NCBI RefSeq assembly: GCF_004210375.1
Contig: NC_134834.1
Span: forward strand, 145,113,009-145,177,008
Length of the DNA: 64,000 nt
DNA from: Tachypleus tridentatus
Lineage: Eukaryota; Arthropoda; Merostomata; Xiphosura; Limulidae
Reading direction: 5' to 3'
The notes under the pieces are model-generated. The model saw only the letters and a program-made list of their open reading frames with translations, had not been told where the DNA came from and made no database searches. Each line of letters opens with the position of its first letter. The stretch's first letter is position 1. Below are positions 1 through 64,000 of this stretch, in pieces. The position numbers were made by a program, and so were the translations under genes.

Positions 1-253
1 TGTAAAAATAATAGGTTATACTTTTCCTTTAGAAAAGGGTATTATTCTATCTGCTTAGCCTATTTTTCACAAATCTCTATTTCTGACTTCGTTATGGCAA
101 CACTGATCTAAGGTCAGCATAATGATAAAACTCAAGTGCTTGAATAATTTTTTTTATTAAGAAGCTATTATGTGTCCTTGAAAATGCTTTGGAAGTATCA
201 AAGATATAAGAATACATTTTTAGACAAATTAATAATTAATTGTCACCCTTATA

Positions 254-2361
254 GTGGATAAGTGGCTGAATATCAGTAATAAATTGGATACGAGTAAAAT
301 GTTTCATCGTTGTTATCGTTATATGCAAGCACTTCAATGTAGGATGGTACAAGAATTGCCGAAAAAAGAAAGTATGATGAAAGTTTTATTGAATACAGTT
401 TTACATGGACAGCTAATGAAGATGGGCCTAGTGGGCTGCGTGTTTAATGTGAAACAGTGTTGAGTAACAGTAGTTTGTATCCAGCAAAGTTTAAACGGCA
501 TCTATAAACCAAACACTCCAACTTAAAAACTCCAACTTCCGAGCATTTCAAAAAGAAAGTGTTTGCAATTAAATGCAAGGAAAACTACCCTTCGTTCATT
601 TGTCCATTAGGACAACAAAGGTGTTCTTATTGCTTCATATCGTATCAGTTACCGTATTGCAAAAGCAGGTGAATCTCGTACAAATGCAAAATATTTGGTA
701 GAGTGCACGATTGATGAGAAATTTCATAAAAACATTAACTCTGTGCTCCTTTCTGATAACTCGGTTTGTCGAAGAATCAAGGATATGTTAGCAAATTGCT
801 TAACGGAGTCAATAAGGCGAGTTAAAGCGAGTCCAACTTTTTCGCTTCAGATGGATGAATCAACAGGTGTCGCAGGTTATGCGATGTTGTTTGTGTTTAT
901 TCGCTATATTCATGAAGTTAGTTTTGAAGAAGACATGCTAAATTGCAAACCTTTGCCTACTCAAACAACAGGCGAAGAAATATTTAAACTGATACATTTA
1001 TTTATGGAAGAACACGAGATCCAATGGTAATTTTGCTCAAGTATTTGCATTGATTGGACATTAGCTATGATTGGAAATTTTTCAGGCGCAGTGGCACGCA
1101 TAAAAAGAAAGAACTCGGACATCGAGAGTATCCACTGATGTCTTCATCGTCTTGCACTTGCAATGAAACGAATGCCAGAAGACTTAAAAGAGGTATTGGG
1201 TGATATCACAAAAATAGTTAATTTTATGAAATCAATACCACTCAATGCGAGGATCTTCAGTTTACAATGTGAGGATATGGGAAGTTTGCATAAATATTTG
1301 CTGCTTCATACTGAAGTCCGATGGCTTTCGTGGGGAAAAGTGCTTGCTCAGTTTTACGAATTGAAGAGGAGATATGTTTCTTTTTATGTGAATGCCATTT
1401 TGAACTTGCATACAAATTATGGAACGAATGTTGGATACAGAAAGTGCCTTACCTTTCGGATGTATTTGCCTATCTAAATGAAGTGAACACTGCAATGCAG
1501 GGTACCAGGGTAACATACTTCAAAGCTCAGAGTAAAATGGAAGCACTTCAACGGAAACTAAAACTATGGGGTGAATGTATACTTATGGAAAAACTTGACT
1601 GCTTTGAAAATATGTGTTTTTTACTTATAAATGAAATTCCCTTAAGTGAAGATGCAAAAGTTTCAGTCTTGCAGCAAGACTTCCAGTCTTTGTGTACAAC
1701 TACTGGGGGGTACTTCCCTCCTTTTTTAGACGAATTACTGTGGATTCAAAAATCCCTTTGTTGACTCTTCAAATACCAACGAATTGCCTTTGAAAGAGAA
1801 AAAACAGCTTATAGACATTTCAACTGATTACACCCTAAAACAAAATTTCAGCAGGAAGAAATTACACAATTTTAGATCCAAATGGTCATGGAATACCCTG
1901 AAATAAGTAACAGAGCTTTGAAAATTTTGATGCGTTTTCTAACAACATATCTTTGTGAGCAAACATTTTCACTATATACAGTTACAAAGACCAAATTTAG
2001 AAACAGGCTAAATATTGAAGATGATTTGCGCTTACAGGTAACAATTATAACTCCAAATATTGAACTACTTTGTGAACAAAAGCAAGCCCATCTGAACCAC
2101 TAATAAATAAACAAGTGCACTGTACTTTTACTGATATAAATTTTGCAAGTAGAAATATTTGAACAAGTAAGTAGAAGTAAAAATTTTTCTTTAAATAGAT
2201 ATTTCTAATAAATTTATATTCTAAAAGCTTGAAGTAAACTTTATCTGGTGCTACTGACCGACTGTTTCTACTTTTAGTGTATTTTTATTATTAAAGCTCC
2301 GGGATGTTTTTTTCTTTCTGATGTGAAGCTCCGCAGATCTTAAAAAGTTTGGGAACCCTTG
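254..2361 (+). pseudogene. Decayed hAT (ZBED-type) DNA transposon
   Basis: Remains of a hAT-superfamily transposase read in several frames with stops between them. At 362-515 a BED-type zinc finger can be read (KKRKYDESF...FTWT, then Cys, then KFKRHL..KH) but is broken by stop codons. At 695-1030 comes the segment with LQMDEST, the usual hAT catalytic-aspartate neighbourhood. At 1163-1330 there is KRMPEDLK...LLHTEVRWLSWGKVL, typical of ZBED5-like domesticated or transposon proteins. At 1882-2103 there is the C-terminal dimerisation region (CEQTFS...KTKFRNRL). The right end at 2342-2361 reads AAAAAGTTTGGGAACCCTTG, matching the usual inner-to-outer hAT terminal repeat. No matching left terminal repeat was found, so the left end is lost or outside the window. 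At least three frame breaks make it non-functional. The hAT call is firm; the subfamily is less so. Confidence 0.85.
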
Positions 2362-4083
2362 GTCTAGAACACTTACCTAACCAATTAATATGGTGTCTTG
2401 TACTACAATTATACTCAAGCTAATTTTAACACTATAAGAAGAATTAATCAAGTGTATTAGTGACAGGCTTGTACATCTAATTACAAATGATCACAGTAAT
2501 TCAACTTTTAATTAAAACTAAACTCTATCCCCACAACTAACACATAGTAACTGTACATTTGCCTCTAACATGATAACATTTTATGTAACCAAATTGAAAT
2601 ACAAACAAAATTCGTACTTAAATCTTGGTAATTTGTATTAAACTAACCTAACTGATAACCCTGCCAAGTAGCTAAGTTAAACATATGCCACATTTTACTT
2701 ACACCTATAATTTTAAGTAACGTGTTACAAAAACACCTCAATGATTACTGTCACATCCCAGCAGACCAGGTGAGCCATAGTATTGAGCAAAATGCTTCAG
2801 TATTAATGGCTGTAATGTGATTAACATTTTCTTTGCTCTAACACATACGATCTTTTTATCACAACTACTAAAAAAATATTACTAAATGAAAAAGTTATTT
2901 GGGGTTGGCTACTGAACTTGAGAAAAGGAACGAAACAAGATAGAGATGGAAGTGTGTGGTGTGTTTTCTTATAGCAAAGCCTCATCGGGCTATCTGCTGA
3001 GCTCACCGAGGGGAATCGAATTCCTGATTTTAGCGTTGTAAATCCGTAGACAGGGATGGAAGTGCAAATGTCACTTGATCCAGCTAGTGATCACATAACA
3101 GACTAAGCTGTCTCGTTCTGACTGGAGAATAAAATTCCTACATTACTGGTTTCCTAATTTTGTCTGTTGAAAAATTGTGTTTGAATAGAACCTCAGTCTT
3201 TATCATTACATATTTCCTTTAGTTAACTTTAGAATACAACTTTTATGATTATTTTACAATAAAGTAACATTTTACAATTGTAAATTCTGGTTCTATTTTA
3301 CTTTTTTTTTTGGCAGTGAGGAAGCCAGTAATGTGGGATGTTATTCTCCATGTAAAGTCGAGATGACTTAGTCTGCCATGTGATGCACCATTACTTTACT
3401 TGGTTCTTTTAATTTTTCAGAGTGCAGTAGCCAACCCTGAATAACTTTTAAATTTAGCTTTCTTTATCCTTGTTTGTTTACTTCTACATAAGTTGGTGTA
3501 CATTGTTACTAGGTTATAGAGTGGATACTAAAGCTTTATAAATTTTGCATATAATAATTATATAGGTAGTCAAAGATCGTGAAGACTGTTTTGCTCTATC
3601 AAATGATAAAATTATAGTTACTTATACAACTAGGTAGGCGCTAGGCCTGTTAAAGAAATATAACAAAAATATGATATCTCTGTTGTGGCTGTTCGCCAAT
3701 TTTCAACTTTGGGATGCTCTGGATAGCTGAAAAGCAGCACATACAACGCAGGTAGCTTTTCATATGTAGCTTCTGGTAACATTTCTATTGTTTTAATACA
3801 TAGAGAGTATTGGCCTACTCTCTTATTAATATAGTCTTCTTCTGTAGGCACTGTATTCACTTGATATGTTCTGAGAAGTAAAATAAAGCCACAAAGAGTA
3901 AGTTACTATTTAACCAGTTCTTCTGAATGATAAATAATGTTAATTGAACTAGAACCAATATATAATACTTATAATAAACAATTTAGTGTCAAAGTAGATA
4001 AATGTTTTGATGTTCACAAAAATCTTAAATTTAATTGTGATGCGTGACTTTAAATGTAATGGATAAAACTTATAACAACTTAA
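2362..4083. other. AT-rich intergenic DNA
   Basis: Apart from the SINE-B copy near 2955, nothing is recognised. A 76-codon minus-strand reading frame at 3630-3860 has no visible domain, signal or splice context and is not supported as a gene. Confidence 0.5.
2955..3052 (-). repeat. SINE-B copy
   Basis: Minus-strand copy of the short tRNA-derived family. The GTGTGTTTTCTTATAGCAAAG tail complement is followed by the box-B complement GGGAATCGAATTCC and TAGCGTTGTAAATCCGTAGAC. The 5' (tRNA) end is truncated. Confidence 0.75.
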
Positions 4084-4199
4084 TGTAGTGGCACAGCCGT
4101 AAATCTGCAGACTTATAACACTAGAAACTGGGTTTCGATACGCGTGGTAGGTACAGTACCGATAACCCATTGTGTAGCTTTGTGCTTAACTACAAACGT
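4084..4199 (+). repeat. SINE-C copy
   Basis: tRNA-like head (GTGGCACAGCCGTAAATCTG), anticodon-loop region ACTTATAAC, box B GGGTTTCGATAC, and the family tail AGCTTTGTGCTTAACTACAAAC. Confidence 0.75.
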
Positions 4200-4800
4200 A
4201 ACATACTTTACAGTGAAACAGTTGTAGTTGAAGAAAGTAACCATATAAGTAATGTTTTAACCACTACTATGTCATTTAACCTAAACACTCAATAAAATAA
4301 AATTTATCTCTGAAATTTCACTACTATTAATGGACCCAAAACCCTCATCTAAATACAGTTCGTACCTGTACGAGAGTTTCTTTTAGTTCATCGTCTAGGT
4401 ACACAGAATAAATAAACACTTATACTTACATAATTCTTGGGCATGCTATGTGTTAATATTTAATGAGAACCATTTCTACAAGAATCGCCAATTATTTTAT
4501 TTCGAAACAACCACTAACCCTACTTTTCCACTCCACCAAAGTCTCTCTCTTTCTTTACCAGACTGTGATACAAATTGAGATTTCTAACCGAACGTGACAC
4601 AGCGCTGCTTTACAAAAAATATGTTACATTCTTCCCTCACACCCAATACCAAAATAACTAAAGAACATATTTTATTTACCGTTATATTATGTGGCCGACA
4701 AACTCTCCTAGTACTCCTTCTGCCTTAAACATTCTTAACATATCGAGACTTACCTGAAACTATTAACTTACAATCTAAATTATAAACAATAAAATTAAAA
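4200..4800. other. AT-rich intergenic DNA
   Basis: No open frame, RNA gene or repeat family was recognised. Confidence 0.5.
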
Positions 4801-4807
4801 ACATGTT

Positions 4808-4957
4808 TAAGCCTTGCTTAGAACGAAGGGATTATTTTATTGTCAAAACTCATTTAGAACTGAAATAATTTTACTGTCAAAACTTGCTTATAGCTAAAAA
4901 ATGGTTTTTAATTGTCAAAACTCACTTGGAACTAAATGATTATTTTACCGTCAACAA
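4808..4957. repeat. Degenerate tandem repeat, about 45-bp unit
   Basis: About four imperfect copies of a unit with AACT(C/T)(A/G)(C/T)TT.GAACT followed by GATTATTTTA(C/T)(T/C)GTCAA. Copies differ by substitutions and small indels. Confidence 0.7.
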
Positions 4958-5959
4958 CTTCTCTAACACGCCCCTACGACAGATAAAAGACATTTTAGAC
5001 CTTATTACAAACATCTATCCATTGCTAACTCACTGTAAGTACTTTACTACATAGAATAATATCGCTTGAGTTCATAGTATTATTTCAGGTCAAATTCAGT
5101 TTCCCCTCTTCAAAAATACAATGATCAATTCAAAGTCAGTTCTTTGATCTTATTAAGGCTAGTTTGTAACTATTTAGATCTAATACCAACAAAATTGTGC
5201 CTTCTCCCTAAACCAAGTCTCTAGTCAACTATACAGACGGAAACACACCCACAACAAATGAAACTAGTTTTCATTACTACCCAACAGAAAGAAAACCAAT
5301 AATAACATTAATTCATGGAAATTAACAAGTTAAATTAGAACACGGATACTTAAAAGACGGGTCCTGGTAGGTCAGTGGTAAATTTACGGACTTAGTCTTA
5401 ATATCCATGGTTCATGAGAATTTTTATACTTATCCGTGAGTTCTCGCTAAAACCCCAATTAATCGTGACAATAACATTAATTTTTCAAAGAATAAAGATA
5501 ACTGTTAACTTTTTGTGACTCCTTAGAATTCAAAAGAAAATATCTTAAAACCCTTAGGCATAAATTCAAAATTATTTCAAAATAAAACACTAGCTCTGGC
5601 TTCACTATAAAGTTTATGTTAGAGCTCTGTTTAGTTAAGAAAAACACAGCCATTAGCGAGATATTTTACTCCACCAATCTCTAATACTTGTAACAACAAT
5701 GTGCTCAATTTCGTTAACAAACACATTAAAATCAACAGCAACATTTTACCTACATTTTCCATGTTAACAGCAATTAGTCTGTCCCAAACAGTAAACTTAA
5801 TTTCATTAACAAACCGTATACTAATCTAATTTTAAAATAAACATCAATGTCAGAAAATAAAAGCTCACAGGAAGACCAGATTTCTAATTTTGTTTTAAAT
5901 CACGCTTAATAACTTGAAATATCTCTACCCACTTTCACATTTTTCTAGTTTTTTTTCTG
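4958..5959. other. AT-rich intergenic DNA
   Basis: No gene was recognised. A weak tRNA-like scrap (GGTCAGTGGTAAATTTACGG near 5371) suggests an old SINE-B or SINE-C remnant. Confidence 0.4.
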
Positions 5960-6043
5960 GAGGTTAAAATTGAGAGTTCGATCCCTCACGGTGGACATAG
6001 CAGACAGCCCAAAGGGGCTTTGGTTCAGAACAAATAATTTAAA
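5960..6043 (+). repeat. Diverged SINE-B fragment
   Basis: Box B GAGAGTTCGATCCCTC is followed by GGTGGACATAGCAGACAGCCC and GGCTTTGGTTCAGAA. It resembles the locus at 35417-35535, indicating a shared variant 3' end. The 5' part is lost. Confidence 0.6.
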
Positions 6044-6196
6044 GTGCTGATGTACGTTCTAAAACCATTATTTTTTATTTAAAGCTACTTATACATGTAT
6101 TTTGTACATTTTTTAAAATCAACCAACAGTTTCTATTTAGCTTTGTGGTAAGCTTGAAGGCTTAAATGGCTAGAATTTGAGTTTAAATTTCAACGA

Positions 6197-6467
6197 CGAG
6201 CATGGCCTGCCCAGGTGGTTAGGGCACTCGACTCGCACTATGTGGGTCGTCAGTTCGAATCCTCGTAGCTGAACGTGCTGACTCTTTCAACCCTGGGGAC
6301 GTTATAACGTTATGGACAATTTCACTATTCGTTGATAAGAGAGTAGCCTATAACTTGATAGCGGGTGATGTTAACTAAACTGCTGTCCCTCTGTCGTATC
6401 ACTACTAAATTAGGGACAGCTAGTTCAGATAGCCCTCATGTAGCTTTGCCTGAAATTCAAACCAAAC
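6197..6467 (+). repeat. SINE-A copy
   Basis: tRNA-related head (GCCCAGGTGGTTAGGGCACTCGACTCG, box B AGTTCGAATCC), central body (CACTATTCGTTGATAAGAGAGTAGCC), and 3' end (CTAAATTAGGGACAGCTAG...GCTTTGCCTGAAATTCAAACCAAAC). It is an old, diverged copy with a duplicated CATGGCCTGCC head. Confidence 0.85.
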
Positions 6468-7940
6468 TTTCTTTTGCTTACTAAATTATTAGGTGAAAAA
6501 AGGCATTATCACACTAATCTCTTCAAAAAACAATTCGAATTCAAATTATCTCGTTACGTTATTCTTTATTGTAAATTAAATAACGACCTTTATTACAGGA
6601 TTTATCTTTACTGGCCAAATATTTCTATTTTTCCAGCTTCGTCAGAAGATATCGGAAACCTCATCTAGTTGAAACTAAATTGGACTGCCATCATCAATTA
6701 ATGGAACATTGAGACGGCACTATAAAACATAGTGGTGTCCATTTATGTAAACCATTTGTTCCAAGAATAATTGTTATGGTGTGAACGCCTTCCGAGGTGG
6801 AGAAATACGTGATTTATTATAGTTATCACGTACATTAATATTAACCTTATTAGATTTTTAACACTACATTCTTTTCTAGTCTTTTAGGGAATTTAAGAAT
6901 TAGCAGAGAGTATAATAGCACGTAGCTACATCCATTTGTAATACATCATTGGCAATGGATATAGTAAACATACCATGGTTGGTATACTATTACATACTTT
7001 TATAATTCTAAAAATAACGTAAAGTACAATCTACGTAAGCAATAACGATGAAAGACACTTTGAGCCGAGTAGTATGATGAAGGTGAAAAAAAATTGATGG
7101 ATTTATCCAGCAAGAAACAACATGACTAGTGACACTCTCAAAATTTTGATGATAAGAGCAAATATTAAAACTCGGTGATATTGTTACCAGTAGGATGACA
7201 CTACCAGTATGCAATGAGTCTATAAACAAATAAAGAAATTGACACATAAAACCTTAACATATGAGCACTGCTGTCTGATATTGAGGAAGGATCCATTCCC
7301 CACATACCTTTCCATTTGCAATATATAGCATTGTATTCATCTACGTCCTCTTAATTCATGTGGTGACGTCACGGATACTTTTATACTCCTAATTTAAATT
7401 TTGCATAGTTTAACAAATTTTATAAAACTTCCTACCTGCTACTGTCTTAATCATATTTTTGTAAATAGATGTTTGTATCAAACGTTAGCAATATTTCAAT
7501 CGAATATGTTTCACCGTGGACATGGGTCAAAGAATTACTGGACAGATCACTAGCCTAAAATAAATATCAGAAATGGAAATGGATTTTTAAACTCCACTTT
7601 CCAGTAAATCAGATCAATAAAACAATATGGAGTAACTTTGATTGTTGTGGTAAAAAAATGTTGTACACTACAACAACAACACCCTTCTCAGACAAAATTT
7701 AAAAATAAGTGACATTTATTTGCATGTCTTAAAATTTTTGTAAATCTGTATGTTTGTAAATTAAGTGAGAGGAAATGGGCAGGGCAGGTATAAGAAACGA
7801 GACAGCTACCGATGGGTGGACTTGTGTCGTTATATTATTTGAAATCTATTGCAAATGTACTTGAATAAAACTGTTTTCTCTTGAGATGATTCAGTGAAAG
7901 AGTTGGACCAGGTAGATGCTGTTTTGTTGTCGTCTTTTTG
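6468..7940. other. AT-rich intergenic DNA
   Basis: Only short frames are present (for example plus 6474-6668 and minus 7008-7247), and none has recognisable domains or splice context. Confidence 0.5.
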
Positions 7941-8057
7941 TTTCTCTCATTTAAAAATATTAGATTCTTAGGACACCTTCCAATCTTTTCAAGGATATCT
8001 ATCCACTTGTAATACGAAACTGCAACGTGAAATAAAACTTCTAATGCAAAATGTATT
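7941..8057. repeat. Direct duplicate, copy 1
   Basis: A 117-bp segment (TTTCTCTCATTTAAAAATAT...CTAATGCAAAATGTATTTT) that recurs at 8878-8995 with about 90 percent identity by eye. It is not part of the SINE families seen here. Confidence 0.8.
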
Positions 8058-8877
8058 TTGTTTACATTTGAGACAGTAAAGAGATAGAATTAAATAAGTT
8101 TTTAAAAAGTAGATTTTATTATAAGTATAGTTTTTATAATGAAATTGGATTCCAAAGTTCCTGTAATACACTAAAAATTACCATAATTTTTGGAAATTTA
8201 TAACACTAAAAATTCATTAATAAATTCTTTAAGGCTCATAGGGTTTCATTGAAAATTTGGTAACAGATGGATAAATTGTTTCGGTGAATTTAGCCAGTTG
8301 TATGATACATGGTTAAGTTATTTAAATGGACTCCCTACAATAAACGTGTAATCTGGGATTTAGCAGGAAAAATTGAGAAACAAACTCGATTAGGAGACAA
8401 ACTGAAGTTAGTTTAATCCTAATACTCAAAATAATACATTTTGTTTCCAAAGATATAATTAACAGCTCGCTGAAGAACACCTTACCAACAGTGAGTACTA
8501 GCTTTATAATATCATACATTGTCATCCCTGCAGTGTTTACATAAAATAACATGAAATGATAAACTTAAGCCTTAGATAAAATATTATTAAATTTAAAACT
8601 TCAACACATACAATAACCATTTGAACAAAAATATTTTATAAACAGTCGCATGATAATTCTTTTATTTATTTTTTAGCTTATTTTTACAAAACAAGCTAAT
8701 GACATTGTAAAAGGCCACAATATATTTCACAAACATATCTGCTTATTATTGACCTTTTAATATACCTTGATCAACAGATATTATTGCAGTATTTTGTAAT
8801 ATTTGTTATAAAGTGTTGCCTTTAATCTATCACAAAAGTTACTTTTTCAGGTCTACAGCCTCCAACCCACCTTTCCG
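8058..8877. other. AT-rich spacer between two direct duplicates
   Basis: No coding signal was recognised. The segment lies between the two 117-bp copies and could be the product of a segmental duplication or the inside of an old element. Confidence 0.4.
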
Positions 8878-8995
8878 TTTCTTTCATTTAAAAATATTAG
8901 ATTCTTAGGGCACCTTCCAATCTTTTAAAGGATATATACCCACTTGTAATACGAAATTGCAACGTGAAATAAAACTTCTAATGCATTATGTATTT
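8878..8995. repeat. Direct duplicate, copy 2
   Basis: Second copy of the segment at 7941-8057, in the same orientation. It differs at scattered sites, for example TTTTAAAGG instead of TTTTCAAGG and GCATTATG instead of GCAAAATG. Confidence 0.8.
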
Positions 8996-9014
8996 AAAAT
9001 ACCTAATCTATTGG

Positions 9015-9140
9015 GTTCCCCGCTAGTACAACGGTAAGTCTATGGATTTACAACGCTAATATCAAGGGTTGGTTCAATTCCCCTCAGTGGACTCAGCAGA
9101 TATTTTGATGTGGCTTTGCTATAAGAAAGCACACACACTA
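9015..9140 (+). repeat. SINE-B copy
   Basis: Full-length copy: CCGCTAGTACAACGGTAAGTC (box A), GGATTTACAACGCTAATATC (loop TTTACAA), box B GGTTCAATTCC, then GTGGACTCAGCAGATA, GGCTTTGCTATAAGAAAG and CACACACAC at the 3' end. Confidence 0.85.
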
Positions 9141-10059
9141 ATTTATTGCTCTTCTAATTGCGGATGAAGTTGTAATATGAACATTCAATACAAAAATGCA
9201 TATATGCTGTAACATTTCAGGAAGTCCATATATAAAGTCGGTATGTATAAAACGAATATTAAATCAATAAATGTTTCAAGCTTCGGTTCTGGAGAGATAG
9301 AAACTTCTCAAAGCAATATTCACTACTGACAAACTAACATGTTGCATCCGTGTGTATGCAGTTGTGAATAAACAGAGGCCTATAGCATTATAATAGAATC
9401 TAATATTAAGAGAACTTTGAAAGGGACCACATATTCCGCACTACGCCTCCGATTGCCACTTATCAGCTTTATCAACTTCAAGAAAATTGTGACATTTCAA
9501 AATTCATGTAATTTTAGTTAAATAACTTGTATAATCCATACTATTTCCAATAGCTTCCTAATTATTTATAATGCCAACAAAACTAAATGATATTTGAAAG
9601 TCAACAGAATGCTAATGAAATTTTTTTAGACATTGAAAACTTACTGATCCGTTTCGATGTTATAGAAATAGTTTTAAACGTAAGTGGTTTTAGTAGTAAA
9701 TAAATTTCAAAATTTTTGAAGAATTTGCCATTAGTGTTAAAACATATATAACTGTCACAAACTCGACAGTACAGTTAGAAAATCCTTAAAACTATTTTTA
9801 ACAAATTGAAATTACTAGAGAAAAATACTGATAACTAGATTCCAATAGAACTAAAAAAAATCATAAATTACTAAAGGGGCACGAAGAGGACAAAGGTGGA
9901 AAATAATCATAATTAGGAATAACCATCTGTGAAATTGAAAGAACAGACCATATAGTTTCTTGAAACCAGCACTTCAATTCAAATCTTTCCCTTATTTGGT
10001 TACCAAGTAGGCTTGGCAATGTTAAAGCTGAAATAACCAAACATCTGGAACTTCCTTGT
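9141..10059. other. AT-rich intergenic DNA
   Basis: No gene or repeat was recognised. Confidence 0.5.
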
Positions 10060-10300
10060 ACCACTGCACTGAGGGTTGCGAGTTCGAATTCCTGTCATAC
10101 CAAACATGTTTGCTCTTTCAGCTGTAGGAGCATTATAATGCGACGGTCAATCCCACTATTTGTTGGTAAAAGAGTAGCCGAAGAGTTGGCACTGGGTGGT
10201 GATAACTAGCTGCCTTCCCTCTTGTCTTACACTGCTAAATTAGGGACTACTAGAGCAGATAGCCCTCGAACAGTTTGTGCAAAATTCGCAACAAACCACT
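10060..10300 (+). repeat. 5'-truncated SINE-A copy
   Basis: Starts inside the tRNA-like head (GAGGGTTGCGAGTTCGAATTCCTG) and runs through CACTATTTGTTGGTAAAAGAGTAGCC to CTAAATTAGGGACTACTAG and AGCCCTCGAACAGTTTGTGC. Confidence 0.8.
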
Positions 10301-10499
10301 GCACTGGCTATTGATTCATAAGATCTATATTTGTGACTAACTTAGTGGCTAGAATAAAGTAAAGTAAAATGGAAGCTTCAAATTGCCTATTTCTTTGCAC
10401 ATTCTCAGTATCTAATTACCAATGTAGCATCCGCCCCAAAAGCTAACTTATTTATGGAACATTGGTTTATAAAGTGACACTAAGCTGCCGCATACCAGT

Positions 10500-11181
10500 A
10501 ACAAAGGGAGGCTGTTGGATTTGCATCATTTGATGAATCTAAATCACCACTTCTGGTGGATTACTCTGAGAACTGCGCCTTCTCTTATCAAGAAAAAATT
10601 CGAAGTGACCATTGGAAGCAAGAAAAAGTCAGATCTTTCACTGCAGCTCTTTGGCATTCTGAGAAACTTCACTCCAAAGTTATTTCATCAGACAACTTGA
10701 CCCATACTAAAGAGATTCTGCTAGCATATATCAGCAAGTTACTAAATGATTTACCTACAACCATCACGGCAGTATTCATTAGGTCAGATGAGCCTGCACC
10801 ACAGTCCAAGAATTGCTACATAACTATTGCTCTTCATTCTCTGGAAAGAAAGCACAACATCAAAATTCACTGGATTTTGTCGCCTTCTCCCTCGGCAAGG
10901 GTCCAACACGGTGCAGGGAAAAGGCATGTTCGGCAGATGTCAAAACTCAGAAATCACTGGTTATTAATGGAACATCCTTTGCAGAAGATTCAGCAAAAAT
11001 GTTAAATGTTATAGATCCGCAGATGATAGTAACTGCAATAATTAAGACTAACAAATTACTAAAACTGGACGGGGTGTTTGCTATGAAAGATATAGCCCGA
11101 GTTCATCATCTGAAGATTAAAGATGACACCGTTTTCACATTTATGCTGGCCAAAGATGAAACTAGAAATTCAGCAAATTAG
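10500..11181 (+). pseudogene. Broken gene for a transposon-associated DDE-like domain
   Basis: One frame (10556-10858) reads DYSENCAFSYQEKIRSDHW, then SFTAALWH, VISSDNLTHTK, and IRSDEPAPQSKN. The order acidic-ENY-like / QxEIxxxHW / SD / SDxxxxQxKN matches a domain common in invertebrate transposon-derived proteins, where the usual form is WSDGAxSQFKN. After about 10858 the frame changes: the plus frame at 10813-11181 continues with FVAFSLGKGP (family form FFATSHGKGP) and ends in HHLKIKDDTVFTFMLAKDE. A single frame break near 10860-10880 and loss of key residues (RSDEPA for WSDGA) indicate a dead copy. No terminal repeats were found. The family identification is from memory of the motif pattern and is moderate. 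Confidence 0.55.
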
Positions 11182-11350
11182 CAGCACTTAGAGATAGGCG
11201 AAAGGGAGCATGACAAGATTGATGAAGTGATAGTTGTTGAGTACCAAGGGTAATCATCTTCTGGTGAGAAGACATCTATCGTTGAGCAGAACTATGAAGT
11301 GAACGTGATGGTCAAATCAGGTGACTTCTGGAAATGGACAGCAGGTGCTT

Positions 11351-11556
11351 GTTTGTTTTGAATTTCGTGCCGAGCTATCCAAGCAGTGAAAACTAGAGGA
11401 AAGGCATATAGTCATGATCACCCACTGCCAACTCTTGGGATACTCTTTACCAAGGATGAGTGGGATTAACAGTCACATTATAACATGGGATTGGATTCGA
11501 ACCGGGGATCCTCAGATTGTAAGTGAAGCATCCTATCCATCTGTCCATGCCAGACT
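11351..11556 (-). repeat. Diverged SINE-A copy
   Basis: Minus copy: TTTGAATTTCGTGCCGAGCT, CACCCACTGCCAACTCTTGGG, GAGTGGGATTAACAGTCACATTATAACA, box-B complement GGATTCGAACCGGGGATCC, ending CCATGCCAGAC. Confidence 0.75.
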
Positions 11557-12245
11557 TGCAAGGACTGAAAGAACAAAATAAAACAAACGACAGATGTAAC
11601 AACCCTCTTTAACATGTGTAGGTGCTACTGCTTTCCAGATTTGTCAAAGTTAAAATTAGGCCAATATAAAACATCATTAAGAATGTTGCCAAGAGCATGT
11701 TATTTTGTTAGTAGAAAAAATATGGTGTAGTAGGTTATTTGAATATAGATAAAATGACACTGTGGCAGGTTGTGGCCACACTGGATAAATTTTAACACTT
11801 GCACAGTGTTATGTAATCATTATTGTAATCTTTCATTATTTTTGTCATGTTCAGTCATTCATGTTTTTGATGCTATATAGCTTCTCTTTCATGAATATAA
11901 TGAGTCTTGTATGACTTGTAATTTTAGAAGAAATTTGGAACGAACATGACTAGAATTTTTTTCATGTCCCATTTTCCTTAACATCAATCATGCTCACATG
12001 TTTGACTGTCACGTATAGATAACGTAAGCTATAAATCATTTGTCAATGCATCTAGGCAGATTTTGTTCAGAGTTTGCTTCATTGAAAATATGAAGAATGA
12101 ATACAGATTGATAATGAGACTAGACCATTGTCTCTACTTCCTCAATGCTGTCAAACTGTAATATTAGTCACGATAATTGTCCAAAGACAGATGGTGATAA
12201 TTAAAAAAATGCTAGAAAACCTTCAGAAATTATCACAGGCACAAA
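11557..12245. other. AT-rich intergenic DNA
   Basis: No coding or RNA feature was recognised. Confidence 0.5.
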
Positions 12246-12539
12246 TTGATAATTAGTTTATACTTGAATTTCGCGCAAAGCTACTCGAGGTCTATCTGCG
12301 CTAGCCGTCCCTAATTTAGCAGTGTAAGACCAGAGGGAAGGCAGCTAGTCATCACCACCCACCGCCAACTCTTGGGCTACTCTTTTACCAACGAATAGTG
12401 GGATTGATCGTCACATTATAATGCCCCCACAGCTGAAAGGGCGAACAAGTTTGGTGCGACCGGAATTCGAACCCGCGACCTTCGGATTACGAGTCGAACG
12501 GCTTAACACACTTGACCATGCCAGGCCCTTGATAATTAG
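12246..12539 (-). mobile_element. SINE-A copy with exact target duplication
   Basis: Full-length minus copy (12257-12528), from GAATTTCGCGCAAAGCTACTC to CCATGCCAGGCC, flanked by the 11-bp direct repeat TTGATAATTAG at 12246-12256 and 12529-12539. The exact duplication shows a fairly young retroposition and fixes the element ends. Short frames inside it on both strands are not genes. Confidence 0.9.
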
Positions 12540-13059
12540 ACCAACTATTAATTTTGAACAGTTCGTATCCTGTATTAAACTTACTAATTTTGTTTTTTTA
12601 ACAGGATCAACTATTTCAGTTAGATACAACTCTGCACTGTTGTTATAAATTAATTTGTAGAATATTCAGCCTGATAAATTGGTATGTATAGTTAGAGTTC
12701 TTTTAAACGTATTTTAGATAGCTTTATGGATATGAAAGGCCACATTTCATTTGTTTCATGTTTTGGTAGCGATCTCAATGGGCCAAATGGCAACCTATCT
12801 TTTTTTCATACGTGTTTTGCTTATGTTCTAATGTATATTTACTAGACTTAGATACCAGCTTGTACACTTGCAGAATATTTCAAGGATACACCAAACAATA
12901 ACACTTATGAAAGTCTAGTATGATAAAGTCACTGTATCATGAACCAGTGCTAATCTTAAAACGTTTCATAATCTATTCAAGTTTAAAAGGTCCGACAGAG
13001 ATCAATTTCAACTACAAAATAGAAACAACGTATCAAGAATGCGATGGATGATTATCTTT
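12540..13059. other. AT-rich intergenic DNA
   Basis: No gene was recognised. It lies downstream of the minus-strand gene ending at 13088. Confidence 0.5.
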
Positions 13060-13065
13060 TTTATT
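13060..13065 (-). terminator. Candidate poly(A) signal AATAAA
   Basis: AATAAA on the minus strand (TTTATT on plus) about 23 nt after the stop codon of the gene at 13088-16194. The position is plausible, but the base composition makes chance matches common. Confidence 0.4.
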
Positions 13066-13087
13066 TAAAAAATTAATTAGTTGAGGT

Positions 13088-16000
13088 TCATTCAACTGAT
13101 TTTCTCCTGTCGCACATATCTGCAATATAGTCCAAAAAGTCTCTTTGTGGTGGATATTTATCTCCAGGATTAGTTTCGTTTGCTCCATAGTACTTACAGT
13201 CATATTTCAAGTGTAATGCACATTCCAGGATGCATAATGCCAAAGTGCTACAATTCAAAGTAACTTTGTTATCTATAAACATAATAAAACTTGCCACTGC
13301 TAGTACAGTATTAAGGCTATGATGCGTTTGCCAAACATAAAACATGCCAATAATGGTTACAAAAGTAAGTACAATAACCAGAAATGCTGATAAATGAATA
13401 AAAGTTGAGAGAGATTTTAATTTTTTTTTAATATTCTCTTTTAATGTAACTACACTAGCTCTCTTTTCTTCAGAGTCTGGGAAGCATTCAACATTTAGTT
13501 GATTTTTTGCCATTTGTATAATACCATACCAATGAGGTTTACGCTCTACATAAAGGTATATAACCCTCACCACGCTGAAGAGAAGAAAAAAACTACAATG
13601 GGTAGAGTTGGATGCAGAAAAATGTAAGTGGCTTTCTGAGAAACAAAATGCAACCACAACAAAAGTAAATAAAACAAACATGACATTCCATATAAAAGAC
13701 TTGGTTTTTGGAAAATAGTAACCAAATAAAATCAGACTTGGAAGGAACGTGCTAAATGTTTTATTATATCTGCCATTACTTGTTAAGAAATACCAATGCG
13801 CCATTGGCCCAAGAGTTAAAAGTAAAAGTATTTTGGAAATCCCACAAAAAGAAAGAAACAACAAGATCAAAATAACACAGTCACCTATAGTTCCTGTCAA
13901 CTCCAACATTCGAGATGGATATTTATTGTGATCGAAACAAAGTTTAAGGTGGAGGGCATATTTGCCTCCTTGCTCATCACAAAATTCTGCTACTTTGAGG
14001 TTAGCGTTTCAAACATAAAAAATGAAAACTGGATTGTAAAAAGAGCTGGAACGTCTTCCGGGTTTGTCAGTACAGCCCATATCTCGGAAAGAAGGAAGCA
14101 TACCTTTATCATTTCAAGAACAAACTTCTTACGGTACAGCAAAATTACACGACTAATCTCACTCCATGCAGTTTTCCAACTGATTTGACTTTCTGTCAAG
14201 AGTATCCTGGAAAAATAGCGTTTAAAGTCATATATGAGAATTACCAGTTTGTACACCACATGAATAAGAAAATAGAAGACCAAATAGTGCTGTGTGAATG
14301 GAAATGTGGCTGCAAACATGGCTGGAATGAAGTGACATAAACTAGCTCCTTGCAACAGAAACAGCACAAACCCCAAATGAAAACACGATAAAAGTTCTTT
14401 AAAACTAACCTCTTCAGAGTCGGCATCCTCCCTTTCAAGATTGAAATGTTGCTCCAATTTCATTTCTAGAAGTTGAGCAAAGGTTAAACAGTTATCAGAA
14501 GGAGTAACAGAATAAAGCGAGTCAATGTATATTTCTACAAGTAATTTAAGCAAATTTTCGATAGATACAGATGAGATAACTCCAACAACTCTCAGCTTCT
14601 CAGTGTCAACCTCATCCAGTGGTTGACACACCAAAAGGTTATGATCCACATCATCACATTCTCCAAACTGCTGCTGAATTTCCACGGTATGATAGTAATC
14701 ATAAGGTTTAGAGTAAGTGGTTTTGCATTCTTGATTATTATCAGTCTGAAGACTCCATGGCTGTAAGACAAGAGAAACGTGAGCAGCAACACTTTTTGTA
14801 CTCTGCCATCTGTAGACTGTATACTTTCTATTCTTGTAAAAGTCCAACATAAGCGATTTGCCTGTTACAACATACTTCAGGTTTTTCGGATTTAATGCTT
14901 TGACTAGCTCTGTAATAGAAAAAAATAAACAGAAATTAGAAAACTATTTAAAAATAATGAGCATTTTACTGCCAGACCATTACTCTTGTCTAATTTTACT
15001 TATCCACTTCCCTTCTGAAAGTGTGCAAAAATATCTGATACAGAAACGTGATTTAACAGAAAAACAAAACAGAAACAATTTTAGTGCTCACCATGAGCTG
15101 CTCCTCTTTCACTATAATTTAGCTTGTCCTTCATGGTTTCGGGAGTAGCATTATGGGCAATACGCAAATGTTCTACCAAAGCATTAATTGATAACGGTGG
15201 AAGAAACTCACAATAAGCACACAGACAAATTCCAGTTTCATGGCTTGTTATTGGAGGGTCCCACATGTTTGTATGCAAGTTATACCATCTCGACTTCAAC
15301 TGTTGAATTACTTTTCCTGTTGTTCCTGTACCTGTTGTGTGGTCGGTTAGGGTAGGTGGGAGAAGTTCTAAGGGTAGACCGAGTGTGGACAAATACCAGG
15401 TAGCAAAGTCTTGACAGTTCCACATAAAAATGTAATAATTTCCAAAATTGCAAATGATATTAACAGCTGTCATTACTAAATCTTGAAGAGAGATAACCTT
15501 TTTATTTTCATATAACCATCTGTTGATAAACAACTTGGTCCCTTCTACAATCCTTTCCAACCTGAAATCCACTTTTGCTGTTTTTTGATGTTCGTAAAAC
15601 AAGTGCCAAGCATATACTTCAAAGAATAAGAATTTTTTGTTACAGCAAAGGTAAATAACATCATCAAATGGAACATCATCCTTTAGTTTTCGATGATTTC
15701 TGAAATGATGCTCGGCCAGCTCTTTAAGTGTCGCTTTTTGAAACAAGCATGAATTATTTGGGCATTTAAACTTATTTTCAGTAAATGGATCTTTCTTTAT
15801 CACCAGCCCCAACTTAAAAACAATATTTGAATTCAAAATTTTTATTATTACATCTTTGTGGCCCCAATTTTGTCCTGCAATTCCAAAAATGATCTCCTTT
15901 GGTTCTGTAAGTGATACACCAGAAGATGCTATTTCTGTTAATGCATTATGCACAGAACTTTCCACTTCACAGCCCCTCTGCTCAACATAAAAATGTACTT

Positions 16001-16194
16001 TCTCTCTGGTATTCATAGTACCTGAAATCATAACATGGAAGTTCGTTGTTGAATAAGGAGAGGACCAATCTCCAGTATCACAAAAAAAGAAAAAAGCACA
16101 CACAAAATAACCAAAAAATCTCGTTCTAACTAAAAGTATGAAAATCTTGGGCACTTCAATTACCAAAACAGTTAGGATGTTTTTCCCCATTGAC
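13088..16194 (-). CDS. Zinc-finger and multi-pass membrane protein with NCQDF motif; spliced, with a frame break
   Basis: The family is not recognised. The gene reads on the minus strand in two exons. Exon 1 (15092-16194) starts at an ATG at 16190, or is entered through a TTCTTAG acceptor just before it. It ends CAT-G followed by GTGAGC. Exon 2 starts at 14909 after TCTATTACAG and continues in phase 1 as ELVKALNPKN. Exon 1 residues: hydrophobic N-terminus about 5-37; His52 in NFHVMI; Cys143/Cys148-His161/His166 finger-like; Cys182-183/His196/His201; N-C-Q-D-F at 258-262; and C324-x2-C327-x13-H341-x4-H346. The His...NCxxF order recalls NlpC/P60-LRAT papain-like folds, which is a hypothesis only. 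Exon 2 encodes several hydrophobic segments (LGFVLFLLQG, VFYFLIHVVY, ILILLFLSFCGI, FLVIVLTFVTIIG), so the C-terminal half is probably membrane-embedded. An in-frame TAG at 13990-13992 interrupts it, and the next frame continues convincingly (see separate entry). Total would be about 970 residues. Function unknown. Confidence 0.65.
13910..14010 (-). other. Frame break inside exon 2 of the membrane-protein gene
   Basis: The upstream frame ends at ...FETLTSK-stop (TAG at 13990-13992). The neighbouring frame is open from just upstream and reads KVAEFCDEQGGKY, LHLKLCFDHNKYPSR, then runs without a break into MLELTGTIGD at 13909. The text on both sides is protein-like, so a one-base change at about 13990-14005 is the simplest reading. 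No good donor or acceptor pair for a tiny intron was seen. It could be a mutation, an assembly error or recoding. Confidence 0.6.
14910..15091 (-). other. Intron, 182 bp
   Basis: Donor GTGAGC at 15091 downward, acceptor with the pyrimidine-rich run TTTTTTTCTATTACAG ending at 14910. Phase 1: exon 1 gives G, exon 2 gives AG, forming GAG (Glu). Joining the two frames yields RGAAHELVKAL with no interruption. Confidence 0.85.
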
Positions 16195-17316
16195 CTAAGA
16201 ATATAAAAATGCTACGCGTATATAATAACAATGATAAATTTTCTTCTACCTTGTTTTGTGTAAAACTTCCAAAAAAAACAAAACAGTAACATCTATACGT
16301 TTACACAAACTTAGAGTGTCTCGGGATATTTTTTAATTGAGAGCAAAATGGTTAAGGTAAGTTGTTTAATAACACTACGTAACAAAATGTTACTTTTTCT
16401 TGTTACTGGGCAGAAAGTGTTATTTTCCAATTGCTTATGCCTAAAATAAATAGAAAAAACCTATTTTTCTCTTAAAACTTTGCTTTTGTGACCTGGAAAC
16501 GTATAGGGAAACATGATGGGAGTATATTTGGGGGCTGATACATGAAAGTGATGTACATTACAGTCGCAAAATCTCAAAAAACTACTCACTTCTAAAGATT
16601 CTTGTATAACTTTAGTATAAATACATGTAAATCTTGATTCATATGTTGTTTTATTCAGACCTTATGTAAATGTAAATGTGCAAATTTGCCCGTTTTTACA
16701 TAGAAAATTGATTAATTTCTAAATTTCATTATCCAGGTCACAAAAGCAATGTTTGAAGGGAATAATGGCCATTTTCTGTACTTTTACAACATAAGCAATT
16801 AAGAAATAACACATACTATCCAGGAACAAAATTTGTGTTATATAGTGTAATTAGGTGACACTTTATTTAAAATGCTGTTCAATTTTCTCAAACATTCATA
16901 AAGGTGGGGAGGTGTTATTTTTGGAGTTTGAGGCTGTGGAGCAAAATGTTTCAAATTAAAGCTGTATTTAGATACACTAATTGTATTGTATGTTTATATC
17001 CTGCCTAAATCCATTGTTTTGGGTGCACTAATATAGGACAAATCAGGGCATTTGGAATTCATTAAGGTAAGTTACTAACTTCTCAAATTATAATAAGAAT
17101 GTAAACATTGGTAAAGGGAACTTAAGCATCTTGGGCAGGAGGAACTGATATCTGTGGTCATTTCTCGAAATTTTAAACGTCATTAGATCTTTGAGAAGGA
17201 CACAGCTTACAGCCTAGTCTAATTGGTAGATTCGGTTTTTTTGTTTGTTGACTTGCGCAACGCTAAACAAATGGCTATCTTCGCTGTTCCGATTAACCAC
17301 TGATGTTTATTTGTGT
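16195..17316. other. AT-rich DNA upstream of the membrane-protein gene
   Basis: No recognisable promoter element or further upstream exon could be supported. A first, non-coding exon may lie here. Confidence 0.4.
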
Positions 17317-17560
17317 CGAATTTCGCGCAAAGCTACACAAGGAATATCTACACTAGCCGTCCTTAATTTAGCAGTGCTAGTCATCACCACCCACCGCCAA
17401 CTCTTGGGCTTCTCTTTTTACCAACGAATAGTGGGATTGACCGTCACAATATAACGCCCCCACGGCTAAAAGGGCGAGCATGTTTGGCGCGACGAGGATG
17501 CGAACCCGCGACCCTCAGATTACAAGTCGCACGCCTTAACACACTTGGCCATGCCGGGCC
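17317..17560 (-). repeat. SINE-A copy
   Basis: Full minus copy, CGAATTTCGCGCAAAGCTAC to CCATGCCGGGCC, with box-B complement GGATGCGAACCCGCGACC. The central part around GCAGTGCTAGTCATCACC has lost a short stretch. Confidence 0.85.
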
Positions 17561-17700
17561 GTGGACTGAATTCCTGAAAGTGTTCCGTTTCAAGAGTAAA
17601 TAAAACCGAAATTAAGACTAACAGATATTTTTCTTGCTTTTTAAGTTCGTATCTAATTTTGTGTTGTAGTCTACAGAGATTATAATTCATATGTACATGA

Positions 17701-17968
17701 CCCGGCTTGGCCAGGAGGTTAAGGCACTCGACTCCTAATTCGAGAGTCGCGGGTTCGAATCCCCATCACACCAAACATGCTCGTCATTTCAGCCATGAGG
17801 CGTTAGAATGTGACGGTTAATTCCACTATTCGTTAGTAAAAGAGTAGCTCAAGAGTTGGCGGTGGGTGACGATGACTAGCTGCCTTCCCTCTAGTTTTAC
17901 ACTGTTATATTAGGAACAGCTAGCGCAGATAGTCTTTGGGTAGCTTTGCGCGAAATTCAAAGCAAACC
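17701..17968 (+). repeat. SINE-A copy
   Basis: Full plus copy: CCCGGCTTGGCCAGGAGGTTAAGG, GACTCCTAATTCGAGAG (changed anticodon-loop region), box B GGGTTCGAATCCCC, body CACTATTCGTTAGTAAAAGAG, 3' end GCGCGAAATTCAAAGCAAACC. Confidence 0.88.
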
Positions 17969-18167
17969 ATATGTACCTTTTTATTGACGTCACGACAGCA
18001 CAAATAGCACCGTTTATACGATATGCGACGTCCTTTTAGTATCTACAGGCTGACTAACAGACAACACACTTATGTATGTGGGTATGAGTGGTTAAAGCAG
18101 GTGACACCTGCAGGTAGCCTTTGGCCGGCCCCTCTTTCAGAAAAAATAAATTTCCTACTAACATTCA

Positions 18168-18405
18168 GGTGGGCTAGAGGTGGTTATAATGCTCGACTGG
18201 TACTTCGAGGATTTCAAATTCGAATCCGTGTCACACCGAACATACTCCTTTTAGCCGGTCAATCCCATTATTCGTTGGTAAAGGGAGTAATCTAAGAGTT
18301 AGCGGTGGGTGGTGATGACTATCTGCCTTCCCTCTAGTCTTACATTGCTCATTTACGGATGGCTAGGACAGATAGCTCTTGTGTAGCTTTGCGCGAAATT
18401 AAAAA
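18168..18405 (+). repeat. Diverged SINE-A copy
   Basis: GTGGGCTAGAGGTGGTTATAATGC head, AAATTCGAATCCGTGTCACACC, CCATTATTCGTTGGTAAAG, GCGGTGGGTGGTGATGACTA, GTGTAGCTTTGCGCGAAATT. Parts of the middle are deleted. Confidence 0.8.
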
Positions 18406-21156
18406 ATCCAGAACGTATCTCCTGAAGCTACTTTCTTTCGTACATGGCATTTATCTGCTGCACGCGCTCCACAAAACGTTGAAGTGTTTGGAACAGACAT
18501 TTAAGGCGCAGTCTATTAAGCAGTGGCGAAGAATGGACGACTGAGTTATACATTATTTTGCGCATGCGTTTAAAACGTCAGTTAAAACGACATTTCATTA
18601 CAACAAGGAAAATTATTATTCGCGTGGTCATTTATTCATTATAGAGCACTGAACCTATTAGCTGAAACATGTTGGTAGTTTATCCACTTTAGGACACGTG
18701 ACAGGAGAACAGGGCTTAATTTAAAATGAGCACAAAATTAAGGTCACTTACACAGTTGGGAGATTTGGTGTAAAACATATCTACAATATATTCCAGAAAA
18801 GAAAAATTGTAGAAAAATATTATCCCTTTCGGATTTTTTTTTTTTTTTCACAATCACGAATATTGAAATGTTAATAGGCTTAACATTATCTTCGAAGTAG
18901 GATTGCCAACTCTTAAAACTTTTGAAGTAAGACTTTTTTTTTTTGTAAGGAGGGCCTACCCCCGATCATATGACTAGCCCCTACCTGAAGTAAATAAGCA
19001 CTTCGACAACAATTGCAGTAAAACAAACGAATTTTAAAACTTTTTCTGTAACTGTCCTGCTTTGTATGAAGTTCACTATCTCTGATCTAATTTGAGAACA
19101 CTTAACATATAAACCCTTTAAAATGTTTCCAGCTTAGTTTAAAACAAGTAGGACAGTTGGTATCCCACTTCGAGTTCGTATCCTTACCTATTTTATCCAT
19201 CCCCACTCAGTAATTAAGCTAGCTTATCGTACTTACACTTTTTTTGTTACAACGAAACACTGTTGTTTTTCTCTGTCGCAAACTTAGACTGAAGAGAATG
19301 TTTTGACGCGGATAAAAAAAACAACAACCAAAAACAAACCATAATTGAGATGATCCCTGTTCGGATGCCAATCCCAAATGTTATTTAAGAGCGTATTGGG
19401 ATGTTCAAGTAATTTCTCATAATTAAACAGTTAAAGTTTATAAAAAAAATCAATTACCTAAACTGCGAGTAAAATGTTAACAGCTGATCACTTCATCCTT
19501 GTCGAGAGTGAAGGTTTTTGAAGTTAGTTAGCCTCTTGTACTACGTTACAGGTGTACTGCTGAATGGAATGTAGCTGTAGGCTCAAGACGAGGGTTAGCC
19601 CTCGAGTAGCTTTGCATGAAATTCAAACCAAACCAAAGAAACCATCTTAACTGAACAACAAAACTACACTCCCAACCAACACCCCGGGGTGTCAAAGTAC
19701 CTTTTTAGGCCTTGAAGTTAAGCATTCACTGGTCATTTGATGTCCGTTTTATATTACATATATTCCAAACTTTTTCTCACTAACTACACCCTAATCCACT
19801 TATCTTGGTTAGCGCGATTCCCCCGAGGCTACATGCAAGACTTTTTTTTTTTTTCACAGAGCATTATAAAGCTATCTAATAAGGTCCTATCGCTTGCTTG
19901 TCGCAAAAGTAAATCAAATAATGGCGCAAGATAAGCAAGTAATCTTTTATAGTTTTTGCTTCCAAGAATATGTTAGAGCTAATAGACTTAATTTCCCTAA
20001 CGAGTACACTGCGCAGGAAACAACCATTTCTTTTACTCGCGTGACACATCTCTATTTTTTGTGATGTAGAAAGGTTGTATAGCCGTGAAACGTTCGAAAT
20101 GATCCACACTTTGTTTTCTATACCGTCAGTTTTATTGAAGTAATGGATAGGATCTAACAACATAGATCAGTACTGATAACAAGTATATTAGTATTACATT
20201 ATTGTCCATTTTATAACATTTACAACGTAATGAAACTTAACTACTAACTACCGATAAACATACTTACATAACTCAGCGACTCACATCGAAGCTTACGCAA
20301 CAGACTACTTTACTGTCTCAGATCCAGTACTCGTTCGTATCTATAACCTCAAACACCGCTTCGACCAATGAAAAGTCGGGAATCTTTAAGATTATTGGAA
20401 CTACTTCCTGGTTGTTGTTTTTTAAGTGTCTCCATTTAAGATCTTATTTTTACTCTGTTGCTCACTTGTTTACTTGTTTGTTTTTTTTCTTATTCAAATA
20501 AACAACTTCAAAGGGTGATTTATTTTGCTCTACGGGCAGGAATTAGAGATTTGGATAATTTATTTAGGTGAGGGTTGACCGTGTTACTACACGTAACAAT
20601 CCTGACAGGTCAGGATTGAGCCCATTTGTTACACAAACTATTTCGCTCCTTCCCCACGTTAATATGTGGGTGCATTATAAAATGACAGTCAGCCTCTGAC
20701 TGTGGGTGATAGGGTGCTGCTGATTGATTACCATCTCTCTGGCAAGTAGTTCAAAATTAGGGACGACAGCAAATTGCATTAGTAGCTTTACTGCAGATAT
20801 AAACATGCTAATGTTTCTTGTTATTTATAGTTCTGATTAAGTTAAATATTTCTATGTTTCTCTATGTCATTTATTTCAATTATGTCAGTAATAGCGGTAA
20901 TTAACACACGTTTTACGTGTAAGTAATAAAATGTGAACATTGCCGGGGGGAAGGGGAGATTTTTTTATGTGTTGACTAAAATTACCTTTCGTTGTTCTGT
21001 TTATCTCATTCATCATCGTATTGCTTTTAGTAAAATATAACAACTTCATCTTTCGATTTGAAACCATGACGTATTTGCTGTTTCCTGTGGAAATCTTTTG
21101 TTTCGTGTTACGGAGTTCACTAGTCAACAATTTAATTTAGATGTGCCCACACTCCA
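18406..21156. other. Intergenic DNA with SINE scraps
   Basis: A SINE-A 3' end fragment lies at about 19595-19635 (GCCCTCGAGTAGCTTTGCATGAAATTC). A strongly diverged SINE-A-like stretch runs from about 20580 to 20800 (CATTATAAAATGACAGTC, AATTAGGGACGACAGC). No gene was recognised. Confidence 0.5.
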
Positions 21157-21272
21157 GAGGTACAAGGGGCATGTCTGCGGACTTATAATGCTATAAACTG
21201 GGTTTCGATACTTGTGGTTGTCTGATCACAAATAGCCTATTGTGTAGCTTTGTGCTTAACTTAAAAACAAAC
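21157..21272 (+). repeat. SINE-C copy
   Basis: GGCATGTCTGCGGACTTATAATGC, box B GGGTTTCGATACTTG, tail GTGTAGCTTTGTGCTTAACTT. Confidence 0.75.
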
Positions 21273-21354
21273 AATCACTTTGGACGTGACGGCGTATGCC
21301 TCCATAATCTCGTCCTATCCGACGAGGAGGGCCTATCGGCAGGAAAAGCGAGGA

Positions 21355-21484
21355 GTTTGTTTGTTTGTTTGTTTGTATTGGTTCAAAGCTTCACAGTAAA
21401 CTATTTGCGCTTTGTCGACCGCAAGGAATCGAGCCCTAAGTTTTAGTGTTGTAAGTCAGTAAACCTACCGCTGACCCACTGGGA
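21355..21484 (-). repeat. SINE-B copy with (GTTT)n tail complement
   Basis: A (GTTT) run at 21355-21377 precedes the minus copy: AAGGAATCGAGCCCTAAG, TTTTAGTGTTGTAAGTC, CTACCGCTGACCCACTGGGA. The simple-sequence tail replaces the usual ACACAC. Confidence 0.65.
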
Positions 21485-21561
21485 ACAAAGTGAAGAAAAA
21501 CGTAAAGGGTAACGCATTATAATGTAGAAAACGTTCAGATATTACTAGAATTAGTAAGATG

Positions 21562-21823
21562 ACCCGACATGGCCAGATGGTTAAAGTACTCTACTCGTAC
21601 TCTGAGGATCGCAGGTTCGAATCCCCGTCGCACTAAATATGCTCGCCCTTTCAGCCGTGGGGGCGTTATATAGTGATGGTCAATTCCACTATTCGTTGGT
21701 AAAAGAGTAGCCCAAGAGTTGGCGGTTGCAGGTGATGGCTAGCTGCCTTCCCTCTAGTCTTATACTGCTAAATTAAGGACGGCTAGAGCAGATAGCCCTC
21801 GAGTAGCTTTGCGAAAAAAACGA
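21562..21823 (+). repeat. SINE-A copy
   Basis: ACCCGACATGGCCAGATGGTTAAAG, GCAGGTTCGAATCCCCG, CACTATTCGTTGGTAAAAGAG, CTAAATTAAGGACGGCTAG, GAGTAGCTTTGCG. Confidence 0.88.
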
Positions 21824-22616
21824 ACAAAAACCAATCAGTGAGCAAGTTATAAATAAATAAATTAAACATCATGATAATTATGGTTTGTGTAGATGTAGAA
21901 GAAAACTCAGACGAATCAAAATGTATTTTTCATAATAAATTTGTTTTATTCCACCAGCTCCTGCAACTTAAACACCTCGAAACAGTTATTTTCACTTATC
22001 TTCGTTTTATCAGTTCACTTGAAAATACGTTATAACGTGAGATTCATCAAACACGTGTAACAACTTATTTAAATGACGTCGTTAATTAAATAGTGGATTT
22101 CATAAGATCCAAGAACTCGAGTGTTTCCGCTTATAAGAATATTCTTTTATATTCCAAAAGAAGAAAGTCAACTATTTGAAAGTAGACTTGTCAGAACAAT
22201 ATCCATCTTGAAAACCCCAGTCTGTGCCTCCACGGACTGAAATAACTCGATCAACAATTTGGGATGCTCTAGTTTCCGGTTATTTTTATTTCTGAAAAAA
22301 ATTAGGCTTGCAAAGTACCAGAAATATTTAAGAGGACTTCTTTGAGACCCCTCAGCTCTTCCAGAGTGAAAGAGCACAGCATTATGTGCAAAGTTCAATA
22401 ATACAATTTTTCCTAGGGTACATGCACTACCCACATCACCCTTAGTCGTTCGCACCAAAAAAAAAAAAAAAGGAACTTTATATCCTCAAAGGGTCACCTG
22501 ATCTGAACGTGGAAAAGTTAGCTGCTCACTTTTTCACAGTATATACAACTTTACACGAGAAGACACAAATGATATCTTAGGTAAATTATCCAGAAAAATA
22601 AATAGCTAACATTTGT
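21824..22616. other. Intergenic DNA
   Basis: A minus frame at 22168-22458 (96 codons) has no recognised domain and begins beside a poly(A) run at 22458-22471. No gene is supported. Confidence 0.45.
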
Positions 22617-22740
22617 TCGTTTATCTGTCGTTAAGCGCAAAGCTGCAGAATAATTTATATGTATTTTTGTCTGCACCGTAATCAAAACCCGATATTAGCA
22701 CGATAAGCTCTTGAGATTACCGCTGAACTACAACGGGAAT
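22617..22740 (-). repeat. SINE-C copy
   Basis: CGTTAAGCGCAAAGCTGCAG tail complement, AAAACCCGATATTAGC box-B complement, CCGCTGAACTACAACGGG head complement. Diverged. Confidence 0.65.
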
Positions 22741-22849
22741 AAAGATATAGAAAGCACATGGGTATGCCAACATATCACACTTTTTAGAAGACTCTCGGCT
22801 AACATTTTGTTTTCCATTATTTATTTGATTCTGTAAATTTCGTTTGGTT

Positions 22850-23113
22850 TTCGAATTTTGCACAAAGCTACACGAGGGCTATCTGCGCTAGCCATTCTTA
22901 ATTTATTAGTGTAAGACAAGATAGAAGTTAATTAGTTATCACCGCCCACCGCCAACTCCTGAGCTACTCTTTTACTAACGAATAGTGCGATTGACAATCA
23001 CTTTATAGCGCCCCCACAGCTGAAAGAGCGAGCATATTTCTTGCGACAGGGATACGAATTCATGACCGTTGGACTAAGAGTCGATAGTTCTAACCATTTG
23101 ACCATGACGGGCC
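22850..23113 (-). repeat. SINE-A copy
   Basis: TCGAATTTTGCACAAAGCTAC to GACCATGACGGGCCC, with CGCCCACCGCCAACTCCTGAG and ACGAATAGTGCGATTGAC inside. Confidence 0.87.
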
Positions 23114-23159
23114 CTATTCTGTAAATATAAATGCTAATGTTCATTTATTTTCTCGTCCA

Positions 23160-23248
23160 CCGCCGGTACACTACTAAATTAGGGACGGCAAGCGCAGATA
23201 GCCCTCGTGTAGCTTTGCGCGAAATTCAAAAACAAACAAACAAACTTA
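23160..23248 (+). repeat. SINE-A 3'-end fragment
   Basis: Only the 3' portion remains: ACTACTAAATTAGGGACGGC, CGCAGATAGCCCTCGTGTAG, CTTTGCGCGAAATTC, followed by an (AAAC)n tail. Confidence 0.8.
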
Positions 23249-23427
23249 TTGTTTGTATTTCATACATTAATGTTGATTGCTTACGTTAAAAATGATTGAT
23301 TCGTGAAATCTTAATAAAATTGTAAGCTTCTATTTATTATTTTTTAAATGTCGTACACCTTTATTTTTTAGTAGAACGTTTTTCCAAACTTTGTATTTGT
23401 GATAAATTTTAATATTCTTTACAAAAC

Positions 23428-23550
23428 GTCCATCGCTGGTACAGCGGTAAGTCTGCGGATTTACAACGCTAATATCAGGGGGCTCCATTCCCCTCGGTAG
23501 GCTCAGCAGATACCGTGAATTAGTTTTGCTATAAGAAAATACACACATTT
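23428..23550 (+). repeat. SINE-B copy
   Basis: GTCCATCGCTGGTACAGCGGTAAG, GCGGATTTACAACGCTAATATC, CATTCCCCTCGGTAGGCTCAGC, TTTTGCTATAAGAAAATACACAC. Confidence 0.85.
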
Positions 23551-23711
23551 ATTATCTCACCAAGTCTTCCCTCTGTAACAAATCATTATCTTTATATATT
23601 TTTTTCAGATATAACGTTCTTCAACCCCTTGTTGCTGTAGTAGGCAGACAGTTATGTGCATAGTCCATTTTAACCTTTGGAATAGTCTCTCTTTTGATTA
23701 TTTATTTGTTT

Positions 23712-23975
23712 TTTGAATTTCACGCAAAGCTACACAAGGGCTATCGGCTCTCGCCGTTCCTAATTTTGCAGTGTAAGACTAGAGGGAAGGCAGCTAGTCA
23801 TCACCACCCACCGTCAACTCTTGGGCTACTCTTTTCCCAATGAATAGTGGGATTGGCCGTACGTTATAGCATACCCACGACTGAAAGGGCGAGCATGTTT
23901 GATGTGACGGGGAGTCGAACCTGCGACCTTTAGATTACGAGTCGAACGCCTTAATCAACCTGGCCATGCCGGGGC
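23712..23975 (-). repeat. SINE-A copy
   Basis: TTTTGAATTTCACGCAAAGC to GGCCATGCCGGGGC, with GGAGTCGAACCTGCGACC as box-B complement. A SINE-B copy follows directly at 23976. Confidence 0.88.
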
Positions 23976-24095
23976 ACCCTCTCTGGAACAGCTGTAATTC
24001 TACAGATTTAGAACGCTAAAATCAGAAGTTCGATTCTCTTCGGTGGACACAGCAAATAGCTCGATGTAGTTTTTCCATAAGAAAACACAAAACAA
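23976..24095 (+). repeat. SINE-B copy
   Basis: CCCTCTCTGGAACAGCTGTAA head, AGAAGTTCGATTCTCTTCGG box B, GGACACAGCAAATAGC, CCATAAGAAAACACAAAAC tail. It abuts a SINE-A in the opposite orientation. Confidence 0.75.
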
Positions 24096-25708
24096 ACATC
24101 TTTAGAATAAATAACAAGTTTAAGGATTTTCGTGAGTTTTTATTGAAACATCACAATAAGACAAGTAGGTATGACTTTTTTAAACATATTTTCTATATTA
24201 TTGCAATCAGGCCTAATTTACGTATTAACAAATTCTCCACTATTTCGTACTGTAATATCTCATCATTACATCAGTTTAAAAATGTAAGTTTAATCGATGA
24301 ATTGAACTATTATTGAGTAAAGGAAATTAAATAGTTTAATGGTTTAAACCGTGTTTCCTGCAAAGTTATTGTGCAGTTTGTATTCATTTATCGACCTGCT
24401 GTTGTTATCAACTTATCAAACTTACTTTTCTTGCTTCTTTCTATTTTTTGTATATTTCTTTAGAACCTTTGTGCAACACATGAAGTATCAGTGATTCTAA
24501 CGCACGTATTTGCTGTCACGATAAATTCCTTATCATATTATTATCCTGCAATATCATTAATAGATGGCGTTTTGTAGTGATTAAGAAATGCCTACGTAGT
24601 AAAAAAGAAATACTGTTTTTTAATAACTTATACAGGCGGATAAAATTCACTGAAGTCTTTCAGATAAATTACTTTACTTTTATCTGGCTACTTAAGGTGT
24701 TTATACTGAAGCACTCGTTTTAACAATTTTTATGAGAGGCCAGTGTGGCTGTAATGTATTGATTTAATTCCAACATATGGCTGAACTTTTAAATATGCCG
24801 GTTCATTCATTATGACTCTGTAGATAAAAGAAAAATAGGTTCAGGTTATAAAGTACTGATTATTGACTCAACGTCTCAAATTGTCGAAAGAGCGAATAAG
24901 ATTCTTTTAATTCTTGGTAGGCCTCATATGGCAAGTAGTATATGCTTAAGAAATGTAAGCGTTATTCCTTATTTCTAAAAAGCATTGAGTCAGTACTTAA
25001 GACTGTGTTGAATGTAGATTTATAGGGCGATAACATGTTGATCCCACCAGGGCTTAAATTTGGAAAGTGAGGTATGGCAGAGAAAAGCTAAGTCAATCTA
25101 GGATATATGTTATTATAATAGTATATGTACCTAATTGTAGTAACGAGATAACCATGTGCCCCATCTGCCCTGTTTATTAATTAAACGACTGTGGTTGATC
25201 CAACATTATCTGTGTTCTCATTGGTTTGTTCGGTAACGCATTGAGCCAATATCTTATGACCACAGTGGCTGGTCGTAAACATGAGACAGATAAAACTGTT
25301 CTTGAATAAAATTGTAACGTAGCCCATAATGTTTGAATAGCAGCTTGATTTTTTGTTTTTTTGAAAGCAAGAAACGTTGCCAGTATTTATGGAAATATTC
25401 TATTGTCTTACACTTACTGATTGTTTAGAGCTTCTATTCTCTCCGTTATTTAAATCGTAGTGGTTTGTGTTGTCATTTTGCTTTTACCATTGACTGTAAT
25501 ATTCTCTATAATTGAGACTACGCCTAATAAAAACAACTACATATTAAATCAAACGCTACAGCACTTTCGTCTATCGGATGAAATTGTGACTTACGTATAA
25601 TCGCAAAGATTAATCGTCAGATGTTTATATAAAACAAAATAAAATGCTATAGACTAATCTTTTATAAATCTAAATTCGGTGATATTTATGTAAGAAGCCC
25701 AATACTGA
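24096..25708. other. AT-rich intergenic DNA
   Basis: No gene, RNA or repeat family was recognised. Confidence 0.5.
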
Positions 25709-25826
25709 GTGTGTATATTTTCTTATAGTAAGGCCACATCGGGCTATCTGCTGTTTTCACGAGGGGAATCGAGCCCCTAATTTTAGTGTTGTAAATTCGT
25801 AGACTTACCGCTGTACCAGCAGGGCA
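25709..25826 (-). repeat. SINE-B copy
   Basis: GTGTGTATATTTTCTTATAG, GGGGAATCGAGCCCC, TAGTGTTGTAAATTCGTAGAC, TTACCGCTGTACCAGCAGGG. Confidence 0.85.
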
Positions 25827-26222
25827 CTCAATATTTAAAAGAGGAACCAAAATACCGTGTTTTACGAATGATATCTGTTATAGCGATTCTCGTTTTCATT
25901 ATTGGTTAAATTACCAAGCATCTTGGTCAAATGATACTGAGAAAACTTTTTTATTATCCGATATACAACCTCCAACTTCGAAAAATTTTTACGCTGTGTG
26001 CATGTAGATTTGTAATAGGGGTCACGAATTTCTCGTTTCACCTCCGTTTTCCGTCACGAATAACTTTATTTTGCTCCATTCTCAGGGTGCAGATATGACG
26101 TCAAGAATTCGTCACACGCGGATCTAGCACATTGGCGCCACGGGTAATTGGCTAGTTACAATTAATTTCCTTTATATTACATTTAAAATTGTTGTATTTC
26201 AGCTACAGAACTAATATTCTAG

Positions 26223-26346
26223 CCTCCCATTGGCTTTGGCGTTAATTATAAAAACTTATAACGTTAAAAACTATGTTTCGATATTCGTGGTAGGCACAAC
26301 AAAAGTAGATCATTACGTAGCTTTGCATTTAACAACAAATAAATAA
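26223..26346 (+). repeat. SINE-C copy
   Basis: CCTCCCATTGGCTTTGGCG head (diverged), AAAAACTTATAACG, ACTATGTTTCGATATTCGTGG, ACGTAGCTTTGCATTTAAC. Confidence 0.65.
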
Positions 26347-28044
26347 ACAAACCAATATTTTATCTATTTATTGTACGATTCTGATAGTCATTTAGTTTGT
26401 CATTTATATCCTTCATAAGCATTAGTTTTTTACTGTACTCTTAATAATGCCCTGTTCTCTGAGTCCACACCTGAACAATAACACGCAGTAATTTATCTTA
26501 GGAGGCCGCGACTCATGAGTCTAAAGTTACACTATCAGTACTGTTTAATCAGTTTTTATTGGTTGCAAGACATTACTAAGAATGCCGGTGTAATGTTTTG
26601 TTTATGAACTGTTATACTGATATTATGTTGTGCAACAAATATTAAATATGTGAGAGAGTTTGTAACCAATAGCTAACATTTTTGAGTTATGTAATTATAT
26701 GGTATTGCTTTTCATTTAACTTTCATTAACAGTGCTTTTTTAGAATGTGTAATCCAGCTAATTCTATTACTATTTAATTGTATTTTTTTATTATTATTCG
26801 TTTAGTATAGAGACTATCTTGTATGTGTTTAGGTTTAACCTAAATCTCATTTAGCTAGTTGAACTTTGTGAGATATTATTGGAATTACGGCCAAAAATAT
26901 CGTTAACAGCGACAGTACCTAACTAATGAACAATGCATTTTAGTATTTATGTCTGAGAACTGATTTTTATTTTAACTTTGATTGCTGGGTTAAATATTTG
27001 AAAAAAGGTGTCGCCGTTTAGAAAAATTCAGTTATATGGTTTGCTACCCTTGCCAACAGTGCTTAATATATATATATGTTAGCGTAAAAGCCCGTCAAAA
27101 GTATTGGTGACTTTGGATAAAAGATTAAAATATACGATTACCACGTGATTCCATAAACGCATGAAACTGGTATCTTCACTCTGTTTTTTGTGATAATTCC
27201 TAGCATAGATTTGCGCTAAATAAATTTTTTTACTTATTTTTTACAGAAGTCTTTTCAGCTTTCCTATCCAAATTCTACTTAGCTCGACGTCATAATGATA
27301 TGGATGATCTGGTCTTGGGAACTCCCTCCTTGATAGGCTTTTATATAGCAAAAAAAAGTGCCTAAATTTAGGAGCTATTTAAGCGATTGAATTAAACTAA
27401 AACAGGAACGAACTATCAAAAGAGGAAGTTTATAGAATAAAAAATTGGACACGCGTAATTCACGAAATTCAGAGATATTGAGCGTGACTGTTTAAGTAAC
27501 AAACCAACAATGATGACATAACATTCGTAAATTACGATTTCTGTTTAAAAATGCACATTGTTAATGTTAAGCGGACGACAGTGCTTCTTTCCTATACCAT
27601 TTGCTACCAGCATGAAAACTGGCCAAATAATCGAAGTGAAATTACACAATTTGTATGTTAGTTACGTAGGACATCCAAGCGCTAAGTAATTGAAATAAAA
27701 ATAACTTTTTATGATTGTAAATTCACGCTGTTTTATTCTACTGATATAACAGTTGTTAATGTTAGCTCTTCAATACAAAACCACACAATGAACTACGTGT
27801 GTTCTGAACCCTGGATTTTATTCCGGAGACTTACTACTGACACCGAGGGAAAATATACGAAATTATAAATGTATGTAAAAATAAAACGAAATTACTACCT
27901 TGAAAATTATAGGAGATAATCTGTAAAATATGACAGTTAAAGTTCTTTATTTCGAATAAAATTCGGTTAAAAATTGCAAAATGTTCATATTTAACTGGGT
28001 TAACCCGATATCATGAGGTACATCTACAAATTAGTATTTATTTT
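26347..28044. other. AT-rich intergenic DNA
   Basis: No gene or repeat was recognised. Confidence 0.5.
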
Positions 28045-28292
28045 ACAGTTTCACGCAAAGCTACACGAGGGCTATCTGAGTTATCCGTCCCTAATTTAGC
28101 AGTGTAAGACTAGAAGGAAGTGAGTTAATCATCACCGCCCACCGTCAGCTCTTGGGCTACTCTTTTACCAACGAATAGTGGAATTGACCATCACATTATA
28201 ACACTCCACGGCTGAAAGAGCGAGCATGTTTGGTGGGACGACGATTCGAACCCGTGACCCTCGGATTACGAGTTGAGTGCCTTAACCAGCGT
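28045..28292 (-). repeat. SINE-A copy, head truncated
   Basis: AGTTTCACGCAAAGCTACAC, CGCCCACCGTCAGCTCTTGGG, ACGATTCGAACCCGTGACCC, GTGCCTTAACCAGCG. The first part of the tRNA-like head is missing. Confidence 0.85.
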
Positions 28293-29148
28293 TGTCTAGT
28301 AGCATTAATGTCCCGAATCCCCAAACCATCGATTCAGCATATGGTGTGTTGTAAGAAAGACAGTCATCCCAGTTTTAGATTTAATGCTATTATGTGTGGC
28401 GACTGCTTCTTGTTGACTATCTTTATCCCTTCCGTGTTAAACAGTTCATTCAAATCAGGGACGGCTATACCCGAATTCTAGATATCTCTCACCTGATCAC
28501 CTAGCCCAAGAACAAATAAACGGCCTTTTAAATTAATAAAAAATATCAAGATAGGTATGAAAATACAATTTGAATAACATCACTCGTAAGTAAATTAATG
28601 TTTAAAAATATGTTTGTAAATTTTTTACAGCGAATTTTCTGTGAATTTTTATCGATCAAACAAAGTATTTTTAATGTACGAAAACATGTTTTGGTAGAAA
28701 AATAGTTATTTTTTTCCATATATTTAAATTAAAGACTTTTGTGTTTACTGTCAGTCTAATTGATCTGAAAATAGAAGTAAAAGGAAATTACTTTTTTCTT
28801 CTTAATACACTAATTTTTCATTTTGGTTGTTACAAAATATTAATAACATAGGTGAAACTAATATATTTATCTTATGGTGTATTACTGGATATTAAAAAGG
28901 CAGTATCGATGATAATATATAAGAAATAAAGTGTATATAAAATATATTATAAGATATGTTTTTACTTGATACCTGGAAACCGTATATACTGCTCTCTCGG
29001 ATTAAAGGTAAGTTTGACTCCTAAATTTAAAATTTGTAATTCTATACCTTTGATGGGCAAAATAAGGTAGATTTAAAGAGTTGCTTGGACTTAAATATGA
29101 ATCTCGTAAGGTACTGAAAAAGAATCTGATTAAAGCTATTATAAGATC
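28293..29148. other. AT-rich intergenic DNA
   Basis: Very AT-rich, and nothing was recognised. Confidence 0.5.
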
Positions 29149-29205
29149 TGTTGGAGCGCGGGTTGGCTTTATAACATAACTGTGGATTTTGGGTTCGAAT
29201 CCAAA
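29149..29205 (+). repeat. tRNA-like scrap heading the tandem array
   Basis: GCGCGGGTTGGCTTTATAAC and GGGTTCGAATCC (perfect box-B consensus) lie immediately before the first 53-bp unit. It looks like the tRNA-derived head of a short element whose tail became the array. Inference. Confidence 0.45.
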
Positions 29206-31217
29206 GTACCAGTTTTATTGTGAAGTAACATCACACGTAGTACACACTATAGAGTTAAGTACCAGTTTTATTGTGAAGTAACATCACACGTAGTACACAC
29301 TAAAGAGTTAAGTACCACTTTTATTGTGAAGTAACATCACACGTAGTACACACTATAGAGTTAATTACCAGTTTTATTGTGAAGTAACATCACACGTAGT
29401 ACACACTAAAGAGTTAAATACCAGTTTTATTGTGAAGTAACATCACACGTAGTACACACTAAAGAGCTAAATACCAATTTATTGTGAAGTAACATCACAC
29501 GTAGTACACACTAAAGAGTTAAGTACCACTTTTATTGTGAAGTAACATCACACGTAGTACACACTAAAGAGTTAAGTACCAGTTTTATTCTGAAGTAACA
29601 TCACACGTAGTACACACTATAGAGTTAAGTAGCAGTTTTATTGTGAAGTAACATCACACGTAGTACACACCAAATAGTTAAATACCAGTTTTATTGTGAA
29701 GTAACATCACACGTAGTACACACTATTGAGTTAAGTACCAGTTTTATTGTGAAGTAACATCACACGTAGTACACACTAAAGAGTTAAATACCAGTTTTAT
29801 TGTGAAGTAACATCACACGTAGTACACACTAAAGAGCTAAATACCAATTTATTGTGAAGTAACATCACACGTAGTACACACTAAAGAGTTAAGTACCACT
29901 TTTATTGTGAAGTAACATCACACGTAGTACACACTAAAGAGTTAAGTACCACTTTTATTGTGAAGTAACATCACACGTAGTACACACTATAGAGTTAATT
30001 ACCAGTTTTATTGTGAAGTAACATCACACGTAGTACACACTAAAGAGTTAAATACCAGTTTTATTGTGAAGTAACATCACACGTAGTACACACTAAAGAG
30101 TTAAATACCAATTTTATTGTGAAGTAACATCACACGTAGTACACACTATAGAGTTAAGTACCAGTTTTATTGTGAAGTAACATCACACGTATTACACACT
30201 AAAGAGTTAAGTACCACTTTTATTGTGAAGTAACATCACACGTAGTACACACTATAGAGTTAATTACCAGTTTTATTGTGAAGTAACATCACACGTAGTA
30301 CACACTAAAGAGTTAAATACCAGTTTTATTGTGAAGTAACATCACACGTAGTACACACTAAAGAGTTAAGTACCACTTTTATTGTGAAGTAACATCACAC
30401 GTAGTACACACTAAAGAGTTAAATACCAGTTTTATTGTGAAGTAACATCACACGTAGTACACACTAAAGAGTTAAATACCAGTTTTATTGTGAAGTAACA
30501 TCACACGTAGTACACACTAAAGAGTTAAGTACCAGTTTTATTGTGAAGTAACATCACACGTAGTACACACTAAATAGTTAAATACAAGTTTTATTCTGTA
30601 GTAACATCACACGTAGTACACACTAAAGAGTTAAGTACCACTTTTATTGTGAAGTAACATCACACGTAGTACACACTAAAGAGTTAAATACCAGTTTTAT
30701 TGTGAAGTAACATCACACGTAGTACACACTAAAGAGTTAAATACCAGTTTTATTGTGAAGTAGCATCACACGTAGTACACACTAAAGAGTTAAGTACCAC
30801 TTTTATTGTGAAGTAACATCACACGTAGTACACACTAAAGAGTTAAGTACCAGTTTTATTGTGAAACAACATCACACGTAGTACACACTAAAGAGCTAAA
30901 TACCAATTTATTGTGAAGTAACATCACACGTAGTACACACTAAAGAGATAAATACCAGTTTTATTGTAAAGTAACATCACACGTACTACACACCAAAGAG
31001 TTAAGTACCATTTTTATTGTGAAGTAACATCACACGTAGTACACACTAAAGAGTTAAGTAGCAGTTTTATTGTGAAGTAACATCACACGTAGTACACACT
31101 AAAGAGCTAAATACCAGTTTTATTGTGAAGTAACATCACACGTAGTACACACTAAAGAGTTAAATACTAGTTTTATTGTGAAGTAACATCACACGTAGTA
31201 CACACTAAAGATACTTT
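29206..31217. repeat. Minisatellite: 53-bp unit, about 38 copies
   Basis: Units run AGTACCAGTTTTATTGTGAA, GTAACATCACACGTAGTACA, CACTAAAGAGTTA. I count 38 copies. They vary mainly at CAGT/CACT/CAAT in the first part and at TAAAGAG/TATAGAG/AGCTA at the end; three copies have a one-base deletion (CAATTTATTG). The array ends in an incomplete unit at about 31217. Confidence 0.95.
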
Positions 31218-31648
31218 AAAGATTAGTGAATGGTGGTGGAGATTTTTTAGTATTGGAATATAAAATGTTGGTATGATAATTCATACGAAATATTTTAACG
31301 AAAATTTAAACACTAAACATTGTAATAAAAAGTATTTTACTTGAAAATATATAACGATATTTATAATATCAATATACTTTTTAGTTGAACTAATAATGTC
31401 TGCAAATAGTCTTAACTGGATATAGTTTTACTTAGTATGCCACGTGATTCAATACTCCAATTTCTGATGGTTTTCTGGAAGAATACAAAAGAAAAGATTG
31501 TCTGTCTAACTTCAGTTGATATAATTTCTCTTCCTGCAAAGAAAAACAAAAACAAAATAAAACGTATACATGGAAAAATATGCTCAATCTTTTATTTGTT
31601 TTCAACTAATGATTTAGGTATTTAATATCTGACTTAATTCATTTTTAA
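31218..31648. other. AT-rich DNA after the array
   Basis: A 62-codon plus-strand frame at 31437 has no recognisable features. No gene is supported. Confidence 0.45.
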
Positions 31649-31902
31649 TTTAGCCAAAACTACACGAGGTTTGTACGTCCTAGCTGTCCCTAATTTTGCT
31701 ATCATAAACTGGAGGAAAGGCACATCGCTAACCCTTGAGCAACTCTTTTTTTTTTTTTTTTTTAGCGATGATTATCGTCTTGTGTTATAGCATACCTCCT
31801 TATCAGCCGTTGAAGCGTTATAAGGCGAGTACGTTCGAGGGGACAGAATCCAAGGCCAATACATTCAGATTAGGAGTCTGGTGTTCTAACCACGAGTCAT
31901 GC
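31649..31902 (-). repeat. Strongly diverged SINE-A copy
   Basis: CTACACGAGGTTTGTACGTCC, AGCTGTCCCTAATTTTGC, a poly(T) run at 31745-31763, AATCCAAGGCCAATACATTC, ACCACGAGTCATGCC. Order and spacing match SINE-A, but identity is low. Confidence 0.65.
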
Positions 31903-31972
31903 CAGTTAGATGAGAATAAATGTGTTTCGTAGAAAAGATGATAATAATTCAATATTTTTAACTAAGTTAGCG

Positions 31973-32256
31973 TGCTTTAAAGCAACGTTTCCCAAATATA
32001 TTTCACCCACGTCCCCATTAATAAATATCGTTTCTCGTGTGCACCCTTGATTTTTAAATGAAGAAAGAATGAGTTAAGTGACTAGATGCAATGCACTGAT
32101 ACACATCAAAACATTCTATGCATTTTAGCAACTACATATTACTTTTTTATCAATAAAATATATTAAAGCACTTAATTTTGCACCATTGATTCTACCCTAA
32201 TCATTTGCGTCTCTTGGAAGAGGACGCTCCAGACCTTGGGAGACGCTGCTTTGAGG
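31973..32256. mobile_element. Short non-autonomous hAT-type element
   Basis: The element spans 31981-32248 (268 bp). Terminal inverted repeats CAACGTTTCCCAA (left) and TTGGGAGACGCTG (right) match at 11 of 13 positions. They are flanked by 8-bp imperfect direct repeats CTTTAAAG (31973-31980) and CTTTGAGG (32249-32256), the duplication size expected for hAT. It encodes no protein. Confidence 0.7.
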
Positions 32257-32649
32257 TGTTCAAGGTTGCCGAATTTGGTAAAACCTCCATGAAATTTAGT
32301 AGATTTTGCTAATTTACCTGTTGCATGGCCAATAAAAGATTTTCAAATTTATTGCCCCTTTACGTGAAATTTGACCTTGTGATAATACTTTATAAGGGCG
32401 AGTTTTACGTCTAAATGTTTGAATATGCTTTATAAGGACTCATTGCGCAGGCGCAAGATAATTTCAGACAATGATGATCCACCAGTGCCTCTTTTAGTCT
32501 TGTTTTCATGTATTGTAGCTGTTGTTATGATTTGGTGAGTTGTGACTCGTGAATGTCAGTATTCGTTTACAGTGCATTGTTTAATTTTAAATTTGTGTTT
32601 TGTTTGATTTTTATAATTTTACTTAATTTACATTTAATCTAACCCACAG

Positions 32650-34510
32650 ATCATAATGGCTGAGAAAAGGATTGAAAAGGAGTTGATTTAATAGAAAGTC
32701 CTGCATAGGCCTAGTTACGAACAGAAACGTTAGTTGCCACAAAAATGGCCTAATTATCTAAATTTAGTTGTTTTAGTCGAAGTTCGAAAAACGTAAATAA
32801 GTCGTTTTGTAAAATATGCAGTTGTGACTTATTTGGGAGTGTTACCATATATGAGAAACATCTTGACAGTGAAAACATGTAAAATTTTAAAGCAAGTGCC
32901 GAGACTTCTAAAGTAACTAATTTCTTACGACCTTCAACTTCTTCATGTAGCATGTCTCAAGTGGTTTTTACTGGACTGAAAATGTGTGCGTTTGTGGCAG
33001 AACACAATCTCCTCATTTCAATACTAGATCAGCTTTCTGTCTAATGCATGATCTAATTCTAAAATTTCTAAGGGAAGTAAAAGTACAAGAACAAAAGGAA
33101 CAGCTATTTATCGTAATATCATTGGTGAGGAATACTTGGAAATTCTTATAGCACAGTTAAAGAATATTAAATTTTCATTAATTATTGATGAAAGTACAGA
33201 GGTATCTACAAAACAACTTGCTCTAATAGCTAGATTTTATGATAGTCATGTTTAAAAAAACATTTGACAAGTTTTTAACTTTTTTGGAAGTCAACTGCTT
33301 TTCTGCCCAAGACATTTACAATTCTATAGTAATTTTGTTTAATAAACATGGAATCTCATTTAAAAATCTGATAGACTATGCAAGTGTAATGATGTGGTCA
33401 AAAAGTGGTGCTCAAAGTGTTCTAAAGCAGAAAGTGCCATATCTCTTTGTATAAGGTTATGTATGTCATTCGATGCATTTATGTGCATCCTATGCATATT
33501 CTGAACTTCCAACTTCCTTAGAGAAGCTGACTAGAAACATTTATTAACATTTGTCAAACAGTTCAAAGAGATTATTTGAATGTGCAAAATATAAGTGTTA
33601 GAAAGACTACTGAATGAATGGCCAGCACTTGTTTTATTTTTTTTCTTCAGCAGCATTAGAAGATGGGATGACTGTAGCATTTACAATACAAGAAGGTATA
33701 CAAAGTCCAACTGTAAATATGTACTTTGCATTTCTAACTTTTATTCTGCCATGTGTAAATAAAAAAAAAACTTAGAGTTTCAAGCTCAGAGCTTCAGAAT
33801 TCATAGGCTACGTGACTCCATCAACAGTAGTATGAAAGGTATCCTTGGTAATCTTATTAAAAAAAGAAATACTAAAAGATGTAGATATATCGAAGGTTAA
33901 CATAAATGGTTCTTCAGTTTACCTTCCCTGAAGTGAAATATAGCGTGGAGCAAGAATTGAAAGTATCTTTCCGGAACCAAAATCCAAACCCAAGAACTCG
34001 AAGAATTTCAGTTTAAAAAATTGAAATTTTATGTCAAATTAAACAAAGAAATGTACAAACGGTTTGTATCATCTGGTGTGTTCACGTATTTACAGCTATT
34101 TGAAGCTTTAGGTCCAGAATATGTGTCTAAAGGACAGCCACAATCAATTATCTATCTCATTGGCCATGAAATTTCCTGATATTATTGAGGAAGAAGAGTA
34201 TGAAGATATCAATAGAGAATGATGAGAGTTAACTTTGTGAGAGAATGAAATTTCAGAACCAGAGAAATACTGGCATTATAGTTCTCAAGAAATATGTCGA
34301 GATAAATTTCGTTTCCCAATTATCTACAAATTAATTATATACTTAGTATCATTGCCTCATTCTTCAGCTGCAGCAAAAAGGCTGTTCTTTTTTGTAAACA
34401 TTGTAAAGGTAAAAAATCATTCCCAGCTGAATACGGAAACACTAAATGCCTTATTATATGGCAAAAATCTTTTAGAAAACACATGTAAAGAATGATAACT
34501 GTCTGAAAAT
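32650..34510 (+). pseudogene. hAT transposase remnant with BED-like finger
   Basis: Read on plus in several frames with stops. At about 32801-32880 there is a BED-like finger: SFCKICSCDLFGSVTIYEKH with Cys-x2-Cys and a later His. It is followed by SETSKVTNFLRPSTSS-like low-complexity text. At about 33110-33240 there is EEYLEILIAQL, then SLIIDESTEVSTKQLALIAR, which contains the catalytic-region aspartate (DEST). At 33239-33454 there is FNKHGISFKNLIDYASVMMW, matching the usual C-x-D region with the key Cys and Asp altered (AS instead of T/CDGA). At about 34280-34500 there is the C-terminal dimerisation block, with SLPHSSAAAKRLFF and LNTETLNALLYGKN. Several frameshifts and stops make it inactive. 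Confidence 0.8.
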
Positions 34511-34663
34511 GTCTGCAAAAAAACATGAAGGAAACTAAGTTGTATGCCAATGAAGAAGAAAAAACACCAATTTTTTAATAATATAAGGTTAGTTACATGT
34601 TTTTTTTATTTAATTTGGTAAAATCCAAGAATTTTCGGTAATTTTTAGAAAATTATTTGGCGT

Positions 34664-34790
34664 GTTTGTGTGTTTCTTATAGCAAAGCTACATCGGAGTA
34701 CCTGTTGAACCTATCGAGGGGAATCGAACCCTTAATTTTAGCGTTGTAAATCCGTAGACTTACCGCTGTACTGGCGGGGGAGAAATTACT
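34664..34790 (-). repeat. SINE-B nested in the hAT element
   Basis: GTGTGTTTCTTATAGCAAAGC, GGGGAATCGAACCC, TAGCGTTGTAAATCCGTAG, TTACCGCTGTACTGGCGGGG. It is flanked by near-identical direct repeats AAATTATTTGG (left) and AAATTACTTGG (right), a target duplication inside the hAT element, so it inserted later. Confidence 0.85.
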
Positions 34791-34832
34791 TGGTAAAATC
34801 CAAAAAGATCATCTGGCAATCCTGAAGATGTT

Positions 34833-35275
34833 TAGTCAGAAAACTATCGAGTAAGATAAATTTTAGGATTAATATACTATCTCGGTGCAGAAAGCTATGC
34901 TTGCTGTTTTGGTTTAGGATAATAGAAAGGTACACAGCTTTGAAACGTAGTAAACAATCAACAAGAGCATTGTCCGAGCATGGTCTAGTGATTCGTGCAC
35001 GAAACTGGAAATCGAAGGAAGTAGGGTTAACTTTTGGCTGTGGATGCGCTGTAGGGCTTTCGAATGGGGTTAACATTCAGGTAGAGGGTCTTGCAAGTTG
35101 ATTGGCCTTATTCTGGGCGGGCCATAGTTCAGAACTAGGAACTATTATGCCTGAACCAAAGGTTTACTCTATAAGGTGCCATTCAGTTATTTGCACAAAT
35201 TTCGGAAAAGTATTATTAAAGAATGTTGTCGGCATCTAAAACTTTTAGGATTAAAAACTTAATTAAACCTGTTTA
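34833..35275. other. Intergenic DNA
   Basis: Overlapping short frames on both strands (34786-35101) lack domain features. No gene is supported. Confidence 0.4.
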
Positions 35276-35392
35276 TTTCCCGGTTTGCTAGTGATAAGTC
35301 TATAGAGTAACAACGATATAATTCGAGGGGGTTTGATTCCTTGCTCCAGACAAGTAGGTACACCAATGTGGCTGTGCTCTAAAAACAAACAT
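35276..35392 (+). repeat. Diverged SINE-B copy
   Basis: CCCGGTTTGCTAGTGATAAGTC, GAGGGGGTTTGATTCC, CACCAATGTGGCTGTGCTC, AAAAACAAAC tail. Confidence 0.6.
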
Positions 35393-35416
35393 ACGATCTT
35401 TTCCCATTAATTTTAC

Positions 35417-35535
35417 TCAATGGAATAGTAGTAAGACTATTGATTAAAAACTCTAAAATCGAGAGTTCGATTTCCTGTGGTGGACATAGTAGGTAACCCA
35501 GTGTGGGTTTGCTTCAGAAAAAATCGTTTGTGAAA
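35417..35535 (+). repeat. SINE-B variant copy
   Basis: CTCAATGGAATAGTAGTAAG head, GAGAGTTCGATTTCCTGTGG, GGACATAGTAGGTAACCC, GGTTTGCTTCAGAAAAAATCG. It shares its 3' end with the fragment at 5960-6043. Confidence 0.6.
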
Positions 35536-35654
35536 AATATTGTTTTTTTAAATTCAAAGCAGCATGATATTTCATATATTATTTAATCAACAGTTTTTAT
35601 TTAGCTTTGTGGTGAGCTTGAGGATTCATAATGCTAGAATTTGAGCTTCGACAT

Positions 35655-35934
35655 CTACGGCGAGCACGGCATGTCCAGATGGTTTGGGTGCTCGACTCGC
35701 AATCTGAGGGTCGAGGGCTCAAACCCGCGTCCCACCGAACATGCTCACCTTTTCAGCCGTGGGAGCGTTATAATGTTACAGCCAGTCTCATTATTTGTTG
35801 GCAAAAGAGTAGCCCAATAGTTGGCGGTAGGTGGTGATGACTAGCTGCCTTCCCTCTGGTCTTACACTGCTAAATTAGGGACGGCTAGCGCAGACAGCCC
35901 TTGTGTAGCTTTACGCGAAATTGAAAAATAAACC
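35655..35934 (+). repeat. SINE-A copy
   Basis: GGCATGTCCAGATGGTTTGG, CGACTCGCAATCTGAGGGTCG, GGGCTCAAACCCGCG (box B altered), CATTATTTGTTGGCAAAAG, ACTGCTAAATTAGGGACGGC, GTAGCTTTACGCGAAATTG. Confidence 0.87.
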
Positions 35935-36012
35935 ACCACTTTTTCTTGGTCATCAGTGAATAACGTTTCATGCAAATAGACACCAAATAAGGAAGGTCAT
36001 TTCAAGATCCTA

Positions 36013-36286
36013 GGCCTGGCGTGGCCAGGCGATTAAGGCACTCGACTCGTAATCTGAGGGTTGCAGGCTCGAATCCCCGTCACACCAAATATGCTCGCCT
36101 TTTCAGTCGTGGAGGCGTTATAATGTGATTGTCAATGCTACTATATATTAGTAAAAGAGTAGTCCAAGAGTTGGCAGTGGGTGGCGATGACTAGCTGCCT
36201 TACTTCTAGTCCTCAAATACTAAATTAGAGACTACTACCTAGCGCTGATAGCCTTCGTGTAGTTTTGAGCAAATTTAAAACAAGCC
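36013..36286 (+). repeat. SINE-A copy
   Basis: GCCTGGCGTGGCCAGGCGATTAAGG, GCAGGCTCGAATCCCCGTC, GTAAAAGAGTAGTCCAAGAG, GTGTAGTTTTGAGCAAATTT. Complete but diverged. Confidence 0.85.
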
Positions 36287-36660
36287 AAACAATTTTTCGT
36301 CTAACATAAATTAGAAATAATTATAGTTAAATGTTTTATACAGACTTCTAGTTTTGTTGTTTCATTGAATATAGCACGTCAAAATTAAGAGGAACATTTC
36401 AAAATACATTGTAAAATTTTAAATCTTGCTCGTGCTGATTAAAACAACACCAATTCTCACTTGTAAAAGTTTGATTGATTACTTTAAATATGATCTAAAT
36501 ATCTAACACTAAGTTATATTGTACATATCACTTGTATATTCAGGCAGTTCACATTATAACTTTTCTTTTTGATATCTTTATTAAAATCTATAACGGATGT
36601 TACTTCGAGTTATCAGTTTGTGTCAGAGCATCGAGAAAAATATCAGAAGAAATAATTACA
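36287..36660. other. 3' flank of the secreted-precursor gene
   Basis: AT-rich, with a second AATAAA candidate on minus at 36577-36582. No other feature was recognised. Confidence 0.4.
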
Positions 36661-36666
36661 TTTATT
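36661..36666 (-). terminator. Candidate poly(A) signal AATAAA
   Basis: AATAAA on minus about 50 nt after the TAA at 36718-36720. Position fits a short 3' untranslated region; an alternative lies at 36577-36582. Confidence 0.45.
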
Positions 36667-36717
36667 TTCAGAATATGTTTTCTCTAAAGGACTTCGAGAC
36701 AGTCTTCCATAGGGATG

Positions 36718-37194
36718 TTATACTTTTCCTAGCCTTGATGGATTTCTATTGAAGTTTGAAGACATTGTTGATTTTTTAGGTGATTTGACCATGATCTTTT
36801 CTAGACTCGAAAATCTATTAACACCACCTCCGGTTGAAGAATCTACGGATATGTTGACGACGTCATGTTTTAGAGGATCCAGTGACCTAACGTTAATGCC
36901 TTCATTTAATGTATCCACGGGTCTTGCAAGAAAGCCTACTCTAAGAGATTCTGGTGATATGACAAAAGGGCCTCCTCCAGTTAAAGTATAACTGCCAAAG
37001 CGATCTCCATTTAAATTATTTAGTGATCTTTTAACAACGATTTTTCCACTTAGAGGGTCCAAAGACTGAATAATTGTTCCTTCATTGGATGATTCTAAAA
37101 ACCTTGAAAACTTGCTAGGACTACTGGTTCTTTGATGTAATAATCTATAGAGCTTAGAGAAAGCAATGCTGAAAACTCTGTTGTGCCGAATATT
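36718..37194 (-). CDS. Coding exon 2 of the orcokinin-like precursor
   Basis: 158 codons plus TAA. The acceptor is TTGTTAATTTCAG on minus, ending at 37195. The frame stays open upstream of the Leu-Asp-Pro at 37062 back to the acceptor (LHQRTSSPSKFSRFLESSNE). Serine-rich and basic throughout. The C-terminal part (SSLEKIMVKSPKK, NFNRNPSRLGKV) carries further basic cleavage candidates. Confidence 0.65.
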   Translation of the reverse strand, partial: NIRHNRVFSIAFSKLYRLLHQRTSSPSKFSRFLESSNEGTIIQSLDPLSGKIVVKRSLNNLNGDRFGSYTLTGGGPFVISPESLRVGFLARPVDTLNEGINVRSLDPLKHDVVNISVDSSTGGGVNRFSSLEKIMVKSPKKSTMSSNFNRNPSRLGKV

Positions 37195-40100
37195 CTGAAA
37201 TTAACAATAACAAAACATAAATTACTGCTTATTTTGTTTCATGTACTGAAAATTTGTTCGTCAAAAAACTTTAATACACAGTGATGTCGAGAAAACACAC
37301 TTGTAGAGAAAAAATATATACGTAAAACGACTCGTTTGGGTTGAGAAATGTTTTTACGTTCTTCGGTCATCGTCAGGTTCACAAATAAAGAAAGAAGTAA
37401 CTGACCGGAAGCTGAACACATGTTTGAAAGGGGTTGTGTAACAGAGTGTCGGAATGTAGAGGGCGTGCTTAGATGTTTGAATATATAATTTTATATTATT
37501 TATTTTATTATTATTATTTATTATATTATTTTTAATATAAGTATGAAGGTGTTCCTTTGTATTGGTTTATTTGGGCTTGAGTTGTTGTATAAGTAAGGCT
37601 TCTTTAATTTTGCGTTTGTTTATGTTTGTTTCTTTATTTAGTATTTGAGTGTTTTCTATGGTTATTGTTGTGTTTATTTGACTTTATGTTCAACAACCAC
37701 AACTATATACAAAGAAATGGCCTAAGCATGGGCAACCCAGTATCACCAGTTCTAGCCAATATTTTTGTGACACAAGTTGAAACACAAGCAATTAACACAG
37801 GATTACATCAACCACTATACTGGTACAGATATGTAGATGACACGATTGCGGAATTCACATCTACAGAACACACACTTAATTTTTTCAATCACATTAACGC
37901 TATACATCCCAACATCAGCTTTACATGTGAACAAGAAGAAAGCAATCAAATATTATTTCTTAACCTCAAAATTACAAGAACTGATACACAATTTGAAACA
38001 GAAATCCACCAAAAAATCACCCATATTGGACTATACATTCCTTGGGACTCAGCACATGAAACAAAACAAAAACTCAACATACTAAGAAACCAAATAAACA
38101 CAGCCATAAAATTAACTGATGAGGATAGTATAATGTTTTATACGCACACACCTAGACAGAAAGCAAAATCAACCAATAAAAGTAAATATACCTCACGATT
38201 CAAAAAATCACAAAACCATATACTGCTGCATACCATATTTTCCCGACATCAGCAGAAAATAACCAACATCTGGCAAAAACCAATAACAAAATATGACATT
38301 CCAGTTAATACCAAATTTATTCAAAAACCAGGCACAAAACTGAGGTCTATACTAAGTAAAAACTACACTGACAAACACCACACCAACATTATTTATAAAA
38401 CACAATGTGATAACTGCCACGACTTTTATATTGGAGAAACAAGTAGCAAAATGGAAACCAGATTCAAAAAACAAAAAGTCACCTTCACATGTTTTCGAAC
38501 ACTGCAAGTCAAATAAACGCAACAATAACCATAGAAAGCACCTAAATACTGAATAAAGAAACAAACATAAACAAACGCAAAATTAAAGAAGCCTTACTTA
38601 TACAACAACTCAAGCCCAAAATAAACCAATACAAAGGAACACCTTTATACCTATATGAAAAATAATATAATGAATAATAATAATAAAGTAAATAATATAA
38701 AATTATATATTCAAACATCTAAGCACGCCCTCTACATTCCGACACTCAGTTACACAACCCCTTTCAAACATGTGTTCAGCTTCCGGTCAGTTACCTCTTT
38801 CTTTCTTTGTGAACCTGACGTTGACCGAAGAAGGTCGAAACGTTGTTCGCTTCTCTACGTAAAAATTTTTCTCAATCGAAACGAGCCGTTTTTACATATA
38901 TATTAAACTTTAATACACTGTTATTATTTGGATCTGTGACTTACGTTATGCAAAGAAATAACCGCTTTATTTTAATACGTTTATGCAATATTGTCTCTTC
39001 AAATAAAATGTCAAACCAAGATACGCTGAAAATGAATATACAGAATTCACTATGGGTCAGTCACACTTAATATAATTTTTTAAGTGTTACGTTTTGGAAT
39101 TTTATTATTTCTGTTGATCACACCCAATTTGACTGTCGTGATTACATATTATTTATGATACTGGGTTTCCTATTGTATCAAGTTCTTATATTAAATTAGG
39201 TCAGATATTTTGAGAAATTTTTATACCACTGTGTGTGGGCATCGACGTCCAAGACCTAATTTTTAAGTAGACTAAAAGCAAATACATTCAGTAAAGCTAT
39301 ATGGGAGGATTTGATAGGTATGTGGAAGAATGGGATTTCTGTGACGACCTCAGTTTATTCAGTTACGTTTCCAATAAAAATAGCTGCTAGAAGGTATGTT
39401 CAGCTTTATAGCAACGTAGTTTTTGGGAGGAAAGGATTGAGGGGTTGAAGGATTCTCTTTCGTAATTGGGTTTTCACTGTGCGGATTGATTTATAAGTAT
39501 CTATGAAGATCATCAGAGACTTCATTTTTTGAAATTTCACGTCTTTTGTCTCCACAGCAATATTTTGGTTTGAAGACCGATTCATGTTAAAACTACATAC
39601 ACATATCGGTATATTTAGCCAATTTTAACGAAAGGCCTTATTCTGCTGAAACATTCAACAAGCTGGTTTGCTGTTTCATACGGGTTTCTGTCATGTCAAC
39701 GTACTTTTATAAGGGTCATGCTTTATAACCACTAAACTCACAACTATCTTTTGTAGCACTTTTATGAATGTGTAAATATAGTTTAGTATAGCACACTTGA
39801 TGAATGTGTAAATATCGTTTATCGAAACTTACATGGTAAAATTTCTGTCGTCACACCCAGACTAATGGGTTTGTTCATGGAAGATTTAGAGATGGGTGTA
39901 GATATTCGCTTTTATTTCTATACGTCTACAAATTGGGCTTGTTACAAACTTTATAATTTTTACATTAATTCTGTCACGCACAACCGACATTAGCTTTAAG
40001 TACCACCAGTGGTACTGGTATCACAGAATGAGAATCTTTGGATCAGGATGAAGTTTGTAATATTGTGTAAATAGTTATATATAGTTTCAGAGCAGTTACT

Positions 40101-43100
40101 TTATTCACGGCTGCCTCAGCATTTATACCTATCATGAAACACGACAGTGGTTCATAATAGGAATGGCAAGTAATTACATTAAATCCCAATGAAACGCAAA
40201 GAGCAAGAAACATTTTAAATATTCATTTCAAACAACACTTTAACACCTCTAGTACTGACTGCTAAGGCTGCACACGTATATAAATGCTCAGTAAAGCGCA
40301 CATGTTAGACTTACAAGGAAAATAAAATCAGCTCAAAAATCAGTTCCAGCCTACAACAAAAACAACTTGATATATTTCACCCAAAACTCCTTGTAAAATA
40401 CTAAATAAAGTGCTGGGAAGGTTTTAGGGTTAATGAAAAGTCGACGTGTTTCTTCTATATTTTGTATAAGCAATAAAACACAATTTTAATGTAGACGATG
40501 TTATTATAACACCTTGGAGAGAAATTTATTTCAAATATGTGGTGTTCCTTTAAAAACCTTAAGTACAGGGTTAAGAAGGAATTACAAGCCAGTGATAGAT
40601 GAACATTACTTTACTGTAACATATGGATAATCAATGTATTTTACACTATAGTGTATAAAACATTAATTACAATTGGTAACTTTTGGTTTGTTTTGAATTT
40701 CGCGCAAACCTACACGAGGGCTATCTGCGCTAGCCGTCCCTAATTTAGCAGTGTAAAACTAGAGGGAAGGCGACTAGTCATCACCACCCACCGCCAACTC
40801 TTGGGCTACTCTTTTTACCAACGAATGTGGGTTTGACCGTAACATTATAACGTCCCCACGGCTAAAAGGAAGCATTTTTGGTGTGACGGGGATTCAAACT
40901 CGAGATCCTCGAATTACGAGTCGAGTGCATTAACCACCTGGCCATGCCGGGCCATATGAAGTGAAGGAGGGAAAAAACAAAATGGAATCTTTGATAGCCA
41001 TGGCTGTAATTAAATTTCAAATCGGTCAAGAGATGGAGCTATAAGCTAAACGTTTCTACTTGAACAACAACAAAAAATACCTATTCTGTGATTCTGCGAC
41101 TAGAAATAATACACATATTATTAACTTTTATTAAATACATTCGTTGAATAATTACTTTAAAAAACACAACTATTTTTTGAAAGCGATGCTTTAGACGTAT
41201 GTGTTTTATTTGAAAAGTCGACTTTTCTACCGGTACAATTTTATGCGTGCTTAGTGAGAGTTGTGTCTTAGTCTTGGCATGTATTTACCAGTTGCTATGG
41301 CTCCCTAGTGGCATAGCGGAATATCCGCGAATTTCTAAAGTAAGAAACCGGGTTTTGGTACCTGTGATGGCAGAGCACATATGTTTCGTTATGTAACTAC
41401 AAACAAACTAAAACCGATTCTCGTGTGTTATAAATAGATATCTTAGGTACATAGAAACCATAAATGCTTACTATATTCTCAAACAAACCTCCATAATAAT
41501 ATTCAGCTGCAGTTTAACATTTTACATCTCAAACTAATGCGATCAAATAGTCAACAACTACAGTAAATCATCATGAACCATATCGGGTATCTACTAGCTA
41601 AGTTGAGCAAAAAAAGCAGCCAGGAAAGAAGATAAAAACTGGAAATTTAAAAACCTTCAAATAAGGCTTGTAAAAAAAAAATTGTGGTTTAAGCACATAG
41701 CTACAGAATGGGCTATTTGTGCTCCTCCCATCACAACTATCGAAACCCATTTTCTAGCTTTATAAGTCTACAGACACGGCACTGCGCCTTAGGGGAGCTA
41801 CAAAACGTAAACAAATATGGCTAGCTGGAGAGAATCTCGACATTATTTATTCAAACTACAAATCCATATTTTGGCTTCACCAAATGTAATCCCAGGTAAC
41901 AACAGCATGGAACCAAAATAGGGGTTTGTAGTTTGAATAAATAATGTATACAGTATCTACATACAGTCATGTGAAAAAGTTAGGACATCCTATGAAAGCT
42001 TGTGTATTTTTGTAACATTTATGGATATATAGATATTTAATCTCAATTTTAACAATTCATTCATTCATTCACCTCTCGATTCCATCAAGGAACATAGGGC
42101 CGCACTCGCTTGCAGATTCTTCAACCGGTATTTAAGTGAGTAGGTTGTTAGCCCACTGCACCGAACCGTCCATAATTTAGTAGTGTAAGACTAGAAGGAA
42201 GGCAGCTAGTCATCACCACCCACCGCCAACTCTTGGGTTACTCTTTTACCACCGAATAGTGGGATTGACCGTAACATTATAACGCCCCCACGGCTGGGCG
42301 TGCGGGCATGTTTGGCGCGACGCGGGCGCGAACCCGCAACCCTCGGATTACGAGTCTCACGCCTTACGCGCTTGGCCATGCCGGGCCAATTTTAACAATA
42401 CTGAGAGATTATTGGAATATAACTAAACAATTAAAACTGAAGAAAAGACTTTTCAAGATCTTCTGTAAATGTAATTCTACAAAAATGCATATTCTAACTG
42501 AGGAAAAACAGTGGCTTTCTTTCTTTTAATAATGACACTTTATATGTACAAAAATATTCTTATTTATTTGAACGTTTATTTTTACTTTTAAATTTAAAGT
42601 TACTTATAACATAGTTTATTTTCTCCGAATATTTGCACAAAACTACTCAAGGAGGAGTCGTCTTGAATGCTGAACCGATAGAATAGAAACAAAGAAGCTC
42701 GTTAATAGTACACGCCTCCAACTACAATCTGGCTATACTATCCTGACTAAACTGTTACTTATATAGTGCACTGGCCCGGCATGGCTAGGTGGTTAAAGTA
42801 CTCGACTCGTAATCTGACGGTCGCAGATTCGAATCTCCGTTACACCAAACATGCTCGCCCTTTCAGCCGTGGGAGCACTATAATGTGGCGGTCAATTCCA
42901 CTATTCGTTGGTGAAAGAGTAGCTCAAGAGTTGGCGGTGAATGGTGATAACTAGCTGCCTTCCCTCCAGTCTTACACTGCTATGTCAGGGGCGCAGATAG
43001 CTCTCGTGTAGCTTTGCGCGAAATTCAAAACAAACCAAACCAATCTAGTGAACCTACAAAACTGTTTCGAAGCGCCATCTCATGGCAACTGGACGTAAAT

Positions 43101-45091
43101 CTTGGATACTTTGATTCCCAGACCACATGCCAGACACTAGGCTACGTCACTCTCACATCAGATAGAAGTTCTTTTTTGTGATGTCATAGTATACGTACCG
43201 GAAATGACGAAATGATGTCGCAAAATATTTGGTTGGAACCGGAAGAAAAGTAGATATTTCTACTACCGGTTACGATGCAAACAATCAAACTGACGCCTTG
43301 TTTGTTTTTTTGTTGCTATTTTAACAAACAGATGTTTGTAAGTCTCCCAACAAAATGTATCTCAGAACGGCTGGTATTGGTATTAACATTTTTATTGATA
43401 AGGAGAGAACAACGTTTCGACCTTTCTAGGTCATCTTCAGGTTAAGAAAGAGAGAGTTTGAAAGTTTTAATACGCATACCAGTCTTTCTGAGATACATTT
43501 TTATTTCAAGTGAGTTTCTCGTCATCAAGAAGTCTTCTAACAGTGAATCACACAAATTAAGTAAGTAATGGTGTGATGACCAAATATGGAATCGTTTGTA
43601 GTAGGTTGTACCGGATTAATATTGGACATATATTTAGCACTACGGTTACGAAGAGAAAAATATATTAGAAAAAAATGTGATATTACAAAACAAACCAATG
43701 GATCTAATAAATAGTTTTTATTTTCAGTATCGCTAAACCTGCTAGGAACACCTGTTTCAATATCCATATAATTTCTTTTTTACATACTATTGTTACAGTT
43801 CTTAAATATTTTTACATTTACAGTCACGATATCAGATTTAATATTCTTATCTTGAAATTGTCATTTTTTAATTTCTTTTTTATTTACAGACAAAACAAAA
43901 GATTTCCATTTAATAATAAATAAATTGTCCTTTTTTGACGATAACATTACAGGAGCTGAATAGTTCCAGTCGTTAGTTATGGAATTCTTGTCCGTAATGG
44001 TGAAAGAAGTGTCCACGGATGACGGTAATAAAAATCTTATTATTTTATTAAAGGTGGATTATCATTAAGCTTAAGGGTTATAATATTAAAATTCGTGTTG
44101 TGCATAACACAAGTAGTTCATTGAGCAGCTTTGTGGTTGAATTAAACAAAGAAACAGCTGAGGTAGTCTGTGGGAAATTATTTGGTGAGCTGAGAAAGTG
44201 TAGAAAGTATACGTTATTAGCCCTCAACACAACATTCAATAATCAATACTTGCTCGGTGTTATTGATACTTTCTATACAAGTGTAAAAATTAAACGTAAA
44301 AAAACACCCCACTGAATGAGGTCTGGTGTGAAGTTTTAGTTACTTATGTGTTTGAGTTTTGAAAGTACTTATTATGATAAATAATGTTGTTTTAAATATA
44401 GTTTTGTCTTATTTATTTATGTTATTGCACAAACTGAATGATCTGTTTATAGTTCAAGGGTTAATGTCAGAGGAAATTAGCATGGACGAAAAAAACAACA
44501 ACAACTGTTAAGTGACGTTTCAGAATCTTTTGATCTAGACAGGTCCACTATGCATATGAATATTAATATGGAACTTATTGAATAATGAAATTAATAATTA
44601 ATTTTAATTCACAGTCAGAGCAAAACTAAAAGTCAGCCTGGTATTCAATAAAGCTAAATAAATAATGTTTGTCACGTTTCTACTCATAAAGATTAGGATG
44701 CATTATTTTACCAGCTACGTACTCTCGCTGTTAACGATATTTTCGGCTGTAATCCCAATAATATCTCATGGGGTTTTGCCAGCTTATGATATTTAAATTT
44801 ATCCTAAATACGTATTAAACTAACAATACAAAACAGTCTTTATAAACTAATTCATTAGTAGGAGATCACTTGTTGAACTAGGTCATCTTGGTTTACCAAT
44901 TTGATTTAATGAAGAATGTTACAAACATTCTTTTTAGTTTTCAGAGTAATAAGTTTTACATATTTATGTAAACCAAAAAGTAAAATAAAACCTTTTTACT
45001 CTAAGCTTCTCACCTGTGTTGGTCTACATTGAAACATCTGGATCGTCAGGGCTATCAATAAGACGATGATGCCTACTGCACGAACTTCCAT
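36718..45091 (-). CDS. Secreted orcokinin-like (B-type) neuropeptide precursor, two coding exons
   Basis: Coding exon 1 (45091 down to 45014) encodes MEVRAVGIIVLLIALTIQMF-QCRPTQ: a short charged start, a long hydrophobic core and a likely cleavage after QC. It ends CAG followed by GTGAG. Coding exon 2 (37194 down to 36718, TAA stop) follows AATTTCAG. Both junctions are phase 0, giving 184 residues. After a basic spacer (NIRHNRVFSIAFSKLYRLL) it contains SLDPLSGKIVV-KR, SLNNLNGDRFGSYTL, PVDTLNEGINV-R and SLDPLKHDVVN. Dibasic KR and KK and single Arg sites separate the units, as in neuropeptide precursors. The (S)LDxLSG units resemble FDSLSG peptides of the orcokinin exon at 51475-52014, the next coding unit upstream on the same strand. 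I infer a divergent orcokinin-B/orcomyotropin-like gene; no canonical NFDEID unit is present. An opposite-strand frame at 36749-36991 is a shadow. Confidence 0.6.
37350..37382 (-). ncRNA. Hammerhead-like motif in left Penelope terminal repeat
   Basis: Minus strand: GTGAAC (stem I strand), intact core CTGACGA, then TGACCGAAGAACGT. The stem II partner and the GAAA box are mutated (AACGTAAAAAC), so this copy is probably inactive. Confidence 0.5.
37626..38516 (+). pseudogene. Truncated Penelope reverse transcriptase with GIY-YIG start
   Basis: The frame enters from the terminal repeat, so its first ~20 residues are not native. Recognisable from about residue 27: YIQRNGLSMGNPVSPVLANI (RT block with GxSMG.P.SP.LANI) and YWYRYVDDTIAEF (YVDD catalytic motif, two Asp). 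Then LNFFNHINAIHPNISFTCEQ and FLNLKI, followed by a Lys-rich connector. It ends IIYKTQCDNCHDFYIGETSS, which is the start of the GIY-YIG endonuclease (C-x2-C plus YIGET) typical of this group. The N-terminal half of the RT and the rest of the nuclease are missing, so it is a dead 5'-truncated copy. Nothing host-like is seen. Confidence 0.88.
38809..38850 (+). ncRNA. Hammerhead-like motif in right Penelope terminal repeat
   Basis: GTGAAC (38809-38814) can pair with GTTCGC (38845-38850) as stem I. CTGACG begins the core; the expected A9 is T at 38821. GACC/GGTC form stem II with loop GAAGAA, followed by GAAA (38837-38840) and a self-complementary ACGT as a tiny stem III. An extra T sits before stem II. 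The left copy keeps A9, so the ancestral element probably had a complete core. Confidence 0.55.
38919..40685. other. Intronic AT-rich DNA
   Basis: No exon or repeat was recognised. Confidence 0.45.
40686..40953 (-). repeat. SINE-A copy
   Basis: GTTTTGAATTTCGCGCAAAC to GGCCATGCCGGGCC, with CACCACCCACCGCCAACTC. Close to the family consensus. Confidence 0.9.
40954..41299. other. Intronic DNA
   Basis: Nothing was recognised. Confidence 0.4.
41300..41408 (+). repeat. SINE-C copy
   Basis: CTCCCTAGTGGCATAGCGGAA, CGGGTTTTGGTACC, GATGGCAGAGCACATATG, TTTCGTTATGTAACTACAAAC. Confidence 0.7.
41686..41808 (-). repeat. SINE-C copy
   Basis: GTGGTTTAAGCACATAGCTAC, ATTTGTGCTCCTCCCATCAC, ATCGAAACCCATTTTCTAGC, TATAAGTCTACAGACACGGC. 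Confidence 0.75.
41842..41945. repeat. Foldback hairpin with 36-bp arms
   Basis: Left arm ATTATTTATTCAAACTACAA..., right arm ...TTGTAGTTTGAATAAATAAT. The arms pair over about 36 bp with a few mismatches around a 31-bp loop. A mariner-like end begins about 17 bp further on. Confidence 0.8.
41962..42560 (+). mobile_element. Tc1/mariner-like element fragment split by a SINE
   Basis: Begins ACAGTCATGTGAAAAAGTTA-GG, the style of terminal repeat seen in Tc1/mariner elements. It continues through AATCTCAATTTTAACAAT, is interrupted by a SINE (42057-42387), and resumes with AATTTTAACAATACTGAGAG. No transposase was found. The superfamily is suggested by recall of the end sequence, not proven. Confidence 0.45.
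42045..42399 (-). mobile_element. SINE-A variant with chimeric 3' tail, nested, with target duplication
   Basis: Direct repeats AATTTTAACAAT at 42045-42056 and 42388-42399 flank it exactly. The tRNA end (right) belongs to the subfamily with GCGCGACGCGGGCGCGAACC. Past CCGTCCATAATTTAG the usual 3' end is replaced by about 110 bp (ATTCTTCAACCGGTATTTAAG, CTCTCGATTCCATCAAGGAAC) ending in (ATTC)n on plus, that is (GAAT)n on minus. This looks like a LINE-derived 3' tail. Confidence 0.85.
42774..43036 (+). repeat. SINE-A copy
   Basis: GCCCGGCATGGCTAGGTGGTTAAAG, GCAGATTCGAATCTCCG, CACTATTCGTTGGTGAAAGAG, GTGTAGCTTTGCGCGAAATTC. A small deletion lies before GCAGATAGC. Confidence 0.9.
43355..43503 (-). 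mobile_element. 150-bp inverted-repeat element carrying a hammerhead-like core
   Basis: Ends AAAATGTATCTCAGAAC and TTTCTGAGATACATTTT are inverted repeats; the next CTGGTATTGGTATTAA and AATACGCATACCAG also pair. The middle (43401-43446) on minus reads AAC-CTGAAGA-TGACC, TAGAAAGGTC, GAAACGTTGTTC, the same plan as in the Penelope terminal repeats. Probably a non-autonomous Penelope relative. Confidence 0.7.
43405..43446 (-). ncRNA. Hammerhead-like ribozyme motif
   Basis: Core CTGAAGA (43440 down to 43434) fits CUGANGA. Stem II is GACC/GGTC, then GAAA (43418-43415) and the self-complementary ACGT typical of the very short stem III in Penelope-type hammerheads. Stem I is only AAC/GTT, and one extra T precedes stem II. 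Activity is uncertain. Confidence 0.55.
43504..45008. other. Intronic AT-rich DNA
   Basis: A plus-strand frame at 44100-44315 (71 codons) and a minus frame at 43537-43767 have no recognised domains. No exon could be supported. Confidence 0.4.
45014..45091 (-). CDS. Signal-peptide exon of the orcokinin-like precursor
   Basis: ATG in good context (AAGATGG) followed by 25 codons with hydrophobic core AVGIIVLLIALTIQMF, ending CAG with donor GTGAGAAG. Exactly 78 nt, so phase 0. Too short to stand out as a frame, but its length, composition and donor are what a neuropeptide first coding exon should have. Confidence 0.65.
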
Positions 45092-45143
45092 CTTGGAATA
45101 ACTGATGGATTAAAATGGACTAATTCTGATGGAGCGTTGGAAT

Positions 45144-45181
45144 GTCTGATCGTCTAGGTAAGTGACATAATGTGTTTTATA
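45144..45181 (-). promoter_or_regulatory. Candidate core promoter: TATA box and initiator
   Basis: TATAAAA on minus (45181 to 45175) lies about 34 bp before TCAGAC (45149 to 45144), an arthropod-like initiator. That would give a 5' leader of about 55 nt before the ATG at 45091. Spacing is slightly long, and chance is possible in AT-rich DNA. Confidence 0.35.
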
Positions 45182-46158
45182 TGTAAGTATTTATCATTTC
45201 TTTTCAACATACGTATTCGTAGTGTGTTTTATGACGTAAGCCAATCAAAATTATCCTTGGCCACTGGTCCAGTTTTTATTATCTGATGTGTTCGTCTTCT
45301 TCCTGTGAATGACGTTGGTGGTGACATTTTCTTGATACCACCTACAGTCGTTGTCTTCAAAAAGTAAAATAAAAAAGCGATAAAGAAACAGAAAATAAAT
45401 TGAAGGTTAACGAAACAGTAGCCACAAAAACGTAAAGTGTTATCAAAGAGAAGATTTTGGAGAATGGATTGTGTATTTTCCAATTTGCACTGCAACCACT
45501 TTGTCACCAATAACCAATAATCTGGCAGTGCGTGAGAACAATTAAATACAAGCATTATGAGTAACGCTATTTCTAAATGGGCAAACTAATATTTAGTTTT
45601 ATCACGCTTTATGTTGTATTCTAATTTCGTAAATAGTTTTATTAACGTTATTTTTCAACGAAAACTACCTTATCGAATTCCTGAACGAAAAACCGAGTAT
45701 TGTTTACGATATATTACGCGCATGTATAATAATAATACGCCGAAAAAACAGTTAACGTTTCCGGTATAGCAATTCAAAAGTTTCTAAAACAGTAACTTTT
45801 CCGTCTATTATCTTCATACCTAATCACGTTAGTGGGGCTAGTGCCTAGACGGCTCCGACTATCGCTACAAGATTTCTCCAGCTTATTTAATTGGCCTGTG
45901 GGTATTCACTTTTGATATTCTGATGAAAATTCACACACACATACAACATACAGTTATAGTATAAATAGCAAAGATAAGCACGTATTGAACTATCTTTTCA
46001 ACCCAATGGATAGCGCTGCATATTGATGAATAGACACGTGACAGTTTCTAAAGTTACAGTATATAGTTTAAACAAAAAATAAATAAACAATAGAAATAAA
46101 AATTATTAATTTTAAAATTAAGCAGGGATCCTGCTACTTAAAAGTAACGAAAAACAAA
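45182..46158. other. Upstream DNA of the precursor gene
   Basis: A 108-codon minus frame at 45229-45555 has a hydrophobic stretch but no family resemblance and would lie upstream of the proposed promoter. It is left unannotated. Confidence 0.4.
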
Positions 46159-46331
46159 ATCACACAATATAATCCCTGCTTGGGCAACTTTATACACATC
46201 AATCACACAATATAATCCCTGCTTGGGCAACTTTATACACATCAATCACACAATATAATCCCTGCTTTGGAAACTTTATACACATCAGTCACACAATATA
46301 ATCCCTGATTGGGCAACTTTATACACATCAG
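46159..46331. repeat. Minisatellite: 43-bp unit, 4 copies
   Basis: Unit ATCACACAATATAATCCCTG, CTTGGGCAACTTTATACACA, TCA. Copies differ at only a few bases, so expansion is recent. Confidence 0.92.
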
Positions 46332-47354
46332 TGGACCAAAGTAAGTATTAAATATTATAAATGTGTGTCTGTGGTTTTAATTATTGTAAGAGTTACAACT
46401 ATCTGGGATACAGCTATACTGGAAGTTTATAGATCTTGTGTCCATTTCATGGACATATAAAACTAAATAAATGATAGGAAAATAAAATTTAATTCAAAGG
46501 AAAGTAAGGATTTATGGTTATTTGTGGAATTATTATAAGTATCCAAAACAAAATAAGTGGTGCAATAAAAAGTACACAAACAAATAAAGTAATATTAATT
46601 GGATATACTTTAAAACAATTTTCAATCCTCACTTCGGCTGACATTGTGATCTGTATAGCTAAATGAGGCAGTCTAAGTTTACCAACCAAAGTATGAATTG
46701 AAAATCATTTTAAAGTATATTCAACCAGTATCACTTTACTTTTTATTGTACCATTTATTTTGTGTTTTATACTTCTGACAGCAATTCTACGAATAAACGA
46801 GCCCTAATCTCCATTAAAATATTAAGTTGTTTTCCTATTTGTAAAGTTACTTTTAAGTTCCAGATTAAAAACTAAGCTATTACAAATGTCGTGGAAGACG
46901 ATAAATCCATGTTACAATCTGTATTCATGGTTACTAATCGAGGGATCTTTTTCTTTATAAATTATGAGTTTATTTGAATATACGTATATACATCGGAAAC
47001 AGTTTTTTTTCTATTTTTTATCTTTTTTCTATATTTTTCTTAATAAAATGGGCATAAATTCTATAATAGGTATATATTAATGTGTTTTTGTGTGTTTTAC
47101 AGGCGTAAACACGTTGTCTCTGATATAAATATATATTATTTATTGTTTTTAGTTACTTGCAACAGTATTGCCTGATAAATTTCGCTATAGTAGTGTTTAA
47201 GAGAATAAATATTAATAAATAAGATATTGGTGAAACAGGACAGTAACAGGTATCATCTGTGAGAAGGTATTTTGGATCTGATTAGTGTAATAGGATAGCT
47301 CAAAAATTGAGATAGGGTTAGAGAAAACCAATTTTTGTGAGTAATAAAATCCAA
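46332..47354. other. AT-rich intergenic DNA
   Basis: No gene or repeat was recognised. Confidence 0.45.
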
Positions 47355-48670
47355 ATAAAAATGGACTTAGGATTATGGATAACGAAGATCTTGGCTGCTT
47401 GTCCTTAGGAATAAGATATACCAAGCTCTAGATGGCAGATACGAGAATTGTATTACAGTCAAATTAGAGCATTGAGAGTGAAGCATCTGGAAAGGATGCA
47501 GAAAATTATGTAACATTTAGATTAAGCAGAGAAAATGAAACAGAATGTAGGCTTAGGTGAATGTGGTTAATGATTATGTGGAAAAAATATTTGCTACTCT
47601 ACTTGACCAAAGAAGTTAAACGTTAATTTTTACTACTGAATTATAAATTTTTTACCAGTTCACTCGACTAAGCTGTTGCAGTTTAACAGCTTGTATTCTG
47701 CTACAAAACAGCAACTCAATTAATTCTGTGAGATTCATTCGAAGTTTGAGAAACGCCGAGTACCTACAGCTTGCATCAATGTCTTTTAAGAGCCACATTT
47801 CTAGCTTTTCTGTAATAAAATGACAATAATATAATAAAGAAAAGTGATTTGTGATATTATCTAGGTATTTCAAGGTGTTCACTGTTCTCTAAGACTGGGT
47901 TTAAGGTCATGAATTATCAATATTACGAGTGTTTGTCTATCAAGGCTTAGGATTATGGATTACCAAGGTCTAGTCTGTTTCCTCTTCGCTAAGACAAGAC
48001 TTTGGATTATGGATTACCAACTTCTAGTCTGTTTCCTCTTCGCTAAGATGGGACTTAGGATTATAGATTATCAAATTTTGGCTGCTTGTCCTTAGTACTA
48101 CGGATTAACAAAATCTCGGCTAGTTGGTCTTCGTTAAGACTGGGTTTACTATTATAGATTACCAAGGTCTAGTCTGTTTCCTCTTCGCTAACGGGACTTA
48201 GGATTATAGATAACCAAGGTCTAGTCTGTTTCCTCTTCGCTAAGACGGGACTTAGGATTATGAATTACCAAGGTCTAGTCTGTTTCCTCTTCGCTAAGAC
48301 AGGACTTAGGATTATAGATTACCAAGGTCTAGTCCGTTTCCTCTTCGCTAATACGGGACTTAGGATTATAGATTACCAAATTTTGGCTGCTTGTCCTTAG
48401 TGCTACGAATTATCAAAATCTCGGCTAGTTGGCCTTTGTTAAGACTAGGGTTAGGATTATGGATTAGTAAAATTTCAGTAGATTTTACTTCGATAAAAAT
48501 GAACTTAGGATTTCGGATTACCGAGATATCGGCTATTTACTCCTCGTTAAGACCAGGCTTAAGTATATGAATTACCAAAATCTCAGTTGCTTGTGCTTCG
48601 ATAAAAATGGACTTATGATTATGGATTACCAAGTTCTTGGGTTTAGGGTTATGGATTACTAAGGTTTTAG
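47355..48670. repeat. Degenerate tandem repeat, about 54-bp unit
   Basis: Best units at about 47935-48380: GGACTTAGGATTATAGATTA, CCAAGGTCTAGTCTGTTTCC, TCTTCGCTAAGAC. A second variant has TTTTGGCTGCTTGTCCTTAG. More diverged units continue to about 48670, and an isolated one lies at 47355-47420. The stretch 47430-47885 between is not repetitive. Confidence 0.85.
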
Positions 48671-48779
48671 CTAATTCATTGAATAATTGCATGGAAAAGT
48701 AAGAATTAATATCTAATAAGTGTTACCAGAAATTAGTTGCGTCATAGTTTAGTAGCTATCCACAACAGGTTTGGTTTGG

Positions 48780-48890
48780 TTTGTTTTGAATTCGCGAAAA
48801 GCTACTCGAAGGCTACATACACTAGCCGTCCCTAATTTAATAGTGTTAGACTAGAGGAAAGGCAGCTAGTCATTACCATCCACTGACGAC
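48780..48890 (-). repeat. SINE-A 3'-part fragment
   Basis: GTTTTGAATTCGCGAAAAGC, CTAGCCGTCCCTAATTTAATAG, GGCAGCTAGTCATTACCATCC. The tRNA part is missing. Confidence 0.8.
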
Positions 48891-50014
48891 AGTTTAGTTG
48901 TGGGAAAGGTTTGCATTCGGAAACGTCTGCTATAAAAATAAACAATCGCTTTATGCTGAAAGTTCCCAGTTTCGTATAATGCCTATTTTGTTTGATTTTA
49001 TTAAATCTTGCGAGCGAATATGTTCGCCTTCTTTTAGTGCTCTGTGGCAAACGTTTACTCTTGATGTCCTTTTTTAAAGGTAACATACAGACTTGAATGT
49101 AATTTATCTGAGCAATCCAACTGGTGAACTTCAACCTTTCTTTGTATACGCTACTTTGCTGGAACGAATTATTGAAACTAAATATAATGCAAATGTTATG
49201 AGATTGCTTTCTCTCCATTGTATTAAAAGAAACTGCATCAGAAAACAGTGATGTATTTATTGTTTATGCTATGATTGGTTGTAATTAAACCCAACAGACA
49301 GTGACATACCAGAATATTACCTATAAACGTACAGAGAGTCATACTATACCCAGCAGTAGTGTGGTTGTTTCTATCAATTCTTCTATGACAGAAATGACAC
49401 ATGAAAAACGTGTAGAAATCAAAAGTCTGGCTATTGAAGGCTAATTTATGCTACATACATAGAAACTGTACGCAACTTGTGAAAAGGTTACACGAAGTTT
49501 GTACTATCTATAAAAGCACAGGTCGAAGCATACTCTCAAAAAGTAGGGTTAAGTAATTCGCAATATGCTTCCTACGTAATACACTACTAACGAAATATAA
49601 ATCTTGCTAATGACACAGTTATAAGTACAGGTGTCCACGTTACTTCAAGAAACGTACAACACTCATTAACACGAAGTGATATAATGGACGTGTTTAAAGT
49701 GCAGAATCCAAATAAAAAGTGTTTAGCAACAACAGCTTTCTCGATGACAGGCATTACTGTCAACGTACAGCATGTTATGTGAAGCATCTAGAAGGGGAAA
49801 TGACAAGCCTATAAATGCATTAACGCGAGTAGTGTTAGCAAATTTATATACAGGATAACCCAAAGGTTAGCATGCTATTACTCTAAGAAGTTTTGCAAAT
49901 CTATATAACCTGTCTTAAATGCGAACTGAATCTCCTCAGTTCAACAAGATAACTAATTCTGAGGAACTGTGTTCATGAAAAGGAGATAAAACAGGCTGTA
50001 AACATATTAACACA
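48891..50014. other. AT-rich intergenic DNA
   Basis: Minus frames at 48832-49218 and 49587-49787 have no recognised domains; the first begins in SINE-derived DNA. No gene is supported. Confidence 0.4.
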
Positions 50015-50305
50015 TGATATTTTATTGTATGTATTTGTTTGAAATCTCAACACAAGTAATTTTATTATACCTATTTGTTTGCATTATTAATACACGTAGC
50101 TTTATTGTATGTATTTGCTTCCAATAGCAATATACACGAAACTTTCTGTATGTGCTTGTTTGCAATATTAACATGTGGAAATTTATTGTTTCTACTTTTT
50201 TGCAGTATTAACAAGTGGAACTTTATGGTATGTGTTTGTTTGCAATATCATCACATATTATTTTATGTGTATATATTTATTTGCAATATCAACACATGTA
50301 ACCTG
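50015..50305. repeat. Degenerate tandem repeat, about 42-bp unit
   Basis: Roughly seven units of TTTATTGTATGTATTTGTTT, GCAATATCAACACATGTAAC with substitutions. A plus frame at 50075-50311 is a by-product of the repeat. Confidence 0.85.
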
Positions 50306-50464
50306 ATTTGACAAAACATGTTGTGTGTTGTTTTCTAAAGCATACACAATGGAGTTCTTTCGATTGCTACAGATTACCGCGAAAGTAGATTTTTTTCATT
50401 TGTTAGGAATATAGTAGGAAGAGATGAACTCAAAACAAAGTGTCTTGTATGTTGATGAAAAAAG

Positions 50465-50830
50465 CGATTATTTTAACAATACGTTTTTAAGTTGTTAAGG
50501 GCTTTCACTAAAGTTGATTAAAAAGACTATTGTTTTAACAATGCATTCTTAAACTGTGAAGAAATCTTACTCATCTTTGTTGTTTAAAAACTATTGTTTT
50601 AACAATACCTTCTTAAACTTTCAAGGAATCCCGCTCATGTTGTTAAAAAGAACTATTGTTTTAACAATGCATTCTTAAACTTTCAAGGAATCCCGCTCAT
50701 GTTGTTAAAAAGAACTATTGTTTTAACAATGCATTCTTAAACTTTCAAGGAATCACGCTCATATATGTTGTTAAAAGAACTATTGTTTTAACAATGTGTT
50801 TTAAAGCTATCAAACACTCCTACTAATGTT
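50465..50830. repeat. Tandem repeat, about 62-bp unit, 5-6 copies
   Basis: Unit AAAGAACTATTGTTTTAACA, ATGCATTCTTAAACTTTCAA, GGAATCCCGCTCATGTTGTT. Each unit contains the small palindrome ATTGTTTTAACAAT. The middle copies are nearly identical, the outer ones diverged. Confidence 0.9.
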
Positions 50831-51014
50831 TCTTTTACGACAAAAGACGAACTAAAGTTTCATTTCCGTCGAAACGTCTGTGAGGAAGTGTGGAGGTGGC
50901 GGCAAAATACACAACACTGTTAACATATTCAGTACATATAGGTCAATTGGGTGGGAACTCCCCGTCTTAGAGAACCAATAATAGAAGTATGAGCTTTCTG
51001 TTATATAACATTGA

Positions 51015-51127
51015 ATACTGGTTGTAATTGGCCATCGTGTTCCTGGTATTACTACGCTAAAGGCAGGGATTCGATACCTCTCGAAGGGCATAGAAGTTAG
51101 CTGCATGTAGCTTTGCCTAAATAAAAT
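51015..51127 (+). repeat. Diverged SINE-C copy
   Basis: ATTACTACGCTAAAGGCAGGG, GATTCGATACCTCTCG, GGGCATAGAAGTTAGC, GCATGTAGCTTTGCCTAAAT. Confidence 0.6.
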
Positions 51128-51335
51128 ATATACATATTTGTAGTCTCGTTGCGTCATCTAGCGGACCTTTTGTACTTTAACTTTTTTTTACTTTTCAGTT
51201 AATGTGATTCTATTAAACATATGTATCTTACATTTCGATGGTGTTCATACATTTAAATCACAAGTGTAATCACATATAAATGGACAAGCGCAAGTGAGAC
51301 GAAGAAATGAAAGTGTAAAGCAAAGGAAGGAATAT

Positions 51336-51341
51336 TTTATT
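51336..51341 (-). terminator. Candidate poly(A) signal AATAAA
   Basis: AATAAA on minus about 135 nt after the orcokinin stop codon at 51475. Confidence 0.35.
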
Positions 51342-51474
51342 TTTTCTACTACACGTGTTCAAAGGTCAAATCACTTTTCGCTGTGAGACAAAATAACCTT
51401 TCATGTACTTTAAACATCAACTACACGAACAGTTTGACGTATATTTAAATAATGAAAATTTGGCCTTTTGTTTT

Positions 51475-52014
51475 CTACACGTGGTAATTTTCGTTATACA
51501 ATCGGCGTTTGAGAAAACCCTCGAATCCAGCGTTGTCGATCTCGTCAATATTTCTTTTAGGATGGTCAGCTAGACTGTCGCGACGCTTCAGAAAACTTCT
51601 AAATCCAGCGTTGTCGATCTCGTCCATGTTGCGTTTGGCAAATCCATTGAATCCAACGTTGTCGATTTCATCAAAGTTTCTCTTGCTTGCACCCAAGGCT
51701 GCTCCACTCAGGGAATCGAACCTTTTGGAATAACCCAGTGACGACCCACTTAAGGAGTCGAAACTTCTCTTCGAATTCGATGCTTTAACGAGAGAATTTC
51801 CTCTTATAGAAACCAAAACTTTCATGATATCATTCCCTTTGAAGCTGTCGAAGAGCCGAAGAAATCTCCCTTCACTTACCTCATCTAAAACTCGCAAGAT
51901 GTCACTACTTTCGAAGATATCCAGCGCACGATTCTTCATCAAGAAACGCAAGACGTCGCCACCTGTCAGAGCATGTAGCTCGTAGAAAGTTTGGTACATA
52001 GGCTGATGACTAAC
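51475..52014 (-). CDS. Orcokinin precursor, mature-peptide exon
   Basis: Orcokinins are secreted arthropod neuropeptides that act on gut muscle and in the brain. The exon opens after TTACAG at 52015, reads [19 protein letters not shown] and ends with TAG (179 codons). The first 80 residues are a spacer ([20 protein letters not shown]...). Then, separated by KR sites, come [61 protein letters not shown] and [14 protein letters not shown]. The NxDEIDxxGFxxF pattern is the orcokinin signature, while the two FDSLSG peptides are a second class like orcokinin-B/orcomyotropin-related peptides. The ATG at 51999 is internal and not a convincing start, as no signal peptide follows. The signal exon must lie upstream (above 52014) and was not found. 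The opposite-strand frame at 51509-51733 is a shadow. Confidence 0.93.
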
Positions 52015-52302
52015 CTGTAAGGAGAATTTGGCAATTTAAATGATATATTTGCATTAAGAGACTGAATGCTTTCTATTATTGTCGTCAAGTAAGAATATAA
52101 AATGTGATATACATAAAACGACAGATGTCCTTAGATTACGATACAGATTTTGTTCTCAATATCCCACGTTCTTCAGTTTAATTTTAGATATAAGTGTCAA
52201 CGTTAATAACCACTGAAATCATTCGTTGTAGCTAGTACTTTGGAAACGTTATGTAAGGGTTTACATCATGAACTGCTTATATCTAGGTCTGTGGTTCATT
52301 TA
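52015..52302. other. Upstream intron of the orcokinin gene
   Basis: Presumed intron sequence before the acceptor at 52015. It is AT-rich, with no recognised element. Confidence 0.4.
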
Positions 52303-52662
52303 TTTGTTTATTTGTTCTAAAGCACAAAGTTACATGGTGATCTATCTGTGCTTTGCCCACCACAAATATCAAAACATGATGTTTAGTATTATAAACCCAT
52401 TGACTTACTGCAAAGTCATATGTTATCGAGTCGTTGTTAGGTGTTAAATTAAACACAGAGCCTATCAATTCATTTGTGGTAAGTTCAAGGCAGAGGTTTA
52501 ATTCCATGTGGTGGACAGAGTGCAGATGACCCATTGTGTTATTGTTGTTTATTATCCAGCGCAAAGCTGCACGAAAGGTTGTTTCTGGCAATAGAAGTCC
52601 AAAGACATTCTGATAAGCCACTGGAGGGCAGCACATTTTGTAGCTTTGTATTAAGTAAAGAA
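52303..52662. repeat. Cluster of diverged SINE-B/SINE-C pieces
   Basis: Minus piece at 52303-52412 (TTCTAAAGCACAAAGTTACATG, ATCAAAACATGATGTTTAG). Plus piece at about 52470-52540 (GTTTAATTCCATGTGGTGG, ATGACCCATTGTG). Minus piece at 52545-52640 (CAGCGCAAAGCTGCACG). A 130-codon minus frame across this cluster is a by-product. Confidence 0.55.
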
Positions 52663-53036
52663 CAAAATTAAACAAAAATTAAAGGCTGAAACATTATTCA
52701 TACGAAACTATAAAGGTATTCAGGAAACTAAATTTAAGATAAAAATGCTATTCAAATATCTTCCGACTTCTGTACTTAAAAACTGATGCATATTTAATAT
52801 TGATATTAACTTTTGAACTCTGCTTGTTAAACGTATCAAAACTGAGGTCGAGGCTATGCTATAAGAATGGTGATCAAATTTCATTCTTCAGTCAGATAAT
52901 AGTAACCTAAGAATTGGCAGTGTGTACTCGAGTCTAGTCTGTCAGTCCAAAATTAAGGACGGCTGTGCAAAGATAGCCATTATAGTTTAGAGTTGGACTG
53001 AATCCTTTGGAAATATGGTAGGAAGAATGGTTTGTT
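52663..53036. other. AT-rich DNA
   Basis: No exon or gene was recognised; a faint SINE-A echo lies near 52915-52990 (CAAAATTAAGGACGGCTG). Confidence 0.4.
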
Positions 53037-53301
53037 TTTGAATTTCGCGCAAAGCTACTAAAGGGCTATTTGCGTCAGCCTTCCATAATTTAGCAGTGTA
53101 AGACTAGAAGGAAGACAGCTAGTCATCACCACCCACCGCTAACTCTTGGGCTACTCTTTTAACAAGGAATAGTGGGATTGATCGTGACATTATAACGCCA
53201 CCACGGCTGAAAAGGCGAGCATGTTTGGTGCGATGGGGATTCGAACTCGCGACCCTCAGATTACGAGTCAAACGCCTTAAGCAACCTGGCCATTCCGGGC
53301 C
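53037..53301 (-). repeat. SINE-A copy
   Basis: TTTGAATTTCGCGCAAAGCTAC to GGCCATTCCGGGCC, with GGGGATTCGAACTCGCGACCC. Flanking GGAAGAATGGT and GAAGGAATGGT may be an imperfect target duplication. Confidence 0.9.
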
Positions 53302-53610
53302 AGAAGGAATGGTGAACATTGAGTAGATAATCACACGTAATAGGTTTTGTAAAAAAAAAAAAAAAAAAAATCAAAAAAATCAGTATATTTTATTTTTTGT
53401 GCTCTGTACTGTAATTATTTAAAACACAAGTAATGCAAAGAATTGAAAAATAAATGTTTGCATCTGTTGAATCATTAATAGCTTCTGGTCAACAGTAAAT
53501 TCTTATTACAACTTAAGCTATTTAAATTATAACCTTCACTAAGAATAAGACAATTTGGGAGCATTGGTTATCTGGATAAGCCAAATAGTTACTGTAAGGT
53601 ATAGTTTGGT

Positions 53611-53862
53611 TTGAATTTCGCGCAAAACCACACCAAGGTTATCAGCGTTAACCGTCTCTAATTTATTGAGGAAAGACTACAAGAGAGGCAGCCAGTCATC
53701 ATCACCCACCGCCAACTCTTGAACAAATGAATAGTGGGATTGACCGTAATATTATAACGCTTTCACAGCTGAAAGGGCGAACATGTTTGATAAGACTGGT
53801 ATTCGAACCCGCGACCCTTAGACTGGGAGTCAAACGCCCTAGAAACATGGCCATGCCGGACC
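53611..53862 (-). repeat. SINE-A copy
   Basis: TTGAATTTCGCGCAAAACCAC to GGCCATGCCGGACC. It lacks the usual GGGCTACTCTTTTACCAA segment. Confidence 0.87.
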
Positions 53863-54329
53863 TGATATAATATGAAAGATTGAATAGTAATGTTTAACGC
53901 AGGACTTATCATGATTAATACCATATGTTTAAATGTAAACCAGTGCAAAACTTTAATTTTCGGATGATTAAATTGGATTGTATTATAAGAAAGACACATT
54001 CGATGATAACAAAATTTTTAGGAGGTTTAAATGAAAATAAATTGTAACTAATGAAATTATACAAAAACTATTAAAAGAAAAAATATGTTGGAACTAATGA
54101 CATTCAATCAAAATATGTTAAGATTCTTAGAAATCATGTTGGATCTGAATAGTCTCTAGATGAATTACGGTACAAAGAATCAGTTAACCCTAACCCATGG
54201 GCTTCTAGAAGATTAAATTCAATAACTTAATTCAAGTGCTTCCAAACGTGAAGTGCAATAAATTGGATAACCTTAACCCGTGTGCATCGAAAGATGAATT
54301 ATTTTTTTAAGAAATGTAATTAGAATAAA
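53863..54329. other. AT-rich DNA
   Basis: Nothing was recognised apart from two loose echoes of GAT(T/G)AA.TT.AATAACTTAA. Confidence 0.4.
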
Positions 54330-54912
54330 CTTATCAAGCGCTCATCTTTGTATATGAGTGATATATATTTCCAACTTGTAATTGTCTTCTGGTTATGTAT
54401 GCTTCCAGTCCAGTGTTATATATATTTGCAGTTCATCTTTGTATATGGGGGATATAGTTTCCCAGCTTATTCTTGTGTGTGAGTGATGTATGTTCCCAGT
54501 TCAATTTTGTTTATGGATGATGTCCGTTCACAGTTCATCTTTGTCTACCGGTAATATATATTCTCAGTTCATCCTTGTTTATGGATAATGTATGTTCCCA
54601 GTTCAACCTTGTTTATGGATATTGTTTGTTCCCAGTTCATCCCTATATATGGGTGATGTCAGCTCCCTGTTCATCCTTGTGCACTGGTGATATGTGTTCT
54701 CAGTTCATCCTTGTTTATGGGTGATATATGTTCCAAGTTCATCCTTGTTATGGGTAATGTCTGTTCCCAGTTCATCTTTGTCTACGAGTGATACATATTC
54801 CCAGTTCATCTTTGTCTACGAGTGATACATATTTCCAGTTCATCGTTGTTATGGTTAATGTCTCTTTCCAGTTCATCCTTGTATATGTGTTATGTATGTT
54901 CTTATTGTGAGC
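54330..54912. repeat. Minisatellite: about 34-36-bp unit, about 16 copies
   Basis: Unit TATGGGTGATATATGTTCCC, AGTTCATCCTTGTT, with many substitutions and small indels between copies. Confidence 0.88.
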
Positions 54913-55508
54913 GTAGAATTCCATGCTCAAAATTTGAATTCTCTCCAATAAACTAAAGAAGAATGAAACACTTTACACAAAAGCTTGAGTTATCGGATTC
55001 TTTGTTTTACGAAGTTAGCTTTATGATGATAAAACTGGAACCTGGTCTTTACCTCCATAGCCATTAGTTGTCCACACTCGGTTTCCCAGTACGTTCAGTA
55101 AGTTACTTTTCATGATCTTGTACTCTCAGCAAAACTCATCAACACAAATATGTTGGTCACGACATGGAGAAAAATATGGTTATTGTAGCACTTATATCAA
55201 ATGTTATAGTAGAAAAATATGTTTATAAGTTTGATCAATGTACCCGAAGAGCAGCAGGAGACTAATAAACCCCTATTGGTCAACCGGAAAGATATTTTAT
55301 CCAATCGTTACTGCACTTTTAATGACGTAAGTTTCAGTTTTTCACTCCAGTACTTACTGAGAATGTAATTTACCAAAATCCGTTTATATCGACTTGTTCT
55401 GTTAAAAGGCCCGTTTAAAAATGATAATAACTTCAGAATAGCACAGATCTGATTTTTTTCAAGCAACCTTTTAACTTCACCAAATGGTGTGCTACCCTTG
55501 TTTGTTTT
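54913..55508. other. Intergenic or intronic DNA
   Basis: A minus ATG at 55113 is followed by an open stretch and GGAG-GTAAAG at about 55051, but the encoded text (MKSNLLNVLGNRVWTTNGYG) is not a signal peptide. No exon is called. Confidence 0.35.
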
Positions 55509-55754
55509 TTAATTTCGTGCAAAGCTACACGAGGGCTAACCGTTCCTATTTTAGCAGTGTAAGACTAGAGAGAAGGCAGCTAGTCATCACAACCCACCGC
55601 CAACTCTCAGGCTACTATTTTACCAACGAATAATGGGATTGGTCGTTACATTATAACGCCCCATGGCTGAAAGGGCGAGCATGTTTGGTGCGACGGTGAT
55701 TCGAACCCGCGACCCTCAGATTACGAGTCGAGCGCCGTAACCACCTGGCCATGC
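55509..55754 (-). repeat. SINE-A copy
   Basis: TTAATTTCGTGCAAAGCTAC to CCTGGCCATGC; GGTGATTCGAACCCGCGACCC inside. Confidence 0.88.
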
Positions 55755-55852
55755 AGATACAAATATTCTCAACCAACCATCAAATTTACAAAACTTCTTT
55801 TATTACGCAGATACAAGTATTCTTAACCAACAACTCAAATTTTTAACTTCAC
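55755..55852. repeat. Two-copy tandem repeat, about 55-bp unit
   Basis: GCAGATACAAATATTCTCAA and GCAGATACAAGTATTCTTAA begin the two copies, each followed by CCAAC...CAAATTT. It starts right at the SINE end. Confidence 0.75.
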
Positions 55853-56074
55853 TTTGTGTATTCTGTTAAGCGCGTTTGATATTTTTAAATATAAAATTCT
55901 AAACACATAACAGGATCTCATTCCGACTGTCTATGCACTTCTGTGGTATTTGTTTGAGTGTGTGTTTTAGGATTTTGCACATAATTTTATCTGCAGATAC
56001 ACTTCTAGTCTATTAGACAAGAGTGACCCAATAGATGGAGGTGGACAGTGTTGGGTTTGTGGCCTTCCGTCTGG

Positions 56075-56341
56075 TCCGATATGGCCTGGTAATTAGGGCA
56101 CTTGACTCGCAATCTGAAGGTCGCGGGCTCAAATCCACGTCACAAAAAATATGATCGTTCTTTCAGTCATGAGGCGTTATAAGTGACGGTCAATCCAATT
56201 ATTTTAAGATAAAAGCGTAGCCTAAAAGTTGGCGGTGAATAGTGTTGATTGGCTGCCTTCCCTCTAGTCTTACATGGCTAAATTAGGGACGACTAGCGTG
56301 GATAGCTCTCGCGTAACTTTGTGCGAAATTAAAAAAAAACC
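56075..56341 (+). repeat. SINE-A copy
   Basis: TCCGATATGGCCTGGTAATTAGGG, GCGGGCTCAAATCCACGTC, GCGGTGAATAGTGTTGATTGG, CTAAATTAGGGACGACTAGC, TGTGCGAAATTAAAAAAAAAC. Confidence 0.87.
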
Positions 56342-56449
56342 AACTCATCCTTCCAGTGCATTCAAAAGAAGGGCCGACATGTGCAACGAGTCCATATGCA
56401 TACTTGCACAAGTATTCTGAAATAAATAAATGTACTTCTTTACCTAAGT

Positions 56450-56570
56450 CTCCCTTTCACAAATGGTTCAATAGTAAGTTTATGGACTCACGAAGATAAA
56501 ATTGTGGTTACATACCCGCAAAAGGTATAGCATGTATTGAGCAGTTTTGCTCTTAACAACAACTAAACTG
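56450..56570 (+). repeat. Diverged SINE-C-like copy
   Basis: AAATGGTTCAATAGTAAGTTTATGG, GTGGTTACATACCCGC, TATTGAGCAGTTTTGCTCTTAA. Weak. Confidence 0.4.
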
Positions 56571-56764
56571 TACTTATATATATGACTACCAATCCAGTTC
56601 TTAGAGTTCACGTATCAGCAATTATATTCATCATATGATCGACACTAGCGCTTATCACGTGAGTGAGTCAGCAACTTCACATCATTGTAATACTCTATAG
56701 TGAGTATGGTTAAATTTACTTATGTATAAACCCTTACTTTATAGGTCTTTATTACTGCTGAACT

Positions 56765-57305
56765 AGCAAAACAAGAGGGTTACTTGATGAACTATGTGTA
56801 ATCCAACTAACAGAAGCAATGGATCACTTAATCATCTAGATATAATCTACTTAACAATAGAAGAGGGTTACTTGATGATTTATGTGTAACTCAACTAACA
56901 GGACCAGTGTATCACTTGACATCCAGATGTAATCTAACTAACATAACAAGAGGGTTACTTGATGATCTTTATATAATCTAACTAACAAACCCAGTGGATC
57001 TATTGATCAACCACATATAATGTGACTAACAGAACAAGGCAATTGCTTGATGATCTATGTATAATCCTACTAACAGAAGCAGTAGATCACCTGATCATCC
57101 AGATGTAATCTATCTAACACAACAACAGGGTTACTTGATGGTCTATCTGTAATCCAACTAGCAGGACCAGTGGATCACTTCACCATCCAGATATATCTAG
57201 CTAACAATATAATGATCTATGTGTAATTTAACTAACAGAAGCACTAGATCACTTGGTCATCCAAATATAATGTAGCTAACAAAACAAGAAGGCCGCTTGA
57301 TTAAC
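56765..57305. repeat. Minisatellite: about 88-bp unit of two related halves
   Basis: Unit contains AACAAGAGGGTTACTTGATG, ATCTATGTGTAATCCAACTA, ACAGAAGCAGTGGATCACTT, GATCATCCAGATGTAATCTA. The two halves share TTGAT.AT and TAATC.A.CTAACA, so it began as an approximately 44-bp unit. About six copies. Confidence 0.88.
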
Positions 57306-57618
57306 ACTAGTATTTTAACTAATTTACTAAGCCTAGATATGAAAATACATTTTGCACTAAATTCCTCGAGCAAGTAAACTGGAAGCAAAGAACTCCATTA
57401 TTGTGTTATTAATATAATTTTTAAAGAAGCAAGAGTTATAGGAGGGTTTTCTTCCTTTCTAGAATCTCAAGTAAACTTACACAAAGTTGTTCTGCTAGTC
57501 ACTGATACATCACACGCAAGAAGGATTAGATATATACAAGAAATCCTTAACCTTCTCTCAAACTCTGTCCACAAAATGAAGATTGACATCAGTGATAGTA
57601 GTGATATTATTGATGTCT
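57306..57618. other. AT-rich DNA
   Basis: Nothing was recognised. Confidence 0.4.
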
Positions 57619-57942
57619 CGTGATACTTGATACTAACTACGAAACAATAACATTTTATACTAGATAGGAACCAGTAACTCCTGATAATAAACTAAGAACC
57701 AATAAATGCTCGATAATAGTTAGCAGCCACTAAACATCTGAAAATAAACTAATAACTACCTGACACTAGTTAGTATTCAATAAACACCTCATATTAGTTA
57801 ATAACTAGTAATATTTGCTACAAGCTAGTAGCCAATAAACATTTGATAATAACTAAGAACCAGTAAACACCTGATATCAGGTGTAACCAATAATATGTGA
57901 TAGTGTTCTGTAACCAGTAGCAGCTGATAATAACAGGAACCA
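57619..57942. repeat. Degenerate tandem repeat, about 36-bp unit
   Basis: Repeated AGTAACCAATAAACACCTGA, TAATAAACTAAGAACC with many changes; about nine copies. Confidence 0.8.
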
Positions 57943-57959
57943 ACTAGAAGGGAACTCAG

Positions 57960-58340
57960 TAGAGAGCAGCGTTGAGTATATTTGTCCCTAAAACAAATTC
58001 GAAAATGTGTCCTATTTCCGTCGTTATAAACGTATACGGATGATATTTAGCAGGACATTGGGAAATAATACTCGACATATGTCTACCAAGATTCATTTCG
58101 GTCATTTTGGACTGAGATATACAGCAAAAATAGCATGAAAAATCAGTACCTATATTAACATATAGGATTTGTTTTTAATTTCATGACTTCATGGGATTCT
58201 GATCTCTTAAAAACTTATCATTTCTAAGTTGGATCAAAGTCCAAAAGTATACTAATTTCCGTCCAAATCCATTCAGCCATTTTCTATAAATCTCGCTGTC
58301 AAACGCACACACTCACATAGAGATAAAAACGTAATCTACG
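57960..58340 (+). mobile_element. Possible LINE 3'-end remnant
   Basis: TTTCCGTCCAAATCCATTCA, GCCATTTTCT and the later ACGCACACACTCACATAGAG resemble the conserved 3' tail of RTE-like LINEs in arthropods. No coding part remains. Recognition is by recalled style, so confidence is low. Confidence 0.35.
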
Positions 58341-59647
58341 TTACATGATTACTCTTCCCTTTTACGTTTCGAGAGTCGTTCAAATTGTGTTGTGAGCTTC
58401 ATCGATGGCTGAATGGAGTGAAATGAAAGTTGCTATAGTATGACCGAAGTGATGAGGTTTCGGAGACTTAATGTAACAAAAATCCTCATGTGTTAACATG
58501 GGGATCGATTCTTTCTCATTATTTTTACTCTGATTATCAAAAATGATCGGATTTTGATGAGTGAGCCTACGTAGAATATTATTATTTATTGTTCTACTAA
58601 AAGTGGTTTATGTCCATCGATAAAGACGGATATACGAACGAATTTTCTTATTTTTTAATACCCTAGTGCGATCATCGTTGCGAAGAATAAAAAAGCCTAC
58701 ATTTCCAGTTTCAATACAGCATTGAATTTTTTCTTCCTTTAGTAACAAGCAGAACTAGTTCCTAGTTTCAGATATTAAGCAAAATAAAAGTTCTCATAAT
58801 CTCACACCGGGAAATGTATGGAAATGTATACAAGCGTTTAATACTTTTAGAAATAGATATATTCAATTGAATCGTTTCTCAGGCGCCTAAAATTAAATTG
58901 TACTTAAACACGCAAATACTGGCTTTTAAATGTTCAAAGGAAATCACGTGATAATACTCGTAGTTTGAAAGAAGTGCAAGCTGGGAATTACTCTCAACCG
59001 AAGGATGTTTGTCGATAATATAACTCTATTTAGATAATCCGTAAAGTTTGGGTTCTGCAAATAGTTAAGTAAATAACAAACCCACCAATTAACAGATTAA
59101 AGTATTATATGTACGGTGTTTTCAGTTCTTCTGCTCAGCACAGGGAGTTTAAATAGGACTTAAATAATATGTACTATTGATACTTTACACATATTCTTCT
59201 AAATTATGCAGCAAACAAGCCGCTTAAATTACCAAAAATAAAAATGAAGCCCGCGCTATTATCCGATTTACACTTTACCATTATAACTCAACGAATAGCG
59301 GTGAATTAAATGGTAGATTAGGCTTCCCAACTGTTTTAATAGATTAAAATATTCTTTATGTGGGATTTATGAAGTGACCGTAAAAGCAACGGTTTTCATT
59401 ACTAACCTTACAGGATAACAGGCACAAAATTTAATTGTTTTAGATAAACAATTAATTGCATACTAATGTTTATAAGCTACTCCGCGTCTTCTAAGAAAGC
59501 TTATGTTAGGGTTTTAGATCTATATCGTGGAACGACTTGAAAGTAAAAGAGAGAAAAAATGAAGAAATTATTATATCGTAACTAGTTCCATGTTGTCATA
59601 GATTCTTTCATTTAATAGTTGTTAGAAAATTTCTTTACTCTAAGATG
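58341..59647. other. AT-rich DNA
   Basis: No gene, exon or repeat was recognised. Confidence 0.45.
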
Positions 59648-59735
59648 CCACCTGGTGGTTTAGCGATTATAACGCTAAGGTTTAGTTTCATATCACAGGG
59701 GACAAAGCTTTGTACGTAATAAAAACAAACACCTA
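59648..59735 (+). repeat. SINE-C copy, diverged
   Basis: CCACCTGGTGGTTTAGCGATT, TATAACGCTAAGGTTTAG, ACAAAGCTTTGTACGTAAT. Confidence 0.5.
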
Positions 59736-60187
59736 ATCATTTCTGAGAGTCTACAAATTATTGCCTCTGTTCAAGGCCTAAATTGTTTATGTTTTTCTCA
59801 AAAAAGGAGTAATGTATTTTTTTTTTCTTGAAAATGTCACATTTAATGATTCTTAGTGAATATAATGTTTCTGAAAAGCGTGTTCGTTGTTAGATGAAAG
59901 TATAGAATATGTGCAGGGATGTTTTCAAGATAAGTTTAGAACTCTCCATAGAAATGAGTCATATTACGAAGCATTATGAGTGTCAAGAACTATTTTTTAT
60001 TTTATAAGAATGTTCTTTTCAACAAACTTATTTATTAAATATCACGGATTTGTTATGATCACCCAAACTTATGTTAATAAATGAGATACTAGATTGTGTA
60101 CACAAGAATATCTAAATTTTTGATCATATTGTATAACCTGTAACTTTATGCAAACTAAGTTACCCCAAATCTGCACCTCTATTTATT
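59736..60187. other. AT-rich DNA
   Basis: Nothing was recognised. Confidence 0.4.
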
Positions 60188-60377
60188 GAGGGTGGCGGGT
60201 TCTAATCCCTGTCCTACCAAACATGCTCGCCTTTTCAGGTAAAAGTAGCCCCAGAGTTGGCAGTGGGAGGTAATGACTAGCTGGTTTCTGTCTGGTCTTT
60301 CACTACTACTATATTTTGGAGGGCAAGCACAATTAGCCCTCGTATAGCTTTGCGCGAAAATCAAAAGAAACCAAACC
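60188..60377 (+). repeat. SINE-A copy with internal and 5' deletions
   Basis: GGGTGGCGGGTTCTAATCCCTG, ACCAAACATGCTCGCCTTTTCAG, then a jump to GTAAAAGTAGCCCCAGAGTTGG, and the 3' end AGCTTTGCGCGAAAATC. Confidence 0.85.
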
Positions 60378-60725
60378 GTTTAATAATAAAAGTAAAACTT
60401 GACGTGACAATGATATACCGGTAGATGGCAATAAGAACATAAACCTGGTGTATGTTTTCTTCACAAACCATATACAGAACTTGCGTTTACCATCTAATTC
60501 TATAAATTCTAAGACATTGAATTTATCGATCTCAACCAGGTTACTGGATATATAGACGCCTCCTTTCAACCTATGACCCTAATTATGGGTCGTTATATTA
60601 GTCAAAAATTGTCGAAATCCGGAATGTCAGCCTTAGCCTTCATTTTCCCACCTCTGCCTTTACCTGTTCTCATATAAAGAGTGATTCCAATACTATCATA
60701 TTTAATCCCGTCGAAAAGTAATGCC
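60378..60725. other. AT-rich DNA
   Basis: A 78-codon minus frame (60333-60569) begins in SINE DNA and has no recognised domain. No gene is called. Confidence 0.4.
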
Positions 60726-60846
60726 TCTGAGCGGCACAGCGGTATGTTTGCAGACTATTAGCGCTACAAACCGGGTTTCGATACCCACGGTGGGCAGAGC
60801 GCAGGTAGCCTATTGTACAGCTTTGTGCTTAATTTCAAGCAAATCG
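60726..60846 (+). repeat. SINE-C copy, near full length
   Basis: GAGCGGCACAGCGGTATGTTTG, GACTATTAGCGCTACAAACC, GGGTTTCGATACCCACGGTGG, GCAGAGCGCAGGTAGCC, GCTTTGTGCTTAATTTC. Close to the family consensus. Confidence 0.85.
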
Positions 60847-61071
60847 AAAATTAGTAACCTCAGCGAACAATCTATTAACTAGAAATCCGATTTTAATGCA
60901 GTTATTAAAAGCCCATTTTAGCTAAACACAGTCTTCATTAGTGGTGCGAAGGGGAATACATCTCAGTTGAGTAAACTATTTGTTCTCTTAAAACTAAACA
61001 CCGTCCATGAATAAGAGAAATAATAATGTAACCCCCGCTTGACAGCGGCTAAATTACGAACTTACAATGCT

Positions 61072-61465
61072 AATAGTACTGTACCTCAAGGGGTAGGATT
61101 GCATATTAAGGAGTGAGATAGCAGTTGAGAAGGTAGGACTGTATCTTAAAGGGCAAGACTACATCTTAAAGAGTGAGAATGTGTCTTAAAGGGTAGAACT
61201 ACATCTTAACGGAATGCATCTTAAGGAATAGGACTGTATTTTAAAAGGTAGGTAGAGCTGCACCTTACGAAATAAGACTATCTTAAGGCGTAGGACTACA
61301 TCTTAAGGAGTGTGATTGTATCTTAAAGAATAGGACAGCATCTTAAAGGACAGGACTGCACCTTAAGAAATAAGAATATTTTAAGTAGTAGAATAGCATC
61401 TTAAAGTGTATTACTACATCTTAAAGAGTGGGAATATATCTTAAAGGACAGGACTACGTCTTGAT
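61072..61465. repeat. Minisatellite: about 20-21-bp unit, about 18 copies
   Basis: Unit GGTAGGACTGCATCTTAAAG with frequent substitutions and occasional halved units. Confidence 0.9.
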
Positions 61466-61527
61466 TCTGAATCATATTGTAAGTTTATATAGATTGGTTT
61501 TTCAGTCACAATTCTGGATTCTCAAGA

Positions 61528-61648
61528 GCTTGAAAATTCAATCACTGTCTCATCTTCTCTTGTACTTTGACAAATCACTCACTGTTCTACCTTCTCTTGT
61601 AATTTGACAACTCAGTCACTGTTCTACCTTCTCTTGTACTTTGACAAT
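61528..61648. repeat. Minisatellite: 37-bp unit, 3 copies
   Basis: TCACTGTTCTACCTTCTCTT, GTACTTTGACAACTCAG repeated three times with few changes. Confidence 0.9.
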
Positions 61649-62680
61649 TCACCTACTTTACGGCTTTAGCACAGTTTAAACGTTCAAACAAGAATGTATT
61701 TCTCTATCATTATCGTGTAGCACCTTCTTGCCACTGTCAGTTCTGTAGATTACGCTGTCCAATATAGTTTCACGGTATGACATTGGCTCTTATCGGCATG
61801 GAGCTTTCTGGTTTCTTCGAGTTACACTTCAACTGAGATTTTTTTTTTACAGTTGACAAAAATATGTATGTTCTGCCCTATTACAATACAGTTTACAATT
61901 TCTATAACATAAATACAGCATTTCAGAACTTGGTGAAAACTTAGCTTTTAAACTGCGTAATATTACTAAATATCGACTTCATGAAAGCTTGGCTATAGAT
62001 ATGAAGGATAAAACTATATTTAAAACAGGTTAAAATACAATACGAATCCTGTGACTGGGCTCTTCCGGGTTCTGATATTCATACTTAAAATCTTAAGCAT
62101 GAAAGAAAAGCTAACCCAAGTTATTAATTTATTTTTCAATTAATATTTAAAAACTTAAGTTTCCCTCTCTTTCTAGTTGTTTTCATATTTTTCCCCCAAT
62201 TCATAATCTCCTTTTATTCACCTTTAGTTAGTTATGAATGGGACTTATTCACTTTTTGCAAAAAAAAAAAAAAATATTGAATAAGAATTTCCATATCTCT
62301 TAATATGTAAGCCTTTTTTGTCGTCGTGAATAGCAAAACCCTAGCGGACGAAGGTGGTAAACCTTGATAAGAACAAACTTTGCGACTTGTACGATGCGTC
62401 AGAACGCAACAATAAAGCTATCGAAAGCCAGGAATTACATTTAGTCGAGCTGCAAGTCGGTAAGTACAACATACACGAGAATAAACCGACGGTCTTCTAA
62501 TAAAGAAAGTATCTTTATGTTTTATTTTTTGGACTAATCTCGTGTGATGCAGTATTGTAAAGAAGGGCAATTCTGACTTTTTGTAATTTGTTGTTTTTTG
62601 TTTAAATCTCATCATAATATTGCTATTGACTATTGAGTGTAATATAATGATCTGGACACGAAATGCGAGTAAATGAAGGT
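61649..62680. other. AT-rich DNA
   Basis: The 104-codon minus frame at 62418-62732 starts in a (TTTG)n tail and shows no domain. No gene is called. Confidence 0.4.
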
Positions 62681-62993
62681 TAGATAATATGTTTGTTTGT
62701 TTGTTTGTTTGTTTGTTTTGGGAATTTCGCACAAAGCTACTCGAGGGCTATCTGTGCTAGCCGTCCCTAATTTAGCAGTGTAAGACTAGAGGGAAGGCAG
62801 CTAGTCATCACCACCCACCGCCAACTCTTGGGCTACTCTTTTACCAACGAATAGTGGGATTGACCGTCACATTATACACCCCCACGGCTGGGAGGGCGAG
62901 CATGTTTAGCGCGACGCGGGCGCGAACCCGCGACCCTCAGATTACGAGTCGCACGCCTTACGCGCTTGGCCATGCCAGGCCCTAGATAATATG
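62681..62993 (-). mobile_element. Young SINE-A copy with exact target duplication
   Basis: TAGATAATATG at 62681-62691 and 62983-62993 flanks it exactly. On plus a (TTTG)n run (the (CAAA)n tail on minus) is followed by GGGAATTTCGCACAAAGC, and the copy ends at CCATGCCAGGC. It belongs to the subfamily with GCGCGACGCGGGCGCGAACC, as does the copy at 42057-42387. Confidence 0.93.
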
Positions 62994-63082
62994 AACAACA
63001 AAATAAGAGTTATGTTACAAAACACATAACTTCAGGTAGAATGAAAATAGTAAAATAATTTCTCTTTCACTAGGTTTATAGT

Positions 63083-63200
63083 TCCACGCTAGTACAGCAG
63101 TAAGTATACGAATATACAACTCAAAAATTAGGAGTTCGATTCCCCTCGGTGGATTCAGCAGATAGCTCTATGTGACTCTGCTATAAGAAACACACACGCT
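63083..63200 (+). repeat. SINE-B copy
   Basis: TTCCACGCTAGTACAGCAGTAAG, GGAGTTCGATTCCCCTCGG, GGATTCAGCAGATAGC, TGACTCTGCTATAAGAAACACACAC. Confidence 0.85.
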
Positions 63201-64000
63201 GCTGAAGTTTGTTTTATGTTTTATTTGTCATAAAATTAAAACTAGAACGTAAACGTTTACATTTTCCCTTTGTTTCCATTTACTGATTGCTTGCAACGAC
63301 CAAACTCGATGACGTAATACACTTTTATATTTATTACTTTGTATCGAAGTAAGTAAACCATAAATTTTTAATTTCTCCAAATTATGTTACCATTTTCTTG
63401 TTTGGATTCTATTTAAATAGTGCGCATATTTTAAATATATATGTATATGCATATATTTATCATTGGAACATTTTTTTTATTTTGATGAAAACTTTGAATT
63501 CCAATTTATTACTAGGATTAGACAGCAGCGCACCTAGTGGCCAACTAAAGACCTATAAACCATTTTCGTTTAAGAGGTACCGCCGCTATCTTTTATTATA
63601 ATGACAATACTAATATTTGCTAATCAAAGATTTGTTGTACTTGTCTTGATATGTATATCATATTTTTTTGTTTCTATGACAGATTTTTACCACAGGATTA
63701 ACTCACTTTTTACCAGTAATGTGATTTAACACTTTTCGCGAAGTACGATTTTTTTCCAGTGCTTGGAAGCATTTATATTACATACTTTATTCTTAATTAA
63801 TACAATTAGATTCAAAGAAAGAAAGAAACAGCGTCGAAGTTTAAAGATTAGAAATAACGAAAGGGTTAAACAGTTTGGCCCATATATTTGCTAAAAGCTT
63901 TATTAGTTAGGGCCCGCCCGTATTTCTCAGTTACAAATGATCTGTTTTATCAATGGGTCAAGAAAAAACTAGAGCTAGAGCCAGGAAATTACTTGTGGTA
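63201..64000. other. AT-rich DNA at the window end
   Basis: No gene or repeat was recognised; the 67-codon plus frame at 63398 has no distinguishing feature. Confidence 0.4.

Follow-up and report, generated by a model that had tools for sequence, protein, structure and literature searches.

A probable diverged paralog of stand-alone orcokinin-B-type genes next to an orcokinin gene in the horseshoe crab Tachypleus tridentatus

Insects are described in PMC4237046 as producing both A-type and B-type orcokinins from one gene through alternative splicing, and the insect orcokinin B precursors reported in PMC6585902 are cleaved mostly at single Arg residues. The holders of orcokinin B that PMC4237046 names are insects, a myriapod, and crustaceans. 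Stand-alone orcokinin B genes of chelicerates did not appear in the literature screened, mostly by title and the start of the abstract, and may be described in the Veenstra 2016 survey. The gene considered here lies in a 64,000-nucleotide stretch of T. tridentatus DNA on chromosome C10 (the window), where it follows an orcokinin gene of the same orientation.

Gene structure and matching protein models

The gene is read from the minus strand and has two coding exons, both in phase 0. The coding part of exon 1 (45014-45091) begins with an ATG at 45091 and runs for 26 codons, with exon-terminal CAG followed by the donor GTGAGA after 45014. It encodes the signal peptide MEVRAVGIIVLLIALTIQMFQCRPTQ, a hydrophobic leader (judged by hydrophobicity) that occupies its own exon and is identical to that of Limulus at 20 of 26 residues. 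Across an intron at 37195-45013, exon 2 (36718-37194, including the stop) follows the acceptor TTTCAG, begins with AAT, and continues for 158 codons to a TAA at 36720-36718. It encodes an N-segment, 12-residue B-type-like units, and a tail; NFDEID-type peptides number zero in its 158 residues. Two AATAAA polyadenylation-type signals, recognized by motif, lie 3′ of the stop (36666-36661 and 36582-36577). At the other end, a TATA-like motif (45181-45175) carries little weight as promoter evidence because the same strand has 24 copies of TATAAAA across the window. A crude scan for hydrophobic exons that start with ATG and end at a phase-0 donor returned three candidates in the 10 kb 5′ of exon 2 and ranked 45091-45014 first, which is an insensitive test, since the same scan missed the signal exon of a related gene on chromosome C6. 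Neither this precursor nor the neighbouring orcokinin precursor matched a Pfam family at E up to 1.

The joined product of 184 aa matches two gene models along its length: T. tridentatus LOC143228209 (184 aa; 100% covered, 98% identical) and Limulus LOC111083922 (204 aa; 99% covered, 66% identical), the latter with two extra residues (EQ) at the exon junction. The 45014/37194 junction is therefore the one used by both models, and the full-length match rules out a chance pairing of exons. An earlier note had proposed two phase-0 exons on the same strand with these splice sites, and both the reading of the sequence and the match of the joined protein bear this out. Because both models are named only “uncharacterized,” peptide surveys that rely on protein names would miss them. 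A profile search recovered only these two proteins and no arachnid relative among 2476 candidates.

The 98% match derives from a second copy of the gene in the same assembly, 17.8 Mb away at C10:127.38 Mb. This copy is about 98.5-99% identical to the window and collinear with it over some 39 kb, introns included. It is flanked by two 500-N gaps, and the contig that follows it starts with a 99.3% match to window positions 9665-18016, out of order. These features disfavour a true duplication, and the copy is most likely an unpurged haplotig. The T. tridentatus protein (P0002) shares three residue changes with the copy, so it gives no independent support and was withdrawn as cross-species evidence; judged by those residues, it represents this gene as it appears a second time in one assembly and not a gene of a second species. 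Nor does the odd tail of P0006 mark an orcokinin isoform: compared with the window, the copy at 127.39 Mb is missing one base at that point, and the resulting frameshift accounts for the tail.

B-type units and relatives in the genome

In the neighbouring orcokinin gene, the main exon (51475-52014, minus strand) carries B-like N-terminal units, SFDSLSG and FDSLSG peptides, and NFDEID, NMDEID, and NIDEID peptides. The signal exon of that gene, also on the minus strand, falls at the equivalent of 68724-68656, outside the window. BLASTP comparisons with this main exon were not significant, either for exon 2 (E 0.31) or for the Limulus protein (E 0.77). Against 17 orcokinin precursors, none of 300 shuffles reached the real score for five with the window exon and for eight with the Limulus protein. 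For the window exon against tick P0038 and P0039, springtail P0021, and horseshoe crab P0005, the score was reached by 137, 47, 25, and 14 of 300 shuffles, respectively. Profile-profile comparison with spider precursors gave E 0.0015 over 31 columns, at a probability of only 16.6%.

The units themselves were scored with a 12-residue matrix whose training set was confined to orcokinin precursors of arachnids. The best-preserved unit, SLDPLSGKIVVK (37030-37065, minus strand; 17.2 bits), is the top-scoring 12-mer across the six frames of the window, and R follows it to form a putative KR cleavage site (37032-37027). A second clear unit, SVDSSTGGGVNR, lies at 36814-36849 on the same strand (10.4 bits). 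Exon 2 and the orcokinin exon rank as the top two of 158 window ORFs (stop to stop, at least 60 aa), with the third far below, and the score of exon 2 was reached by 0 of 2000 shuffles. The same matrix gives 18.9 and 15.9 bits to two insect units quoted in PMC4237046 and 25.6 bits to a unit of the C6 gene. Periodicity of 12 residues is evident in the Limulus protein (z 5.5; 0 of 1000 shuffles) and is not significant in the window protein (z 1.9; best lag matched by 37% of 1000 shuffles). Many near-identical tandem paracopies are absent from the window copy, which makes it a diverged relative of orcokinin-B-type precursors and not a canonical member. The repeated (S)LDxLSG-like units with KR/KK/R spacers described earlier need qualification: one or two units are clear, but the repeat is weak and the array degenerate, and while one KR follows the first unit and lies between units, the other basic sites there are single Arg residues and the KK sits in the tail.

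A far clearer array is found on C6, where a B-type gene on the minus strand consists of a signal exon (C6:159641056-159640982) and an array exon (159636058-159635210). The signal exon terminates in CRPTQ at phase 0, the same design as in the window gene. The array exon encodes 282 aa with 19 pattern-counted units, mostly SLDPLGGGTVVR-like with a single Arg, and by its unit pattern is an orcokinin-B-type array free of NFDEID peptides. Over signal plus N-segment, the Smith-Waterman score against C6 is 98 for the Limulus protein (shuffle maximum 49) and 80 for the window protein (shuffle maximum 52), neither reached in 1000 shuffles; for the mature N-segment of the window protein, 4 of 1000 shuffles reached the score. 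On C6 the B gene lies downstream of the orcokinin gene at a distance of 21 kb, in the order and orientation of the window, so that C6 and C10 each carry an orcokinin gene and then a B gene on one strand. This pair would probably have arisen through horseshoe crab genome duplications. A third B-only gene at C10:80.88 Mb has about 40 units, most ending in Arg, and a candidate signal exon ending in RPRQ; none of the 16 A-type genome matches lies nearby. Further A-only and B-only genes are present in the genome. Among 171 genome-search matches, the loci inspected were the one on C6, those at C10:80.88 Mb, C2:21.3 Mb, and C9:10.1 Mb, and the last two were rejected as simple DNA repeats.

Given the C6 paralog and the C10:80.88 Mb gene, the window gene is best read as a diverged stand-alone B-type relative. 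It is probably a two-exon gene of its own that encodes a neuropeptide precursor and has diverged from its paralogs, the stand-alone orcokinin-B-type genes; its repeat array appears to have decayed until just one or two units are clear. The earlier proposal of a stand-alone B-type-like gene lacking NFDEID units is supported by the C6 paralog, which shares the two-exon plan and whose array is clean.

Predicted products and competing readings

The exon structure, family relationship, and gene order are established here; that the gene is expressed and its product secreted, processed, and used in signalling is inferred. Exon 1 would supply the signal peptide for secretion, and exon 2 would supply the N-segment, an array of 12-residue x-L-D-x-L-x-G-G-x-V-V-R units, and the tail. 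In the C6 precursor, cutting at single Arg should release many SLDPLGGGTVV-like peptides, and SLDNINGDNVI-like peptides would be expected from the C10:80.88 Mb gene. From the window precursor, cleavage at KR and at a few single Arg would yield mainly a peptide ending SLDPLSGKIVV, with one or two further pieces of SLDPL or SVDSS type, and no NFDEID (A-type) peptides.

It is unlikely that the gene is a relic becoming a pseudogene, its array eroded after duplication and its product of no use. The reduction to one or two clear units fits such decay, as does a comparison of the two assembled copies over 474 bases of exon 2, where 3 nonsynonymous against 2 synonymous changes give no sign of constraint. 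The frame is intact in both assembled copies and in Limulus, but it stayed open in 56 of 1000 neutral simulations to Limulus identity, which is not rare enough to count against a relic; the simulations had no insertions or deletions, and including them would lower this number. A relic is harder to reconcile with the uneven conservation in Limulus, which keeps 46 of 56 residues at 27-82 versus 59 of 102 at 83-184 (Fisher p 0.0026), a pattern that drift alone would not give, and with the retention there of the KR after the best unit. Support from these comparisons for purifying selection on the gene is only indirect.

An improbable reading is that the product is a secreted protein or repeat spacer domain that is not processed into peptides. 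Spider orcokinin precursors do have contiguous 12-residue units with few basic sites, and the Arg before PVDTL in window exon 2 has Pro next. However, most units of the C6 and C10:80.88 Mb genes end in Arg, like those of the insect orcokinin B precursors in PMC6585902. It is very improbable that both exons belong to the orcokinin gene upstream, with 37194-36718 spliced in as a B-type exon where the A exon would be and 45091-45014 serving as an alternative first exon: insects use such splicing (PMC4237046), and all exons share one strand and phase 0, so a junction from the orcokinin signal exon to 37194 would be in frame, but the T. tridentatus and Limulus models start with the gene's own signal exon, the C6 B gene owns a similar one, and the C10:80.88 Mb gene has a candidate of this kind, with none of the A-type matches in its vicinity.

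With a separate B-type-derived gene as the preferred reading, a broader picture can be offered tentatively. The horseshoe crab orcokinin system may be split into mixed, A-only, and B-only genes, the B-only genes occurring both paired with an orcokinin gene, on two chromosomes, and unlinked to one in at least one case; the window gene, its paracopies lost, might then act through one longer peptide of the conserved N-segment plus first unit, a new B-derived ligand.

Comparison with known orcokinin systems

A horseshoe crab, outside the groups that PMC4237046 names, here shows clear B-type arrays that sit in genes of their own. Whether the A/B split came first by splicing, as in insects, or by separate genes is now testable. 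The closest likeness is to the C6 B gene, which shares the phase-0 signal exon design, a similar N-segment, 12-residue units, and a position downstream of a same-strand orcokinin gene; it differs in its many mostly clean single-Arg units. Insect orcokinin B, as presented in PMC4237046 and PMC6585902, likewise has 12-residue SLDGIGGGNLVG-type units, mostly single-Arg cleavage, and no NFDEID, whereas the insect peptides come from one alternatively spliced gene, the horseshoe crab B-type genes appear to come with signal exons of their own, and the window copy is without many paracopies. In the arachnid orcokinin precursors of spiders, a mite, and ticks, N-terminal units such as SLDRLGGGEVIR and ILDPLTGG resemble the window exon, but NFDEID peptides are carried in the same precursor. 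The horseshoe crab arrays also suggest that what spider and mite orcokinin precursors carry as N-terminal repeats are B-type units. The cephalopod orcokinin-B-like (FLGamide) precursors, by the motif given in PMC9410093, also carry DS(L/I)GGG units in a precursor of their own, though in another phylum.

The two-exon gene and its second copy

The window gene is encoded on the minus strand by two exons, 45091-45014 and 37194-36718, both of which the sequence confirms at the positions proposed by an earlier note. When joined, they yield 184 residues, comprising a hydrophobic leader of 26 residues ending in QCRPTQ and 158 residues thereafter. A protein search matches the joined protein along its whole length to T. 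tridentatus LOC143228209 (98% identity), and search and alignment match it to Limulus LOC111083922 (66% identity, 99% covered); both are labelled only "uncharacterized". A profile built from these three proteins, run over 2476 candidates with an E limit of 10, finds no further relatives.

A genome search places the window at C10:145113009-145177008. A near-identical second copy of window positions 29204-69376 lies on the same contig (C10:127340854-127411154, the 127.38 Mb copy), in a stretch bounded by two 500-N gaps. It is ~98.5-99% identical to the window over some 39 kb, introns included, the contig after it is out of order, and it is probably an unpurged haplotig. LOC143228209 shares the same three residue changes with this copy, so the independent evidence for the window gene comes from Limulus and from a paralog on contig C6. 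In the second copy the orcokinin exon lacks one base relative to the window; the resulting frame shift explains the odd tail of the orcokinin protein model P0006.

A comparison of the two copies shows 3 nonsynonymous and 2 synonymous differences over 474 bases, with the 78-base signal exon identical, and lends no support to selection. Against Limulus, 46/56 of residues 27-82 are conserved versus 59/102 of residues 83-184 (Fisher p 0.0026), and the frame stays open in 56/1000 runs of a neutral, substitution-only simulation to Limulus identity.

The gene's intron holds a reverse-transcriptase-like open frame on the opposite, plus strand (37608-38516; Pfam RVT_1, E 1.7e-6, just under the curated cut-off), which we take to resemble Penelope-like elements. 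Long open frames at 13088-16211 (minus), one with a weak LRAT-domain match (Pfam E 0.0017, under the curated cut-off), may mark another gene. Tandem repeat arrays occupy 29204-31211, 54429-54901, 50449-50796, and 56761-57206, the largest having a 53-base unit in 37.9 copies.

A paralog in the same gene order

In a search of the 2.17 Gb assembly with the window exon, C6:159635279-159636040 matches at 39-41%. The match belongs to a minus-strand frame (C6:159636058-159635210) that begins ENENHRNKLFNNAIFKLFHKSNSPSLR and holds 19 pattern-counted 12-residue units, the majority like SLDPLGGGTVVR or SLDSLGGGTVVR and one, SLAALGDSKFSS, degenerate. Upstream lies a minus-strand signal exon (C6:159641056-159640982), MGTNLRIILLSMSLTVQLVCCRPTQ followed by GTGAGT. 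The C6 and window genes thus follow a common plan: their signal exons end in CRPTQ at phase 0, and an N-segment, a unit array, and a tail come next. By eye, the two tails resemble each other, with SPK after the array and GKV or GKVE at the end. Signal and N-segment together align to C6 with an SW score of 98 for Limulus, where shuffles peak at 49, and of 80 for the window protein, where they peak at 52; 0/1000 shuffles reach either score. With the signal removed, Limulus scores 61 (maximum 40, 0/1000), and the window protein scores 38, equalled by 4/1000.

Gene order is also alike. On C6, all minus, an orcokinin signal exon (start 159672862) and main exon (end 159661857) are followed by the B-type signal exon and B-type exon; on C10, the orcokinin signal exon (start 145181732, outside the window at the equivalent of 68724) is followed by the orcokinin exon (52014-51475), then 45091-45014 and 37194-36718. 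Given the three rounds of genome duplication reported for horseshoe crabs in PMC7815833, the C6 and C10 pairs are probably ohnologs.

Relationship to orcokinins

Eleven arachnid precursors, selected among 38 search matches, supplied 40 distinct 12-residue units for a scoring matrix; the units were picked by a pattern demanding L/V, D/A, and G, and the matrix consensus is x-L-D-x-L-x-G-G-x-V-L-R. Across all six frames of the window, the top 12-mer is SLDPLSGKIVVK in the window exon (17.2 bits). Four 12-mers in the window reach at least 10 bits, divided equally between this exon and the orcokinin exon. The window exon's scores are equalled by 0/2000 shuffles, and a control ORF piece scores like its own 500 shuffles. 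The C6 unit SLDPLGGGTVVR scores 25.6 bits, and two insect units from PMC4237046 score 18.9 and 15.9. The orcokinin exon is itself strong on the matrix (0/2000 shuffles), which suggests that B-type units also make up the N-terminal region of orcokinin precursors in arachnids and horseshoe crabs.

Pairwise comparisons give a mixed picture. When 17 orcokinin precursors are used as targets, 0/300 shuffles reach the real score for 5/17 with the window exon and 8/17 with Limulus; some targets give nothing, such as the tick precursor P0038 (137/300 and 81/300). Profile-against-profile comparison with spider precursors gives 16.6% probability, and a BLASTP comparison with the orcokinin exon of the window is not significant. 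The earlier claim of a stand-alone B-type-like gene is supported, as a diverged orcokinin-B-type gene.

Other loci, processing, and known precursors

Genome search and frame reading locate a third B-type gene, of ~40 units with single Arg, at C10:80875063-80877027 (minus). Its 654-residue open frame holds 32 twelve-residue and 7 eleven-residue pieces like SLDGINGDNVIR, plus longer and shorter ones. A candidate signal exon (C10:80879128-80879057, minus), MMILWLAFFTVIFHGQLCWTRPRQ followed by GTAAGA and ending RPRQ, ranks second of 4 by hydrophobicity. Among the matches listed, the best candidates of the genome search, 0/16 A-type (NFDEID-type) matches lie near this gene. Three loci carry A-type frames, and the stretches read there show no B-type array: C6:159.622 Mb (plus; 7 NFDEID and one SFDEID; opposite in strand to the C6 B-type exon and 13 kb away from it), C10:143.40 Mb (minus; a long run with a frame change midway), and C8:97.29 Mb (plus). 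Additional A-type search matches lie at C10:128.43 and 189.97 Mb.

Judged by sequence, the C6 and C10:80.88 Mb genes fit the precursor processing plan. In the window gene, plausible cuts would fall at KR after SLDPLSGKIVV, at a single Arg before SLDPLK, and at a single Arg after SVDSSTGGGVN; the Arg before PVDTL has Pro next. Besides the signal and residues 117-135 (15/19), conservation with Limulus is highest in residues 27-57 (25/31) and 58-82 (21/25). From the high conservation of these last two segments, we infer a peptide ending in SLDPLSGKIVV as the likeliest product.

To the extent that the literature was searched, the finding that one horseshoe crab has orcokinin genes of separate kinds (A-only, B-only, and mixed) is new, and an earlier survey may already describe them. 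One defining feature of canonical B precursors, many paracopies, is missing from the window gene, which is therefore filed as their diverged relative; it most likely works as they do.
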